Source: Myxococcus landrumus (GTDB lineage: Bacteria; Myxococcota; Myxococcia; Myxococcales; Myxococcaceae). Taken from it: a stretch of 64,000 nt of DNA. Positions within the stretch are counted from its first letter, which is position 1, and each line of letters begins with the position of its first letter. The translations under genes were made by a program, and so were the position numbers. Location: assembly GCF_017301635.1 (NCBI RefSeq), contig NZ_CP071091.1:4352001-4416000 (forward strand), given 5' to 3'. Below, piece by piece: positions 1-64,000 of the stretch. The notes under the pieces were generated by a model. That model was given only the letters and a program-made list of their open reading frames with translations. It was not told where the DNA came from and did not search any database.

Positions 1-2116
<2,116 letters not shown>

Positions 2117-2126
2117 CGTGATTCAC

Positions 2127-2164
2127 CCGCGGCCCGGACTCGCTCGTGTGAGTCCGGGTCGCGG
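2127..2164. terminator. Strong hairpin between convergent genes
   Basis: A perfect 9-bp inverted repeat, CCCGGACTC (2133-2141) and GAGTCCGGG (2150-2158), extends outward through a G-T wobble and five more pairs. This gives a stem of about 15 bp with an 8-base loop. It lies just after the stop of the NRPS fragment and just before the stop of the oppositely oriented zinc-ribbon gene, so it can serve both. There is no clear T-tract, which is common in GC-rich genomes. Confidence 0.7.
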
Positions 2165-2173
2165 CCTGATGCA

Positions 2174-4183
2174 TCAGTCGTCGCGCTCGGTCCTGACGTC
2201 CGGCTTCTTGCAACCCGGTGTCATGCACACGTTGCCCATCATGAAGTCGGCGCCGAACGCGGGCTGGAGGTCCAGGTTGTCCGTGTGGATGCGGACGCTC
2301 ACGGGGGAATGGTTGCAGCGAAGCCCCATGACCGGCTCCCGCCAGGAATCGGTGACTGGCAAGCCTCCGAACTGGAGCGCGAGTTTCTTGCCCTGAAGCT
2401 GACGGGTGACGAAACGCTCGAACCGCCACCGCATGAAGCCCGGAGGAGGCTGTGTCTCCTCCAGGAGGGGGCTTGCGTACTCGGTGAAGGCGTTCACGGG
2501 GGCCTTCCTGGCGCGAGCCAGCTTCTCTCCTCGGGCGAACAGCATGGCCCTGTCGCACCGCTCGCATTCGTAGAAACGGAGGGTGCGTCCTTCGGTGCCC
2601 TTGCCGAGCGCGGGGACATGGAACACCTGGCTCGGCTTCACCCGCCGGTTGCACTCAGGACAGGCCGCCAGGGACTTCAAGTCCGCGGCGGAAGGCGCTG
2701 CGGGCTGGACGTCCCAGGTCCGCTCTCCCGGCAGCCCGAAAGGCGCGGGGTGAAGCCGCGCTTCTTCCGCGCGCTTGACGATGACCTTTGGAAAGGACTT
2801 CGCGCGCTGGACGGCCTTGAACTGCCTCGCGAGCCAGTCCCCCTCCACGTCCCCCACCTCGGGCCGCCGCCCGTCCACCAGCCATTCGACGGCCGCGCGC
2901 GCGGTGTCCTTGAGCACGGTCGGAATGGAGTCGTCTTCGTCGTCCGGGTCTCCGGCCGCTCGGAGCACCGCCGAGATGGCCTGGGCCGGCGACTTCACCG
3001 ACGCCGTCAGGCGCTCCAGGTACTCGCCAAAGCCCTCGCCGGTGTCCAAGGCCTTCACATCGACCTCGCGCGCACGGCGCTTGCGCTCCTTCGCACTGAG
3101 CAGGTCCGGAGCAATCTTCTCGAGCTTCTCGAGGAACGCCGAGGACAGCTCCCCGCGTGCTCCCGAGAAGCGCCGGAGGAAGTCCACGGCCTGGCAGACC
3201 CATTCGTGCTGATACTCCCCATGCAGCGGGACTCCGCTGACCTCCTCGGCGGCCAGCCAGCCCGGAGTCCCTGGCTCCACGGCGGCGAATGCCTGGAACA
3301 AGTGCCCCTGGTCCTTCGCCCATCGCTCCAGACATTTGCGAGACGAAGAGGACTTCTGGTCCAGGATCGACCCAAGCCCTTCGATGAAGCCCGGCGTGGC
3401 GTCTGGCCCGAGGAAGGCGTGACGCCTCAACCACGCCCCGAGCTCCGACAGCAGCGCGACGCGGCTCGCCAGCTCCTGGGGCTGCAGGAGCGTGAGCCCC
3501 GCCTTGGGCAGCAGCTCGTCGTACAGCAGCGCCTCCAGCGCGTTGCGAGGCCCGTACACATTCGCCTTGAAGACGTCGTGCTTCGGCAGCGGGAACTTCA
3601 GCTCCGCGATTCGAGTCCGCAGCGGGCGCAAGCGCTCAGGGTCCTTGGGCCTCGCCGCGATGCCGATGGGGACGGTGAAATCCCGCGCGCAGCGGGCGCA
3701 GGTCACCGCGGTCGGCTCCACGGATGCTCCGCACGAACAGCGCAGCGCGTCCGTGCGCGGAGGCTTGTACTTGAGCACCGCCTCGCGACAGTGCTTCTGC
3801 AACATGACGAAGTCCGTCTTCACCCGAGGGTCCTCGTGACGGACCGGGAACGCGCGCTTCTTGCCTTCCCAGAGGAAGCACCGCACCTCGCCATCGAGGG
3901 TGAACTCCGCCAGCTCCGCTCGGCCGCCCAGCCGCACGGTCAGGTCGAGGAGGGCCTCCATCCGCGCGCGCAGGGCGGGAAACTCCGCCTCCGGCACCGC
4001 GCCGTGGAGCTCGCTGGGAATGTCGCTGGACGGCAGGTCGAACAGGGGCCGCTGCCGCAGGTCCGCGATGAACGCCTCGGCCGTGCAGTCCTGGCCCTCC
4101 AATCGACTCACGGCCCACTTCTTTCGGGTGCTGTAGTTGTAGTTGATTCGGACCGCCAGCCCCATGAGCCCCTTGATTCGCAC
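2174..4183 (-). CDS. Hypothetical protein with several CxxC zinc-ribbon motifs
   Basis: A cytoplasmic protein of about 669 residues that I do not recognise. It has no signal peptide or membrane segment. It contains three cysteine clusters that look like zinc ribbons. The first is in the N-terminal third (CSCGAS followed by CARCARDF). Two are near the C-terminus (CPECNRR paired with CERCDRA, and CNHS paired with C-x4-C in VCMTPGCKK). The middle is charged and helical. The C-terminal clusters follow a conserved-looking ELT-type region. The start is uncertain: GTG at 4222 is also in frame but has no ribosome site, GTG at 4183 follows a GGGGG stretch, and ATG at 4165 is possible. It stands alone, convergent with the NRPS end and divergent from the next gene. 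A nucleic-acid-related role would fit zinc ribbons but nothing shows it. Confidence 0.75.
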   Translation of the reverse strand: MRIKGLMGLAVRINYNYSTRKKWAVSRLEGQDCTAEAFIADLRQRPLFDLPSSDIPSELHGAVPEAEFPALRARMEALLDLTVRLGGRAELAEFTLDGEVRCFLWEGKKRAFPVRHEDPRVKTDFVMLQKHCREAVLKYKPPRTDALRCSCGASVEPTAVTCARCARDFTVPIGIAARPKDPERLRPLRTRIAELKFPLPKHDVFKANVYGPRNALEALLYDELLPKAGLTLLQPQELASRVALLSELGAWLRRHAFLGPDATPGFIEGLGSILDQKSSSSRKCLERWAKDQGHLFQAFAAVEPGTPGWLAAEEVSGVPLHGEYQHEWVCQAVDFLRRFSGARGELSSAFLEKLEKIAPDLLSAKERKRRAREVDVKALDTGEGFGEYLERLTASVKSPAQAISAVLRAAGDPDDEDDSIPTVLKDTARAAVEWLVDGRRPEVGDVEGDWLARQFKAVQRAKSFPKVIVKRAEEARLHPAPFGLPGERTWDVQPAAPSAADLKSLAACPECNRRVKPSQVFHVPALGKGTEGRTLRFYECERCDRAMLFARGEKLARARKAPVNAFTEYASPLLEETQPPPGFMRWRFERFVTRQLQGKKLALQFGGLPVTDSWREPVMGLRCNHSPVSVRIHTDNLDLQPAFGADFMMGNVCMTPGCKKPDVRTERDD

Positions 4184-4379
4184 GTGTCTGCCCCCGACTT
4201 GAACTCCAGGAACATCATCCACTCGATTTCAAGTACGCCTGACTAGCAGCAGGGCTCCTCGCACGGAAAGACAGGGCACGGCCCCTGGAACCACCCCGTC
4301 CGAATGAGGGCAGGTTCCGCCCTATATGCCCTCTACCGTGCGCTTCGTCCCCAAGCCGGGGAACGACACAGGAGCGAAC

Positions 4380-4892
4380 GTGAGCAACGTGCAAGAGGCA
4401 GTGCAGACGGCGTCCACGCAGGTGCGGGATGGGGCTCGGGACTTCGATTTCTGGGTGGGCAAGTGGAACATCCGCAACCGCCGCCTGCGCGAGCGGCTGA
4501 AGGGCTGCACCGAGTGGATTGAGTTCGAGGCCACGAGCGTGGCGCGGCTGCTGTTGGGCGGGATGGGAATCGAGGACGAGTACCGCACGGAGTTCTGGAG
4601 CGGCTTCGTCGGCTCCGCGTACCAGTTCTTCAACCCGGAGACGAAGCAGTGGTCCATCTACTGGGTGGACAACCGCCGGGGGATTCTCGAGCCGCCCGTG
4701 GTGGGCTCCTTCACGGGGGACGTGGGCATCTTCGAGGGCGTGGACACCTACGAGGGCCGCCCCATCCGCGTGCGCTACACCTGGTCGCGCGTCACGTCGG
4801 CGGCTCCTCGCTGGGAGCAGGCGTTCTCCACGGACGGAGGCGTCACGTGGGAGACGAACTGGGTGATGGACTTCACCCGGGCCACCGCGTAG
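4380..4892 (+). CDS. Conserved hypothetical protein, possibly DUF1579/lipocalin-like
   Basis: A small soluble protein of about 170 residues. It is rich in aromatic residues, with motifs such as FDFWVGKWNI, YQFFNPETKQWSIYW and GVTWETNWVMDF. This pattern (short beta strands, a FWxGxW start and a closing W-x-M-DF strand) resembles small beta-barrel proteins annotated as DUF1579-like, which is my best guess. I chose the GTG at 4380 because GGAG sits five bases upstream. An ATG at 4326 is in frame but has no ribosome site. No signal peptide is visible. It is divergent from the zinc-ribbon gene, and its neighbours give no clue to function. Confidence 0.75.
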   Translation: MSNVQEAVQTASTQVRDGARDFDFWVGKWNIRNRRLRERLKGCTEWIEFEATSVARLLLGGMGIEDEYRTEFWSGFVGSAYQFFNPETKQWSIYWVDNRRGILEPPVVGSFTGDVGIFEGVDTYEGRPIRVRYTWSRVTSAAPRWEQAFSTDGGVTWETNWVMDFTRATA

Positions 4893-4924
4893 CGCCGGAC
4901 CTCGCGGCCGAGGCCTCCTAGGGG

Positions 4925-5150
4925 CCCCCAGGCCACACGAGCGGCGGTAGAGCGGCTCCGCCAAGGCGATGTGGGCGTTGTCCGCCAGGAAGACGCGACC
5001 GAGGGCATGACAGGCGGTCACGTCATCCGATTCGGAACACGGCCTCGCGCACCAGGAGAGCCGCGCGCGATCCTCCTCCGGCGTCAGCGGGGCCTTGCAG
5101 GCTACCACCCCACCCAACACCCCCAGGACGAAAATTCTCCGCACCGTCAC
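4925..5150 (-). pseudogene. Truncated lipoprotein remnant (Sel1/TPR-like, Cys-rich)
   Basis: Within the 362-base gap between two plus-strand genes, the minus strand encodes a convincing lipoprotein start. GTG codons at 5150/5144 are followed by RRIFVLGVLGGVVAC, a signal peptide with lipobox VVAC. About 60 residues follow with regularly spaced Cys and a Sel1/TPR-like sentence (ACHALGRVFL...AEPLYRRSCGLG). After about 4925 the frame stays open but becomes arginine/proline-rich antisense sequence of the upstream gene, with no family likeness. The body of the protein therefore seems lost. Myxobacteria carry many full-length lipoproteins of this type. I call it a 3'-truncated remnant; a very short intact gene cannot be excluded. 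Confidence 0.5.
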
Positions 5151-5254
5151 GCTCCCATTCGCATCAAATGCGCCGCGAGGAGATCCTCGAAGGGTGCCCC
5201 CCGGATTCAAGCCACGGCCCCTCCTCGCAACCTCCAGCCCTACAGGAGCCACAC

Positions 5255-5959
5255 ATGAAGATTGGAATCATTGGTGCGGGCAGCATCGGCGCGACGCTGG
5301 CCCGGAAGTGGGTGAAGCTGGGTCACCAGGTGTCCCTCGCCAACTCTCGCGGGCCGGACTCCCTGCGCACGCTCGCGGCCGAAATCGGAGCCACCGCGGT
5401 CACCGCCGCCGAGGCCGCTCGCGGCGGCGAGGTGGTCGTCGTCACCATCCCCCAGGGCGCCGTGGCGAACCTGCCCAAGGACCTCTTCGCCAGCGTGCCC
5501 TCGGACGTGGTCGTGATTGACACGGGCAACTACTACCCCTCGCGCGACGGCAGCATCCCCGCGCTCGAGCAGGGCCAGGTCGAGAGCGCGTGGGTCAGCC
5601 AGCATCTGGGCCGGCCGGTCATCAAGGCGTTCAACAACATCTACTTCAGCTCCCTCGCCGCGAAGGGCACCCCCAAGGGCACCCCCGGGCGCATCGCCCT
5701 CCCCATCGCGGGTGACTCCTCCGAGGCGAAGGCGAAGGTCATTCGCGTCATCGACGAGCTCGGGTTCGACACCGTCGATACGGGCACCCTCGATGACTCC
5801 TGGCGCCAGCAGCCCGGCTCCCCCTGCTATACGAATGACCTGGACGCGACCCAGCTCAAGGCCGCGCTCGCCAAGGCGGAGCGCAGCCGCGTTCCCGAGT
5901 ACCGCAAGGCCGCGGACGACGCGGCACGCGCGTTCTTCGAGTCCCAGAAGAAATCCTGA
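5255..5959 (+). CDS. NADPH-dependent F420 reductase-like oxidoreductase
   Basis: A 234-residue cytoplasmic protein. It begins with an NAD(P)-binding Rossmann fold: MKIGIIGAGSIGATLARKW has the GxGxxG loop, and the second strand ends in LANSRGPDSL, where the Asn-Ser-Arg pattern suits NADP phosphate binding. The middle holds the strand VVVVTIPQGAV and the conserved VIKAFNNIYF segment seen in the F420-oxidoreductase/NADP family (F420_oxidored, COG2085). Length agrees with the family. The ATG at 5255 has AGGAG seven bases upstream; the open frame extends further 5' but without a better start. Members reduce cofactors or small carbonyl substrates with NADPH; the substrate here is unknown. It appears monocistronic, with 218 bases before the next gene. 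Confidence 0.85.
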   Translation: MKIGIIGAGSIGATLARKWVKLGHQVSLANSRGPDSLRTLAAEIGATAVTAAEAARGGEVVVVTIPQGAVANLPKDLFASVPSDVVVIDTGNYYPSRDGSIPALEQGQVESAWVSQHLGRPVIKAFNNIYFSSLAAKGTPKGTPGRIALPIAGDSSEAKAKVIRVIDELGFDTVDTGTLDDSWRQQPGSPCYTNDLDATQLKAALAKAERSRVPEYRKAADDAARAFFESQKKS

Positions 5960-6177
5960 GGTGGAGCCGCCCCCGCGCGGCGGTAGTATCCCCACTCCTC
6001 ATGCGTGCGCGGACAGCGCGCACCTCGGAGCCGAACCGGATGGGTGACCCAGCATCCGCAGATGAGTGAGCCGCGGCGACACGTCCATCGTTGCCGCGGC
6101 CATCTGCCCCACATCATCCCGGTCCCCGTGGAGAGGCAGAGCGCCGCCAGATGTTCCTCATTTGCGCGGATGCAAAC

Positions 6178-7416
6178 ATGCCTGTTTCAAGAAGCCTGTC
6201 GTGGAATCACTCCGTGCCAGCAGCGCTGTTGCTGATGGCCCCCTTCGACCTCCTGGCCTCCCTGGCCATGGATGTCTACCTGCCCGTGGTTCCAGCCATG
6301 ACTGGAATCCTCGGCACCACCCCCTCCGTCGTCCAGCTCACGTTGAGCCTGTACATGGCGGTGCTCGGGCTCGGGCAGGTGGTGTTCGGCCCGCTCTCGG
6401 ACCGCATCGGGCGACGCCCGGTGTTGCTGACGGGGGCCGTGTTGTTCACCGCCGCCTCGTTCCTGCTCGCCGCCACCTCCGAGGCCCCCCTGTTCGTCGG
6501 CCTCCGGCTGGTGCAGGCCGTGGGCGCCTCCGCGGCCCTCGTCGCCACGTTCGCGACCGTCCGTGACGTCTACGCGGAGCGGCCCGAGAGCGCGACCCTC
6601 TACAGCACGTTCAGCGCCATGCTGGCCTTCGTTCCCGCGCTCGGCCCCATCGTAGGGGCCCTGCTCGCGAGGCACTTCGGCTGGCGCGCCATCTTCATCA
6701 CGCTCGGACTCCTGGCGGCGGCGGCGACGCTGAATGCCCTGCCCAGGTGGCGGGAGACACGCCCGTCGGAGGCGCCCCGTCAGGGTGTCGCGTTCGGGCC
6801 CATCCTGCGCAGCCCCACGTTCTGGACGTACACGCTGGGCTTCAGCGCGGCGATGGGCTCGTTCTTCGTGTTCTTCTCCACCGCGCCCCGCGTCCTCATC
6901 GGACAGGCCGGCTTCTCGGAGCTCGGGTTCAGCCTGGCCTTCGCCACCGCCGCGCTCGCGATGATTCTCACGACACGCTTCGCCCGGCGCTTCGTGGCGA
7001 AGTGGGGTCTGGCGGGAAGCCTCACGCGAGGCATGCTCCTGTTGCTGCTCGGCGCGGCGTTGCTGACGGCCGGACAGCGCTTGGGGGCCCCGTCGTTCTG
7101 GACGTTCGTCGCACCGATGTGGGTCATCGCGGCGGGCATCGTCTTCGCCGCGTCCGTCACCGCCAACGGCGCGCTCCAGTCCTTCAGCGCCATGGCGGGA
7201 ACAGCCGTCGCGCTCTACTTCTGCCTCCAGAGCCTCATCGTCGGCGTCGTCGGAACGTCGCTCGTCGTCCTCCTCGACGGCGACACCGCGTGGCCCCTGG
7301 TGGCCTACAGCTCGCTCATGGCCCTGGTGACATTGATGGCTCAACGACACTTGCCGCCACCCGGCCACACGCGCCCCTCCACGAAGCCCTCGCGCTCAAC
7401 ACCGTCGGTGGAATGA
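6178..7416 (+). CDS. MFS drug-resistance transporter, Bcr/CflA type
   Basis: An inner-membrane proton-driven exporter of 412 residues, the usual length for this family, with about twelve hydrophobic segments. The first helix contains DLLASLAMDVYLPVVPAM, typical of Bcr/CflA transporters. Motif A between TM2 and TM3 reads GPLSDRIGRRPVLL. A motif C-like segment, FVPALGPIVGALL, is in TM5. Substrates of relatives include bicyclomycin, chloramphenicol and sulfonamides; none can be assigned here. Start: ATG 6178 and ATG 6151 are both in frame with poor ribosome sites; 6178 gives the standard N-terminus. It lies upstream of AraC, VOC and UvrA-like genes in the same direction, which would suit a resistance or stress set. 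Confidence 0.88.
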   Translation: MPVSRSLSWNHSVPAALLLMAPFDLLASLAMDVYLPVVPAMTGILGTTPSVVQLTLSLYMAVLGLGQVVFGPLSDRIGRRPVLLTGAVLFTAASFLLAATSEAPLFVGLRLVQAVGASAALVATFATVRDVYAERPESATLYSTFSAMLAFVPALGPIVGALLARHFGWRAIFITLGLLAAAATLNALPRWRETRPSEAPRQGVAFGPILRSPTFWTYTLGFSAAMGSFFVFFSTAPRVLIGQAGFSELGFSLAFATAALAMILTTRFARRFVAKWGLAGSLTRGMLLLLLGAALLTAGQRLGAPSFWTFVAPMWVIAAGIVFAASVTANGALQSFSAMAGTAVALYFCLQSLIVGVVGTSLVVLLDGDTAWPLVAYSSLMALVTLMAQRHLPPPGHTRPSTKPSRSTPSVE

Positions 7417-7539
7417 AGTCCCCCCAGGCGTAGCAGTCACAGGGGAATGAGCGCTCCATCCCACCCGTGAGGTCCAGGCGGCCTTCGGGTGGGTGGTTTA
7501 CCCTTGGGGTTCCCCGGGGGCCCGACATAGCCTGCCTCC

Positions 7540-7983
7540 ATGGCTGCCAAAGAGACGCTGGCGGACGAGCTCGCGGAGCTCGTACGGCTGCGACGCGCCC
7601 GTGACCTCATGGACCGCGAATTCGAAAGCCCCCTCGACGTGGAGGCCATCGCGAAGGCGGCCTACATGTCTCCCGCGCACTTCTCGCGCCGCTTCAAGCA
7701 GGAGTATGGGGAGAGCCCGTACTCGTACTTGATGACACGCCGCATCGAGCGGGCCATGGCGCTGCTGCGGCGGGGAGACATGAGCGTCACCGACGCGTGC
7801 ATGGCGGTCGGCTGCACCTCGCTGGGCTCCTTCAGCGCCAGCTTCACCAAGCTGGTGGGCATGCCGCCGTCGGACTACCGCGCCCAGCAGCACACCGAAG
7901 ACGCCATCCTGCCCGCCTGCGTCCAGAAAGAGCGGACCCGCCCACGTCGAGCAGGATCCGAGAAGCAATCCCCGGAGGAATGA
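7540..7983 (+). CDS. AraC-family transcriptional regulator (DNA-binding domain only)
   Basis: A 147-residue DNA-binding protein made of little more than the two helix-turn-helix units of AraC regulators. Helix signatures are visible: IAKAAYMSPAHFSRRFKQEYG for the first unit, and ACMAVGCTSLGSFSASFTKLVG followed by MPPSDYR for the second. There is no sensory domain. Such short AraC proteins often regulate a neighbouring VOC-family gene. Here the stop codon overlaps the possible start of the VOC gene (ATGA at 7980-7983), so the two are probably co-transcribed and translationally coupled. The C-terminal tail after residue 115 is basic and variable. Confidence 0.9.
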   Translation: MAAKETLADELAELVRLRRARDLMDREFESPLDVEAIAKAAYMSPAHFSRRFKQEYGESPYSYLMTRRIERAMALLRRGDMSVTDACMAVGCTSLGSFSASFTKLVGMPPSDYRAQQHTEDAILPACVQKERTRPRRAGSEKQSPEE

Positions 7984-7997
7984 AACACAGTGCCCCT

Positions 7998-8402
7998 ATG
8001 ACCACCCTCAAGCTCTCGACCGTTCATCTGATTGTTGACGACCCCATGCGTGCGCTCGCGTTCTACCGGGATGCACTGGGGCTGACCCTCACCGGCGATG
8101 TCGTCCAGGGCCCCCTCCGGTGGCTCACCTTCTCGTCTCCGGACCAGCCCGGCGTCCAGATTGTGCTGAGCCAGCCCCACGCCGGCCGCACCAAGGAGGA
8201 TGGTGACGCCGTGGCCCGCCTGTTGGCGAAGGGCGCGCTGGGCGGGGCCATCTTCGCCAGCAACAACCTGGAGGAGACGTTCGCGAAGCTGAGCGCCGCC
8301 CAGGTGGACGTGGTGCAGCCGCCCACGGACCAGCCCTGGGGCGTGCGCGACTGTGCCGTGCGGGACCCCGCCGGCAACATGATTCGCATCAGCCAGGCCT
8401 GA
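7998..8402 (+). CDS. VOC-family (glyoxalase/bleomycin-resistance fold) protein
   Basis: A 134-residue single-domain vicinal-oxygen-chelate protein. It shows the paired beta-alpha-beta-beta-beta modules: STVHLIVDDPMRALAFYRDALGL at the start and WGVRDCAVRDPAGNMIRISQ at the end. The final DPAGNMIRI strand is the classic VOC signature. Family members include metal-dependent lyases, dioxygenases and antibiotic-binding proteins; the sequence alone does not decide between enzyme and binding protein. The ATG at 7998 gives the standard N-terminus; an in-frame ATG at 7980 overlaps the AraC stop but sits only one base after GGAGG. It forms a regulator-VOC pair with the AraC gene, and the UvrA-like gene follows 44 bases later. 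Confidence 0.85.
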   Translation: MTTLKLSTVHLIVDDPMRALAFYRDALGLTLTGDVVQGPLRWLTFSSPDQPGVQIVLSQPHAGRTKEDGDAVARLLAKGALGGAIFASNNLEETFAKLSAAQVDVVQPPTDQPWGVRDCAVRDPAGNMIRISQA

Positions 8403-8446
8403 GACAGCCGCGCTCCACATTGGTCCCCCCTGTTCCCCCGCCCCCC

Positions 8447-10897
8447 ATGACCAAGTCCAATTCCTCTCCCAGCCAGCATCCCGCCGACCGCCACGACATG
8501 ATTCGCGTGCGCGGGGCTCGCGAGAACAACCTGAAGGACGTGAGCGTCGAGCTGCCCAAGCGGCGCCTCACGGTGTTCACCGGCGTGTCGGGCTCGGGCA
8601 AGTCGTCGCTGGTGTTCGGCACCATCGCGGCGGAGTCGCAGCGCCTCATCAACGAGACCTACAGCGCGTTCGTCCAGAACTTCATGCCGTCGATGGGGCG
8701 CCCCGAGGTCGACGTCCTGGATGGCCTGACGACGGCCATCATCGTCGACCAGGAGCGCATGGGGGCCAACTCCCGCTCCACGGTGGGCACGGCGACGGAC
8801 GCCAACGCGATGCTGCGCGTGCTCTTCAGCCGCCTGGGCAAGCCGCACATCGGCTCGTCCAACGCGTACTCCTTCAACGTCCCCTCGGTGCGCGCCGTCG
8901 GGTCGATGACCGTCGAGAAGGGCGAAGGTGGCGGGAAGACCGAGAAGAAGGTCTTCAACCTCACCGGCGGCATGTGCCCCAAGTGCGAGGGCATGGGCTC
9001 GGTGACGGACATCGACCTGACCCAGCTCTTCGACGACTCGAAGTCGCTCAACGAGGGCGCGCTCACCATCCCCGGCTACACCGCCGACGGCTGGTACGTG
9101 CGCATCTTCTCCGCCTCGGGCTTCCTCGACGGGGACAAGCCCATCCGCGACTACACCAAGAAGGAGCGCCACGACTTCCTGTATCGCGAGCCGGTCAAGG
9201 TGAAGTTCGACAACATGAACCTCACCTACGAGGGGCTGATTCCTCGCATCCAGAAGTCGTTCCTGTCCAAGGACAAGGAGTCGCTCCAGCCGCACATCCG
9301 CGCGTTCGTGGAGCGCGCGGTGACGTTCACCACCTGCCCGGACTGCAAGGGCACCCGGCTGAACGAGGCCGCCCGGTCCTCCAAAATCAAGGGCATCAAC
9401 ATCGCCGACGCCTGCGCGATGCAGATCAACGACCTGGCCGACTGGGTTCGCGGCCTGAAGGAGGCCTCCGTCGCGCCGCTGGTGGCGAACCTGCAGCACG
9501 CGCTCGACTCGTTCGTGGAGATTGGCCTGGGCTACCTCAGCCTCGACCGGCCCACCGGCACGCTGTCGGGCGGCGAGTCCCAGCGCACGCAGATGGTCCG
9601 GCACCTGGGGTCCGCGCTCACGGATGTGACGTACGTGTTCGACGAGCCGACGGTCGGCCTGCACCCGCACGACATCCAGCGGATGAACACCCTGCTCTTG
9701 AACCTGCGCGACAAGGGCAACACGGTGCTCGTCGTGGAGCACAAGCCCGAGGCGATTCAAATCGCCGACCACATCGTGGACATCGGCCCCGGCGCCGGCA
9801 CGAACGGTGGCCAGGTGGTGTTCGAGGGCACCGTCGAGGGGCTTCGCTCCAGCGGCACGCTGACCGGGCGGCACCTGGATGACCGGGCCAAGGTGAAGCC
9901 GTCGGTGCGCAAGTCGACGGGCGTGCTGAAGGTGCGCGGCGCCAGCAGCCACAACCTGCAGAAGGTGGACGTCGACATTCCGCTCGGCGTGCTGGTGGTG
10001 GTGACGGGTGTGGCCGGGTCCGGGAAGAGCTCGCTCATCCACGGCTCGGTGTCGGGCCGTGAGGGCGTGGTGGCGGTGGACCAGTCCGCCATCAAGGGCT
10101 CGCGGCGGAGCAACCCGGCGACGTACACGGACCTGCTGGAGCCCATCCGCAAGGCCTTCGCGAAGGCCAACAACGTGAAGCCCGCGCTGTTCAGCGCCAA
10201 CTCGGAGGGCGCCTGCCCGACGTGCAACGGCGCCGGCGTCATCTACACCGACCTGGGGATGATGGCCGGTGTCTCCACGATGTGTGAGGACTGCGAGGGC
10301 CGCCGGTTCCAGGCCGCCGTGCTGAAGTACAAGTTCGGCGGCCTCAACATCGCCGAGGTGCTCGACCTGCCCGTCGACGAGGCCGTCGCCTTCTTCGGCT
10401 CCGGCAAGGGGAGCACGCCCGCCGCGCACGCCATCCTCAAGCGCATGTCGGACGTGGGCCTGGGCTACCTGCGCCTCGGGCAGCCGCTGACCACGCTGTC
10501 GGGTGGCGAGCGGCAGCGGCTGAAGCTCGCGACGCACATGGCCGAGGACGGTGGCATCTACGTGCTCGACGAGCCGACCACCGGCCTGCACCTGGCGGAC
10601 GTCGCGCAGATGCTCGCGCTGCTGGACCGGCTGGTCGAGTCCGGCAAGTCCGTCATCGTCATCGAGCACCACCAGGCGGTCATGGCGCACGCCGATTGGA
10701 TCATCGACCTGGGACCGGGCGCGGGCCATGACGGCGGCCGCGTCGTGTTCGAGGGCACTCCGGCCGACCTGGTCGCGTCGCGCAAGACGCTGACGGGCAA
10801 GCACCTGGCGGCGTACGTCGGCGGCCCCGCCGTGGGCGCGAGCAGTGCGGCGCCCCAGGCGGCGCGCGGCGGCAAGGCCAAGAGCCGCGCGGGCTGA
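8447..10897 (+). CDS. UvrA-like ABC excinuclease paralogue (class II UvrA/DrrC-like)
   Basis: An 816-residue tandem-ABC ATPase of the UvrA family. Walker A motifs are GVSGSGKSS (about residues 46-54) and GVAGSGKSS (about 521-529). ABC signatures LSGGESQRTQM and LSGGERQRLKL are each followed by a Walker B region (VFDEPTVGLHP, VLDEPTTGLHL). Zinc-finger cysteine pairs are CPKCEGMG, CPDCKGTRL, and CPTCNGAG with CEDCEGRRF. It is shorter than housekeeping UvrA (about 940) and lacks an evident UvrB-binding region, as in class II UvrA and the self-resistance protein DrrC. Relatives act on drug- or damage-bound DNA. It follows VOC and AraC genes on the same strand. ATG 8447 is preferred over a TTG at 8420. 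Confidence 0.9.
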   Translation: MTKSNSSPSQHPADRHDMIRVRGARENNLKDVSVELPKRRLTVFTGVSGSGKSSLVFGTIAAESQRLINETYSAFVQNFMPSMGRPEVDVLDGLTTAIIVDQERMGANSRSTVGTATDANAMLRVLFSRLGKPHIGSSNAYSFNVPSVRAVGSMTVEKGEGGGKTEKKVFNLTGGMCPKCEGMGSVTDIDLTQLFDDSKSLNEGALTIPGYTADGWYVRIFSASGFLDGDKPIRDYTKKERHDFLYREPVKVKFDNMNLTYEGLIPRIQKSFLSKDKESLQPHIRAFVERAVTFTTCPDCKGTRLNEAARSSKIKGINIADACAMQINDLADWVRGLKEASVAPLVANLQHALDSFVEIGLGYLSLDRPTGTLSGGESQRTQMVRHLGSALTDVTYVFDEPTVGLHPHDIQRMNTLLLNLRDKGNTVLVVEHKPEAIQIADHIVDIGPGAGTNGGQVVFEGTVEGLRSSGTLTGRHLDDRAKVKPSVRKSTGVLKVRGASSHNLQKVDVDIPLGVLVVVTGVAGSGKSSLIHGSVSGREGVVAVDQSAIKGSRRSNPATYTDLLEPIRKAFAKANNVKPALFSANSEGACPTCNGAGVIYTDLGMMAGVSTMCEDCEGRRFQAAVLKYKFGGLNIAEVLDLPVDEAVAFFGSGKGSTPAAHAILKRMSDVGLGYLRLGQPLTTLSGGERQRLKLATHMAEDGGIYVLDEPTTGLHLADVAQMLALLDRLVESGKSVIVIEHHQAVMAHADWIIDLGPGAGHDGGRVVFEGTPADLVASRKTLTGKHLAAYVGGPAVGASSAAPQAARGGKAKSRAG

Positions 10898-10907
10898 TTC
10901 CTGGAGG

Positions 10908-10941
10908 CTCACGGTCCCCGCCCAACCTCGGGGACCGTGAG
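10908..10941. terminator. Perfect 13-bp hairpin, bidirectional terminator
   Basis: CTCACGGTCCCCG (10908-10920) is repeated exactly in inverted form at 10929-10941 around an 8-base loop. It lies 10 bases after the UvrA-like stop and 15 bases before the stop of the oppositely oriented cytochrome gene, so it can end both transcripts. Confidence 0.8.
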
Positions 10942-10956
10942 TCGGGCGCAAGGCGC

Positions 10957-13701
10957 CTACTTGCTCAGCGGGTCATCCGGACGGGTGCCTCGCTCCAGCT
11001 CATCCAGGTTGAGCACCCCATCGTTGTCCCGGTCCACGCCCAGCGGGAACTCCGTCCCGCGAGGCACCAGCATGTAGGTGAGCTCGCTGCCAGGTCGCGC
11101 GAGCGTCTTCAGCACGGAGGCACTCACCACCTCCCGCGAGCGGTCGGACTGGAAGAGCCCGTTGCCCACGTAGACGTAGCCGCGTGGCAGGCCGCGCTGC
11201 CGGCCCCGGACGACAAGCCCCACCGCTTCCTTGTCCGCGAGCCGCTCGAACAGCGCCACCTCGCTCAACTGGGAGGCCGCGGGGTTGGGCGAAGTGAGCG
11301 TCACCTGCTTGCCCACGCCCGCGTGGCTGTCCTTGCTGGCGGGGCCCGGCGGCTCCATCACACTCGTCGCCGAGCCCACGGGCAGGTCCGAGCCCGAGAA
11401 GCTCAGCATGAAGGCCACCATGTCCGCGACCTCCTGCTCGCTCATGAGCTGGAAGGCGGTGACCGTCACGAACTCCGAGAGGGACGCCGTGGCTCCGTCA
11501 TGGAAGTACCCGAAGCCCGCGAGGCTCTCTCGCTGCGAGAACTCCGTCCCGACCTTCTGGTAGAGATTGCGCAACTGCGGAACCTTGGTCGTTCCCGCGG
11601 TGGTGCCATCCTGGGCGACGAGGCCCAGGTGACGCTCGCCATGAGGGCCCACGGGGAGCGGGTTGAAGCGGGAGCCATCCCAGACCGCGTCCGAGCCCAG
11701 CCCCGTGGGCAGGGTGTGGCACGTGGCGCAGGCAAAGGCGTTGGCGTCCAAGAGGCGCGGCGGCCGGAACATCTGCAAGCCATTGAGGGCGTTGCCGACG
11801 GGCAGCGGGCGCCCGACGGGAGGGAACTTGTGGGGCGTGTAGTGCCCCGGCAAGGCCAGCCGCGCGGGCAGCGTGTTGTCTGTGTTCCGGAAGGGATTGG
11901 GCGGGAAGGTCAACGTGGCGAGGAAGTCCTCGAACTGCTGCATCTCCGCCGCGGAGAGCAGGGCGTCATCCCCGTTGAGCTTGATGAAGGCGGCGTTGAA
12001 GTCCTCCAGGCCGTCCCGGTCACCGCGCCAGTGATGAGGCTCCTTGCCGATGATGTCCTGGAGCGTCTGGGTGGTCATCGGGCCCTTCATCGAGTGCCAG
12101 TTCGTGAAGTCCTCCGTGAGGCCGGGAATGCCCATGCCCAGGTTCTGGCCGGCGCTGGACTTCACGACGTCGGACGGGTCTCCCAAATCCCACGCGAGCC
12201 GGTCCATGCGCCCATCCACATGGCAGGAGCCACACGAGATGTGCCCCAGCCCCGAGGTCCGGTGGGTGTCATAGAGGTGCTTGCGCCCCAGCTTGATGGA
12301 CTCGGGGGACGGGTCGAAGAAGGGGACGCGGGCCACCTCCTTCTGCCGCTTCAAGTCCACCACGGAGATGCTGGCCGCGAACTTGTCCATCACATAGGCC
12401 CGCGTCCCGGGACGGTTGAGCACGATGCCCGTGGGCCCCTCTCCCACGGGAATGTTCGCCACGCGCTGGCCCACGCCGTCCACCACGATGACATTGTTGG
12501 ACCCCATGCCCGTCACGTAGCCCCGGGTGCCTGACGGGTGCCAGGCAATGCCTCGCGGGTCGCCAATGGACAACTCCCGCACCGGCTGCGGCACCACGGG
12601 CACCGAGTAGTCCAGGTGAGGATTCAAGTCCTTCACCACGGCACGGGACGGCGAGGAGGGATTCACCGCGGCCAGCTGCACCCGGAGGAAGCGGCCAGCG
12701 AGGTTGGGCTCGAAGCGCACTTCATTCGTCGCATCCGTGCCCACCACCGTCACGGTGCCATTGGGATGGACCGCCAGGGCCATGTTGAGGTTCATCAGCC
12801 CGGTGGAGTACGTCACGGCCAGGGTGGAGGTGTTGATGATGGCCACGTCCCGGTCCGGCATGTCCCAGCCCTGGACCCGGCCGGAGAGCGAGGCTTTCTC
12901 CCCGCTGACCAGCCCTGTCCAGTCGCCTCGGTTGTCATCCATCCAGCGGGCGCGCGCGTCCTTCTTCACGATGAGGCCCACGGGCGGTGGCGGCGGGTTG
13001 GCGGGATTCAGGGGCGGCTCGAAGTGCCTGCCCGCGTTGGGAGGAGGGTTGACGCCGCCGTAGGGGCCTTGGGGGTCGCTCACGACGTTGGGCGGAATGG
13101 GATTGGGGAAGGTGCGGCTGCCCGACAGGAGCGTGCTGCGATTGCCGGACTCGAAGATGGCCACGTACACGCGGGTGCCGGACTCGTTCACCGCCAACGC
13201 CTTGGGGCTCTCCCCTTGAATCGGCACGCGCCGCGGGAGGGCGAGGGGACGGGCAGGGTCCACTACCAGGACCTGGTTCACCTGGGAGCAGGAGATGAAC
13301 GCGCGCTGCGGCGTCCCGGCGAAGACCACGTCCTCCGGCTCGTCGTCGGTGGGGAGGGTGTGGACCACATTGAGCGTGGACAGGTTGACGATGCTCACGC
13401 TGTCGGAGATGTGATTGACCACCCACGCCTCGGTGTTGGAGCGGGCCCGGACGGAGACGGGGTCCAGGCCCACGGGTATCGTCGCGGTGAGCGTCAGCGC
13501 GCCCTCCGCGGAGACTGCAAAGACTTGCAGTTGATGGTCCGCCGTGTTCACCGCCAGGAGCCGGGTGCCGTCTGGCGTCAGGTCCACCGGATGGACGTGA
13601 GGGCTTTCCCAGTTCACGAAGGTGTCGTCCGCCCTGGCGGAGTCTGACACGAGAAGAATTCCTACAGCCAACCAAGACACGAGTCGTCCTACGGGTGCCA
13701 T
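10957..13701 (-). CDS. YVTN beta-propeller / di-heme cytochrome c fusion, secreted
   Basis: A 914-residue exported protein. The signal peptide reads MAPVGRLVSWLAVGILLVSDSARA. The N-terminal half is a YVTN-type beta-propeller, with repeated blades such as GTRVYVAIFESG, RGYVTGMGSNNVIVVDG and GTRAYVMDKFAASISVVDL. The C-terminal half resembles di-heme cytochrome c peroxidase/MauG-type proteins, with two CxxCH sites: CGSCH (about 490-494) and CATCH (about 658-662). A closing tail has Ca-binding-like DRDNDGVLNLDE. It should act in the periplasm or at the surface in electron transfer or oxidation; the substrate is unknown. The ATG at 13701 has GGAGG seven bases upstream, which rules out the longer open frame. 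The propeller-plus-heme architecture is recurrent in myxobacteria. Confidence 0.88.
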   Translation of the reverse strand: MAPVGRLVSWLAVGILLVSDSARADDTFVNWESPHVHPVDLTPDGTRLLAVNTADHQLQVFAVSAEGALTLTATIPVGLDPVSVRARSNTEAWVVNHISDSVSIVNLSTLNVVHTLPTDDEPEDVVFAGTPQRAFISCSQVNQVLVVDPARPLALPRRVPIQGESPKALAVNESGTRVYVAIFESGNRSTLLSGSRTFPNPIPPNVVSDPQGPYGGVNPPPNAGRHFEPPLNPANPPPPPVGLIVKKDARARWMDDNRGDWTGLVSGEKASLSGRVQGWDMPDRDVAIINTSTLAVTYSTGLMNLNMALAVHPNGTVTVVGTDATNEVRFEPNLAGRFLRVQLAAVNPSSPSRAVVKDLNPHLDYSVPVVPQPVRELSIGDPRGIAWHPSGTRGYVTGMGSNNVIVVDGVGQRVANIPVGEGPTGIVLNRPGTRAYVMDKFAASISVVDLKRQKEVARVPFFDPSPESIKLGRKHLYDTHRTSGLGHISCGSCHVDGRMDRLAWDLGDPSDVVKSSAGQNLGMGIPGLTEDFTNWHSMKGPMTTQTLQDIIGKEPHHWRGDRDGLEDFNAAFIKLNGDDALLSAAEMQQFEDFLATLTFPPNPFRNTDNTLPARLALPGHYTPHKFPPVGRPLPVGNALNGLQMFRPPRLLDANAFACATCHTLPTGLGSDAVWDGSRFNPLPVGPHGERHLGLVAQDGTTAGTTKVPQLRNLYQKVGTEFSQRESLAGFGYFHDGATASLSEFVTVTAFQLMSEQEVADMVAFMLSFSGSDLPVGSATSVMEPPGPASKDSHAGVGKQVTLTSPNPAASQLSEVALFERLADKEAVGLVVRGRQRGLPRGYVYVGNGLFQSDRSREVVSASVLKTLARPGSELTYMLVPRGTEFPLGVDRDNDGVLNLDELERGTRPDDPLSK

Positions 13702-13960
13702 CTGGCCACCTCCCGAGCTGCCTGGTGAACCAGACAAACACTCGGGCACCGCCTCGCTGTCACCGGCCCCTGGGGACGCCGACGGCCAGGGCCCCCGAAA
13801 ATCCTGACACCGATGTCGCATTCAGGGCCCCTGTGTGGGGTCCGGGAGGGCATTCCCCTGGGTGTGCGACTGGCATCTGGATTGCTGTTGCACCCACGGC
13901 ATTCCCAAGCGGGCCTGGCGCCTGGGAGAGCCTCGTCCCCCACGCAGCCGCCCGCTCCGC

Positions 13961-14557
13961 ATGAACCCTGCTCATCCGAAGTCTCCCCCTCGCGCATCCA
14001 CCCGGTACTCCTGGGCCGCGCGGCTCGCGCTGCTCGTGGCGAGTGGCAGTGTCCTGGCCACCTCGAAGACAACGCCCTCCACCGGGTACATCCCCTCCAA
14101 GGAGCTCCCGGGTGCCCCCTTGAGCGTGACGAACGCGGAACCCATCGTCACTCGCACCCTCCTCGTCCGCGCCCGGGCCGGGCAGCCGGAGGACTTCCAG
14201 GCCGATGGGCAAATCATCGTGAAGGCCTCCGTGCGTTGGCGGGCCACGGACCCCCACGCGACCCATCAGCCCTGGTTCCAGGTGAGGTTCGAGGACCGGT
14301 GGGGCCCGAGGACGGGAGACTCCGCCATCCTCGACGGCCCGGAGGTCACCCGGGAGATGGAGGCGAGTACCGGGTTGCTCGGCGCGTGCCAACTGACACA
14401 GGCCTGCGAGTGGCCCATCACGGTCCACTTCGCGCTACAGGACAACATCGGCGCCGAGGGGACCGTGGACGTGGAGTGGTCCGCGATGGGCCGCGTGTCC
14501 GTGGAGGGCACGAGCGACCGGCCCAAGGGCTTCACGGTGGAGGTCATCGAGCCATGA
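13961..14557 (+). CDS. Exported hypothetical protein
   Basis: A 198-residue protein of unknown function. An N-terminal signal-like region has a basic segment followed by AARLALLVASGSVLA. The rest is a soluble, beta-rich domain with motifs such as TLLVRARAG, PWFQVRFEDRWG and TVDVEWSAMGRV. Two cysteines (LGACQLTQACEW) could form a disulfide in the periplasm. Its stop overlaps the start of the next gene (ATGA at 14554-14557), and both genes share the PWF-x-V-R pattern and length, so they look like a co-expressed, distantly related pair of envelope proteins. I do not recognise the family. Confidence 0.75.
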   Translation: MNPAHPKSPPRASTRYSWAARLALLVASGSVLATSKTTPSTGYIPSKELPGAPLSVTNAEPIVTRTLLVRARAGQPEDFQADGQIIVKASVRWRATDPHATHQPWFQVRFEDRWGPRTGDSAILDGPEVTREMEASTGLLGACQLTQACEWPITVHFALQDNIGAEGTVDVEWSAMGRVSVEGTSDRPKGFTVEVIEP

Positions 14558-15120
14558 GCGCCCGCCCCTCCCTCCAGCTCCTGGGACTCGCGCTCGCGCT
14601 CCTGACGACGGGATGCCCCCTGTTGGGGTCGGACGTCAGCGGGGACACGAAGACCGAGCTCGCCAAGACCCTCCTGTCGCCGTCCGAGCCCATCTACCGG
14701 CACCGCGTGCAGATGTACGTCGGCCCGAAGAAGCGCTTCGACTCGGTGAGGGTTTACGATGCGTCGCTGTCCATCCGACTGACCGGCCTCCAGTGGAAAC
14801 CGCCCGCGGGACAGGACGCGCTCGTCCTGCCCTGGTTCCGCGTCCGCATCTTCGACGAGGCGGATGGGCGGCTCGTCCAGGAGCTGTCGTTCGTCTTCGA
14901 GCATCCGCGAGGCACCGACACCGCACAGCTCGGGGGCGCCACCTACTACATGGACGTGAGCCCGAGGAATCTGCCCTCGCGCTTCGAGACCACCTTCCTC
15001 ATCGAGTTCGAGCGACAGGGCCCTCCTTCCGAGGGCCCCATCCAACTGAGCTGGGAGCTGGGCGCCTCCGGCATGGCCAACGGCGGGGAGCACCTCCTGG
15101 TCTCCCTGTCCTATCCCTGA
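14554..15120 (+). CDS. Putative lipoprotein, partner of the preceding gene
   Basis: A 188-residue predicted lipoprotein. MSARPSLQLLGLALALLTTGC is a signal peptide with lipobox TTGC at residues 18-21. The mature part is beta-rich, with motifs HRVQMYVGPKKRF, LVLPWFRVRIFDEADGRLV and IQLSWELGASG. The order and spacing of these motifs resemble the previous gene product, and the start codon overlaps that gene's stop, so the two probably work together at the membrane. The function is unknown and I see no catalytic motif. Confidence 0.78.
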   Translation: MSARPSLQLLGLALALLTTGCPLLGSDVSGDTKTELAKTLLSPSEPIYRHRVQMYVGPKKRFDSVRVYDASLSIRLTGLQWKPPAGQDALVLPWFRVRIFDEADGRLVQELSFVFEHPRGTDTAQLGGATYYMDVSPRNLPSRFETTFLIEFERQGPPSEGPIQLSWELGASGMANGGEHLLVSLSYP

Positions 15121-15129
15121 AGTGTCGCC

Positions 15130-15612
15130 ATGGACGCGCCGAAGCCCTTTGCCGGCAGCGCCTTGCTGCATCCGCTGGTGTCCGGCGCGGTGGTGCTGCT
15201 GCTCCTCAACGACCACGTCTTCAAGGCGTGCTGGCCGTCGTGGTGGACGGGGAAGCTGTCGGATGTCGCGGGGCTCGCCTTCTTCCCCCTGTTGCTGCAA
15301 GCCTTCTGGGAACACGCCGAGGCAATGGCCAGACAACGCTTCCATCCCTCCCGCGGCGTGCTGCTGGCCTGCGTCCTCCTCACGGGTGTCTGCTTCGCCG
15401 CGACGAAGCTCTCTCCCTTCGCGGGGAACGTCTGGCAATGGGCACTGGGTGGAATGCAGTGGCCCGTGCATGCCCTGCGGGCCGTGATGGCGGGGGACGT
15501 GCTTCCCGCCGTCAGGCCCACCGCGCACACGCTCGACCCGACGGACCTCTTCACTCTTCCCGCCCTGCTGGCCGCGCTCATCATCGGCTGGCGGCGTGCG
15601 GGCTCCGGGTAG
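15130..15612 (+). CDS. Integral membrane protein, unknown function
   Basis: A 160-residue protein with about four hydrophobic segments: LLHPLVSGAVVLLLLNDHVF, a stretch around DVAGLAFFPLLLQAF, GVLLACVLLTGVCFAATKL, and LPALLAALIIGWR at the C-terminus. The motif WWTGKLSDVAGLAFFP, with a conserved-looking K-x-SD, is notable inside the membrane part. It lies 9 bases after the lipoprotein gene, so probably in the same operon. No family is recognised. Confidence 0.72.
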   Translation: MDAPKPFAGSALLHPLVSGAVVLLLLNDHVFKACWPSWWTGKLSDVAGLAFFPLLLQAFWEHAEAMARQRFHPSRGVLLACVLLTGVCFAATKLSPFAGNVWQWALGGMQWPVHALRAVMAGDVLPAVRPTAHTLDPTDLFTLPALLAALIIGWRRAGSG

Positions 15613-15664
15613 CGGCCCCCCGGTCCGATTCGCGCGCCATGTGTATCCCTGTTACCCTGGCTGG

Positions 15665-16240
15665 ATGTCCGCTCGAGCCCTCGCGTCCCTCGTGGTCGCC
15701 GCATCGGTCCTCTGGCCACTCCAGGTCCTCGCGTGCATCAACTCGATGGATTCGTCGGTCCGGGGAATCGATGACTCCATCTGGGCCGACGTGAGCCTTT
15801 GGACCGTGGGCGCCGTGTTCCTGAATCAAGTCGTCCTCTTCAACAACCACGGCCCGCCCGCGAAGCTGGTGCACAGGACGTCCTGGGCCCGCCGCGTCTT
15901 CTTCCTGCTCGTCAGCGTCGCGTTCATCCTCGTGCTCTCCGCCGTCATGGCGGGAGGCCCCCTCCTCAACGTCAGCGCGGAAGACCTCGCCCGGTGTGCC
16001 ATCAGCCCCGCCATCCTGGCCGTGATGGTGGCCAGTCCCGCGGTGCTCTTCGGCTTGCAGTCCGCGTACTTCCAGGGCCCGGGCCTGCGACGGTTCCGAG
16101 GAAGGACCCGAACCGCGCTCGTCAGCGTGGTGGCCTCATCGCTGCTCCTGGCCACGGGCCTGGGGGTTGCCCGCGACTTGTTCGTCCTCCCGAAAATCTG
16201 CCGGACTCCCAACGTCTTCATCGAGGACAGCCCCTACTGA
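15665..16240 (+). CDS. Integral membrane protein, unknown function
   Basis: A 191-residue membrane protein with a possible cleavable signal (ALASLVVAASVLWPLQVLA) and about four further hydrophobic segments, including VFFLLVSVAFILVLSAVMAG, AILAVMVASPAVLFGL and ALVSVVASSLLLATGLGVA. Cysteines occur near the mature N-terminus (ACINSMDSS), mid-protein and near the C-terminus (PKICRTP). The start at 15665 removes an implausible 23-residue extension. It lies in the same direction as the genes on both sides and only 24 bases before the four-heme cytochrome gene, so it may be its membrane partner. That link rests on position only. Confidence 0.72.
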   Translation: MSARALASLVVAASVLWPLQVLACINSMDSSVRGIDDSIWADVSLWTVGAVFLNQVVLFNNHGPPAKLVHRTSWARRVFFLLVSVAFILVLSAVMAGGPLLNVSAEDLARCAISPAILAVMVASPAVLFGLQSAYFQGPGLRRFRGRTRTALVSVVASSLLLATGLGVARDLFVLPKICRTPNVFIEDSPY

Positions 16241-16264
16241 GCCCGTCCAGGCGCCTTCACTTCC

Positions 16265-17515
16265 GTGGACCTTCGCTCCCCTGTCGTCACCTCCCTGGTC
16301 GGCGCCGCGATTCTCGTCGCCGCGGCCGGAGGTGCCTTCGTCCTGGTTCGCGACGCGGACATCCTGGCGCTGCGCCTCCCCACGAAGGCACTCGCTCCCA
16401 CGAGGCACGCACTCGAGACTCCCCGCGACGCGGTGGAGCACTTCCAATGCAATCGCTGTCATGTGGTGCCCGGCATCGAGCCGGCCTCCGCCGCGCTGAG
16501 CGAGAACTGCGTGACGTGCCACGAGGCCATCACCGCCGGGCGGCTCGACCTCTGGTACAAGGACGCGGAGGTCCGCCGGTGGAAGGAGCACCTCACCCAC
16601 CTGATGCGGACGCCCGACCTCGGCTCGCTGGGCCAGCGGGTCAAGCGAAGTTGGCTCGTCTCCTGGCTCCAGGCCCCTCACGCGGTGAGGCCCCTCTACG
16701 GGGCCACCATGCCCCGGATGAAGCTGGGCCCCCGGGACGCCGAGCTGCTCGCCGACTTCCTCCACGTGACGGAAGAAGACTCCAACGACCCCCCCAGCGG
16801 TGACGCCGAGGCGGGCCGCCTGCTCTATGAGAAGTACGCCTGCGCGACGTGCCACTTCCGCGGGGATGCCCCCACCGAGGCCCTCGCCTATGGCTCACCG
16901 GAGTTCCGCACCGCCTCCGCGCGACGGCGAGCCCCCGACCTGAAGCACGTGCGCGCCCGCATGTCCCTCGCCCAGCTTCGCCAGTGGCTGAGAGCCCCTC
17001 GCGCCATCCTCCCCGACACCGAGATGCCCGCCTTCGCGTTCACCTCGAAGGAAGTCGAGGATCTGGCGGCCTTCCTGCGTGAACCCACGACAGAGAAGAC
17101 GAGCGCACCTCGCGCGCCCTACAAGCCCCGGCGGCTCGAGCGGGAGGTTCACTACCCGGAGGTCGCGAAGAAGCTCACGCGGCATCTCTGCTACCACTGC
17201 CACTCCGACAGCCGGCGCGCGGGAGACCAGGGGCCGGGCAACAGCGGCGGCTTCGGCTACGGCGGTGTGTCGCTGGACCTGGCCACACGCGAAGGGCTCC
17301 TCCGAGGCATCAAGCGCGAGGGCCAGTTCCGTGGGCTCCCGGACCGCATGGAGGACGGCACACCCCGGCTGGTCGCGAGCCTGCTCGCGCGCCGCGCGGA
17401 GCTGGACGGCCAACTCCACGCTTCCGTGCTGGGCATGCCCCTGGGCCTGCCTCCCATTCCAGATGAAGACATCGACCTCATCTACACGTGGATAGAGCAA
17501 GGCGCCCCCAGATAG
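16265..17515 (+). CDS. Four-heme c-type cytochrome, membrane-anchored
   Basis: A 416-residue protein with one N-terminal hydrophobic helix (VVTSLVGAAILVAAAGGAFVLV), probably a membrane anchor or uncleaved signal. Four CxxCH heme-binding motifs follow: CNRCH (62-66), CVTCH (82-86), CATCH (193-197) and CYHCH (309-313). Distal Met ligands may lie in TMPRMKLG and EMPAFAF, which fit the usual cytochrome c domain ends. The heme arrangement (two close, two spaced) suggests an N-terminal di-heme unit followed by two single-heme domains. It should carry electrons in the periplasm. The start is GTG at 16265, closely following the membrane-protein gene. The partner oxidase or reductase is not in the window. 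Confidence 0.86.
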   Translation: MDLRSPVVTSLVGAAILVAAAGGAFVLVRDADILALRLPTKALAPTRHALETPRDAVEHFQCNRCHVVPGIEPASAALSENCVTCHEAITAGRLDLWYKDAEVRRWKEHLTHLMRTPDLGSLGQRVKRSWLVSWLQAPHAVRPLYGATMPRMKLGPRDAELLADFLHVTEEDSNDPPSGDAEAGRLLYEKYACATCHFRGDAPTEALAYGSPEFRTASARRRAPDLKHVRARMSLAQLRQWLRAPRAILPDTEMPAFAFTSKEVEDLAAFLREPTTEKTSAPRAPYKPRRLEREVHYPEVAKKLTRHLCYHCHSDSRRAGDQGPGNSGGFGYGGVSLDLATREGLLRGIKREGQFRGLPDRMEDGTPRLVASLLARRAELDGQLHASVLGMPLGLPPIPDEDIDLIYTWIEQGAPR

Positions 17516-17524
17516 GTGGGCGCC
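17501..17524. terminator. Short hairpin over the cytochrome stop codon
   Basis: GGCGCCC (17501-17507) and GGGCGCC (17518-17524) form a 7-bp stem spanning the stop of the four-heme gene, between two convergent genes. It is short and has no T-tract, so only a weak terminator candidate. Confidence 0.35.
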
Positions 17525-17543
17525 CGCTCTTCAACTCAAACGC

Positions 17544-17807
17544 TCACAAGTCGGCGGAGCACTCACTGCCCAGGCTGACACACGCGTAATTGTATCCGCG
17601 ATTGGACACACAGCACTGTGTATCAGCAGGACACTTCTCCGGGTCCATCGCGCACGTCACGGTCTGCTTGATGCCCTCTTCGCTCGTGGCCAAGGGCGTC
17701 TGCGCGCCGCTCGACTCCAGCGCTAACAGGCCGCGAGGAGTAGACTCAGGATGAGTCAGTCGGGCCGGGCAAAACAATCCCAGAAACCTGGGAACAATGG
17801 CCCCCAA
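17544..17807 (-). CDS. Cysteine-rich mini-protein, knottin-like spacing, possibly frameshifted
   Basis: The open frame gives 87 residues, of which the last 36 or so look real. They contain six cysteines spaced C-x6-C-x5-CC-x9-C-x6-C (from CAMDPEKC to EC near the end), a spacing typical of disulfide-rich knottin/ICK mini-proteins. The N-terminal part of this frame is not a convincing signal peptide. In the +1 frame just upstream, about 17711-17740 on the minus strand, the sequence reads LILSLLLAAC and then hits a stop. That is a good lipobox directly before the point where the Cys-rich frame becomes plausible. A 1-base loss there, and a damaged start further up, would explain both. It is either a decayed lipoprotein or a small gene whose start I cannot place. 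Confidence 0.45.
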   Translation of the reverse strand: MGAIVPRFLGLFCPARLTHPESTPRGLLALESSGAQTPLATSEEGIKQTVTCAMDPEKCPADTQCCVSNRGYNYACVSLGSECSADL

Positions 17808-17839
17808 TCCAAGCCAACTGGAATACGCATGAGCAGCCG

Positions 17840-18650
17840 ATGGTGAGTCGCACGCGGATGGAACACGAGCTGTTGGGGGCGCTTCGCGACCTCGCCAAGA
17901 CCGCGCTTCCCCTGGGACGTTTGCTCACGGAGCTCAACGTGCTGCTCCGCGAGCCCATGGGCTACGACGCAAGCTGCTGGCACGGCACGGCCCCCGCCAC
18001 GGGGTTCGTGACCTCGACGGTGGCGGAGAACCTGGACCCGCGCGGCTTCGAGCGCGCGGCGGACCTCGAGATGTGGACCCCCGAGCCCCTGACCTTCACC
18101 CGGCTGCGTGTGTCCGGACGCAAGGCGGCGACGCTCGTCCAGGCCGCGGGAGGCCGCCCCGAGGACAGCACCCGCTTCCGCGAGCTGCTGGAGCCCGTGG
18201 GCTTTGGCGATGAGCTCCGCATCAACTTCGACCTCCCCTCCGGATGCTGGGGCTCGGCGGTGTTCATGCGCTCATCGGACCGAGGCCCCTTCACCTCGCG
18301 CGAAGTGGGCCTGGCCGAGCGGCTCGCCCCCCACATCAGCCAGCTCCCTCCTGTGTCGCGCCTACCCGAGCGACCTGTCCGGAGGCGAAGCGCCGCTCCT
18401 TCCGGGCGTCGCCGTGCTGGTGCGCACCCACCGGGGCAGGTGGCTGACGCTGCATGCCACGCTGCTGGAGGGCTCTCCCTCGGGGCAGGTCGCCATCGTC
18501 GCCGCGCCCGCCACGCCGTCGGAGCTTCTCCCCGTGGCCTTGATGAGCATGGGGCTCAGCATTCGCGAGCAGGACGTCGCGGTGCTCGTCCTCCGGGGAC
18601 ATGACACCGCCACCATCTCCCGCGCGCTGAAGCGGCGACGCAGGGCCGCA
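17840..18650 (+). pseudogene. LuxR-type regulator, frameshifted and truncated
   Basis: The frame from ATG 17840 encodes an N-terminal sensor-like region (YDASCWHGTAPATGF, FRELLEPVGFGDELR, LAERLAPHISQ) typical of LuxR-family regulators with a GAF-like domain. After HISQ it turns into arginine-rich nonsense. Continuation in another frame restores sense: YPSDLSGGEAPLLPGVAVLV, then the LuxR helix-turn-helix start LSIREQDVAVLVLRGHDTAT. Removing one C from the CCC run at 18346-18348 joins the two frames. The helix-turn-helix then ends at ISRALK, before the recognition helix, where the 3' end of the deiminase gene begins. Two lesions (frameshift and C-terminal loss) make this a pseudogene. A sequencing error could explain only the first. 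Confidence 0.7.
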
Positions 18651-18657
18651 CGCCCGC

Positions 18658-19602
18658 TCAGGACGCGCGCCGCAAGGGCATCGTCAGACAGCGCACGCTC
18701 CCGTTACCGCCTTCGAGCGCTTCGATATCCACGCCCACCACCTCCATCCTCAACCCTCGCACCAGCGCACGCAGGTGCGGCGCCGCCCCTTCCGAGGCGA
18801 GGAGCAGCCGAGGCTCCAGGTGGATGAAGTTGGACAGGAAGGGGTGCGTGTTCCCCGGCTCGAACGTCAGGACCCGCCGCCCTCGCTGCACGAAGTAGTC
18901 CTCGAAGGACTCCCACCTCGCGGGCCGCTCCCGCACGCAGACCTGGAGTGGACAGTGTCGAAGGAAGGCCCGCGCCAACACCGCCTCCTCGCCCAGCACA
19001 TTGAAGGCGAGGTCCAGGTGGATGATGCCCAGGTCCCCGGGGATGCGGACGACCGCCACCTCTTCGAAGCCCGCCTCCCAGGCCAGCTCCACGAAGTCGC
19101 GCGCGCACCGCGCATCACTGCGCAAGCCCACGTTGACCAGCAGCCGCCGCTGCCCGAGCAGGAACACGTCCCCGAACTCCACGCGGGCCACCGACGCCCA
19201 CGCCACATCCCCGTCGGGGCGCCCCATCAACCGCGACAGCGCGCCATGCGTGACGTCGAACTCGGCCACCCGTGTGGGGAATCCCGCGGCCCCGCGCACC
19301 AACCGCGCACCCAGCGCCACGGCCGTGTCACGAACAAAAACCCTGTTCACCGTGGTGTTGCTGACGACCCGGTCCGCGGGTGACAAGAAATCCACCAGGT
19401 CAATGGCACGACAGCCAAAGGAACCAAGGACCTCCCGCAGCCGGTTTGAAGCGTCCTGCGCTTCAATTCTTGTCACGATTCGAGAAAAACCGACGGCAAC
19501 GGCCTCTTCCGCCGATGCGACGTCCAACGCTGCGGGCTGGAACACCACCACGCTGTCCAGCCGGCCGTCCTCCGACCAGCACTCGACTTGGTCAAACGCC
19601 AT
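18658..19602 (-). CDS. Arginine deiminase/amidinotransferase-superfamily enzyme
   Basis: A 314-residue cytoplasmic enzyme of the guanidino-modifying superfamily, which attacks a guanidinium group with a Cys nucleophile. All expected catalytic elements are visible: RD (91-92, in RVFVRDTAVALG), E142 and D145 (EFGD), His195 and Asp197 (IIHLDLAFN), and Cys305 near the C-terminus (GNGSVRCLTMPL). The closing motif is the one seen in arginine deiminases. It is shorter than classical arginine deiminase (about 410) and longer than DDAH (about 255-285). It is divergent from the PKS-NRPS operon across a 94-base AT-rich spacer, so co-regulation is likely. It could make citrulline from arginine for the peptide, or deiminate an Arg residue in the product. 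Ornithine release via citrulline is less direct. The exact substrate is not shown. Confidence 0.85.
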   Translation of the reverse strand: MAFDQVECWSEDGRLDSVVVFQPAALDVASAEEAVAVGFSRIVTRIEAQDASNRLREVLGSFGCRAIDLVDFLSPADRVVSNTTVNRVFVRDTAVALGARLVRGAAGFPTRVAEFDVTHGALSRLMGRPDGDVAWASVARVEFGDVFLLGQRRLLVNVGLRSDARCARDFVELAWEAGFEEVAVVRIPGDLGIIHLDLAFNVLGEEAVLARAFLRHCPLQVCVRERPARWESFEDYFVQRGRRVLTFEPGNTHPFLSNFIHLEPRLLLASEGAAPHLRALVRGLRMEVVGVDIEALEGGNGSVRCLTMPLRRAS

Positions 19603-19696
19603 CGAATCGCACCTGCCACGCGGTCGCTACCTGGACCTCTATTTACTGACTGTTGTATTAAATCATCGTTGTAACTCTAATCAACCTAATCCAGTT
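19603..19696. promoter_or_regulatory. AT-rich divergent promoter region of the lipopeptide locus
   Basis: The 94 bases between the deiminase start and the synthetase start include an AT-rich core (19640-19698) that contrasts sharply with the surrounding GC-rich DNA. For the operon direction, TTGTAT (19653-19658) and TCTAAT (19676-19681) are 17 bases apart. For the deiminase direction, the complement holds TTGATT followed 16-18 bases later by TTTAAT/TTAATA/TAATAC. These resemble sigma-70 boxes, so both genes probably fire from here. No operator repeat is obvious. Confidence 0.5.
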
Positions 19697-28092
<8,396 letters not shown>

Positions 28093-28096
<4 letters not shown>

Positions 28097-31000
28097 GCGC
28101 CACCACCCCACGCCCCATCGACGCGTTGATGCAGCACCTGCGCGGCCTCGACATCCGGCTGTGGCTGGAGGGAGAGCGGCTGCGCTTCAGCGCGCCCCCC
28201 GGAGCGCTCACGCCGGAGCTCCAGGCCGAGCTGAAGGAGCGCAAGGCAGAGCTCATCACCTTCCTGCAAGGCGCCGCACAGGCCACGCGCGGCGCCACGG
28301 AGACCATTCCGCCCCGCCCCCGCGACGAGGCGTCTCCGCTGTCCTCGAGCCAGCAGCGGCTGTGGTTCCTGGAGCAGCTCGAGGGGCCCTCGGGTGCCTA
28401 TACGATGCCCGCGGCGCTGCGCCTCACGGGGGCGCTGGATGTGCACGCGCTGGAGCGCGCGCTGACCGCCATCGTCCGGCGCCATGAGGTGCTCCGGACA
28501 CGCTACGCCATGGACGGAGGACGTCCCTTCCAGCACCTCCTGCCCGATGCCACCGTGACGCTGGAGCGGGTGGACCTGGAGCCGCTCCCCACCGAGACGC
28601 GCCTCCCGGAGGTCCATCGCCGCGCCTCCGAGGAAGCTCGGGCGCCGTTCGACTTGTCGCGCGACCTTCCGCTGCGCGCGCGCCTGCTCCGGTTGGAGGC
28701 ACGCGAGCATGTGCTGCTGCTCACGCTGCACCACATCGCGAGCGACGGCTGGTCCCTCGGCGTGCTGATGCGGGAGCTGGCCGCGCACTACCAGGCGCTC
28801 ACCGCGGGAGGAGAGGCCGCGCTCCCCGCACTGCCCATCCAGTACGCGGACTATGCGCATTGGCAGCGGCGCCGCTCGGAGGACGGGGCACTGAAGGCTC
28901 ACGTCGAGTGGTGGCGCGAGCGCCTCTCCGGCGCACCGGCGTTGCTCGAGCTCCCCACGGACCGTCCCCGCCCCGCGTCCCAGCGCTTCCTCGGGGCCAC
29001 GCGGCGCTTCACCGTTCCGTCGGCCCTCACCGGCCAGCTCAAGCAGCGCGCCCGCGACGCGGAGGCCACGCTGTTCATGACGCTGCTGACCGCGTTCGGC
29101 GTGCTGCTCTCCCGCTACAGCGGCCAGCGAGACGTCGTGGTCGGGACGCCCATCGCCAACCGGCCCGCTTCGACGGAAGCCCTCATCGGCCTCTTCGCCA
29201 ACACGCTCCCGCTGCGCGTGTCCCTGGAGGGTGACCCGACCTTCTCGGCCCTGCTCCGCGAGGTGCGCCGCGACACGCTCACCGCGTACTCGCATCAGGA
29301 GGTCCCGCTCGAACAGCTCGTCGAAGCGCTCCAGCCCGCACGCGACCTGAGCCACCCGCCGCTGTTCCAGGTCCTGCTCACCCTCCAGAACACGCCACCC
29401 GCGCCCCTGGCGCTTCCGGGGCTCGCGCTGGAGCTGCTCGTCGTGGAGAGCGGGACGTCGCAGTTCGACCTGTCGCTGTCCCTGACGGAGACGAACGAGG
29501 GCCTGTCGGCCGAGCTCAACTACAACACCGACCTGTTCGACGACGCGACCGCCGCGCGCATGGTGGACCACTTCCACTGCCTGCTGGAGCAAGTGGCCGA
29601 GGCCCCCGAGCGCGCCGTCTCGCGCCTCCCGCTGCTGCGTGAGCCGGAGCGCGCGACCCTGTTGCACGCGTGGAACGACACCGGCCTCGCGCTCCCGGCC
29701 CCGTGCACCGTGCACTGCCTCGTCGAGGCCCAGGCCACACGCCGTCCGGACGCCATCGCCGTTCGCTTCGGCCCCCAGGCACTGACATACGCGGAGCTGG
29801 ACACGCGGGCCAACCGCGTGGCGAACCACCTGCGGCACCTGGGAGTCGGACCCGGCCAGCGCGTGGGCATCTTCCTGGAACGTGGGCTCGACCTGATGGC
29901 CGGACTGCTCGGCATCCTCAAGTCGGGGGCTGCCTACGTCCCGCTCGACCCGATGTATCCGGCGCTTCGGTTGATGCACATCCTCGAGGACAGCGGCGTC
30001 GCGGCGCTGGTCACCGAGCCGGACCTGGCCGCGCTCATCCCTGGTTGGCAAGGGGTCCAGGTTCGTCCCTCCGACACCGCGGGGGCCGCCTCCGACGCGG
30101 TGATCATGGACACCCAAGGCACGGACCTGGCCTACGTGCTCTACACCTCCGGCTCGACGGGGCGGCCCAAGGGCGTGGCCGTTCCGCATGAGGCCGCGGT
30201 GAACTTCCTCACCTCGATGCGGCGCGAGCCCGGGATGACCGAGCGGGACACGCTGCTCGCGGTGACGACGGTCGCCTTCGACATCTCCGTGCTGGAGCTG
30301 TTCCTCCCGCTGAGCGTGGGCGGGTGCGTGTTCATCGCCAGCCAGGAGGAGGCCATGGACGGCACGCGCCTGTTGCCGCTCATGACGGCGAGCGGCGCCA
30401 CGATGATGCAGGCCACGCCTTCCACCTGGCGGATGCTGCTGTCGCTGGGCGGGGCCAGCCCACCGGCGATGAAGCTGCTGTGCGGCGGCGAGGCACTGCC
30501 TCCCGAGCTGCTGGCTCCCTTGCGAGCACGTTGCTCGGAGCTGTGGAACATGTACGGCCCCACGGAGACCACCGTGTGGTCCACGGTGTCCCGCCTCGAG
30601 AGCGGAGCCCCCATCACGCTCGGCCGGCCCATCGCCAACACCCAGGCGCACGTGCTGGATGCGTGGCTCCAACCCGTCCCCCCGGGAGTGGTGGGCACGC
30701 TGTTCCTCGGCGGACTGGGCGTGGCTCGCGGCTACCTGAATCGCCCGGACCTCACCGCCGAGCAGTTCGTTCCAGACCCGCACTCCCATCGCCCTGGCGC
30801 GCGCCTCTACCGCACCGGAGACCTGGCGCGACGGAGGCCCGACGGCTCGCTGGAGTTCCTGGGACGCGGCGATGGACAGGTGAAGGTGCGAGGCCACCGC
30901 ATCGAGTTGGGAGACATCGAAGCCCGCCTCGCCCAGCATCCCGGCGTGGCGGAGACGGCGGTGCGTCCGTGGGGCCCCCCGAGCGACCCGATGCTGGTCG

Positions 31001-31545
31001 CGTACGTCCGGCCCGGTCCTGGCGTCACGCTCGACGAAGCGGCCCTGCGCGGGCATCTCCGCGCACAGCTCCCCTCGTACATGCTGCCCGCGTCCTTCGT
31101 GGTGCTGGAGTCCTTCCCCCGCACCGCCAACAACAAGCTGGACCGCAAGGCGCTTCCTCCTCCCGACCTGGGCGCACGCGCGGCCACCACGTTCGTCGCG
31201 CCGCGCACCCCTGACGAGCAGCGCCTCGCGGACATCTGGCGCGAAGTGCTGGGCGTGGAGCGCGTCGGAATGGAGGACGACTTCTTCGCCTTGGGTGGCC
31301 ATTCGATGAAGGCCGTCCAGGCGCTCGCGCGCATCCAGGAGGCCTGGCGCGTGGAGGTCACCCTGCGCGTCCTCTTCGAGCACCCGACCTTGGGAGCCAT
31401 GTCGAAGCACCTGGAGGCCGCGAAACCCGCGCCGTCGCGACCCGCGCCACCGCCCCTCATGGCTCGCCCCCGGCAGGCACGCCGCGTCCAAGCGGACTCG
31501 CGCGCCGACCTCAACCTGCCGGACTCCTCGACTCAATCCGATTAG
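28093..31545 (+). CDS. NRPS, docking-C-A-PCP, predicted glycine module
   Basis: A 1150-residue single-module synthetase starting at a GTG that overlaps the stop of the previous gene (GTGA). Residues 1-60 resemble the TubC N-terminal docking domain (IRLWLEGERLRFSAPPGALT), a helix/strand unit that pairs with the C-terminus of the upstream enzyme. The C domain (about 80-526) has HHIASDG. The A domain (about 533-1026) has YTSGSTGRPKG and the specificity string DILQLGMVW, very close to the glycine code DILQLGLIW. The PCP (about 1036-1109) carries FFALGGHSM. A short, basic, low-complexity tail ends the protein. It should add Gly as residue 2. A 48-base gap, the only one in the operon, separates it from the next gene. 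Confidence 0.92.
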
Positions 31546-31593
31546 CGCCGCCGCCTTTCGCGGCCGCCCCACCACTTTCCCCTCCCGCGCCTC

Positions 31594-34500
31594 ATGACCG
31601 CCGAATCCTTCGTCTTCCCCGTCTCGTTCGCGCAGCAGCGGCTGTGGTTCCTCCACCTCCTCCAGCCGGAGAACCCGAGCTACAACATCGCGGGAGCAGT
31701 GAGGCTCAGCGGGCACCTCGAGGTCGAAGCGCTCCAGCGCTCCTTCGACGCCCTCGTGGAGCGGCATGAATCGCTGCGCACCACGTTCGCCCAGGAGGAC
31801 GGCAACCCCGTCCAGGTCATCGCGCCGGAGGGCCGCGCGCCCATCACCCTCGTGGACCTGGGCGACAGTCCTGAGGCCGAGCGCGAGGAGGTCGCGCGGA
31901 GGCTGGCCACCGCGGAGTGCCGCCGGCCGTTCGACCTGATGCGCGGGCCGCTGCTGCGCCTGCGCCTCTTCCGGCTCGCGCCGACCGAACACCTCCTGGT
32001 GATGACGCTGCACCACATCATCTCGGACGGTGGCTCGCTGGGCATCCTCGTCCACGAGATGTCGCGGCTCTACGACGCGTTCCGCGCGGGCCGAGAGCCG
32101 GACCTGGAGCCCCTCCCGCTCCAGTACGCGGACTTCACCCAATGGCAGCGCGACTGGCTGGAGACACCCGGGACGCTGGACGCGCACCTCACCTACTGGA
32201 AGCAGAAGCTCGCGGGCGCCAGCGTGCTCCAGCTTCCCACCGACCGGCCTCGGCCCGCGCTCCAGTCGCAGAAGGGCGCGGCGCTGCCCATCCACCTGCC
32301 CCGCCCGCTCGTCGATGCGCTGCGCACGCTGGGCCAGGGCGAGCGCACCACCCTGTTCATGGCGGTGCTGGCCGCGTGGCAGGGACTGCTGTCGCGCTAC
32401 ACGCACCAGACGGACATCCTCGTGGGCGCGCCGCAGAACAACCGCGCGCACGTCCAGACGGAGGGGCTGATTGGCTTCTTCGTCAACACGCTGGTGCTGC
32501 GCACGGACCTGTCCGGCAACCCCACCTTCCGCGAGCTGCTGGCCCGTGTGCGTGAGGTGCTGCTGGAGGCCCACGCGCACCAGGACCTGCCCTTCGAGCG
32601 GCTGATGGACACGGTCCAGCCCGAGCGCAACCTCGCCTACACCCCGCTGTTCCAGGCGGCGCTCAACCTCCAGGCGGCCTCACCGCGTGAGCTGACGCTG
32701 CCGGGGCTCACGCTGAAGACCGTCGAGTTCGAGACGGGCACCTCCAAGTTCGACGTCACGCTGGACCTGCAAGAGGGCCAGGACGGGCTGCGCGGGGTGC
32801 TCGAGTACAACACCGACCTCTTCGACCGGGCGACGATGGAGCGGCTGCGTGGCCATCTGCTCTCGCTGCTCGAAGGCGTCACGCGTGCCCCGGACCTGCG
32901 GCTGGACGCCTGGCCCCTGCTGACCGCGCCCGAGCGTCATCAACTCCTGGAGACGTGGCCCGCGCTGACGCCCTTCTCGGGCACGGGCAGCCTGCATCAG
33001 CGCTTCGAGGCCCAGGCCCGGCGACAGCCCGACGCCATCGCGGTCATCAGCGAGGCGGAGCGCATCACCTACGCGGAGCTGGACCGCCGCGCGAACCAGC
33101 TCGCCCACGCGCTGCGCGCGCGCGGTGTCGAGCGCGAGACGCTGGTGGGCCTGTGCGTGGAGCGCTCCGCCGCCACCGTGGTGGGCATCCTCGGCATCCT
33201 CAAGGCGGGCGCGGCGTACGTGCCGCTCGACCCGACATACCCCGCGGACCGGCTGGCCTACATGGTGACGGACAGCCAGATGCCCGTCGCCATCACCCAG
33301 CGACACCTCTCGGACCGCTTGCCCACGGAGGGTGTCTCGCTGCTCGTCCTGGAGGACGCCGCCGAGGACCTCGCGCGCCAGCCCACCACCTCGCCCGGCG
33401 TGCCCGTCTCGGAAGACGGCCTCGCGTACGTCATCTACACGTCCGGCTCCACGGGGCGCCCCAAGGGTTCGCTGCTCCCGCATGGCAATGTCCTGCGGCT
33501 CTTCGACGCGACGGAGGCGTGGTTCCACTTCGACGCTCAGGACGTCTGGACGCTGTTCCACTCCTACGCGTTCGACTTCTCCGTCTGGGAGTTGTGGGGC
33601 GCGCTGCTGTACGGCGGCCGGCTGGTGGTGGTCCCCTACCTCACGTCGCGCTCACCCGATGCCTTCCTCCAGTTGCTGCACGATGAGCGCGTCACGGTGC
33701 TGAACCAGACGCCCGCGGCATTCCGCCAGCTCATCCAGGCGGAGGAGCGGCTGGAGTCGAAGTCCCTGCCGCTCGCCCTGCGCTCCGTCATCTTCGGCGG
33801 CGAGGCGCTGGAGCCGGCGACGCTGGTGCCCTGGTTCCAGCGGCACGGAGACGCCCGGCCCCAGCTCATCAACATGTACGGCATCACCGAGACGACCGTG
33901 CATGTCACCTACCGGCCGATGACGGCCGCGGAGGCCGCGCACACGCAGCAGAGTCCCATCGGCCTGGCCATCCCCGACCTCCAGCTCTACGTGCTGGACT
34001 CGCGGATGGAGCCCGTGCCCATCGGTGTCACGGGGGAGATTCACGTCGGCGGCGCGGGACTCGCGCGCGGCTACCTGGGACAGCCGGGCCTCACCGCCCA
34101 GCGCTTCGTGCCCCATCCGTTCAGCCGCGTCCCCGGGGCTCGGCTCTATCGCACCGGAGACCTGGCGCGCTTCACGCCAGATGGCCAGCTCGAATACCTG
34201 GGCCGCATCGACGACCAGGTGAAGATTCGCGGCTTCCGCATCGAGCTGGGAGAGATTCAGGTCGTCCTCAGCCTGCACCCCGCCGTGCGCGAGGCGCTCG
34301 TCCTGGTGCGCGAGGAGACGCCCGGAGCGCGCTCGCTCGTGGCCTATCTCGCCACTGGAGACCAGGCGCCCCCGAGCGTCGCGGACCTGCGTCAGTTCCT
34401 GCTCGCCCGCCTCCCGGACTACATGGTGCCGAGCGCCTTCGTCCTGATGGAGCGCTTCCCGCTCACCGCCAATGGCAAGGTGGACCGCAAGGCCCTGCCC

Positions 34501-37500
34501 GAGCCGTCGCGTGAGCGCGCGGAGGCGGCGCGGTACGTCGCGCCTCGCAGCGACGCGGAGGCCGCACTGTGCGCCATCTGGTCGGAGGTGCTCGGCGTTC
34601 CTCGCGTCGGCATCCAGGACAACTTCTTCGCGCTGGGCGGTGACTCCATCCTCAGCATCCGCGTGCTGACGCTCGCGCGGCGCAAGGGCCTGGACTTCAC
34701 CCTCCAGCAGCTCTTCCAGCATCAGACGGTGGCCGCGCTGATGGACACGGCCGGCGCCACTCGCGAGCAGCCCGTGCGAGAAGAGTTCCCTCGCACCGAG
34801 CCCTTCAGCCTCGTCACCGAGGAGGACCGCGCGAAGCTGCCTCCGGGCATCGAGGACGCCTACCCGCTCGCGCGAATCCAGGCCGGCATGCTGTACCACA
34901 TGCAGCTCGCGCCGGGCTCTAACGTCTACCACAACACGGACACGTTCCATCTGCGGCTGGCCACGCGCGTGGACACCGCGTTGTTCGACGAGGCCGTGCG
35001 CGTCATCGTCGCGCGGCACCCCGTGCTGCGCACGTCGTTCGACATGACGACGTACAGCGAGCCGCTCCAGCTCGTGCATCGCGAGGTGAAGCTCTCTCTC
35101 GAAGTCGTCGACCTGCGCCACCTGTCCGACGCGGAGCAGGAGGCCGCCATCCGGCAGCTCCTGGAGGACGAGCGGAACACGCCCTTCGACCTGGCCGTGC
35201 CGCCCCTGCTGCGCTTCTTCATCCACCTGCGCGGCGAGCAGTCCTTCCAGTTCACGCTCACCGAGTGCCACGCCATCATCGACGGCTGGAGCCTCCACTC
35301 CACCCTCGTGGAGATCTTCAACCACCACCATGCGCTGGTGAACGGGCAGACCCCACCTCCCGAGCTGCCCGCCACGATGACGTATCGCGACTTCGTGGCC
35401 ATGGAGCGCCGGGTCATCGAGTCGGAGCCGCACCAGCGCTTCTGGAGAGACCAGCTCGCGGGAGGCTCCGTCATGCGGATGCCTCGCTGGCGTCGCGCGT
35501 CCGCCTCCGAGACTCCTCGCATCGCCACCGTCAAGGTGCCACTGTCGCGTGAGCTCCACGACGGCCTGCTCGCGCTCACCCGCGCCGAGGGCGTCCCATT
35601 CAAGAGCATCCTCGTCGCCGCCCACCTCAAGGTGATGGGCTTGATGAGCGGCCAGGAGGACGTCATCACCGGCATGGGCGTCAACAGTCGCCCCGAGGAA
35701 GGCGATGGCTCCCGGCTGCGCGCCATCTTCCTCAACACCCTCCCCTTCCGCCTGCGCCTGGCCCCAGGGAGCTGGACGTCCCTGGTCCGTGCCGCCTTCG
35801 ACGCCGAGCGCGCGCTGTATCCGTTCCGCCGCTACCCCATGGCGGACATCCAGCGACAGTGGGGCCGCGAGCCTCTCTACGAAGTCATGTTCAACTACAT
35901 GCACTTCCACGTCCTGCATGAGCTGGCCGGCACGCTCTCGCAGGTCGAGGCGCTCAGCATGATTCGCGCCGAGGGCACCAACGCCACCCTCGCGGTCCAC
36001 TTCCAGACCGAGCCGCACACCCAGGAGCTGACGCTCGAGCTCGACTACAACGCCGTCGAGCTGGAGCACGTGCAGGTCGAGCAGGTCGGCGCCGCCTTCC
36101 AGCGCGTGCTGAGCGCGCTCGCCTTCCACGCGGACCAGCCACACCACACCACCAGCGCGCTGCCGTCCGAGGAGCAGCGGCGGTTGCTGATGGACTGGAA
36201 CGCCACCGTCGCGCCCTTCCCCACCGAGGCGACCTTCCGGGCCCTCTTCGAGGCGCGCGTCGCGGCCGCTCCCAACGCGGTCGCCGCGGTCGAGGGCACG
36301 AGGACGCTCACCTACGCGGAGCTGGATGCCCGGGCCCACCAGCTCGCGTGGCACCTGCGCTCGCTGGGGGTGGGGCCGGAGCGGCTGGTGGCGCTCCACC
36401 TGGACCGCTCGCTCGAGCTGCTCGTCGGCGTGCTGGGCGCCACGAAGGCGGGCGCGGCCTGGCTGCCGTTGGACCCGGCCTATCCCTCGGAGCGACTGGC
36501 CTTCATGTTGTCGGACTCGCGCGCGGAGGTGCTGCTCACCACGAGCCACTTCGCGCCGGCGCTCTCCGCCGCGGGCATCCGCACCGTCCTCCTGGACGGG
36601 CCTCCGGATGCGCACTCGGGCCTTCCGACGGGCGCTCCCCCTCCGACGCCGAATGGCGACGCGCTCGCGTACGTCATCTACACCTCCGGCTCCACGGGCC
36701 TGCCGAAGGGCACGCTGGTGACACAGCGAGGACTCGTCCACTACCTCGACTGGGCGCGGCACGAGTATCGGGTGTCACAGGGGCAGAGTGCTCCGGTCCA
36801 CACCTCCATCGCGTTCGACGCCACCCTCACCAGCCTCCTCACTCCGCTCTGCGCGGGTGGCACGGTCCACCTGCTGCCCTCGGGACAGGAGCTGGAGGCG
36901 CTGGCGGTGTCGCTGCGAGAGCACCGGCATGGGCTCGTCAAGCTCACCCCCGCGCACCTCCAGGTGCTGTCCAACCTCCTGCCCGAGCAGGCCCTGGCCT
37001 CGCTGGAGGGGACGTTCGTCGTGGGCGGTGAAGCACTCCCCGCCGCGACGGTGGAGCTGTGGCGACGGCAAGCGCCTCGCGTGCGGCTGGTCAACGAGTA
37101 CGGTCCCACGGAGACGGTGGTCGGCTGCTCCATCCATGACGTGAGCGCGACGGGGCTGGTGGATGGCATCGTCCCCATCGGCCGCCCCATCGCGAACACG
37201 GAGATGTACGTGTTGGATGCGCAGCTCCAGCCCGTGCCTGTCGGTGTCGTGGGAGAGCTGTACATCGGCGGCGTGGGCGTGGCGCGCGGCTACCTGGGCC
37301 GCGCGGGCCTCACCGCCGAGCGCTTCGTGCCCGACCCTTTCAGCGGACGCCCGGGCGCGCGGATGTACCGCCCTGGAGACCTCGCGCGCTTCCTGCCGGA
37401 CGGCACGATGGACTTCCTCGGCCGCCGCGACGGACAGGTGAAGCTGCGCGGTCATCGCATCGAGCTGGGCGAAATCGAGGCCACGCTGCGTCAGCACCCG

Positions 37501-40500
37501 TCCATCGGTGACGCGGTGGTCCTGGTGCGCGAGGACGTCCCGGGAGACCAGCGCCTCGCGGCCTACGTCGTGCCTCACACAGGGAAGGCGGCGGACGCGA
37601 GCGACCTGCGTTCGTTCCTCCAGCGGAGGCTTCCCGTCTACATGGTGCCCGCGTCCTTCTCGACGCTGGAGGCACTGCCCCTCACTCCCAACGGCAAGGT
37701 GGACCGCGCGGCCTTGGCGGTGCCGACGTCCGATGCGAACGGCACGGCCCTCGCTCCTCGCAATGGCACCGAGGAGCTGGTCGCCAGCATCTGGGCATCG
37801 GTGCTGCGCACGGAGCGCTTCGGGCTCCACGATGCCTTCTTCGACCTCGGCGGCCACTCGCTGCTCGCCACGCAGGTGGTGTCACGCGTGCGCGAGGCGT
37901 TCGGCGTGGAGTTGCCCATCGCCACGCTCTTCGAGGCCCCCACCGTGGCGGGCCTCTCCGAGCGCATCCAGGCCCTGCGCGCCAAGGCGATGGGCGAGCC
38001 ACCACCGCCGCCCTTGTTGACCCTTCCGCATGAAGGCCCCCAACCGCTGTCGTTCGCACAGCAGCGGCTGTGGTTCCTCTACCGCATGGAGCCGGAGAGC
38101 CCCGTCTACAACATGCCGGCGGTCCTCCGTCTCTCGGGGGCGCTGGACGTGGACGTGGCTCGCCGGTGCCTGGACGCGCTGCGCGAGCGCCACGAGAGCT
38201 TGCGCACGACGTTCCAGATGAACGGACAGACACCCGCGCAGGTCGTCGCTCCCGCGGCGGCCTCTCCGTTGGAGGTCATCGACCTGACGGGGCTTCCCGT
38301 CGAGCAACGTGAGGCCGAGGCCCGACGGTTGGTGGATGAGGAGGCCCGTCGCCCCTTCGCCCTGGAGCGTGGCCCTGGCTTCCGTTGCGCCCTGCTGCGC
38401 CTGGGTGAGCGCGAGCATCTGCTGTTGCTGACGCTGCACCACATCATCGCCGACGGTTGGTCTCTCTCCGTACTGGTGCGCGAGGTGGCAGCGCTCTATG
38501 CATCCTTCAGCGAGGGACGGCCCTCGCCCCTGACTGCGCTTCCGGTGCAGTACGCGGACTATGCGCGCTGGCAGCGGGAGTGGCTGTCCGGCGCCGCGCT
38601 GGAGCGACAGCTCTCGTACTGGAAGGAGCGGCTCACGGGGGCTCCGCCCTTCCTGGAGCTGCCCACGGACCATCCTCGCCCACCGGTGCAGGGCTTCCGA
38701 GGCACCACGCATCAAGGGCCCCTGCTGGCTCGCGAGGAAGCCGAGGCCCTGCGCGCGCTCTGCCGTCGCGAAGGCGCCACGCCCTTCATGGCCGTGATGG
38801 CGGCGTTCCAGGTCCTCCTCCACCGGTACACGGGGGAGACGGACCTCGTCGTCGGCACGGACATCGCCAACCGCAACCACCTGGGCACCGAGGGGCTGAT
38901 TGGCTTCTTCATCAACCAGCTCGTCATGCGCGGCGACCTCTCGGGGGACCCGACCTTCCGCGCACTCCTCCGGCAGACGCGGCGCACGGCGCTGGATGCG
39001 TACGCGCACCAGGACCTTCCCTTCGAGGAGCTGGTCAAGGCGGTCAACCCCGAGCGCAGCGTGGGCTACTCGCCTGTCTTCCAGGTGAAGCTCATCCTCC
39101 AGAACGCGCCGGGCTCCGACCTGGAGCTGCCGGGGCTCGTGTTGAAGGAAGAGGCCAGCACCACGAACACCGCCCGGTTCGACATGACCTGGGTGGTCAC
39201 CGAGACGGAGCACGGGCTCGAGTGCCTGTGCGAGTACAGCACCGACCTCTACGAGCAGGAGACCATCGCCCGGATGAGGGAGCACCTGGGCCAGGTGCTC
39301 GCGAGCGCCGTGGCACGGCCGGAGGCGCATGTCTCGCGCCTGGCGCTGCTGCCCGAGACGGAGCGCCACCGCCTGCTGGTGGAGTGGAATGACACGGCGG
39401 TGTCGCTGCCCGAGGAGGCGCTCGCGCATCGCCTCTTCGAGGCCCAGGTGGCACGCACGCCGGACGCGGTGGCCGTCAGCTTCGAGGGCCGGGAGCTCCG
39501 CTATCGCGAGCTGGACGCTCGCGCCAACCAGCTCGCCGGGCATCTGCGAGGACTGGGCGTGGGCCCCGAGGTCCGCGTGGGCCTGTGCCTGGAGCGCTCG
39601 CTGGAGCTGGTGGTGGGGCTCCTCGCCATCCTCAAGGCGGGTGGCGCGTGGCTGCCGCTGGACCCGACGCTTCCCATGGCTCGGCTCGGGATGATGATGC
39701 GCGACGCGGGGGTTCCCGTCGTCATCACCCAGGAGCACCTCGCGGACGAGCTGCCCATCCAGGCGGAGCTGCTCGTGTGCCTGGATTCGGAAGCGGACGC
39801 GAAGCACATCGCGCGTCAACCGGTGGCGTCGCCCTCCGTGGCGCTGTCACCGGACAACCTCGCCTACGTCATCTTCACCTCCGGCTCCACGGGCAAGCCC
39901 AAGGGCACGCTGCTGACGCATCGGGGCCTGTGCAACACGGCCCTGGCGGCCGTTCGCGCGCACCGCATCCAGCCGGACAGCCGCGTGCTCCAGTTCGCGG
40001 CCATCAGCTTCGACGCCTCGGTGTGCGAGCTGTTCTCCGCGCTGCTGGCGGGTGCTCGGCTGTGCCTCGCGCCTCGGGATGCCCTCATGCCGGGAGCGCC
40101 CTTGCAGGGGCTGCTGGTGTCGCAGGGAATCACCGTGGCCACGCTGACGCCTTCGGTGCTGGCGCGGTTGGATCCGGCGGGCTTGCCCTCGCTCGCGTCC
40201 GTCATCTCCGCGGGTGAGGCGTGCACGCCGGAGCTCGCGCGCCAGTGGGTGGAGGGCCGGCACTTCGTCAACGCGTATGGCCCCACGGAGGTGACGGTGT
40301 GCGCCTCCGCGCAGGAGCAGGTGGACGTGGAGCGGCCGGACATCGGCCGGGCGTGGCCCAACGTGCGGTTGTTCGTGCTGGATGCCGAGGGACGGCCCGT
40401 GCCCACGGGCGTTCCGGGAGAGCTGTTCATCGGCGGCGTGGGTGTGGCGCGTGGGTATCTCGGCCGGCCGGAGCTGACGGCGGAGCGCTTCGTCCCGGAT

Positions 40501-43500
40501 GCGTTCAGCGGCACTCCGGGCGCGCGGCTGTACCGCACGGGAGACCGGGTGCGGTGGCTCGCGAACGGACCTCTCGAGTTCCTGGGCCGCACCGACTTCC
40601 AGGTGAAGCTGCGCGGCTTCCGTATCGAACTGGGAGAAGTCGAAGCCGCGTTGGCGGAGCTGCCCGAGGTGCAAGAGGCGGCGGTCGCGGTGCGAGAGGA
40701 GGCACCGGGCCGGAAGCAGCTCGTGGCCTGGATTGTCCCCTCGGGAGAGGAGGCACCGGACACGGCGGCGCTGCGGCGTGCGCTGGAGGTTCGGCTCCCG
40801 GACTACATGGTGCCCTCGACGTTCATCGCGCTGAAGGCCCTGCCGCTGACGTCCAGCGGCAAGGTGGACCGCCGGGCCCTCGCGTCCGAGGCCCCTCAGC
40901 AACAGCGCGCCAAGGACACCTACGTCGCGCCGCGCACGGCCGTGGAGCGGACACTGACGGCCATCTGGTCGGCGGTGCTGTCTCGCGAGCGCGTGGGCAT
41001 CCACGACAACTTCTTCGAGCTGGGTGGCGACTCCATCGTCAGCATCCAGGTCATCGCGCGAGCGCAAGAGGCGGGGCTGCGCATCACGCCGAGGCAGTTC
41101 TTCCAGCACCAGACCATCGCGGCGCTGGCCCCGCACGTGAGCGAGGCCCAGGCTCCTCGAGGTGAGCAAGGGGTGGTGACGGGCCCGGTGCCCCTCACGC
41201 CGATTCAACGGTGGTTCTTCGAGTCGCGGCTCCCGCAGCCGCACCACTACAACCAATCCCTCCTGCTGGGGCTGCGCGAGCGCCCGAACCAGGAGGCGCT
41301 GCGCGATGCATTGACCGCGCTGGTGGCGCACCACGACGCGCTCCGTCTGCGCTTCGAGGAGACCCCGAACGGTTGGCGGCAGGAGAACACCGCGCTGGCA
41401 CACGCAACGGAGACGTGCGCCGCGACTTCGTGTGGCGCCCATGGCGTCGCTCCGACGCAGCCCACGACGGCGCCTGCTTCGGACGCGGCGAGGCAGGCGG
41501 CGGGCACAACCGCACAGCCCCCACCTGATGCAGCACGCACGTTGGAGTGCCAGACGCCAGGAACAGCCATCCCGGCCGCGCTTCCTCGCGTCGCATCCGC
41601 GCAGCCGATGGACCTGCGCGTGGTGGACCTGTCCGCCCTCGATGAGGCAGCGCAGCGAGCAGCCCTGGAGGCGGAAGCCCAGAAGGTGCAGGCAGGCTTC
41701 GACCTGACGCAGGCGCCGCTGCTGGCCGCCGTCCTCTTTGACCTGGGACCTCGCGGCACCCGCCTGCTTCTCGCCGTCCACCACCTCGTGGTGGATGCCG
41801 TCTCCTGGCGCGTGCTGCTCCAGGATTTGGGAACCGCGTACCAACAACTCCTGCGCGGCGAGCCCGCCGCCCTGCCCGCGAAGACCACCTCGTTCCAGGA
41901 GTGGGCGCGCCGCCTGGAGGCTCACGCCCAGGGGCCGGAGCTTGCCGAGGAAGTCGCCACGTGGCTGCGGCAGGGGCTGGACGTTCCTCCGCTTCCTCTC
42001 GACCTCCCAGGCGGAGACAACACGCTCGCATCGGCTCGCACGGTGAGCGTCGCGCTCGCGGCCGAGGAGACCCGTACTCTCCTCCACGAGCTGCCGAAGT
42101 CCTGGCGCGCACGCATCGACGAAGTGCTGCTCACCGCACTCGTGCGCGCCCTCACCGCGTGGACAGGTCAGCGACTGCATCGCGTGCAGTGGGAAGGACA
42201 CGGCCGCGAGGAACTCTTTGAGGACGTCGACCTCAGCCGCACCGTGGGCTGGTTCACCAGCATCTACCCCGTCACGGTGGAACTGCCCCCCACTGGCACA
42301 CCAGGCGATGGCCTGCGAGCGGTGCGAGATGCACTGCGACGGGTGCCTCGCAAGGGCCTCGGCTACGGGCTCCTGCGCTACCTGCGCCAGGACTCCGTGC
42401 GCACGAAGCTCTCGGCCATTCCCGAACCACAGGTCGCCTTCAACTACCTGGGACAGCTCGACAGCGCGCTCCCTTCCGACTCGCCGCTCGTCCCCGCGGA
42501 TGAGCCCATCGGCGCGCAGCAGAGCCTCCACGGACACCGCAGGCAGGTGTTGGAGGTGAACGCCCATGTGCTGGAAGGCCGGCTGGAAGTGTCCCTCACC
42601 TACAGCGAGGCACTGCACCATCGCTCGACGCTGGAAGCCCTGGCCCAGGGCTATCTCCACGCGCTGCGCGAGCTGATGATGGGACAGGACACGGAGGACG
42701 CGAAGCGCCTGTCGCCCTCCGACTTCCCGCTGGCGGATGTGTCGCAAGCCACGTTGGACACCCTCCTGCGTGACAACCCCAAGCTCGAGGACCTCTACCC
42801 GCTGTCCCCCATGCAGCAGGGCATGCTGTTCCACGCACGACTGGAGCCTCGCGCGGGCGTGTACTTCGAGCGGGCCGCGTGGACCCTGGACTCGGACCTG
42901 AACGTCGAGGCCCTGCGCCTCGCCTGGCGCGAGACGATGGAGCGCCACCCCATCCTCCGCACCCGCTTCGCGTGGGAGGGAATGGAGGAGCCGCACCAGC
43001 TCGTCCACCGGGAGGCCCCACTGCCGTGGGAAGAGGCCGACTGGAGAGCCCTGACCGAGCCCCAGCAGAAGGCGCGGCAGACCCGCTGGATGCAGGAGGA
43101 CGAAGCACGCGGCTTCGACCTCGAGCAAGCCCCCTTGATGCGAGTGGCCGTGCTGCGCCTCGGCGAGCGGACGTGGCGCGTGGTGTGGAGCTTCCATCAC
43201 CTGCTGCTCGACGGCTGGAGCGTGGGCCGAGTGCTCAACGAGGTGCTGGCCAGGTACGACGCGAAGCTGCGCCGCGAGCCCTCCACCTTCGAGGCACCGC
43301 CCCTGTTCCGCGACTACATCGCCTGGCTGCGCGAGCGCGGCACGGCGAAGGCGGAGACGTGGTGGCGACAAGAGCTGGCCGGCTTCACCGAGCCGACGCC
43401 CGTCCCCTGTGAGCAAGGAGGCCAGGCACGAAGCGCGACCCCGGTGATGGGGGCACGCAAGGTCATCCTCCCCGAGGACGCGACGGAGCGCCTCCGCGTC

Positions 43501-46041
43501 TTCTCGCGCCGTCACCAGGTCACCCTCGGCACCCTGGTCCAGGCCGCCTGGGCGCTGGTGTTGGGGCGTCATGCCGGCGCGGAGGATGTCCTCTTCGGTG
43601 TCACCGTGGCGGGCCGTCCACCGGAGCTCAGCGGGGTCGAGCAGATGGTGGGCCTGTTCATCAACACCGTCCCCGCGCGCGTGCGACTCCCCGCGGGCAA
43701 GCGCGTCGTGGACTGGCTGAAGGAGCTTCAGTCCGCGCAGGTCGAGCGTGCACCGCATGAGTCGGCGCCGCTGGTGCGAGTCCAGGGATGGAGCCAGGTC
43801 CCTCGCGGCACCTCGCTCTTCGAGACGCTCCTCGTCTTCGAGAACTACCCGGTGGAGCAGTCGGTGATGCAGGGCTCGAGCGCGCTGGAGGTCCGCGACG
43901 TCAACGCGCAGGAGCGAACCCACTACCCGCTCACCTTGACGGCCCATGCCGACAAGGAACTGCTGCTGCTCATCGACTTCGAGTCCCCGCGCCTCGATGA
44001 GCGCGCCGTGGAGCAACTCCTGGAGCAGCTCGCCACCGCGCTGGTGGGGCTCTGCGCCTCCGAGACACGGGCCCTGGGCGACGTGTCCATCCTCACCGAG
44101 GCCGCGCGGCATCGGCTGCTCGTCGAGTGGAACGACACCCACGTCTCCCTCGACGCGGACGTCTGCGTGCATGAGCACTTCGAGGCCCAGGCGCGAAAGA
44201 CGCCCAACGCCATCGCCGTCTCCGCCCCTGGAGGAGCATCCCTCACCTACGGACAGCTCGAGGCGCAGGCGAACCGGCTGGCGCATCACCTCCGAGCCCG
44301 AGGCGTCGGCCCCGAGGTCCTGGTCGGTGTCTACCTGGAGCGCACGCCCGAGCTGTACGTCGCGCTGCTGGGCATCCTCAAGGCGGGGGGCGCCTACGTC
44401 CCGCTCGACCCGGCGTATCCCTCGGAGCGCGTGGCGCTGATGGTCTCCGAGGCCCGACTGTCGTGGCTCATCACCCAGCGCTCGCTGGAGGCCTCGCTCG
44501 GCCCGTCCGACGTTCCGCGCTACCTGCTGGACGGCGAGGCCCCGGCGCGCGAGGTGCTCCCCACCGTGGCTCCGTCGCGGCTCGCGGGCTCCGACACCCT
44601 GGCGTACGTCGTCTTCACCTCCGGCTCCACCGGCACACCCAAGGGCGTGATGGTCTCCCACCGGAGCTGGGCGAACGCCTATCTCGGCTGGGAGCAAGGC
44701 TACGGGCTGCGCGACGAGGGCTGCCGCAACCACCTCCAGATGGCGAGCTTCTCCTTCGACGTGTTCGCGGGAGACCTCGTCCGTGCGCTCCTCTCGGGCG
44801 GCCGGCTGGTGCTCTGCCCACGTGAGTGGCTCCTGGAGCCCGCGCGGCTGTACGCGCTGCTGCGCGACGAGGACATCCACTGCGCCGAGTTCGTCCCCGC
44901 CGTGGCGCGCGGCCTGCTCCAGCACCTGGAGGAGAGCGGGCAACGGCTGGACTTCATGCGGGCCTTCGTCGCCGGCTCCGACGCCTGGTACGTCGACGAG
45001 TACCACCGCCTCCGAGGTGTCATTGGAGATGGGACACGGCTCATCAACTCCTACGGCATCAGCGAGACCACCATCGACAGCACGTGGTTCGAGAGCGACG
45101 GACTTGCGGGAGCGGAGACGCGGCTCGTCCCCATCGGGCGGCCGTTCGCCAACGTGCGGGTCCACGTGCTCGACGCGCGCCACCAGCCGGTGCCGGTGGG
45201 CGTGGTGGGAGAGCTCTTCATCGCCGGCGAGGGCGTGGCGCGCGGCTATCGCCTCCGTCCGGAGCTGACCGCCGAGCGCTTCGTGCCGGACCCGTTCGGT
45301 GCACCGGGCTCGCGGCTCTATCGCTCGGGAGACCGTGCGCGCTGGTTGCCGGATGGGAACCTGGAGTTCCTCGGCCGCGCGGACACGCAGGTGAAGCTGC
45401 GCGGCTTCCGCGTGGAGCTGGCGGAAATCGAGTCGGTGCTCGGCAAGGCCCCCTCCATCGAGGCCGCCGTGGTGCTGCTGCGACAGGACCCTGGAACGCC
45501 CGCGCGGCTCGTCGCCTACGTCGTCGGGGCGGGGGCACAGGACGTCTCGGCGCTGCGCGACTTCGTGCGCGCGCGGCTGCCCGACTACATGGTCCCCGCG
45601 CTCTTCCTGCGGATGGACGCGCTCCCCCTGACGCCGAACGGCAAGGTAGACCGGCGGGCCCTGCCCGTACCAGACGCGGGCCTGCGCGCGGTGGATGACC
45701 CGCTGGTCGCGCCCCGCACCGAGACGGAGGCGACGCTGCTCGCCATCTGGCGCGAGGTGCTCGGCTTGGAGTCGCTCGGGGTGATGGACGACTTCTTCGC
45801 CGTCGGGGGTCACTCGCTCCTCGCCACGCGCATCCTCTCCCGCGCGAATGCGGTCTTCGAGGTGGAGCTGCCCCTGCGCGCCCTCTTCGAGCACACCACC
45901 GTCGCGGGGCTCGCTGAACGCATCATCCTCGCGAGGCTCGAAGCCGTGGACGAGGCCGCGCTCGCGAGCCTCCTGGATGAAGTGGACGGACTGTCGGACG
46001 AGGAAGCGGCGCTGCTGGCGGAGGGCTCCCACAATGAGTGA
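31594..46041 (+). CDS. NRPS, four modules: C-A-PCP / C*-A-PCP / C-A-PCP-E / C-A-PCP
   Basis: A 4815-residue synthetase. Module 1: C (7-455, HHIISDG), A (460-966, code DFWNIGMVH, Thr), PCP (983-1050, GGDS). Module 2: atypical C (1086-1532), whose active motif reads CHAIIDG (Cys1225, His1226); A (1540-2036, DATKVGEVG, Asn-like); PCP (2060-2126). Module 3: C (2150-2596, HHIIADG), A (2603-3096, DACTIAAVC, Phe/Tyr-like), PCP (3113-3180, GGDS), E (3196-3703, HHLVVDAVSW and FNYLGQLD) with a roughly 73-residue insertion. Module 4: C of the D-to-L type after E (3733-4180, HHLLLDG), A (4186-4690, DVGEFASID, ornithine-like), PCP (4708-4776), then an acidic helical tail (LSDEEAALLAEG) likely to dock on the next enzyme. 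It adds residues 3-6. Codes are manual alignments to GrsA, so Thr is firm and the others less so. Confidence 0.93.
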   Translation: MTAESFVFPVSFAQQRLWFLHLLQPENPSYNIAGAVRLSGHLEVEALQRSFDALVERHESLRTTFAQEDGNPVQVIAPEGRAPITLVDLGDSPEAEREEVARRLATAECRRPFDLMRGPLLRLRLFRLAPTEHLLVMTLHHIISDGGSLGILVHEMSRLYDAFRAGREPDLEPLPLQYADFTQWQRDWLETPGTLDAHLTYWKQKLAGASVLQLPTDRPRPALQSQKGAALPIHLPRPLVDALRTLGQGERTTLFMAVLAAWQGLLSRYTHQTDILVGAPQNNRAHVQTEGLIGFFVNTLVLRTDLSGNPTFRELLARVREVLLEAHAHQDLPFERLMDTVQPERNLAYTPLFQAALNLQAASPRELTLPGLTLKTVEFETGTSKFDVTLDLQEGQDGLRGVLEYNTDLFDRATMERLRGHLLSLLEGVTRAPDLRLDAWPLLTAPERHQLLETWPALTPFSGTGSLHQRFEAQARRQPDAIAVISEAERITYAELDRRANQLAHALRARGVERETLVGLCVERSAATVVGILGILKAGAAYVPLDPTYPADRLAYMVTDSQMPVAITQRHLSDRLPTEGVSLLVLEDAAEDLARQPTTSPGVPVSEDGLAYVIYTSGSTGRPKGSLLPHGNVLRLFDATEAWFHFDAQDVWTLFHSYAFDFSVWELWGALLYGGRLVVVPYLTSRSPDAFLQLLHDERVTVLNQTPAAFRQLIQAEERLESKSLPLALRSVIFGGEALEPATLVPWFQRHGDARPQLINMYGITETTVHVTYRPMTAAEAAHTQQSPIGLAIPDLQLYVLDSRMEPVPIGVTGEIHVGGAGLARGYLGQPGLTAQRFVPHPFSRVPGARLYRTGDLARFTPDGQLEYLGRIDDQVKIRGFRIELGEIQVVLSLHPAVREALVLVREETPGARSLVAYLATGDQAPPSVADLRQFLLARLPDYMVPSAFVLMERFPLTANGKVDRKALPEPSRERAEAARYVAPRSDAEAALCAIWSEVLGVPRVGIQDNFFALGGDSILSIRVLTLARRKGLDFTLQQLFQHQTVAALMDTAGATREQPVREEFPRTEPFSLVTEEDRAKLPPGIEDAYPLARIQAGMLYHMQLAPGSNVYHNTDTFHLRLATRVDTALFDEAVRVIVARHPVLRTSFDMTTYSEPLQLVHREVKLSLEVVDLRHLSDAEQEAAIRQLLEDERNTPFDLAVPPLLRFFIHLRGEQSFQFTLTECHAIIDGWSLHSTLVEIFNHHHALVNGQTPPPELPATMTYRDFVAMERRVIESEPHQRFWRDQLAGGSVMRMPRWRRASASETPRIATVKVPLSRELHDGLLALTRAEGVPFKSILVAAHLKVMGLMSGQEDVITGMGVNSRPEEGDGSRLRAIFLNTLPFRLRLAPGSWTSLVRAAFDAERALYPFRRYPMADIQRQWGREPLYEVMFNYMHFHVLHELAGTLSQVEALSMIRAEGTNATLAVHFQTEPHTQELTLELDYNAVELEHVQVEQVGAAFQRVLSALAFHADQPHHTTSALPSEEQRRLLMDWNATVAPFPTEATFRALFEARVAAAPNAVAAVEGTRTLTYAELDARAHQLAWHLRSLGVGPERLVALHLDRSLELLVGVLGATKAGAAWLPLDPAYPSERLAFMLSDSRAEVLLTTSHFAPALSAAGIRTVLLDGPPDAHSGLPTGAPPPTPNGDALAYVIYTSGSTGLPKGTLVTQRGLVHYLDWARHEYRVSQGQSAPVHTSIAFDATLTSLLTPLCAGGTVHLLPSGQELEALAVSLREHRHGLVKLTPAHLQVLSNLLPEQALASLEGTFVVGGEALPAATVELWRRQAPRVRLVNEYGPTETVVGCSIHDVSATGLVDGIVPIGRPIANTEMYVLDAQLQPVPVGVVGELYIGGVGVARGYLGRAGLTAERFVPDPFSGRPGARMYRPGDLARFLPDGTMDFLGRRDGQVKLRGHRIELGEIEATLRQHPSIGDAVVLVREDVPGDQRLAAYVVPHTGKAADASDLRSFLQRRLPVYMVPASFSTLEALPLTPNGKVDRAALAVPTSDANGTALAPRNGTEELVASIWASVLRTERFGLHDAFFDLGGHSLLATQVVSRVREAFGVELPIATLFEAPTVAGLSERIQALRAKAMGEPPPPPLLTLPHEGPQPLSFAQQRLWFLYRMEPESPVYNMPAVLRLSGALDVDVARRCLDALRERHESLRTTFQMNGQTPAQVVAPAAASPLEVIDLTGLPVEQREAEARRLVDEEARRPFALERGPGFRCALLRLGEREHLLLLTLHHIIADGWSLSVLVREVAALYASFSEGRPSPLTALPVQYADYARWQREWLSGAALERQLSYWKERLTGAPPFLELPTDHPRPPVQGFRGTTHQGPLLAREEAEALRALCRREGATPFMAVMAAFQVLLHRYTGETDLVVGTDIANRNHLGTEGLIGFFINQLVMRGDLSGDPTFRALLRQTRRTALDAYAHQDLPFEELVKAVNPERSVGYSPVFQVKLILQNAPGSDLELPGLVLKEEASTTNTARFDMTWVVTETEHGLECLCEYSTDLYEQETIARMREHLGQVLASAVARPEAHVSRLALLPETERHRLLVEWNDTAVSLPEEALAHRLFEAQVARTPDAVAVSFEGRELRYRELDARANQLAGHLRGLGVGPEVRVGLCLERSLELVVGLLAILKAGGAWLPLDPTLPMARLGMMMRDAGVPVVITQEHLADELPIQAELLVCLDSEADAKHIARQPVASPSVALSPDNLAYVIFTSGSTGKPKGTLLTHRGLCNTALAAVRAHRIQPDSRVLQFAAISFDASVCELFSALLAGARLCLAPRDALMPGAPLQGLLVSQGITVATLTPSVLARLDPAGLPSLASVISAGEACTPELARQWVEGRHFVNAYGPTEVTVCASAQEQVDVERPDIGRAWPNVRLFVLDAEGRPVPTGVPGELFIGGVGVARGYLGRPELTAERFVPDAFSGTPGARLYRTGDRVRWLANGPLEFLGRTDFQVKLRGFRIELGEVEAALAELPEVQEAAVAVREEAPGRKQLVAWIVPSGEEAPDTAALRRALEVRLPDYMVPSTFIALKALPLTSSGKVDRRALASEAPQQQRAKDTYVAPRTAVERTLTAIWSAVLSRERVGIHDNFFELGGDSIVSIQVIARAQEAGLRITPRQFFQHQTIAALAPHVSEAQAPRGEQGVVTGPVPLTPIQRWFFESRLPQPHHYNQSLLLGLRERPNQEALRDALTALVAHHDALRLRFEETPNGWRQENTALAHATETCAATSCGAHGVAPTQPTTAPASDAARQAAGTTAQPPPDAARTLECQTPGTAIPAALPRVASAQPMDLRVVDLSALDEAAQRAALEAEAQKVQAGFDLTQAPLLAAVLFDLGPRGTRLLLAVHHLVVDAVSWRVLLQDLGTAYQQLLRGEPAALPAKTTSFQEWARRLEAHAQGPELAEEVATWLRQGLDVPPLPLDLPGGDNTLASARTVSVALAAEETRTLLHELPKSWRARIDEVLLTALVRALTAWTGQRLHRVQWEGHGREELFEDVDLSRTVGWFTSIYPVTVELPPTGTPGDGLRAVRDALRRVPRKGLGYGLLRYLRQDSVRTKLSAIPEPQVAFNYLGQLDSALPSDSPLVPADEPIGAQQSLHGHRRQVLEVNAHVLEGRLEVSLTYSEALHHRSTLEALAQGYLHALRELMMGQDTEDAKRLSPSDFPLADVSQATLDTLLRDNPKLEDLYPLSPMQQGMLFHARLEPRAGVYFERAAWTLDSDLNVEALRLAWRETMERHPILRTRFAWEGMEEPHQLVHREAPLPWEEADWRALTEPQQKARQTRWMQEDEARGFDLEQAPLMRVAVLRLGERTWRVVWSFHHLLLDGWSVGRVLNEVLARYDAKLRREPSTFEAPPLFRDYIAWLRERGTAKAETWWRQELAGFTEPTPVPCEQGGQARSATPVMGARKVILPEDATERLRVFSRRHQVTLGTLVQAAWALVLGRHAGAEDVLFGVTVAGRPPELSGVEQMVGLFINTVPARVRLPAGKRVVDWLKELQSAQVERAPHESAPLVRVQGWSQVPRGTSLFETLLVFENYPVEQSVMQGSSALEVRDVNAQERTHYPLTLTAHADKELLLLIDFESPRLDERAVEQLLEQLATALVGLCASETRALGDVSILTEAARHRLLVEWNDTHVSLDADVCVHEHFEAQARKTPNAIAVSAPGGASLTYGQLEAQANRLAHHLRARGVGPEVLVGVYLERTPELYVALLGILKAGGAYVPLDPAYPSERVALMVSEARLSWLITQRSLEASLGPSDVPRYLLDGEAPAREVLPTVAPSRLAGSDTLAYVVFTSGSTGTPKGVMVSHRSWANAYLGWEQGYGLRDEGCRNHLQMASFSFDVFAGDLVRALLSGGRLVLCPREWLLEPARLYALLRDEDIHCAEFVPAVARGLLQHLEESGQRLDFMRAFVAGSDAWYVDEYHRLRGVIGDGTRLINSYGISETTIDSTWFESDGLAGAETRLVPIGRPFANVRVHVLDARHQPVPVGVVGELFIAGEGVARGYRLRPELTAERFVPDPFGAPGSRLYRSGDRARWLPDGNLEFLGRADTQVKLRGFRVELAEIESVLGKAPSIEAAVVLLRQDPGTPARLVAYVVGAGAQDVSALRDFVRARLPDYMVPALFLRMDALPLTPNGKVDRRALPVPDAGLRAVDDPLVAPRTETEATLLAIWREVLGLESLGVMDDFFAVGGHSLLATRILSRANAVFEVELPLRALFEHTTVAGLAERIILARLEAVDEAALASLLDEVDGLSDEEAALLAEGSHNE
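41390..41608 (+). other. Low-complexity insertion inside the epimerization domain
   Basis: Between the E-domain segments NGWRQEN and LRVVDLSALDEA, which are normally nearly adjacent, about 73 residues rich in Ala, Thr, Pro and Gln are inserted in frame, including three Cys. Catalytic motifs of the domain lie downstream and are intact, so the insertion probably forms a surface loop. I saw no similar segment in the other domains of this locus. Confidence 0.75.
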
Positions 46042-49000
46042 CGCACTCCAGAAGCGGCTGGCCGGACTGTCTCCGGAGAAGCGGGAGCTGGTGCTGAAGA
46101 AGCTGCGCCAGCAGCAGAAGACCGCCGCACCCGAAACAGTGTCGACGCCTCCGTCGATTCCCAAGGTCCCGCGCACGGGGCCGCTGCCGCTCTCGTATCC
46201 GCAGCGCCGGCTGTGGTTCCTGGACCAGTTCGAGCCCGGGACACCGGCCTACAACATCCCCGAGTTCGTGCGACTGCGCGGCCCGCTCCAGGTGGAAGCA
46301 CTGACGCGGGCCATCCTCGAGGTCGTCCACCGGCACGAGGTGCTCCGGACGACCTTCGGCTCGGAGAATGGCGAGCCCGTCCAGCACATCGCGCCGCGCC
46401 TCTCGCTCGATGTGCCCGTGATGGACCTGACGTCCTTGCCCATCGGAGAGCGTGAGGCTCGCTGCCAGGAGCTGGCGCTTCGAGAGGCCGGAAGGTCCTT
46501 CGACCTGGCGAAGGGCCCCCTCCTGGCGGCGACCCTGGTGCGGCTGGGTGCGGAGGACCATGTCCTGCTGCTGGTGCTCCACCACATCATCTCCGATGGC
46601 TGGTCCACGGGTGTGCTCGTCCGCGAGCTGGCGGCCCTCTATGACGCCTTCTCTCACGGACAACCGTCGCCGCTGCCGGAGCTGTCCATCCAATACGGCG
46701 ACTTCGCTGTGTGGCAGCGACGCTGGCTCCAGGGCGACGTGCTGGAGGCACAGCTCGGCTACTGGCGCGGGCAGCTCGCGGATGGCGACGCGCCCCTGAA
46801 GCTGCCCACGGACCGGGCACGTCCCCGCGTGCGCACGTACGCCGGCGGCAAGCAGAACTTCGCCGTGTCCCCGGAGCTCACGCGTCGCCTGAGGGCACTC
46901 GCGGGACAGGAGAAGGCCTCGCTGTACATGGTGCTGCTGGCGGCGTTCCAGGCGCAGCTTCACCGCTACACGCGAGAGCCTCGCCTCAGCGTGGGCACGT
47001 ACATCGCCAACCGCAACCGCGCCGCCATCGAGCCGCTCATCGGGTTCTTCCTCAACACGCTCGTCATGCGCACGGACATGACCGGCAACCCGCCCTTCCG
47101 AGACTTCTTGCGGCGCGTGGTGGACGTGACGCTGGGGGCGTATGCCCACCAGGACGTCCCCTTCGAGAAGCTGCTGGAGGAGCTGGCGCCCACGCGCGAC
47201 ACCAGCTTCCCGCCGTTCTTCCAGGCGATGCTGGTGCTCCAGAACACGCCCGACGCCGAGGCCGCCATCGGGGCCCTCCGGATGGAGCCCTACACCGTCG
47301 CGGGCGAGTCCTTCGCCCAGTTCGACGTCACGCTGTGGCTCGCCGAGGAGGCCGACGGGCTGCAAGGCACCTGGGAGTACAACCGGGACCTCTTTGACGC
47401 CACCACCGCCGACCGGATGGTGGCGCACTTCCAGACGCTGCTGGCGGGCATCGCGGCGCGTCCCGATGAGCCACTGTCCACGGTGCCTCTGCTCCCGACG
47501 GAGGAGCGCGAGCGCGTCCTGCGCGAGTGGAACGCGGCCCGCCTCGAGGTTCCAGAGGGCGCCTGCCTCCATCACCTCATCGCGGCCCATGCCACCCGGA
47601 CGCCGGATGCGCTCGCGGTCGTCGACCCGGAGCGCCGCCTCACCTACGGGCAGCTCGACCGGCGCGCCAACCAGCTCGCGCATCAGCTTCGCGCCATGGG
47701 GGTGGGAACGGAGCACCGGGTGGGCATCTTCCTGGAGCGCTCCGTCGACCTGGTGGTGGCCGTGCTCGCCGTGCTCAAGGCCGGGGGAACCTACGTTCCG
47801 CTGGACCCGTCCTATCCACCGGACCGCACCGCGCTGATGCTCTCCGACAGCAGGCCCGCGCTGCTCATCACCCGGCGCTCACTGCGCACGACGTTGCCCG
47901 AACCCCTGCCCACGGTGGTGAGCCTGGGCGATGACGCGCTCGCCATCGCGGGGCAGCCGGACACATGTCCCCCAGGCGGAGCGGGGCCCAAGCACCTGGC
48001 GTACGTGGTCTACACGTCGGGCTCCACGGGACGACCCAAGGGCGTGATGGTGGGCCACCGGGGGCTCGCCAACGCCTACTTCGCGTGGGAGCACGACTAC
48101 CGCCTTCCCACCCTGCGCGCCCATCTGCAGATGGCGAGCTTCTCGTTCGACGTGTTCAGCGGAGACCTCGCGCGGGCGCTCGGCTCGGGGGCCGCGCTGG
48201 TGCTCTGCCCGCGAGAGTGGCTGCTGGAGCCCGCGAGCCTCCATGCGTTGATGAAGCGGGAACAGGTGGACTGCGGAGAGTTCGTGCCCGCGGTGGCCCG
48301 GCTGCTGATGGCCCACCTCCAGGAGCGTGGGGAGCGGCTGGATTTCATGCGGCTGCTCATCGTCGGCTCGGACACCTGGGACATGCGCGAGTACCACCAG
48401 CTCCGAGGACTGTGCGGTCCGGACACGCGACTGGTGAGCTCGTACGGCCTCAGCGAGGCGACCATCGACAGCACCTACTTCGAGTCGCCCGCGCCAATCC
48501 CCAGCGAGCAGACGGTCCCCATCGGCCGTCCGTTCCCGAACGCGGAGATGTACCTGCTGGACGCGGCGCTTCAGCCCGCCCCCATCGGTGTGCCGGGGGA
48601 GCTGTTCGTCGGTGGCGTGGGGCTGGCGCGGGGCTACTGGGAGCAGCCGGGGCTCACGGCCGAGCGCTTCGTCCCGCATCCCTTCAGCACGGAGCCGGGC
48701 GCGCGCCTGTACCGGACGGGAGACCTGGCGCGGTATGCGGCGGATGGAACGCTGGAGTTCATCGGGCGCAACGACACGCAGGTGAAGCTGCGGGGTCACC
48801 GCATCGAGCTGGACGAAATCCGGGCGAAGTTGCTGGAGCACGCGGACGTGCGCGCCGTGGAGCTGCTCGTCCGGGGAGACGGTGCGGCGCGGCAGCTCGT
48901 CGCGTATCTCACGCTGGTGACACCCGGCGCGGTGGGCGAGGAGGCGCTTCGGCAGCACCTGCGTCAGCACCTGCCGCCGTACATGGTGCCCGCGGCCTTC

Positions 49001-50203
49001 GTCCTGATGGACGCCTTCCCGCTCACGCCCAACGGCAAGGTGGACCGGAACGCCCTGCCCCCGCCCGGCGAGTCCCGGCGCGACACCTCGGAGAGCTTCA
49101 TCGCGCCGCGCGGCGAGACGGAGCAAAAGCTGGCGGCCCTCTTCGAGGAGCTGTTGGGGACGGGGCCCATCGGCGCGTTCGACAGCTTCTTCGACCTCGG
49201 CGGACACTCCCTGCTCGCGGTCCGGTTGGTGGCCAAGATTCGCGAACACTTCGGCAAGGCCCCCTCGCTGGCGGCCCTCTTCCAGGGTCCGACGCCGGAG
49301 CACCTCGCGCGAGTGCTCGACGATGGCGGCGAGAGCCCGTGGTCACCGCTGGTGACGCTCCAGGCCGCGGGCGAGGGACCGCCGTTGTTCTGCGTGCCGG
49401 GAGCGGGAGGCAACGTCCTCTACTTCCGGGAGCTGACGCGGCAACTGGGCGCGGCACGCCCTCTCCACGGGTTTCAGGCGAAGGGCCTGGACGGAGAAGA
49501 AGCACCCCATGCCTCCGTCGAGGAGATGGCGGAGTGCTACGTCCAGGCGCTCCAGCGAGTGCGGCCTCATGGTCCCTATCACCTGCTGGGCCACTCGTTC
49601 GGAAGCTGGGTCGTCTTCGAGATGGCGCAGCGGCTCCGCGCGAAGGGTGAGGAGGTCGCCTTCCTCGGCCTCCTCAACACACCGGTGCCGAGGAACCCGG
49701 AAGCTCCCGCCGAGGAACCCTCGCTCGATGACGCGGACTGGATGGCCTCCGTCGCCAGCGTCGCGGGCCGGCTGTACGGCGTGGACCTGGGAGTCTCCGC
49801 CGAGACGCTCCGGCCGCTCACACCCGAAGCAAGGCTCGTTCACGTGACAGAGCGGCTCACCCAGAAGGGCCTCCTTCCTCCCGATGCGGACACGCGGCAG
49901 GTGCGCGGACTCATCCAGGTCTACAAGCGCGCCTACGAAATCACCTACGTCCTCCCGACGGAGGCCCACGCCGTCCCCATCACCCTCTTCCGAGCCCAGG
50001 AGCGACACGAGGACGACGGCGTCCTTCCAGGTGAGTTCGCGGAGGACAACACCTGGGGTTGGCGGCGCCACGCCGAAGGGGCCGTCACCGTCGAGGACGT
50101 CCCTGGCGACCACATGACGATGCTGGCCTCGCCCCACGTCGAGGTGCTCGCGGAGCGGATGCGCGGCCACCTGGAGCCCGCGGCCAAGAAGGTGGACGCA
50201 TGA
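46034..50203 (+). CDS. NRPS termination module C-A-PCP-TE
   Basis: A 1389-residue final synthetase. The start ATG 46034 overlaps the previous gene by 8 bases. A short helical N-terminus (LSPEKRELVLKKLRQQ) looks like an acceptor docking helix. Domains: C (53-500, HHIISDG), A (509-1009, code DVGELVSID, ornithine-like; the pocket closely parallels the last module of the preceding enzyme), PCP (1022-1090, FFDLGGHSL), TE (1106-1386, Ser1188 in GHSFGS, His in GDHMTML). It should add residue 7 and release the chain. With a beta-amino group available at the start, macrolactamisation as in iturins is the natural outcome, but hydrolysis cannot be excluded. The stop overlaps the exporter start. Confidence 0.93.
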   Translation: MSDALQKRLAGLSPEKRELVLKKLRQQQKTAAPETVSTPPSIPKVPRTGPLPLSYPQRRLWFLDQFEPGTPAYNIPEFVRLRGPLQVEALTRAILEVVHRHEVLRTTFGSENGEPVQHIAPRLSLDVPVMDLTSLPIGEREARCQELALREAGRSFDLAKGPLLAATLVRLGAEDHVLLLVLHHIISDGWSTGVLVRELAALYDAFSHGQPSPLPELSIQYGDFAVWQRRWLQGDVLEAQLGYWRGQLADGDAPLKLPTDRARPRVRTYAGGKQNFAVSPELTRRLRALAGQEKASLYMVLLAAFQAQLHRYTREPRLSVGTYIANRNRAAIEPLIGFFLNTLVMRTDMTGNPPFRDFLRRVVDVTLGAYAHQDVPFEKLLEELAPTRDTSFPPFFQAMLVLQNTPDAEAAIGALRMEPYTVAGESFAQFDVTLWLAEEADGLQGTWEYNRDLFDATTADRMVAHFQTLLAGIAARPDEPLSTVPLLPTEERERVLREWNAARLEVPEGACLHHLIAAHATRTPDALAVVDPERRLTYGQLDRRANQLAHQLRAMGVGTEHRVGIFLERSVDLVVAVLAVLKAGGTYVPLDPSYPPDRTALMLSDSRPALLITRRSLRTTLPEPLPTVVSLGDDALAIAGQPDTCPPGGAGPKHLAYVVYTSGSTGRPKGVMVGHRGLANAYFAWEHDYRLPTLRAHLQMASFSFDVFSGDLARALGSGAALVLCPREWLLEPASLHALMKREQVDCGEFVPAVARLLMAHLQERGERLDFMRLLIVGSDTWDMREYHQLRGLCGPDTRLVSSYGLSEATIDSTYFESPAPIPSEQTVPIGRPFPNAEMYLLDAALQPAPIGVPGELFVGGVGLARGYWEQPGLTAERFVPHPFSTEPGARLYRTGDLARYAADGTLEFIGRNDTQVKLRGHRIELDEIRAKLLEHADVRAVELLVRGDGAARQLVAYLTLVTPGAVGEEALRQHLRQHLPPYMVPAAFVLMDAFPLTPNGKVDRNALPPPGESRRDTSESFIAPRGETEQKLAALFEELLGTGPIGAFDSFFDLGGHSLLAVRLVAKIREHFGKAPSLAALFQGPTPEHLARVLDDGGESPWSPLVTLQAAGEGPPLFCVPGAGGNVLYFRELTRQLGAARPLHGFQAKGLDGEEAPHASVEEMAECYVQALQRVRPHGPYHLLGHSFGSWVVFEMAQRLRAKGEEVAFLGLLNTPVPRNPEAPAEEPSLDDADWMASVASVAGRLYGVDLGVSAETLRPLTPEARLVHVTERLTQKGLLPPDADTRQVRGLIQVYKRAYEITYVLPTEAHAVPITLFRAQERHEDDGVLPGEFAEDNTWGWRRHAEGAVTVEDVPGDHMTMLASPHVEVLAERMRGHLEPAAKKVDA

Positions 50204-51558
50204 CCACAGCCACGCACTTCTCGCTCGGACGCGCCCTGTCCGTGTGGCTGGGGCAGGTCCTCTCGTTGTTCGGCTCCTCGCTGACCAGCTTCGCGCTGGG
50301 GGTGTGGATGTACCAGACGACGGGAGGCGTGACGCGCTTCGCGCTCATCATGCTGTGCGCCGCGCTCCCGGGTGTCCTGCTCGGTCCCGTGACGGGCGCG
50401 CTGGTGGACCGCTGGCCGCTGCGCCGGGTGCTGCTGCTGAGCGACATGGTCGCGGGCCTGATGACGATGGTGCTCGCGCTGCTGCTCCTCACCGGACAGC
50501 TCCGTCCCTGGCACGCGTACATCACGACGGCCATCGTCTCCATGGCCAGCGCCTTCCAGCAGCCCGCCTTCGCCGTCCTGGTGTCCACGGTGGTGCCGCC
50601 CCAGCACCTGGGCCGCGCCAACGGCCTCATCCAGTTGGGGCTCGCCTGCGCGCAATTGGGAGCACCGCTGGCCAGCGCCGCCCTGCTCGCGGTCGTGGGC
50701 CTGGAGGGCATCCTCTTGCTCGACGCGGGGACCTTCATCCTCGGTGTCCTGCCGCTCTTCCTGCTGCGCATTCCAGAGCGCCCCACGGCCTCCTCGTCCA
50801 CGGAAGGCCCCCCATCGCTCCTCTCGCTGGTGCGCGAGGGCGGCGCCTACCTGCGCGGCACCCCGGGCCTGTTGGCGCTGTTCCTCTTCCTCGCGGGGAG
50901 CAACTTCATCACGGGTGTCGTCGAGGTGCTGGTGACGCCCCTGGTGCTGGCGCTCGCGGACGTGAAGGCGCTGGGCATGCTCACCACGGCGGGCGGCATC
51001 GGGCTGCTCGTGGGCAGCGTGGTGATGAGCGCTTGGGGCGGACCTCGCCGCCAGGTTCACGGCGTCCTGCTCTTCCAGCTCACCTGCGGCCTGAGCCTCA
51101 TCGTCGTCGGATTCGGGACCTCGCTCCCCCTCCTGGCGGCGGTGTCCTTCGCGTTCTTCTTCGGCATCCCCATCATCAACGGCGCCAGCCAGTCCCTCCT
51201 CCAACGCATCGTCCCCATGGCGCTGCGAGGCCGGGTCTTCGCCTTCAGCTCGGCAATCACGGGGATGATGCTTCCGCTCGCCTATGCCCTCTCGGGTCCG
51301 CTCGCGGACCTCGTGTTCGAGCCCGCGCTTCGCCCAGGCGGTTCGCTCGTGCCGCTGTTCGGGACGCTCATCGGCACGGGCGCTGGGCGCGGCATCGCGT
51401 TGATGTTCCTCCTCGCGGGCACGCTGACCGTCCTGCTGACGGGCCTGGCCGCCCTCCACCGTCCTCTGCGGGTCCTCGATGCGAGGCCCGAAGCGGCACC
51501 TGGCCCCATGGCCAGCGAGCCGCCCATTCCCACTTCCTCTGAAGGAGCCATGCCGTGA
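50200..51558 (+). CDS. MFS exporter of the lipopeptide operon
   Basis: A 452-residue inner-membrane transporter of the MFS family, closest in style to macrolide-efflux/enterobactin-exporter types (MefA/EntS-like, about twelve helices). Visible features are LGQVLSLFGSSLTSFALGVW in TM1, GALVDRWPLRRVLL (motif A) after TM2, and VPPQHLGRANGLIQLGLACAQLG. The C-terminal 30 residues are a hydrophilic tail. The start ATG 50200 overlaps the NRPS stop (ATGA) and its own stop overlaps the FAAL start (GTGA), so it is translated as part of the biosynthetic operon. It should export the lipopeptide and give self-protection; the substrate is inferred from position. Confidence 0.9.
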   Translation: MTTATHFSLGRALSVWLGQVLSLFGSSLTSFALGVWMYQTTGGVTRFALIMLCAALPGVLLGPVTGALVDRWPLRRVLLLSDMVAGLMTMVLALLLLTGQLRPWHAYITTAIVSMASAFQQPAFAVLVSTVVPPQHLGRANGLIQLGLACAQLGAPLASAALLAVVGLEGILLLDAGTFILGVLPLFLLRIPERPTASSSTEGPPSLLSLVREGGAYLRGTPGLLALFLFLAGSNFITGVVEVLVTPLVLALADVKALGMLTTAGGIGLLVGSVVMSAWGGPRRQVHGVLLFQLTCGLSLIVVGFGTSLPLLAAVSFAFFFGIPIINGASQSLLQRIVPMALRGRVFAFSSAITGMMLPLAYALSGPLADLVFEPALRPGGSLVPLFGTLIGTGAGRGIALMFLLAGTLTVLLTGLAALHRPLRVLDARPEAAPGPMASEPPIPTSSEGAMP

Positions 51559-53309
51559 CCGCCGCCATTCCTCCGTCCATCACCACGCTGAGCTCACTGC
51601 TGCGCTGGCGCGCCGAGACCCATCCCGAAGCTCCCGCCTACACCTTCCTCGTCAACGGCGAGGACCAGGAGCGGCGATGGAACTACGCGGAGCTCGACCG
51701 GAACACCCGCGCCATCGCCGCCGCGCTCCAGGAGCAAGGCGCGGCCGAGGACCGGGCGCTGCTGCTGTTCGCACCGGGGCTCGACTACATCGGTGCGTTC
51801 TACGGCTGCCTCACGGCGGGCGTGGCCGCGGTGCCGGTCTATCCGCCGCAGAACGAGCAGACCCTGGCGCGCCTGCTCTCCATCATCGCGGACGCGAGAC
51901 CCCGCTTCGCGCTCACCACGAGCGACATCCTGGAGAGCGTGAAGGCGTTCTCCGAGACGACGCCCGTGCTGAAGGAGCTGCACTGGATTGCCGTGGATGC
52001 GTTGCCCGCGGGGCTGGAGTCGCGGTGGAAGGAGCCACGGCTCACGGGCGACAGCATGGCCTTCCTCCAGTACACGTCCGGCTCCACGTCGACGCCGAAG
52101 GGCGTCATGGTGTCGCACCGGAACCTGCTGGCCAACCAGGAGATGATTCGCCAGGGCTTCGGCAGCGACCAGGCGTCGACGACCGTGGGCTGGCTGCCGC
52201 TGTACCACGACATGGGACTCATCGGCACGGTGATGCATCCGCTGTATCTGGGTGGGCACGGCGTGTTGATGTCGCCGTGGGCTTTCTTGCAGCGGCCGGT
52301 GCGCTGGCTGCGCGCCGTCAGCAAGTACCGGGGCGTGGTGAGCGGTGGCCCCAACTTCGGTTATGCGCTGTGCGTCCGGAAGGTGAAGCCCGAGCAGCGC
52401 GAAGGCTTGGACCTGAGCTCCTGGAAGATTGCCTTCAACGGCGCGGAGCCCGTGCGAGCGGACACCCTGGAGCGCTTCGCCGAGACGTTCGCGCCCCAGG
52501 GCTTCCAGAAGGCGGCGCTCTATCCCTGCTACGGGCTCGCCGAGGCGACGCTCTACGCCTCGGGAGGAATGCGCATGGCGTCGCACCGCACGCTCACGGT
52601 CGAAGCGGGCGCGCTGGAGCGCAACCGCGTCGTGGTCGCATCCCAAGGCACGGAGAACACGCGCGTGCTGGTGAGCTGCGGCCGAGCCTGGGCGGGAGGA
52701 CAGGTCCGCATCGTCAATCCAGAGACGTCGCAGGCGTGCGCCGACGGCGAGGTGGGGGAAATCTGGGTGTCCGGGCCGCACGTCACCCAGGGCTACTGGG
52801 GCCGGGGCGAGCACAACGCGGAGACGTTTCAGGCGCGCATCCAGGGTCTCGAGGCGGAGGGCGGCTATCTGCGCACGGGAGACCTGGGGTTCCAGCGTGA
52901 CGGCGAGCTGTACGTCACCGGGCGCCTGAAGGACCTCATCATCGTGGATGGCCGCAATCACTACCCCCAGGACATCGAGCAGACGGTGGAGGTGCAGCAC
53001 GAGGGCTTCCGACTCGGCTGCTGCGTGGCCTTCTCGGTGGAGCAGGCGAACGAGGAGAAGCTCGTGGTGCTCATCGAGGTGGACCGACAGTACACGCCGC
53101 CCGGAGACAGCGCGGGAGCGCAGGTCCTGGACGCACGGGAGGTGACCCGGAAGGTGCGACAGGCGCTCGCCGCCGCGCACTCGCTGGATGTTCACGAGCT
53201 GGTCCTGCTCCAGCACGGCGAGGTGCTCAAGACCTCCAGCGGCAAGGTGCAGCGCCGGGCGTGCCGGGCGAAGTACCTGGAGAACTCGCTCCAGCGCTGG
53301 CCAGGCTGA
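51555..53309 (+). CDS. Fatty acyl-AMP ligase (FAAL), loads the lipid starter
   Basis: A 584-residue adenylating enzyme that activates a fatty acid as acyl-AMP and passes it to an ACP rather than to CoA. Motifs: YTSGSTSTPKGVMVSHRNL (A3-like), GWLPLYHDMGLIG, which is highly typical of FAALs, FNGAEPVRADTLERF, YPCYGLAEATLYASG, and the C-terminal LYVTGRLKDLIIVDGRNHYP, where the FAAL GRxKDLIIxxGRNHYPQDIE signature is complete. It has no carrier domain, so its partner is almost certainly ACP1 of the hybrid PKS-NRPS. In iturin-type systems the ligase is fused to that ACP; here the two lie at opposite ends of the operon. Last gene of the operon; its stop is 3 bases from the stop of the convergent gene. 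Confidence 0.94.
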   Translation: MTAAIPPSITTLSSLLRWRAETHPEAPAYTFLVNGEDQERRWNYAELDRNTRAIAAALQEQGAAEDRALLLFAPGLDYIGAFYGCLTAGVAAVPVYPPQNEQTLARLLSIIADARPRFALTTSDILESVKAFSETTPVLKELHWIAVDALPAGLESRWKEPRLTGDSMAFLQYTSGSTSTPKGVMVSHRNLLANQEMIRQGFGSDQASTTVGWLPLYHDMGLIGTVMHPLYLGGHGVLMSPWAFLQRPVRWLRAVSKYRGVVSGGPNFGYALCVRKVKPEQREGLDLSSWKIAFNGAEPVRADTLERFAETFAPQGFQKAALYPCYGLAEATLYASGGMRMASHRTLTVEAGALERNRVVVASQGTENTRVLVSCGRAWAGGQVRIVNPETSQACADGEVGEIWVSGPHVTQGYWGRGEHNAETFQARIQGLEAEGGYLRTGDLGFQRDGELYVTGRLKDLIIVDGRNHYPQDIEQTVEVQHEGFRLGCCVAFSVEQANEEKLVVLIEVDRQYTPPGDSAGAQVLDAREVTRKVRQALAAAHSLDVHELVLLQHGEVLKTSSGKVQRRACRAKYLENSLQRWPG

Positions 53310-53312
53310 CCC

Positions 53313-55124
53313 TTACGGCAGCGTGCCCTCCAATGCACGAGCAGCCAGGTCGTGCACACCGAGGGCACGCGCGTAGCCCTGTGATTCCGAATCACCAGTC
53401 GCCATCGCCGCGCCCACGAGGTTGACGGGCGTGCGAGGGCGACAGGCCTCGGCCTCATATTCCAGGGTGTGACGCTCCGGGCTCCCGGGTGAACAGGACC
53501 ACTCGATGACAGCCCGGTACCGGGTGTTGGACTTGCAACCGAGTGGCGCCTCTTGCCGTGTGGCGGCGGTCACCAGGGCGCGGAGGAATCGTCGCCCCTC
53601 GTCAGGGGACAACGCCCGCGGCTGGACCACGCGGGGCTTCTTCCGAACCACGGACTTGCCGGAGAGCGTCGCGCGCGCCTCCGAGACATCCAGCGCGAGG
53701 TGATTCTCCTCGTCAGCACCGCAGCCGGCGAGGCCGAAGCGCACCTTCACCGCGGCCTCTGGCGCGTTGCGCAGGCATTGGAGCTGGTATTCCGGCTCCG
53801 TCAGCGGCACGCCCGTCGCCGAGGCGGGGTTTTCGGCGGTGCTTTGCCCCCAGGTCAGGCCGAAATCGGAGGACGCGAAAGAGCGCCGCGACTGCGTCCA
53901 GGCAACGAGCACATCATCCTCCGTGATGTGCAGCGAATGCAGAGGCGCCTCGGGGACGCGCCCCACCGAGAACCAGCTCCGCCCCTGGTCGTGGGACAAC
54001 ATCACTTGGGACGCCTTCCAGCCCGTCCAGGTGCTCGGCTTGTCGGTGTTCATTCCATCGAGCTTCGTGAGGACACCCGAGCGCGGCGTGGTGAGAGGCG
54101 AGGTCCTCACGAGGCGACCCGCGCGAAAGGTGTGCAGGAGGCGGCCCCGGACCTTCACGACCGTGTCGGCCCCCATGTCCGTCATGGGCTCACCGAAGGA
54201 CGGCGTCCGCGCATGCACGGCGCCCCCGTGCTGTGCAGACTCCAAAGCCGGGGGCCGGAGGTTCCATGTCTTCCCTCCGTCGGTGGTCTGGAAGCGGCCC
54301 GCGGAGCCGTGGAGCCACGCCACCTCGGGCGTCAGCAGGGTCACGTCGCGAAGCATCGGGGCGGGCCCTCGAGCGGGCGCCGGCGGCCAGGGCGTCTCCA
54401 GGCGACGCCAGGTCATCCCTCCATCCTTCGTCGCCCACAGGGAACCTCGCATCCCCGCGGCCCAACCGCGCTCCGAGTCCAGGAAGGAGAGGCTCATGCA
54501 GCGGTCCTCGGAAGTGAAGGGTGTCCCCTTCAGCTCCATCCAGGTCGCACCGGAATCATCGCTGCGGTAGATGTTTCCGGACGAGCCGCAGAGCCACGTG
54601 CGTGAACCGGCCCGCTCCAGGTCATAGACCCAGGTGGGGTCCACTCGAGGAAACGCGACGGAGCGCCAGGAGCGACCGCCATCCGAGGTGCGCAGCACCG
54701 CCGCGCCAAGGTACCCCGCCATGAGACCTATCTTGGGCGTGTACCAGACGAAGAAGTCGACGGAGGGGCTGTACTGCTCGCGGAACAGGTACGAGGGGAC
54801 AACCATGACGCGAGAGAGCGCCTCCGAGGCCTCGGTGTCCTCGCGCCACGAACGACCCGCATCCGCGCTCCGGTAGACCGCTTGCCGCAGCCACATCTGG
54901 GGAGCGACCTTCACTTCCGCCAGGACCCACCAGTCCGCATCCGTGCGCCGACTGATGGCCACCACCTTCTCGACCTTCAGTTCGCGGACCCCCAGGTCCA
55001 CGGACGGATGTGGCGAAGCCAAGGCGCTTGAGGGAAGTGCCATCCAGACCACGGCGAGAAGCACCACCGACGCGCCACGTTTCACGCTGAACCGCTCCTG
55101 CCCCGGGAGGCCCCTCGAAGCCAT
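53313..55124 (-). CDS. Secreted beta-propeller protein (BNR/Ycf48-like), paralogue 1
   Basis: A 603-residue exported protein. The signal peptide contains ASVVLLAVVWMALPSSALA. It then has many BNR/Asp-box-like blades: YRSADAGRSWRED, LRTSDGGRSWRSV, YRSDDSGATWMEL, WATKDGGMTWRRL, FQTTDGGKTWNLR, LSHDQGRSWFSV. This is the sialidase-like/Ycf48-type propeller fold, usually a binding or assembly platform; no sialidase catalytic set is seen. A separate C-terminal region of about 180 residues with several cysteines follows. It is a tandem paralogue of the next gene. The start ATG 55124 is preferred over 55163 because a 20-base sequence shared with the paralogue lies upstream of it. It is convergent with the FAAL gene and probably unrelated to it. 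Confidence 0.82.
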   Translation of the reverse strand: MASRGLPGQERFSVKRGASVVLLAVVWMALPSSALASPHPSVDLGVRELKVEKVVAISRRTDADWWVLAEVKVAPQMWLRQAVYRSADAGRSWREDTEASEALSRVMVVPSYLFREQYSPSVDFFVWYTPKIGLMAGYLGAAVLRTSDGGRSWRSVAFPRVDPTWVYDLERAGSRTWLCGSSGNIYRSDDSGATWMELKGTPFTSEDRCMSLSFLDSERGWAAGMRGSLWATKDGGMTWRRLETPWPPAPARGPAPMLRDVTLLTPEVAWLHGSAGRFQTTDGGKTWNLRPPALESAQHGGAVHARTPSFGEPMTDMGADTVVKVRGRLLHTFRAGRLVRTSPLTTPRSGVLTKLDGMNTDKPSTWTGWKASQVMLSHDQGRSWFSVGRVPEAPLHSLHITEDDVLVAWTQSRRSFASSDFGLTWGQSTAENPASATGVPLTEPEYQLQCLRNAPEAAVKVRFGLAGCGADEENHLALDVSEARATLSGKSVVRKKPRVVQPRALSPDEGRRFLRALVTAATRQEAPLGCKSNTRYRAVIEWSCSPGSPERHTLEYEAEACRPRTPVNLVGAAMATGDSESQGYARALGVHDLAARALEGTLP

Positions 55125-55163
55125 GGCCTCCAGTAACACGGGCCCAAGGGAAGGAAGGTCCAT

Positions 55164-55183
55164 GGTTCCGTCATGACTCCATC
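55164..55183 (-). promoter_or_regulatory. 20-base element shared upstream of both propeller genes, copy 1
   Basis: On the plus strand it reads GGTTCCGTCATGACTCCATC. It differs at two positions from 57048-57067. Both copies lie 40-60 bases upstream of the propeller genes. It may be a regulatory site, or upstream DNA duplicated along with the gene. Confidence 0.4.
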
Positions 55184-55205
55184 GGGTTCCCGTGTGGCAC
55201 CGTGT

Positions 55206-56990
55206 TCATCGAAGTGTGCCCTCCAATGCGCGGACAGCCACGTTGTGCACACCGAGAGCACGATCATACTCCGGGGTTGCCGCGGCCCCGCCGCCGTCGA
55301 TGTCGACCTGGGAGCGCAAGCCGCAGCCATGGGAGACGAACTCGAGGGTCTGCCGCTCCGATGCAGTCGGCGAACAGGACCACTCGATGACGGTCTTGAA
55401 CTCCGTGGTGGTGTAGCAGTCGGACCACGTTTCCTGATGCGTGGCGGCCCTCACCAGCCCACGGAGGACGCTTTGTGCTTCCTCGCGCAGCAGCTTCCGG
55501 GAATGGACCTCCAGAGGTTCCTGACGAGCAGCATACCGGCCCGAGAGGGTCGCGTGGCCCTTCGAGAGCTCCAGCGCCAGGTGGTTCTTCGAGCCACCCA
55601 AGCAACCGGCGATGTCGAACCTCACCGTCACCACCGCCTCTGGTGCGGTGAACAGACATTGGAGCGGCGTCTCCAGCTTTTCAGAAGGCACACCTGTCGC
55701 CACGGCGAAGTCACGGGCCTCCAACCATGTGGTGCTTCGCGCCCAGGTGCGGCCTTCGTTTCGTGAGACGAACAGCGTCATCGATGGCCCCTGAACGAAG
55801 AGTCTGCCGTCCTTTGCGCGGACCACGGTGTGCAGACGCTCCTCGGGGACACGCCCCACCGCGAACCAGCTCATTCCCTGGTCATACGAGAGCAAGACCT
55901 GTCCCCCGGTCCAGCCGAACCATGTCTCCGACGAATGAGCGAGCAATCCATCGAGGGGGCTCAGGACACCAGAACCCGCGGTGGTCAGGGGGGACAGCCT
56001 CACGCGGCGGCCCGCGACAAACGTGTCCAAGAGGTGCCCGCGGACCGTCACCACCGTGTCCGCGCCCATCACCGCGCCCTGATAGTCGGTCGCGGGCAGT
56101 CGCGGATGCCACGTCTTTCCTCCATCGGTCGTCTGGAAACTGCCGGCCGTGCTCTGGACCCAAGCCACCTCGGGGGTGAGCAGGACCACGTCTTCCAAGT
56201 CCGTGGGGCGCTCGGGCCAGAACACGTCCGGGGTCGGAGGCCAGGAGGTCGGAATGCGGCTCCAGGTGGCCCCTCCATCCTCCGTGGCCCACAACGAGCC
56301 CTTCATTCCCGCGGCCCACCCCCTCTCCGAGTCCAGAAAGGAGAGGCCCGTGCAGGAGTCTTCGCTGTCGAAGGGAGTTCCCGTCAGCTCCCTCCAGGTC
56401 GCACCCGTGTCATCGCTCCGGTAGATGTGACCCGAGGAGCCACACATCCACGTGCGCCGCCCTGCCTGCTCCAGGTCATGGACATGGAGAGCGTCTTCTC
56501 GTGGCAACGCCACACTGCTCCAGGTGCGCCCCGCATCGGAGGTTCGCAACACGCCCGAGCCGAGCTCCCCCGCCATGAGGCCCACCTCGGGCGTGTACCA
56601 GACCAGGAAATCAACCGAGGAACTGAGCCACGACCGCTCCGAGCAAGGACGAGACTCGAAGGCCTCGACAACAGCCTTCGTCACCGCTGCGTCTTCGCGC
56701 CACGAAAAGCCAGAATCGGCACTTCGATAGACACGGAAGGGAAGAGAGCCCTCCTCAATGCCCGGGCCCGCATCCCACCTCTTCGCGAAATCGGACTTCA
56801 GCACCGCCACGGCCCACCAGTCCGCATCCGTTCGCCTGCTGACGACCGATATTTCCCGCACCTCCACTTCGCGGACTCCGAGGTCCACGGAGGGCATCGA
56901 GAGGCCCTCCGCGAAGGCGGAAGAAGCCATCAACAGACCCAAGAACGCGACACTCCACACACCACGACCCATGACAAAGCCCGCCTGCAT
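55206..56990 (-). CDS. Secreted beta-propeller protein (BNR/Ycf48-like), paralogue 2
   Basis: A 594-residue exported paralogue of the preceding entry. The signal peptide is GVWSVAFLGLLMASSAFA. Shared blocks include the N-terminal VDLGVRE and SRRTDADWW, then GSSGHIYRSDDTGATWREL, SFLDSERGWAAGM and GSLWATEDGG, at the same spacing as in paralogue 1. The C-terminal domain again has paired cysteines (AGCLGGSKNHLAL, SDCYTTT, SCSP). The two genes are in tandem on the same strand with 81 bases between them, pointing to a local duplication. ATG 56990 and ATG 56972 are both possible. A binding or scaffold role in the envelope is plausible; no enzyme motif is seen. Confidence 0.82.
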   Translation of the reverse strand: MQAGFVMGRGVWSVAFLGLLMASSAFAEGLSMPSVDLGVREVEVREISVVSRRTDADWWAVAVLKSDFAKRWDAGPGIEEGSLPFRVYRSADSGFSWREDAAVTKAVVEAFESRPCSERSWLSSSVDFLVWYTPEVGLMAGELGSGVLRTSDAGRTWSSVALPREDALHVHDLEQAGRRTWMCGSSGHIYRSDDTGATWRELTGTPFDSEDSCTGLSFLDSERGWAAGMKGSLWATEDGGATWSRIPTSWPPTPDVFWPERPTDLEDVVLLTPEVAWVQSTAGSFQTTDGGKTWHPRLPATDYQGAVMGADTVVTVRGHLLDTFVAGRRVRLSPLTTAGSGVLSPLDGLLAHSSETWFGWTGGQVLLSYDQGMSWFAVGRVPEERLHTVVRAKDGRLFVQGPSMTLFVSRNEGRTWARSTTWLEARDFAVATGVPSEKLETPLQCLFTAPEAVVTVRFDIAGCLGGSKNHLALELSKGHATLSGRYAARQEPLEVHSRKLLREEAQSVLRGLVRAATHQETWSDCYTTTEFKTVIEWSCSPTASERQTLEFVSHGCGLRSQVDIDGGGAAATPEYDRALGVHNVAVRALEGTLR

Positions 56991-57047
56991 CGGAGCTCAC
57001 CGGAGCTGGGGCATTCCATGACATGGGCGACGGGCCTTGAGTCTCAC

Positions 57048-57067
57048 GGTTCCGTCATGGTTCCATC
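57048..57067 (-). promoter_or_regulatory. 20-base element shared upstream of both propeller genes, copy 2
   Basis: On the plus strand it reads GGTTCCGTCATGGTTCCATC, 18 of 20 identical to 55164-55183. It lies in the divergent gap between the propeller gene and the membrane-protein gene. Confidence 0.4.
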
Positions 57068-57109
57068 AGCCCCTCATGCGGTAGTCACCCCGATAGGCGA
57101 CGCACACCC

Positions 57110-57541
57110 ATGACTGTCATTGCCCGGCTGTTGATGAGGCAGGCGCTGTGCGGACTCGTCGGCTGGGGGCTCTTCCTCCTGTTTGCGAAAGTCTCGTGCT
57201 CGGCGCGCCACTCCAGATTCGACGGACTGACGCTGCTTGAGTTGGCGGCCGTGCCACCTCTTGGCTTCGCGCTGACCACATTGGTCTGTGCGCCACTGCT
57301 CATCCGTACCTGGCGGCGGTGGTACTGGTGGATGGGCACCGTGGCAGCAGCCATCATCTCCATGATGGGCGCGGGCTCGCTGTACCTCATGGCCACTGAA
57401 CTCAGGACCTTCGGGACCATCAGGCCCATCGTGGGGCCTGCCGAGCTCGCCATCATGGCCACGCTGGGGCTTCCGATTGCGGCCCTCGCGGTCATCGTCC
57501 AGGGCCGAAGCCGGCTGACGAAGGCACCGTCCGAGAGATAG
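57110..57541 (+). CDS. Small integral membrane protein
   Basis: A 143-residue protein with about four hydrophobic helices: ALCGLVGWGLFLLFAKV, LLELAAVPPLGFALTTLVCA, WWMGTVAAAIISMMGAGSLYL and AELAIMATLGLPIAALAVIV. Short basic loops suggest an inner-membrane location. No family is recognised. It is divergent from the propeller gene and followed by the GH45 gene, with no sign of functional linkage. Confidence 0.7.
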   Translation: MTVIARLLMRQALCGLVGWGLFLLFAKVSCSARHSRFDGLTLLELAAVPPLGFALTTLVCAPLLIRTWRRWYWWMGTVAAAIISMMGAGSLYLMATELRTFGTIRPIVGPAELAIMATLGLPIAALAVIVQGRSRLTKAPSER

Positions 57542-57635
57542 GCATCGGCGCCCTCCAGCCCCACGCGGCGAGGGAGTGCGGGGCAGCCGGCCCCGTGCCT
57601 TGACGCTCATCCCCCGCGATGTTCTCTTCGCGAGA

Positions 57636-58382
57636 ATGTCAATCACTCACTCTGGAGTTGCACTTCGACACGTGGCGACTGCAATGACTGCACTCGCCCT
57701 CTCGCTCATTCCCACCGCGAAGGCCTCGGCGCAGCCCACCTTGAAGTATCTGTCCGACCCCGTCGCGGGAAAAACAGTCCGCGCCTGGGACTGTTGCAAG
57801 CCCAGCGGCGCTTGGCCGGGAAAGGCCGACGTCACCGCTCCAGTCAAGGCTTGCGCCAAGGATGGCGTCACCGTGGTCAATGCCAGCACGCAGAGCGGCT
57901 GCTCGGGCGGCAACAGCTATGCATGCAACAACAATCAACCCTGGGCCGTGAATACAACCATGTCCTATGGATTCGCCAGGGCGAATCTGCCAGGCAGGTC
58001 TGAGTACGACACCAGTTGCGCCTGCTACGCCTTGCAGTTCACCAGCGCGGCCGTGAAGGGCAAGACGCACGTGGTCCAGGTGGTTGGCCAGGGGCCGGAT
58101 ATCGGCTCGAACGTCTTTGAGCTGCTCATCCCTGGCGGTGGCGTGGGTCTTTTCAACGGCTGTCAGAGCCAGTGGGGCGCCCCCAGCACGGGTTGGGGTT
58201 CTCAATACGGCGGCGTCAGCAGCAAGGCGGATTGCGCCCAACTGCCGTCGCAGTTGCGGGCGGGCTGCAACTGGCGCTTCGACTGGTTCCTCAACGCGGA
58301 CAACCCGACCGTGACGTTCCGTCGGGTCAAGTGCCCGACGGCCATCACCGACAGGTCGGGGTGCACCCGAAAGGTTGAGTGA
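57636..58382 (+). CDS. Secreted glycoside hydrolase family 45 endoglucanase
   Basis: A 248-residue exported enzyme predicted to cut beta-1,4-glucan. The signal peptide contains ATAMTALALSLIPTAKASA. The mature part follows Humicola Cel45A closely: WDCCKPSGAWPGKA, then CACYALQFTSAAVKGKT, HVVQVVGQGPDIGSN, PGGGVGLFNGC, QYGGVSS and WRFDWFLNADNPTVTFR. The general base Asp is at position 52 and the general acid Asp at position 155 (GPDIG). The Tyr of the usual TRYWDCC motif is Ala50, and a Cys of KPSC is Gly. Many cysteines suggest several disulfides and an extracellular enzyme. No cellulose-binding module is attached. GH45 is mainly fungal or animal, so horizontal origin is plausible. ATG 57636 is chosen to fit the signal peptide. 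Confidence 0.88.
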   Translation: MSITHSGVALRHVATAMTALALSLIPTAKASAQPTLKYLSDPVAGKTVRAWDCCKPSGAWPGKADVTAPVKACAKDGVTVVNASTQSGCSGGNSYACNNNQPWAVNTTMSYGFARANLPGRSEYDTSCACYALQFTSAAVKGKTHVVQVVGQGPDIGSNVFELLIPGGGVGLFNGCQSQWGAPSTGWGSQYGGVSSKADCAQLPSQLRAGCNWRFDWFLNADNPTVTFRRVKCPTAITDRSGCTRKVE

Positions 58383-58528
58383 GGAAACACGAGTCACCGG
58401 TGAAACTTTGCGCCACCGGGGTGGTTCGTCGTGTCCTCCCCCTGGTGAATTGACGGGCCCAGCTCCAGTGGCTTTCATCCCGCCAGGTCCCCGTGTACGC
58501 AGTGGTTCCTACTGACAGGGGGTGGTCC

Positions 58529-60658
58529 ATGAGCTCAATCAATTCCACGGGTGGTTCTGGCGCCGGCAAGGTAGGCCTGCCCGATCTCCGCAAGGCCGAA
58601 GCCCCTCCCAGCCCCGCCGAGGCCGCGAAGCCCCAGGAGGTCGAGACCCCGAAGCCTCCGAAGAAGGAGGTGGCCTCGACCTTCGAAGGGACCAAGCCCG
58701 CGAAGGCGAGCGGCACCGAGCTCCGCCCAGGTCCCGTGGGCAAGAACCCTGGCGCCCAGAAGCCCACCCGCGAGCTGGCCGAGGACCCGCTCGTGGGGAC
58801 CTTCGCGGCCTCCCGGACCACTCGCGCCACGCCCCCCACTCCCGTCGAGCACGAAGGCAAGAAGTGGGACGTCGCCGGCATCGTCATGAAGAACGGCGAG
58901 CCCCATGCCCAGCTCCAGGAAGCGGGAGTGCAGCCTCGCTACATGCCCATGGTGGAGGTCCTGAAGGGCCGCATCGTGGAGGTCCCGGACAAGGACGGCT
59001 CGCCGGTGAAGTTCCGGCTCATGGGGACACGCCAGAAGGACTCACAGGAATACCTGGTCCTTCACAAGCTCGACGACCCCCAGGAGCCCGCCCCCTTGCG
59101 AACGGAGCAGCCTGCTCGCGGGTATCCCATCCGGAACCGCCGGCTCAGCGAGGCCCCGGACAAGAGCGTGGCCAAGGACAAGGAGCTCCTCGTCCCCATG
59201 AGCGACGCCGGCAGCGTCTCCGTCACCTTCAACACGGGCGACCATGCTCCGAGCGGCCGGCACACGTACTCCCTTGGAGCCATGCGCTACGACTCCTTCC
59301 TCCTCACCCCCCAGGAGCCCGCGAGGACGAAAGAAGTCCCCCTGAAGTCGCTCGGCAAGGTCGAAGCACGGCTGAGCGGACGGGAGATGGAGGGCGTCTA
59401 CACCCTCGAGGCCACCGCGAACGGTGGCATCCAGGCCACCGGCATGGACAAGGAAGGCCACTCCGGAACCAGCGCCATCCAGCCGTCCGCCGTCGCGGGG
59501 CGCTACGTCCTGGTCCCCGCCCCTGACTTCGGGGGAATGGTCGCGCTGGATGCGTTCAACTTCCGCGAGGCGCAGGCCCGGGCCACCGCGGCCACGAACC
59601 CCACGGAGGGCTCCCGGCCCATCTCCGACCCGCTCATCGGCACGCTGCCCAAGACGGTCCGCGCCCAGGTGGACCGGGGCACCGCCTCGCTCCAGCACAT
59701 CAAGAAGCTGCTGGACGACCCGGCGGCCACGGGGCCCGTGACGCTCTTCAACGTCGACCTGGGCATCGGCGGGAAGGGCGCGACGGAAGAAGGCAACAAG
59801 CAGGCCCAGGCCGTCCTGGACTCGCTGGTCGCCTACCGGACGCGCAATCCGGACGCGCCCATGCAAGTCATTGCCGACGAGCGGATGTGGAACAACCGCG
59901 AGATGAACAAGGAATTGACGACCCGCCTCCAGGACGCGGGCATCGACATCGTCTTTCCGCGCACGACGGCGAAGCCTCGCATCAACCACTCCAAGGGCGC
60001 CTGCGTGGGAGAGCGCGTGGTGCTCACGACCGCCGCGGTGGTTCCCAAGACGACGACCAAGTCGGACGTCACCACCGAGCTCCCCCCCGAGGCCGCCGGC
60101 CTCTACCGCGACTACCTGAACCTCACCTTCAAGACCGGAGATTTCTCCACGGAAGACAAGGAGAAGCTCCAGTCACTGGTCACAGGTCTCGCGAAGCACG
60201 GCGTGGTGGTCAACGACCCCATGACGAAGAGCCCTCTCGTGGCGCGGGCCATGGACGGCCTCATCACCGGAGCGGCGCGCAGCCTGCGCTTCCTGGGCAG
60301 CGAGCTGAAGGACGAGGCCACCACCCACAAGCTCATCGAGCGGGCAAAGACGGGCGTCCAGGTCCTCATCCAGTACCGGGAGATCGACCCTCAGTCGGAG
60401 TCGTTGCTGAAAGCGGCGATGAAGGACCTCCCCAACCTGAAGCAGGAGAAGGTCGACGACTGGAAGCCCTACCCGCACTTCAACGCCCTCATCGCGGACG
60501 ACTCACAGGCCTACGTCGGGACCGCCTATCTCTGGCCCAACCAGCTCTCGATGGCTCACCACGGGCTGTCGCACGAGAGCGGAGTGGTGTTGGGAGAGGA
60601 CTCCACGAAGGACCTGCTGCGGCAGTTCGACGACCTGGAGGCCAGGACGCGTCCCGCC
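58529..60658 (+). CDS. PLD-like protein with degenerate HKD motifs, possible secreted effector
   Basis: A protein of about 710 residues. The first 110 are disordered, Pro/Lys/Ala-rich, beginning MSSINSTGGSG without a signal peptide. A beta-rich middle follows. The C-terminal 300 residues look like a phospholipase D fold: TLFNVDLGIG, then INHSKGACVG (His487, Lys489, Asp lost) and PHFNALIADD (His650, Asn652 in place of Lys, Asp657). Both HKD sites keep the His but each lacks one partner residue, so activity is doubtful or altered. Leaderless, disordered N-termini with PLD cores occur in contact-dependent effectors; that is inference. ATG 58529 follows a GGGGGTGG stretch; the longer frame from 58493 has no site. 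No immunity-type partner is evident next to it. Confidence 0.75.
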
Positions 60659-60859
60659 TGATGGCCAAGGCCCGCTCCATGGGCCCAGGCCTTCACCGCG
60701 TGGCCGCCGTGGCCTTCCAGGCGACCGCCTGCCTGCGCTGAGGCCCCACCTCGGCGGCGACCTGGCGTAATGCGCAAGTGCATTGGCGCGTCCCGCGAGT
60801 GCCTCGCGACGGTGGGCGGCCTATCTCTCCGTGCAGCAGCACAGACACGGAGCCACCGC

Positions 60860-61765
60860 ATGAAAGCCATCACGTTCCGAAGTGGGCCCCACACCCTCGC
60901 CGGCAACCTTCACCTGCCCGGGGACTTCTCCGAGAGCCGCCAGCACCCGACGCTCGTCGTCGTCCACCCGGGAGGCGGCGTCAAGGAGCAGACGGCGGGC
61001 CTCTACGCCGCGAAGCTGGCGCTCGACGGCTTCGTCGCCCTCGCCTACGACGCTTCATTCCAGGGCGACAGCAGCGGTGAACCCCGCCACCTCGAGGACC
61101 CTTCCGCACGCGTCGAGGACATCCGCGCCGCCGTGGACCACCTCACGACGCTGCCCTTCGTCCAGCGCGAGCGCATCGGCGTCCTCGGCATCTGCGCCGG
61201 TGGGGGTTACGCCATCAACGCGGCCATGACCGACTCGCGGCTGAAGGCGGTGGGCGCGGTGAGCGCGGTCAACATCGGCGCGATGATTCGCCTGGGCTGG
61301 GATGGGAACACAGCCCCCGCACAGACGCTGGGACTGCGCGACGCTGGCGCCGCGCGACGCACGGCCGAACAGGGCGGAGAGGCCATCGCATCCATGCCGC
61401 TCGCACCCACCAGCCCCGACCCGAGCCTTCCGCCGGACCTCCGCGACGCCTTGGACTACTACCACACGGCTCGCGCCCAGCACCGCAACTCGCCGAGCAA
61501 GACCCCGCTGCGCAGCCTGAGCCAGCTCGTCGGCTACGACGCCTTCCACCTGGCCGAGCTGCTGCTGACCCAGCCGCTGCAACTCGTCGCGGGCAGCAAG
61601 GCGGGCTCGCTGTGGCACAGCCAACAAGTGCTCGAACGGGCGGCGAGCCGCGACAAGAGACTCCACATCGTCGAAGGCGCCAACCACATGGACCTCTACG
61701 ATGGCTCCCGGTTCGTCGCCGAGGCGCTGGCGAAGCTCGTCCCCTTCTATCGGGAGAAGCTCTAG
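60860..61765 (+). CDS. Alpha/beta hydrolase, dienelactone-hydrolase-like
   Basis: A 301-residue alpha/beta hydrolase without signal peptide. It has the oxyanion-hole region VVVHPGGGVKE, the nucleophile elbow GICAGGG, where Cys stands in the place of the usual Ser, and the closing His in GANHMDLYD. A Cys nucleophile and a DASFQGDSSGEPRHLEDP stretch are typical of dienelactone hydrolases and the YcjY/DUF1100-like group. The start ATG 60860 removes a 30-residue extension without support. An AraC regulator follows 48 bases downstream in the same direction and could control it. The substrate is unknown. Confidence 0.85.
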   Translation: MKAITFRSGPHTLAGNLHLPGDFSESRQHPTLVVVHPGGGVKEQTAGLYAAKLALDGFVALAYDASFQGDSSGEPRHLEDPSARVEDIRAAVDHLTTLPFVQRERIGVLGICAGGGYAINAAMTDSRLKAVGAVSAVNIGAMIRLGWDGNTAPAQTLGLRDAGAARRTAEQGGEAIASMPLAPTSPDPSLPPDLRDALDYYHTARAQHRNSPSKTPLRSLSQLVGYDAFHLAELLLTQPLQLVAGSKAGSLWHSQQVLERAASRDKRLHIVEGANHMDLYDGSRFVAEALAKLVPFYREKL

Positions 61766-61813
61766 TCCCGAGTGTGCCTCTCCTTCATCCGCGTCAACCC
61801 CTCCGGAGCCGGC

Positions 61814-62812
61814 ATGACTCAACGATTTCGCGTCGCCTACACGCTGCCGAGACGGCTCGCGGAGATGGGCATCTCGCCGGAGGCAGTGCTCCAACGAGCC
61901 GGCCTGCCGCTGGGCTTGTTCGACCTGGAGAAAATCCTGGTCACCACCGACGAGCTCTTCGCGCTGTACCGCGGGATGACGGAGAGCAGCGAGGACCCGG
62001 CCATCGGACTCAAGCTGGGGACCGAGAACCGCGTCGAACAGTATGACCCGGTCGCCATCGCCGGCCTGTACGCCCGCTCCTTCCGGGACGCCATCGAGCG
62101 CATCGCGCGCTACAAGCAGCTCATCTGCCCCGAGGAGCTCCGGCTACACGAGCGAGGTGATGAGAGCGAGGTTCGCTTCGTCTGGACGTTCAGCGATGAG
62201 CGCGAGCCGCCCCTGCTGGTGGACCACTGCTTCTCGTGGTTGGTAGGCATCGGCCGCAAGGGCACCGAGCGCCCGCTCAACCCGAGGCGGGTGGAGTTCC
62301 AGCGCGCCACCGAACACAAGCCCATGTACGAGGCACACTTCGGCTGTCCGGTGAAGTTCAAGGCGAGCCATGACTCGCTGGTCTTCCATCGGGCGGACCT
62401 CGACCTGCCCTTCGTCTCGCACAACCCGGACATGCTGGGCGTCATCGCGCCGCAGCTCGAACTGGAGCTGGGCAAACGGCTCGCGCAGTCGAGCTTGAGC
62501 GAGCGCGCCAGGAGCGTCCTGAAGCGCCAGCTCGCGGGTCAGCGTCCCGCCATCCAGCAGGTCGCCAGCGAGCTGTGTGTGAGCACCCGGACGCTGCAGC
62601 GCCGTCTCAACGAAGAGGGCTTCTCCTTCCAGAGCCTGCTCGAGGAAGCCCGGCGTGAACTGGCCCGGCACTACCTGGCCCACTCGCCGCTGGAGCTCAG
62701 CGAGATTGCGTACCTCCTGGGCTACGAGGACGCAAACTCCTTCTTCCGCGCCTTCCACCACTGGGAAGGTGTCCCACCGGGCCAGTGGCGGGTGGTGCAA
62801 GCCCGGGCCTGA
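61814..62812 (+). CDS. AraC-family regulator with Arabinose_bd-like sensor domain
   Basis: A 332-residue transcription factor. The N-terminal 180 residues form a sensor domain of the arabinose-binding-domain-like type found in OruR/ArgR-like AraC regulators (AEMGISPEAVLQRAGLP, DPAIGLKLGTE, EFQRATEHKPMYEAHFGCPV). The C-terminal 80 residues carry the two helix-turn-helix units (QVASELCVSTRTLQRRLNEE and IAYLLGYEDANSFFRAFHHW). ATG 61814 has GGAG about six bases upstream. Located just downstream of the alpha/beta hydrolase gene, it is likely to regulate it or to be co-expressed with it. Confidence 0.9.
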   Translation: MTQRFRVAYTLPRRLAEMGISPEAVLQRAGLPLGLFDLEKILVTTDELFALYRGMTESSEDPAIGLKLGTENRVEQYDPVAIAGLYARSFRDAIERIARYKQLICPEELRLHERGDESEVRFVWTFSDEREPPLLVDHCFSWLVGIGRKGTERPLNPRRVEFQRATEHKPMYEAHFGCPVKFKASHDSLVFHRADLDLPFVSHNPDMLGVIAPQLELELGKRLAQSSLSERARSVLKRQLAGQRPAIQQVASELCVSTRTLQRRLNEEGFSFQSLLEEARRELARHYLAHSPLELSEIAYLLGYEDANSFFRAFHHWEGVPPGQWRVVQARA

Positions 62813-62866
62813 ACCGAGCCGCATCCGCGATTGCGCGGGAGCGCCGGCGAGTGGTTACGTGGCCCC

Positions 62867-63985
62867 ATGGCGAGACGGCTGAGCTATCTCTTGTCCCTGG
62901 TGCTCCTCGGGGGTTGTGCGAACCAGCAGGCGCAGACACGCGCGGAGCCGCCCCCGTCCGCGAAAGGCAATCAGCCCTCGATGGTGTACCGGTTCGAGGG
63001 CATCGAGCTCTTCGGCACGCGCAAGTACACCCGCGAGGAGCTGCTGGCCCCCTATCTGGCGGCGCTGCCTCCCGCGGGCACCTTGCTGGACATGCAGAAG
63101 GATGGCGACGCCTTCATCCAGGCACTGGCGAAGGGCAAGGAGCAGATCCAATCGCGCCATGGCTTCGCGCTGATTCGCAACTCCGTCACCTCCTACGCCA
63201 AGGACATGACGTTGAGAGTCACGGTGGACGTGGTCGACCTGGGCGACGAATGGCGCCTCGAGTACGCCCCCGCGCCCACGGGCTCCGTCGCCGAGCCCGA
63301 GGGGCTGCTCGCCGCCTGGAGCGCCTATCTCACGCGGATGTGGCAGCTCGTGAACTCGGGAGTCGTGTCGACGGAGGACACGGAGCCCTGCCGCGCCTTC
63401 CACTGCTTCTATGGCCCGGGACATCCGGAGCTGATGCAACTCGAGGCGCCCCTCCTGGCTGGCGTGCCCAAACACTTCGAGACGCTCGTCCGGATGGCCC
63501 ACACTGACGTGGACGCGGAGAAGCGGGAGCAGGCGGCGTATCTGCTCGCCTATGGCCCTTCACGGGACGAGGTCGCCCGCGCGCTGGTGCCCCTGATGAA
63601 CGACTCGAACGAGGCACCGCGCAACGCCGCGATGCGCGTTCTCTGGAAGGTGCAGGAGAAGGCGGACCGGCCACTCATCCCGCTCGAGAAGGTGCTGCGC
63701 GCCATCCACGGCCCCCTCATCAGCGACCGGAACAAGGCCGCGGGCCTGCTGGCGGTCCTCGTCACCCAGGATGCGTCCCGGCGGGGTGACATCCTCCAGG
63801 AGACCGGACAGGTGCTGCTGGAGATGGCCACCGCGAAGCAGGTCATCGAACGAAAGCCCGCGCTCGACGTCCTGCGGGCCTTGTCGGGGAAGGACTTCGG
63901 CGAGGACGCCGCGAGCTGGCGCGCCTGGGTTCAAGAGACGCTGGCTTCCGAGCCGCCCCGCGCGCCCTCGCCGAATCACCGCTGA
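62867..63985 (+). CDS. Putative lipoprotein with HEAT-like repeats
   Basis: A 372-residue predicted lipoprotein. The signal peptide is MARRLSYLLSLVLLGGC with lipobox LGGC at residues 14-17, then a low-complexity linker. The N-terminal half is a mixed domain (FEGIELFGTRKYTREELL, TVDVVDLGDEW) that begins like a POTRA-type strand-helix motif. The C-terminal half has HEAT-like helical repeats (DAEKREQAAYLLAYG, EAPRNAAMRVLWKVQE, RNKAAGLLAVLV). A Cys pair lies in CRAFHCFYG. A scaffold role at the cell envelope is plausible; function unknown. The gene is complete, ending 15 bases before the window edge. Confidence 0.8.
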   Translation: MARRLSYLLSLVLLGGCANQQAQTRAEPPPSAKGNQPSMVYRFEGIELFGTRKYTREELLAPYLAALPPAGTLLDMQKDGDAFIQALAKGKEQIQSRHGFALIRNSVTSYAKDMTLRVTVDVVDLGDEWRLEYAPAPTGSVAEPEGLLAAWSAYLTRMWQLVNSGVVSTEDTEPCRAFHCFYGPGHPELMQLEAPLLAGVPKHFETLVRMAHTDVDAEKREQAAYLLAYGPSRDEVARALVPLMNDSNEAPRNAAMRVLWKVQEKADRPLIPLEKVLRAIHGPLISDRNKAAGLLAVLVTQDASRRGDILQETGQVLLEMATAKQVIERKPALDVLRALSGKDFGEDAASWRAWVQETLASEPPRAPSPNHR

Positions 63986-64000
63986 GCGGCTCAGCCCCCC

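What the first reader, a model, noticed from the sequence alone, without database searches (positions are those of the whole stretch)
18658..19602. Arginine-deiminase-like enzyme divergently paired with the lipopeptide operon
All deiminase catalytic residues are present (RD91-92, E142, D145, H195, D197, C305). The gene shares an AT-rich promoter spacer with the synthetase operon, whose last two A domains have ornithine-like pockets. It may supply citrulline, or deiminate an arginine residue of the product. I do not recall such an enzyme in an iturin-type locus.
Basis: partly seen in the sequence, partly recalled or inferred. Interest (0 to 1): 0.7.

Follow-up and report, generated by a model that had tools for sequence, protein, structure and literature searches.

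The report
Citrulline-making enzyme for a lipopeptide
A small arginine-modifying enzyme sits beside one uncharacterised lipopeptide assembly line in every genome searched here that has either of them, and it probably makes citrulline, the likely identity of the one building block of that peptide that could not be predicted.

Summary
The gene is real: 18658-19602(-), 314 aa, under purifying selection. Sequence and predicted fold are nearest to free L-arginine deiminases, with the catalytic residues and three residues that align with those holding free arginine's carboxylate, but without the deiminase helical domain. It lies divergent to a seven-module PKS-aminotransferase-NRPS operon in all 21 of 195 phylum genomes that carry it, and no other of the 195 has that operon's aminotransferase above 60% identity. 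Outer flanks change between clades while enzyme and operon stay together. [quoted passage not shown] A pocket fragment of module 1 (X) is nearest, among solved structures, to domains recalled as activating arginine and capreomycidine; two of three control fragments behaved as expected. Best reading: the enzyme turns free arginine into citrulline, which module 1 loads. Activity, structure and product are untested. A near-identical pocket in a relative without the enzyme leaves room for arginine as X.

The parts
18658..19602 (-). compact arginine-deiminase-like enzyme, 314 aa
   Evidence: PF02274 E 4.8e-11; nearest PDB sequences and folds are arginine deiminases
19603..19696 (.). divergent intergenic spacer, GC 0.45
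   Evidence: end set by an assumed TTG start of the first synthetase gene
19697..28096 (+). PKS-NRPS subunit 1: ACP-KS-AT-ACP-aminotransferase-C-A-PCP (module 1, pocket DAENIGAIT, residue X)
   Evidence: Pfam, pocket; start codon not settled
28093..31545 (+). NRPS subunit 2: TubC_N-C-A-PCP, module 2, Gly-type pocket
31594..46041 (+). NRPS subunit 3: modules 3-6 (Thr, Asn, Phe, Orn-type pockets), with a probable epimerase after module 5 (inferred from motif and spacing)
45848..50203 (+). NRPS subunit 4: C-A-PCP-TE, module 7, Orn-type pocket; true start probably inside the ORF as it overlaps subunit 3
50059..51558 (+). MFS transporter, probable exporter; true start probably inside the ORF
   Evidence: PF07690 E 9.2e-27; matched in 17 of 17 other operons, one match partial
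51555..53309 (+). stand-alone fatty-acyl-AMP-ligase-like enzyme
   Evidence: PF00501 E 9.5e-71 plus DIP2-like domain; matched in 17 of 17 other operons

Best explanation
The enzyme is a compact, single-domain deiminase that hydrolyses free L-arginine to L-citrulline plus ammonia through a cysteine adduct. It belongs to the neighbouring lipopeptide cluster and feeds module 1, whose adenylation domain loads citrulline as residue X next to the beta-amino fatty acid. [quoted passage not shown] Shown here: the gene, its catalytic set, its selection, its exclusive linkage, the pockets. Inferred: activity on free arginine (about 0.8), citrulline as X (about 0.6).
For: All 9 PDB sequence matches of the single sequence, and the 9 best of 20 of the profile, are arginine deiminases. 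VIA-align Z is 21.5-23.1 for the eight arginine deiminase entries, against 19.0 for nnhA, 17.9 or less for amidinotransferases and DDAH, 16.9 or less for ArgZ/AgrE and 13.8 or less for agmatine and peptidylarginine deiminases. Catalytic residues, plus N86, R111 and R161 aligned to the Asn/Arg/Arg of the Mycoplasma enzyme (carboxylate-holding role recalled), are invariant in 18 of 18. Linkage: the 21 of 195 phylum genomes with the enzyme are the same 21 that have the operon's aminotransferase at 73% identity or more; the next best is 60%. Outer flanks change between clades while enzyme and operon stay together. In 18 genomes pairwise identities of enzyme and NRPS subunit 2 correlate at r 0.963, and 10 of the 11 well-supported splits of the enzyme tree recur, 11 of 15 splits in all. 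The module 1 pocket fragment finds ApnA A1 and CmnG first (recalled as activating arginine/tyrosine and capreomycidine); control fragments of modules 5 and 2 find domains recalled as Phe- and Gly-activating first. The M1 pocket is identical in 21 of 21. The host genome has two PF02274 matches, neither in a frame of full arginine-deiminase size.
Against: No biochemistry and no product. An A domain with pocket DVENIGAIT, one residue from module 1, occurs in G127, which has no PF02274 match, so this pocket may load arginine, or citrulline from primary metabolism. The host has two OTCase/ATCase-family genes, so some citrulline should exist anyway. Two published lipopeptides contain citrulline that their authors attribute to arginine biosynthesis (PMC8552735, PMC13036774, passages read). 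The module 7 control fragment found no ornithine domain, and with the whole module 1 A domain ApnA A1 ranks below linear gramicidin synthetase and 8xjz, so the pocket method is not infallible. The structure model is of middling confidence (pLDDT 70.1, active-site stretches 84-92 and 301-306 below 50).
Confidence: 0.6

Rival explanations
1. Module 1 loads arginine, and the enzyme deiminates that arginine later, on the carrier protein or in the released lipopeptide.
For: The module 1 pocket fragment is arginine-like, and a near-identical pocket exists where no PF02274 gene was found.
Against: N86, R111 and R161, aligned to residues recalled to hold a free carboxylate, are invariant in 18 of 18. 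Peptidylarginine deiminases are among the most distant listed matches (Z 13.6).
Confidence: 0.15
2. The enzyme supplies ornithine for modules 6 and 7, either as an arginine dihydrolase (ArgZ type) or through citrulline and OTCase.
For: Two ornithine-type pockets; ArgZ/AgrE share the fold (Z 16.3-16.9).
Against: The aspartate of the HxD motif (D197) is retained as in deiminases, and position 95, three after D92, is V or A in 18 of 18, where dihydrolases are recalled to have a catalytic Asn (papers not held). Ornithine is an ordinary arginine-pathway intermediate.
Confidence: 0.1
3. It is an amidinotransferase that moves the amidino group of arginine to an amine of the product (ornithine side chain or beta-amino group).
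For: Same fold family; AGAT and SxtG at Z 17.9; amine acceptors are expected in the product.
Against: Lower fold scores than the deiminases, and no amidinotransferase among the PDB sequence matches; E142 matches the deiminase Glu, where amidinotransferases are recalled to have Asp.
Confidence: 0.07
4. A neighbour of general arginine metabolism that happens to sit beside the operon.
For: None found beyond adjacency being the starting observation.
Against: All 21 carriers have the operon beside the enzyme and the other 174 phylum genomes gave no enzyme match at 1e-6, with outer flanks that change.
Confidence: 0.04

Closest known systems
Arginine deiminase ArcA (EC 3.5.3.6; e.g. PDB 1rxx, 1lxy, 4e4j)
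   Same: Fold, catalytic Cys/His/Glu/Asp/Asp set, aligned carboxylate-holding Asn/Arg/Arg (role recalled)
   Different: 314 rather than about 410 residues: query 84/86 aligns to chain 89/154 of 1lxy, so the helical domain is absent; 14-18% identity in the structural alignments; tied to an NRPS cluster
[quoted passage not shown]
   Same: Predicted residues 2-7 identical in order; X unassigned in both
   Different: Passages read do not mention the deiminase; 'arginine' and 'citrulline' do not occur in its main text as held. Its accession was not fetched, so identity of the clusters is inferred
Mycosubtilin/iturin synthetases (recalled)
   Same: Order ACP-KS-AT-ACP-aminotransferase-C-A-PCP, seven modules, beta-amino fatty acid, TE
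   Different: Fatty-acid ligase is a separate gene; other residues; no deiminase recalled there
Citrulline-containing lipopeptides (rotihibin PMC8552735; paenidepsin PMC13036774; passages read)
   Same: Citrulline loaded by a module whose pocket the predictors miscall
   Different: Rotihibin's authors report no specific citrulline gene; both papers propose arginine biosynthesis as the source

Membership tests
Arginine deiminase (ArcA) | Catalytic Asp, Glu, His, Asp, Cys | tested here: met
   D92, E142, H195, D197, C305 align and are invariant in 18 of 18
Arginine deiminase (ArcA) | Asn/Arg/Arg that hold the carboxylate of free arginine (role recalled) | tested here: met
   N86, R111, R161 align, invariant
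Arginine deiminase (ArcA) | Helical insertion domain, total about 410 aa | tested here: not met
   Query 84/86 aligns to chain 89/154 of 1lxy
Arginine deiminase (ArcA) | NCBIfam arcA equivalog cut-off 489.1 bits | tested here: not met
   34.1 bits
Arginine deiminase (ArcA) | Citrulline and ammonia from free L-arginine | not testable with these tools
   needs an assay
Dimethylargininase (DDAH) | NCBIfam equivalog cut-offs 340 and 300 bits | tested here: not met
   23.8 and 15.8 bits
Amidinotransferase | Asp in place of the deiminase Glu (recalled) | tested here: inconclusive
   E142 aligned only against deiminases; fold Z 17.9 or less
Arginine dihydrolase (ArgZ/AgrE) | Catalytic Asn three after the first Asp (recalled) | tested here: inconclusive
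   V or A at position 95 in 18 of 18; no residue alignment to ArgZ was made
Iturin/mycosubtilin-type synthetase | ACP-KS-AT-ACP-aminotransferase-C-A-PCP order (recalled) | tested here: met
   Pfam domains of subunit 1, with three carrier domains
Iturin/mycosubtilin-type synthetase | Fatty-acid ligase fused at the N-terminus of the first subunit (recalled) | tested here: not met
   separate gene at 51555-53309

The most novel reading that the evidence does not exclude
The deiminase works on arginine already loaded on module 1, so that the assembly line swaps a charged guanidine for a neutral urea during synthesis: an on-line tailoring deiminase, a role I know of in no NRPS.
Probability: 0.1. 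Interest if true: 0.75.

Novelty: new variant of a known kind. Interest (0 to 1): 0.5.

Why it matters
It gives a concrete, testable identity (citrulline) to the one unpredicted residue of an orphan lipopeptide found in 16 of 27 genomes of the window's genus. It would also be a dedicated citrulline source inside an NRPS cluster; for two published citrulline lipopeptides the authors fall back on general arginine biosynthesis. If citrulline is confirmed, the pocket DAENIGAIT with its linked enzyme becomes a marker for citrulline modules, which predictors miscall. The compact deiminase without the helical domain is a further form of this enzyme family.

Tried and rejected
Rejected: chance neighbour (exact co-occurrence). 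Rejected as main reading: post-assembly deimination, ornithine supply, amidino transfer (see rivals).

Led nowhere: printed pocket codes like that of module 1 (0 papers; no occurrence in the main text of two papers; 3 papers, of which only PMC3992020 is relevant, for the ornithine code, passage read). Literature on deiminase plus NRPS gave 3 and 2 papers, seen as listings only; by title none looked like this case, but I read none of them. One search (residue roles) gave no paper. Searches gave listings, of which I read passages of PMC8552735, PMC13036774, PMC8616955, PMC12283262, PMC13126170 and PMC9581180 only. So the carboxylate-holding roles, the ArgZ Asn, the amidinotransferase Asp and the substrates of the PDB adenylation domains are recalled, not read. 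Plasmid records: no match. In one search a nineteenth genome, G089, has only a weak match (2.9e-5) to another deiminase-family protein (ORF seen); I left it out of the orthologue count. My first extraction of orthologues picked wrong ORFs in several rows and was discarded. In some searches only the best first-look candidates of each genome were scored (11 and 8 in the rows shown), so a diverged copy could have been missed.

Full report
What is there. The ORF at 18658-19602(-) encodes 314 residues with codon-position composition typical of the long genes of this window. Pfam places it in ADI, PF02274 (E 4.8e-11); NCBIfam models for arginine deiminase and dimethylargininase match far below their cut-offs. 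In the PDB its nearest sequences are arginine deiminases, by single sequence (9 of 9 matches) and by a profile of 18 sequences (the 9 best of 20 matches). The alignment also places N86, R111 and R161 on the Mycoplasma enzyme's Asn/Arg/Arg that (as I recall) hold the carboxylate of free arginine; these are invariant too. The same alignment jumps from query 84/86 to chain 89/154, so the helical domain is missing.

Fold. The AlphaFold2 model has mean pLDDT 70.1 and pTM 0.75, with stretches 84-92 and 301-306, both holding catalytic residues, below 50. Foldseek ranks arginine deiminases first (ranks 1-26). VIA-align, one row per entry, gives Z 21.5-23.1 for the eight arginine deiminase entries (rmsd 3.3-3.5, 297-305 residues), then nnhA 19.0, AGAT, SxtG and DDAH 17.9, ArgZ/AgrE 16.3-16.9, agmatine deiminase 13.8 and peptidylarginine deiminase 13.6. 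The differences are of degree, and a shared fold shows no function.

Linkage. In the window's own genome the enzyme has one strong match, itself, and three at E 0.02 or worse. Of 100 relatives, 18 carry an orthologue (own included; G089 left out as a weak match to another protein), all 57% identical or more; within the genus 16 of 27 genomes carry it and 11 do not. A profile search of the 195 held genomes of the phylum found 21 carriers at 1e-6. A search of the same 195 with the aminotransferase part of the first synthetase gene found 51 genomes with a match at 1e-60 or better; the 21 with a match at 73% identity or more are the same 21, and the next best match is at 60%; the other 30 genomes lack the enzyme. 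In the 17 other carriers whose neighbourhood I fetched first, the enzyme lies beside the operon on the opposite strand; the coordinates of the last three, G142, G145 and G149, show the same layout. Of 16 sampled loci around lower-identity aminotransferases, from 14 genomes (one of them, G149, a carrier elsewhere), none holds an enzyme match at E 1 or a DAENIGAIT pocket; one showed no A domain at all.

Boundaries. On the enzyme's outer side I fetched about 14-15 kb in 8 of the 17 other genomes: window genes further out were found in one (G008) and not in the other 7. The shorter flanks of G014 and G009, the nearest relatives, share at least the regulator gene. On the far side, all 17 other operons end with the MFS and fatty-acid ligase genes (the MFS match is partial in L071), while the next window genes were found in 3 of the 17 fetched stretches. 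The enzyme therefore travels with the cluster. Over 18 genomes its tree shares 11 of 15 splits with that of NRPS subunit 2 and 12 of 15 with that of the ligase (10 of 11 well-supported ones in each case); pairwise identities with subunit 2 correlate at r 0.963, and dN/dS against G014, G009 and G008 is 0.107, 0.137 and 0.136.

The assembly line. Subunit 1 is ACP-KS-AT-ACP-aminotransferase-C-A-PCP, subunit 2 is C-A-PCP, subunit 3 has four A domains and six condensation-type stretches, one more than four C domains and one epimerase would need, which may be a split match, and subunit 4 is C-A-PCP-TE. Pockets, read against a recalled gramicidin synthetase fragment: DAENIGAIT, DILQLGMVW, DFWNIGMVH, DATKVGEVG, DACTIAAVC, DVGEVGSID, DVGEIGSID. 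[quoted passage not shown] DVGEIGSIDK for ornithine is printed in PMC3992020. The module 1 pocket is identical in 21 of 21 operons, and the other pockets vary little in the 18 operons read in full. A 2022 review, PMC9581180, reports an unknown cluster in M. xanthus and M. [quoted passage not shown] I did not fetch its accession, so identity of the clusters is inferred.

What X may be. A 139-aa pocket fragment of module 1 searched against the PDB finds ApnA A1 first (E 1.5e-17) and CmnG second (1.7e-14), then tyrocidine synthase 1 and others, 7 sequences in all at 1e-10. From memory the first two activate arginine (and tyrosine) and capreomycidine, a cyclic arginine derivative. As controls, the module 5 fragment finds gramicidin and tyrocidine phenylalanine domains first, and the module 2 fragment finds 4zxh and 5u89 first, recalled as glycine-activating. 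The module 7 fragment finds beta-amino-acid ligases weakly and no ornithine domain, so two of three controls behaved; modules 3, 4 and 6 were not tried. With a longer 350-aa piece of the A domain the order differs: linear gramicidin synthetase and 8xjz come above ApnA A1. Module 1 and the enzyme thus both point to an arginine-type residue. The simplest joint reading is that the enzyme makes citrulline and module 1 loads it.

Against. In 59 genomes of the family the module 1 A domain has 9 genomes with a match at 1e-90; eight are carriers, and the ninth, G127, holds an A domain at 47% identity with pocket DVENIGAIT in another cluster and has no PF02274 match. That pocket may therefore mean arginine, or citrulline drawn from primary metabolism. 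The host has OTCase/ATCase-family genes (two matches) and arginase-family genes (two matches), so citrulline and ornithine can arise otherwise. Rotihibin's authors found no specific citrulline gene, and the paenidepsin authors also point to arginine biosynthesis.

Verdict. The listings, which cover open-licence papers only, showed no title on this pairing, and the passages I read do not mention it; most of those papers I did not open.

Noticed in passing
window 17840-18660: A LuxR-type regulator gene beside the enzyme is broken here (frameshift and internal losses that include most of the DNA-binding part), while G014, G009 and G008 keep a long intact frame. The cluster's control may have changed in this strain.
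   Followed up: partly
L051:1171-2163: A second PF02274 protein of 330 aa elsewhere in the host genome, below the cut-offs of the NCBIfam deiminase and dimethylargininase models; no such second match in G014 or G009.
   Followed up: partly
L110 and L111-L112 (G127): A fetched 40-kb stretch with five A domains, first pocket DVENIGAIT, then DAFFLGGTF, DALHLGCTF, DAFFLGVTY and DAFFLGVTF; product unknown and no PF02274 match in the genome.
   Followed up: partly
L079-L094: Other loci with a related aminotransferase at 60% identity or less beside A domains in Myxococcota, several with a glycine-type pocket: a broad set of possibly uncharacterised clusters.
   Followed up: no
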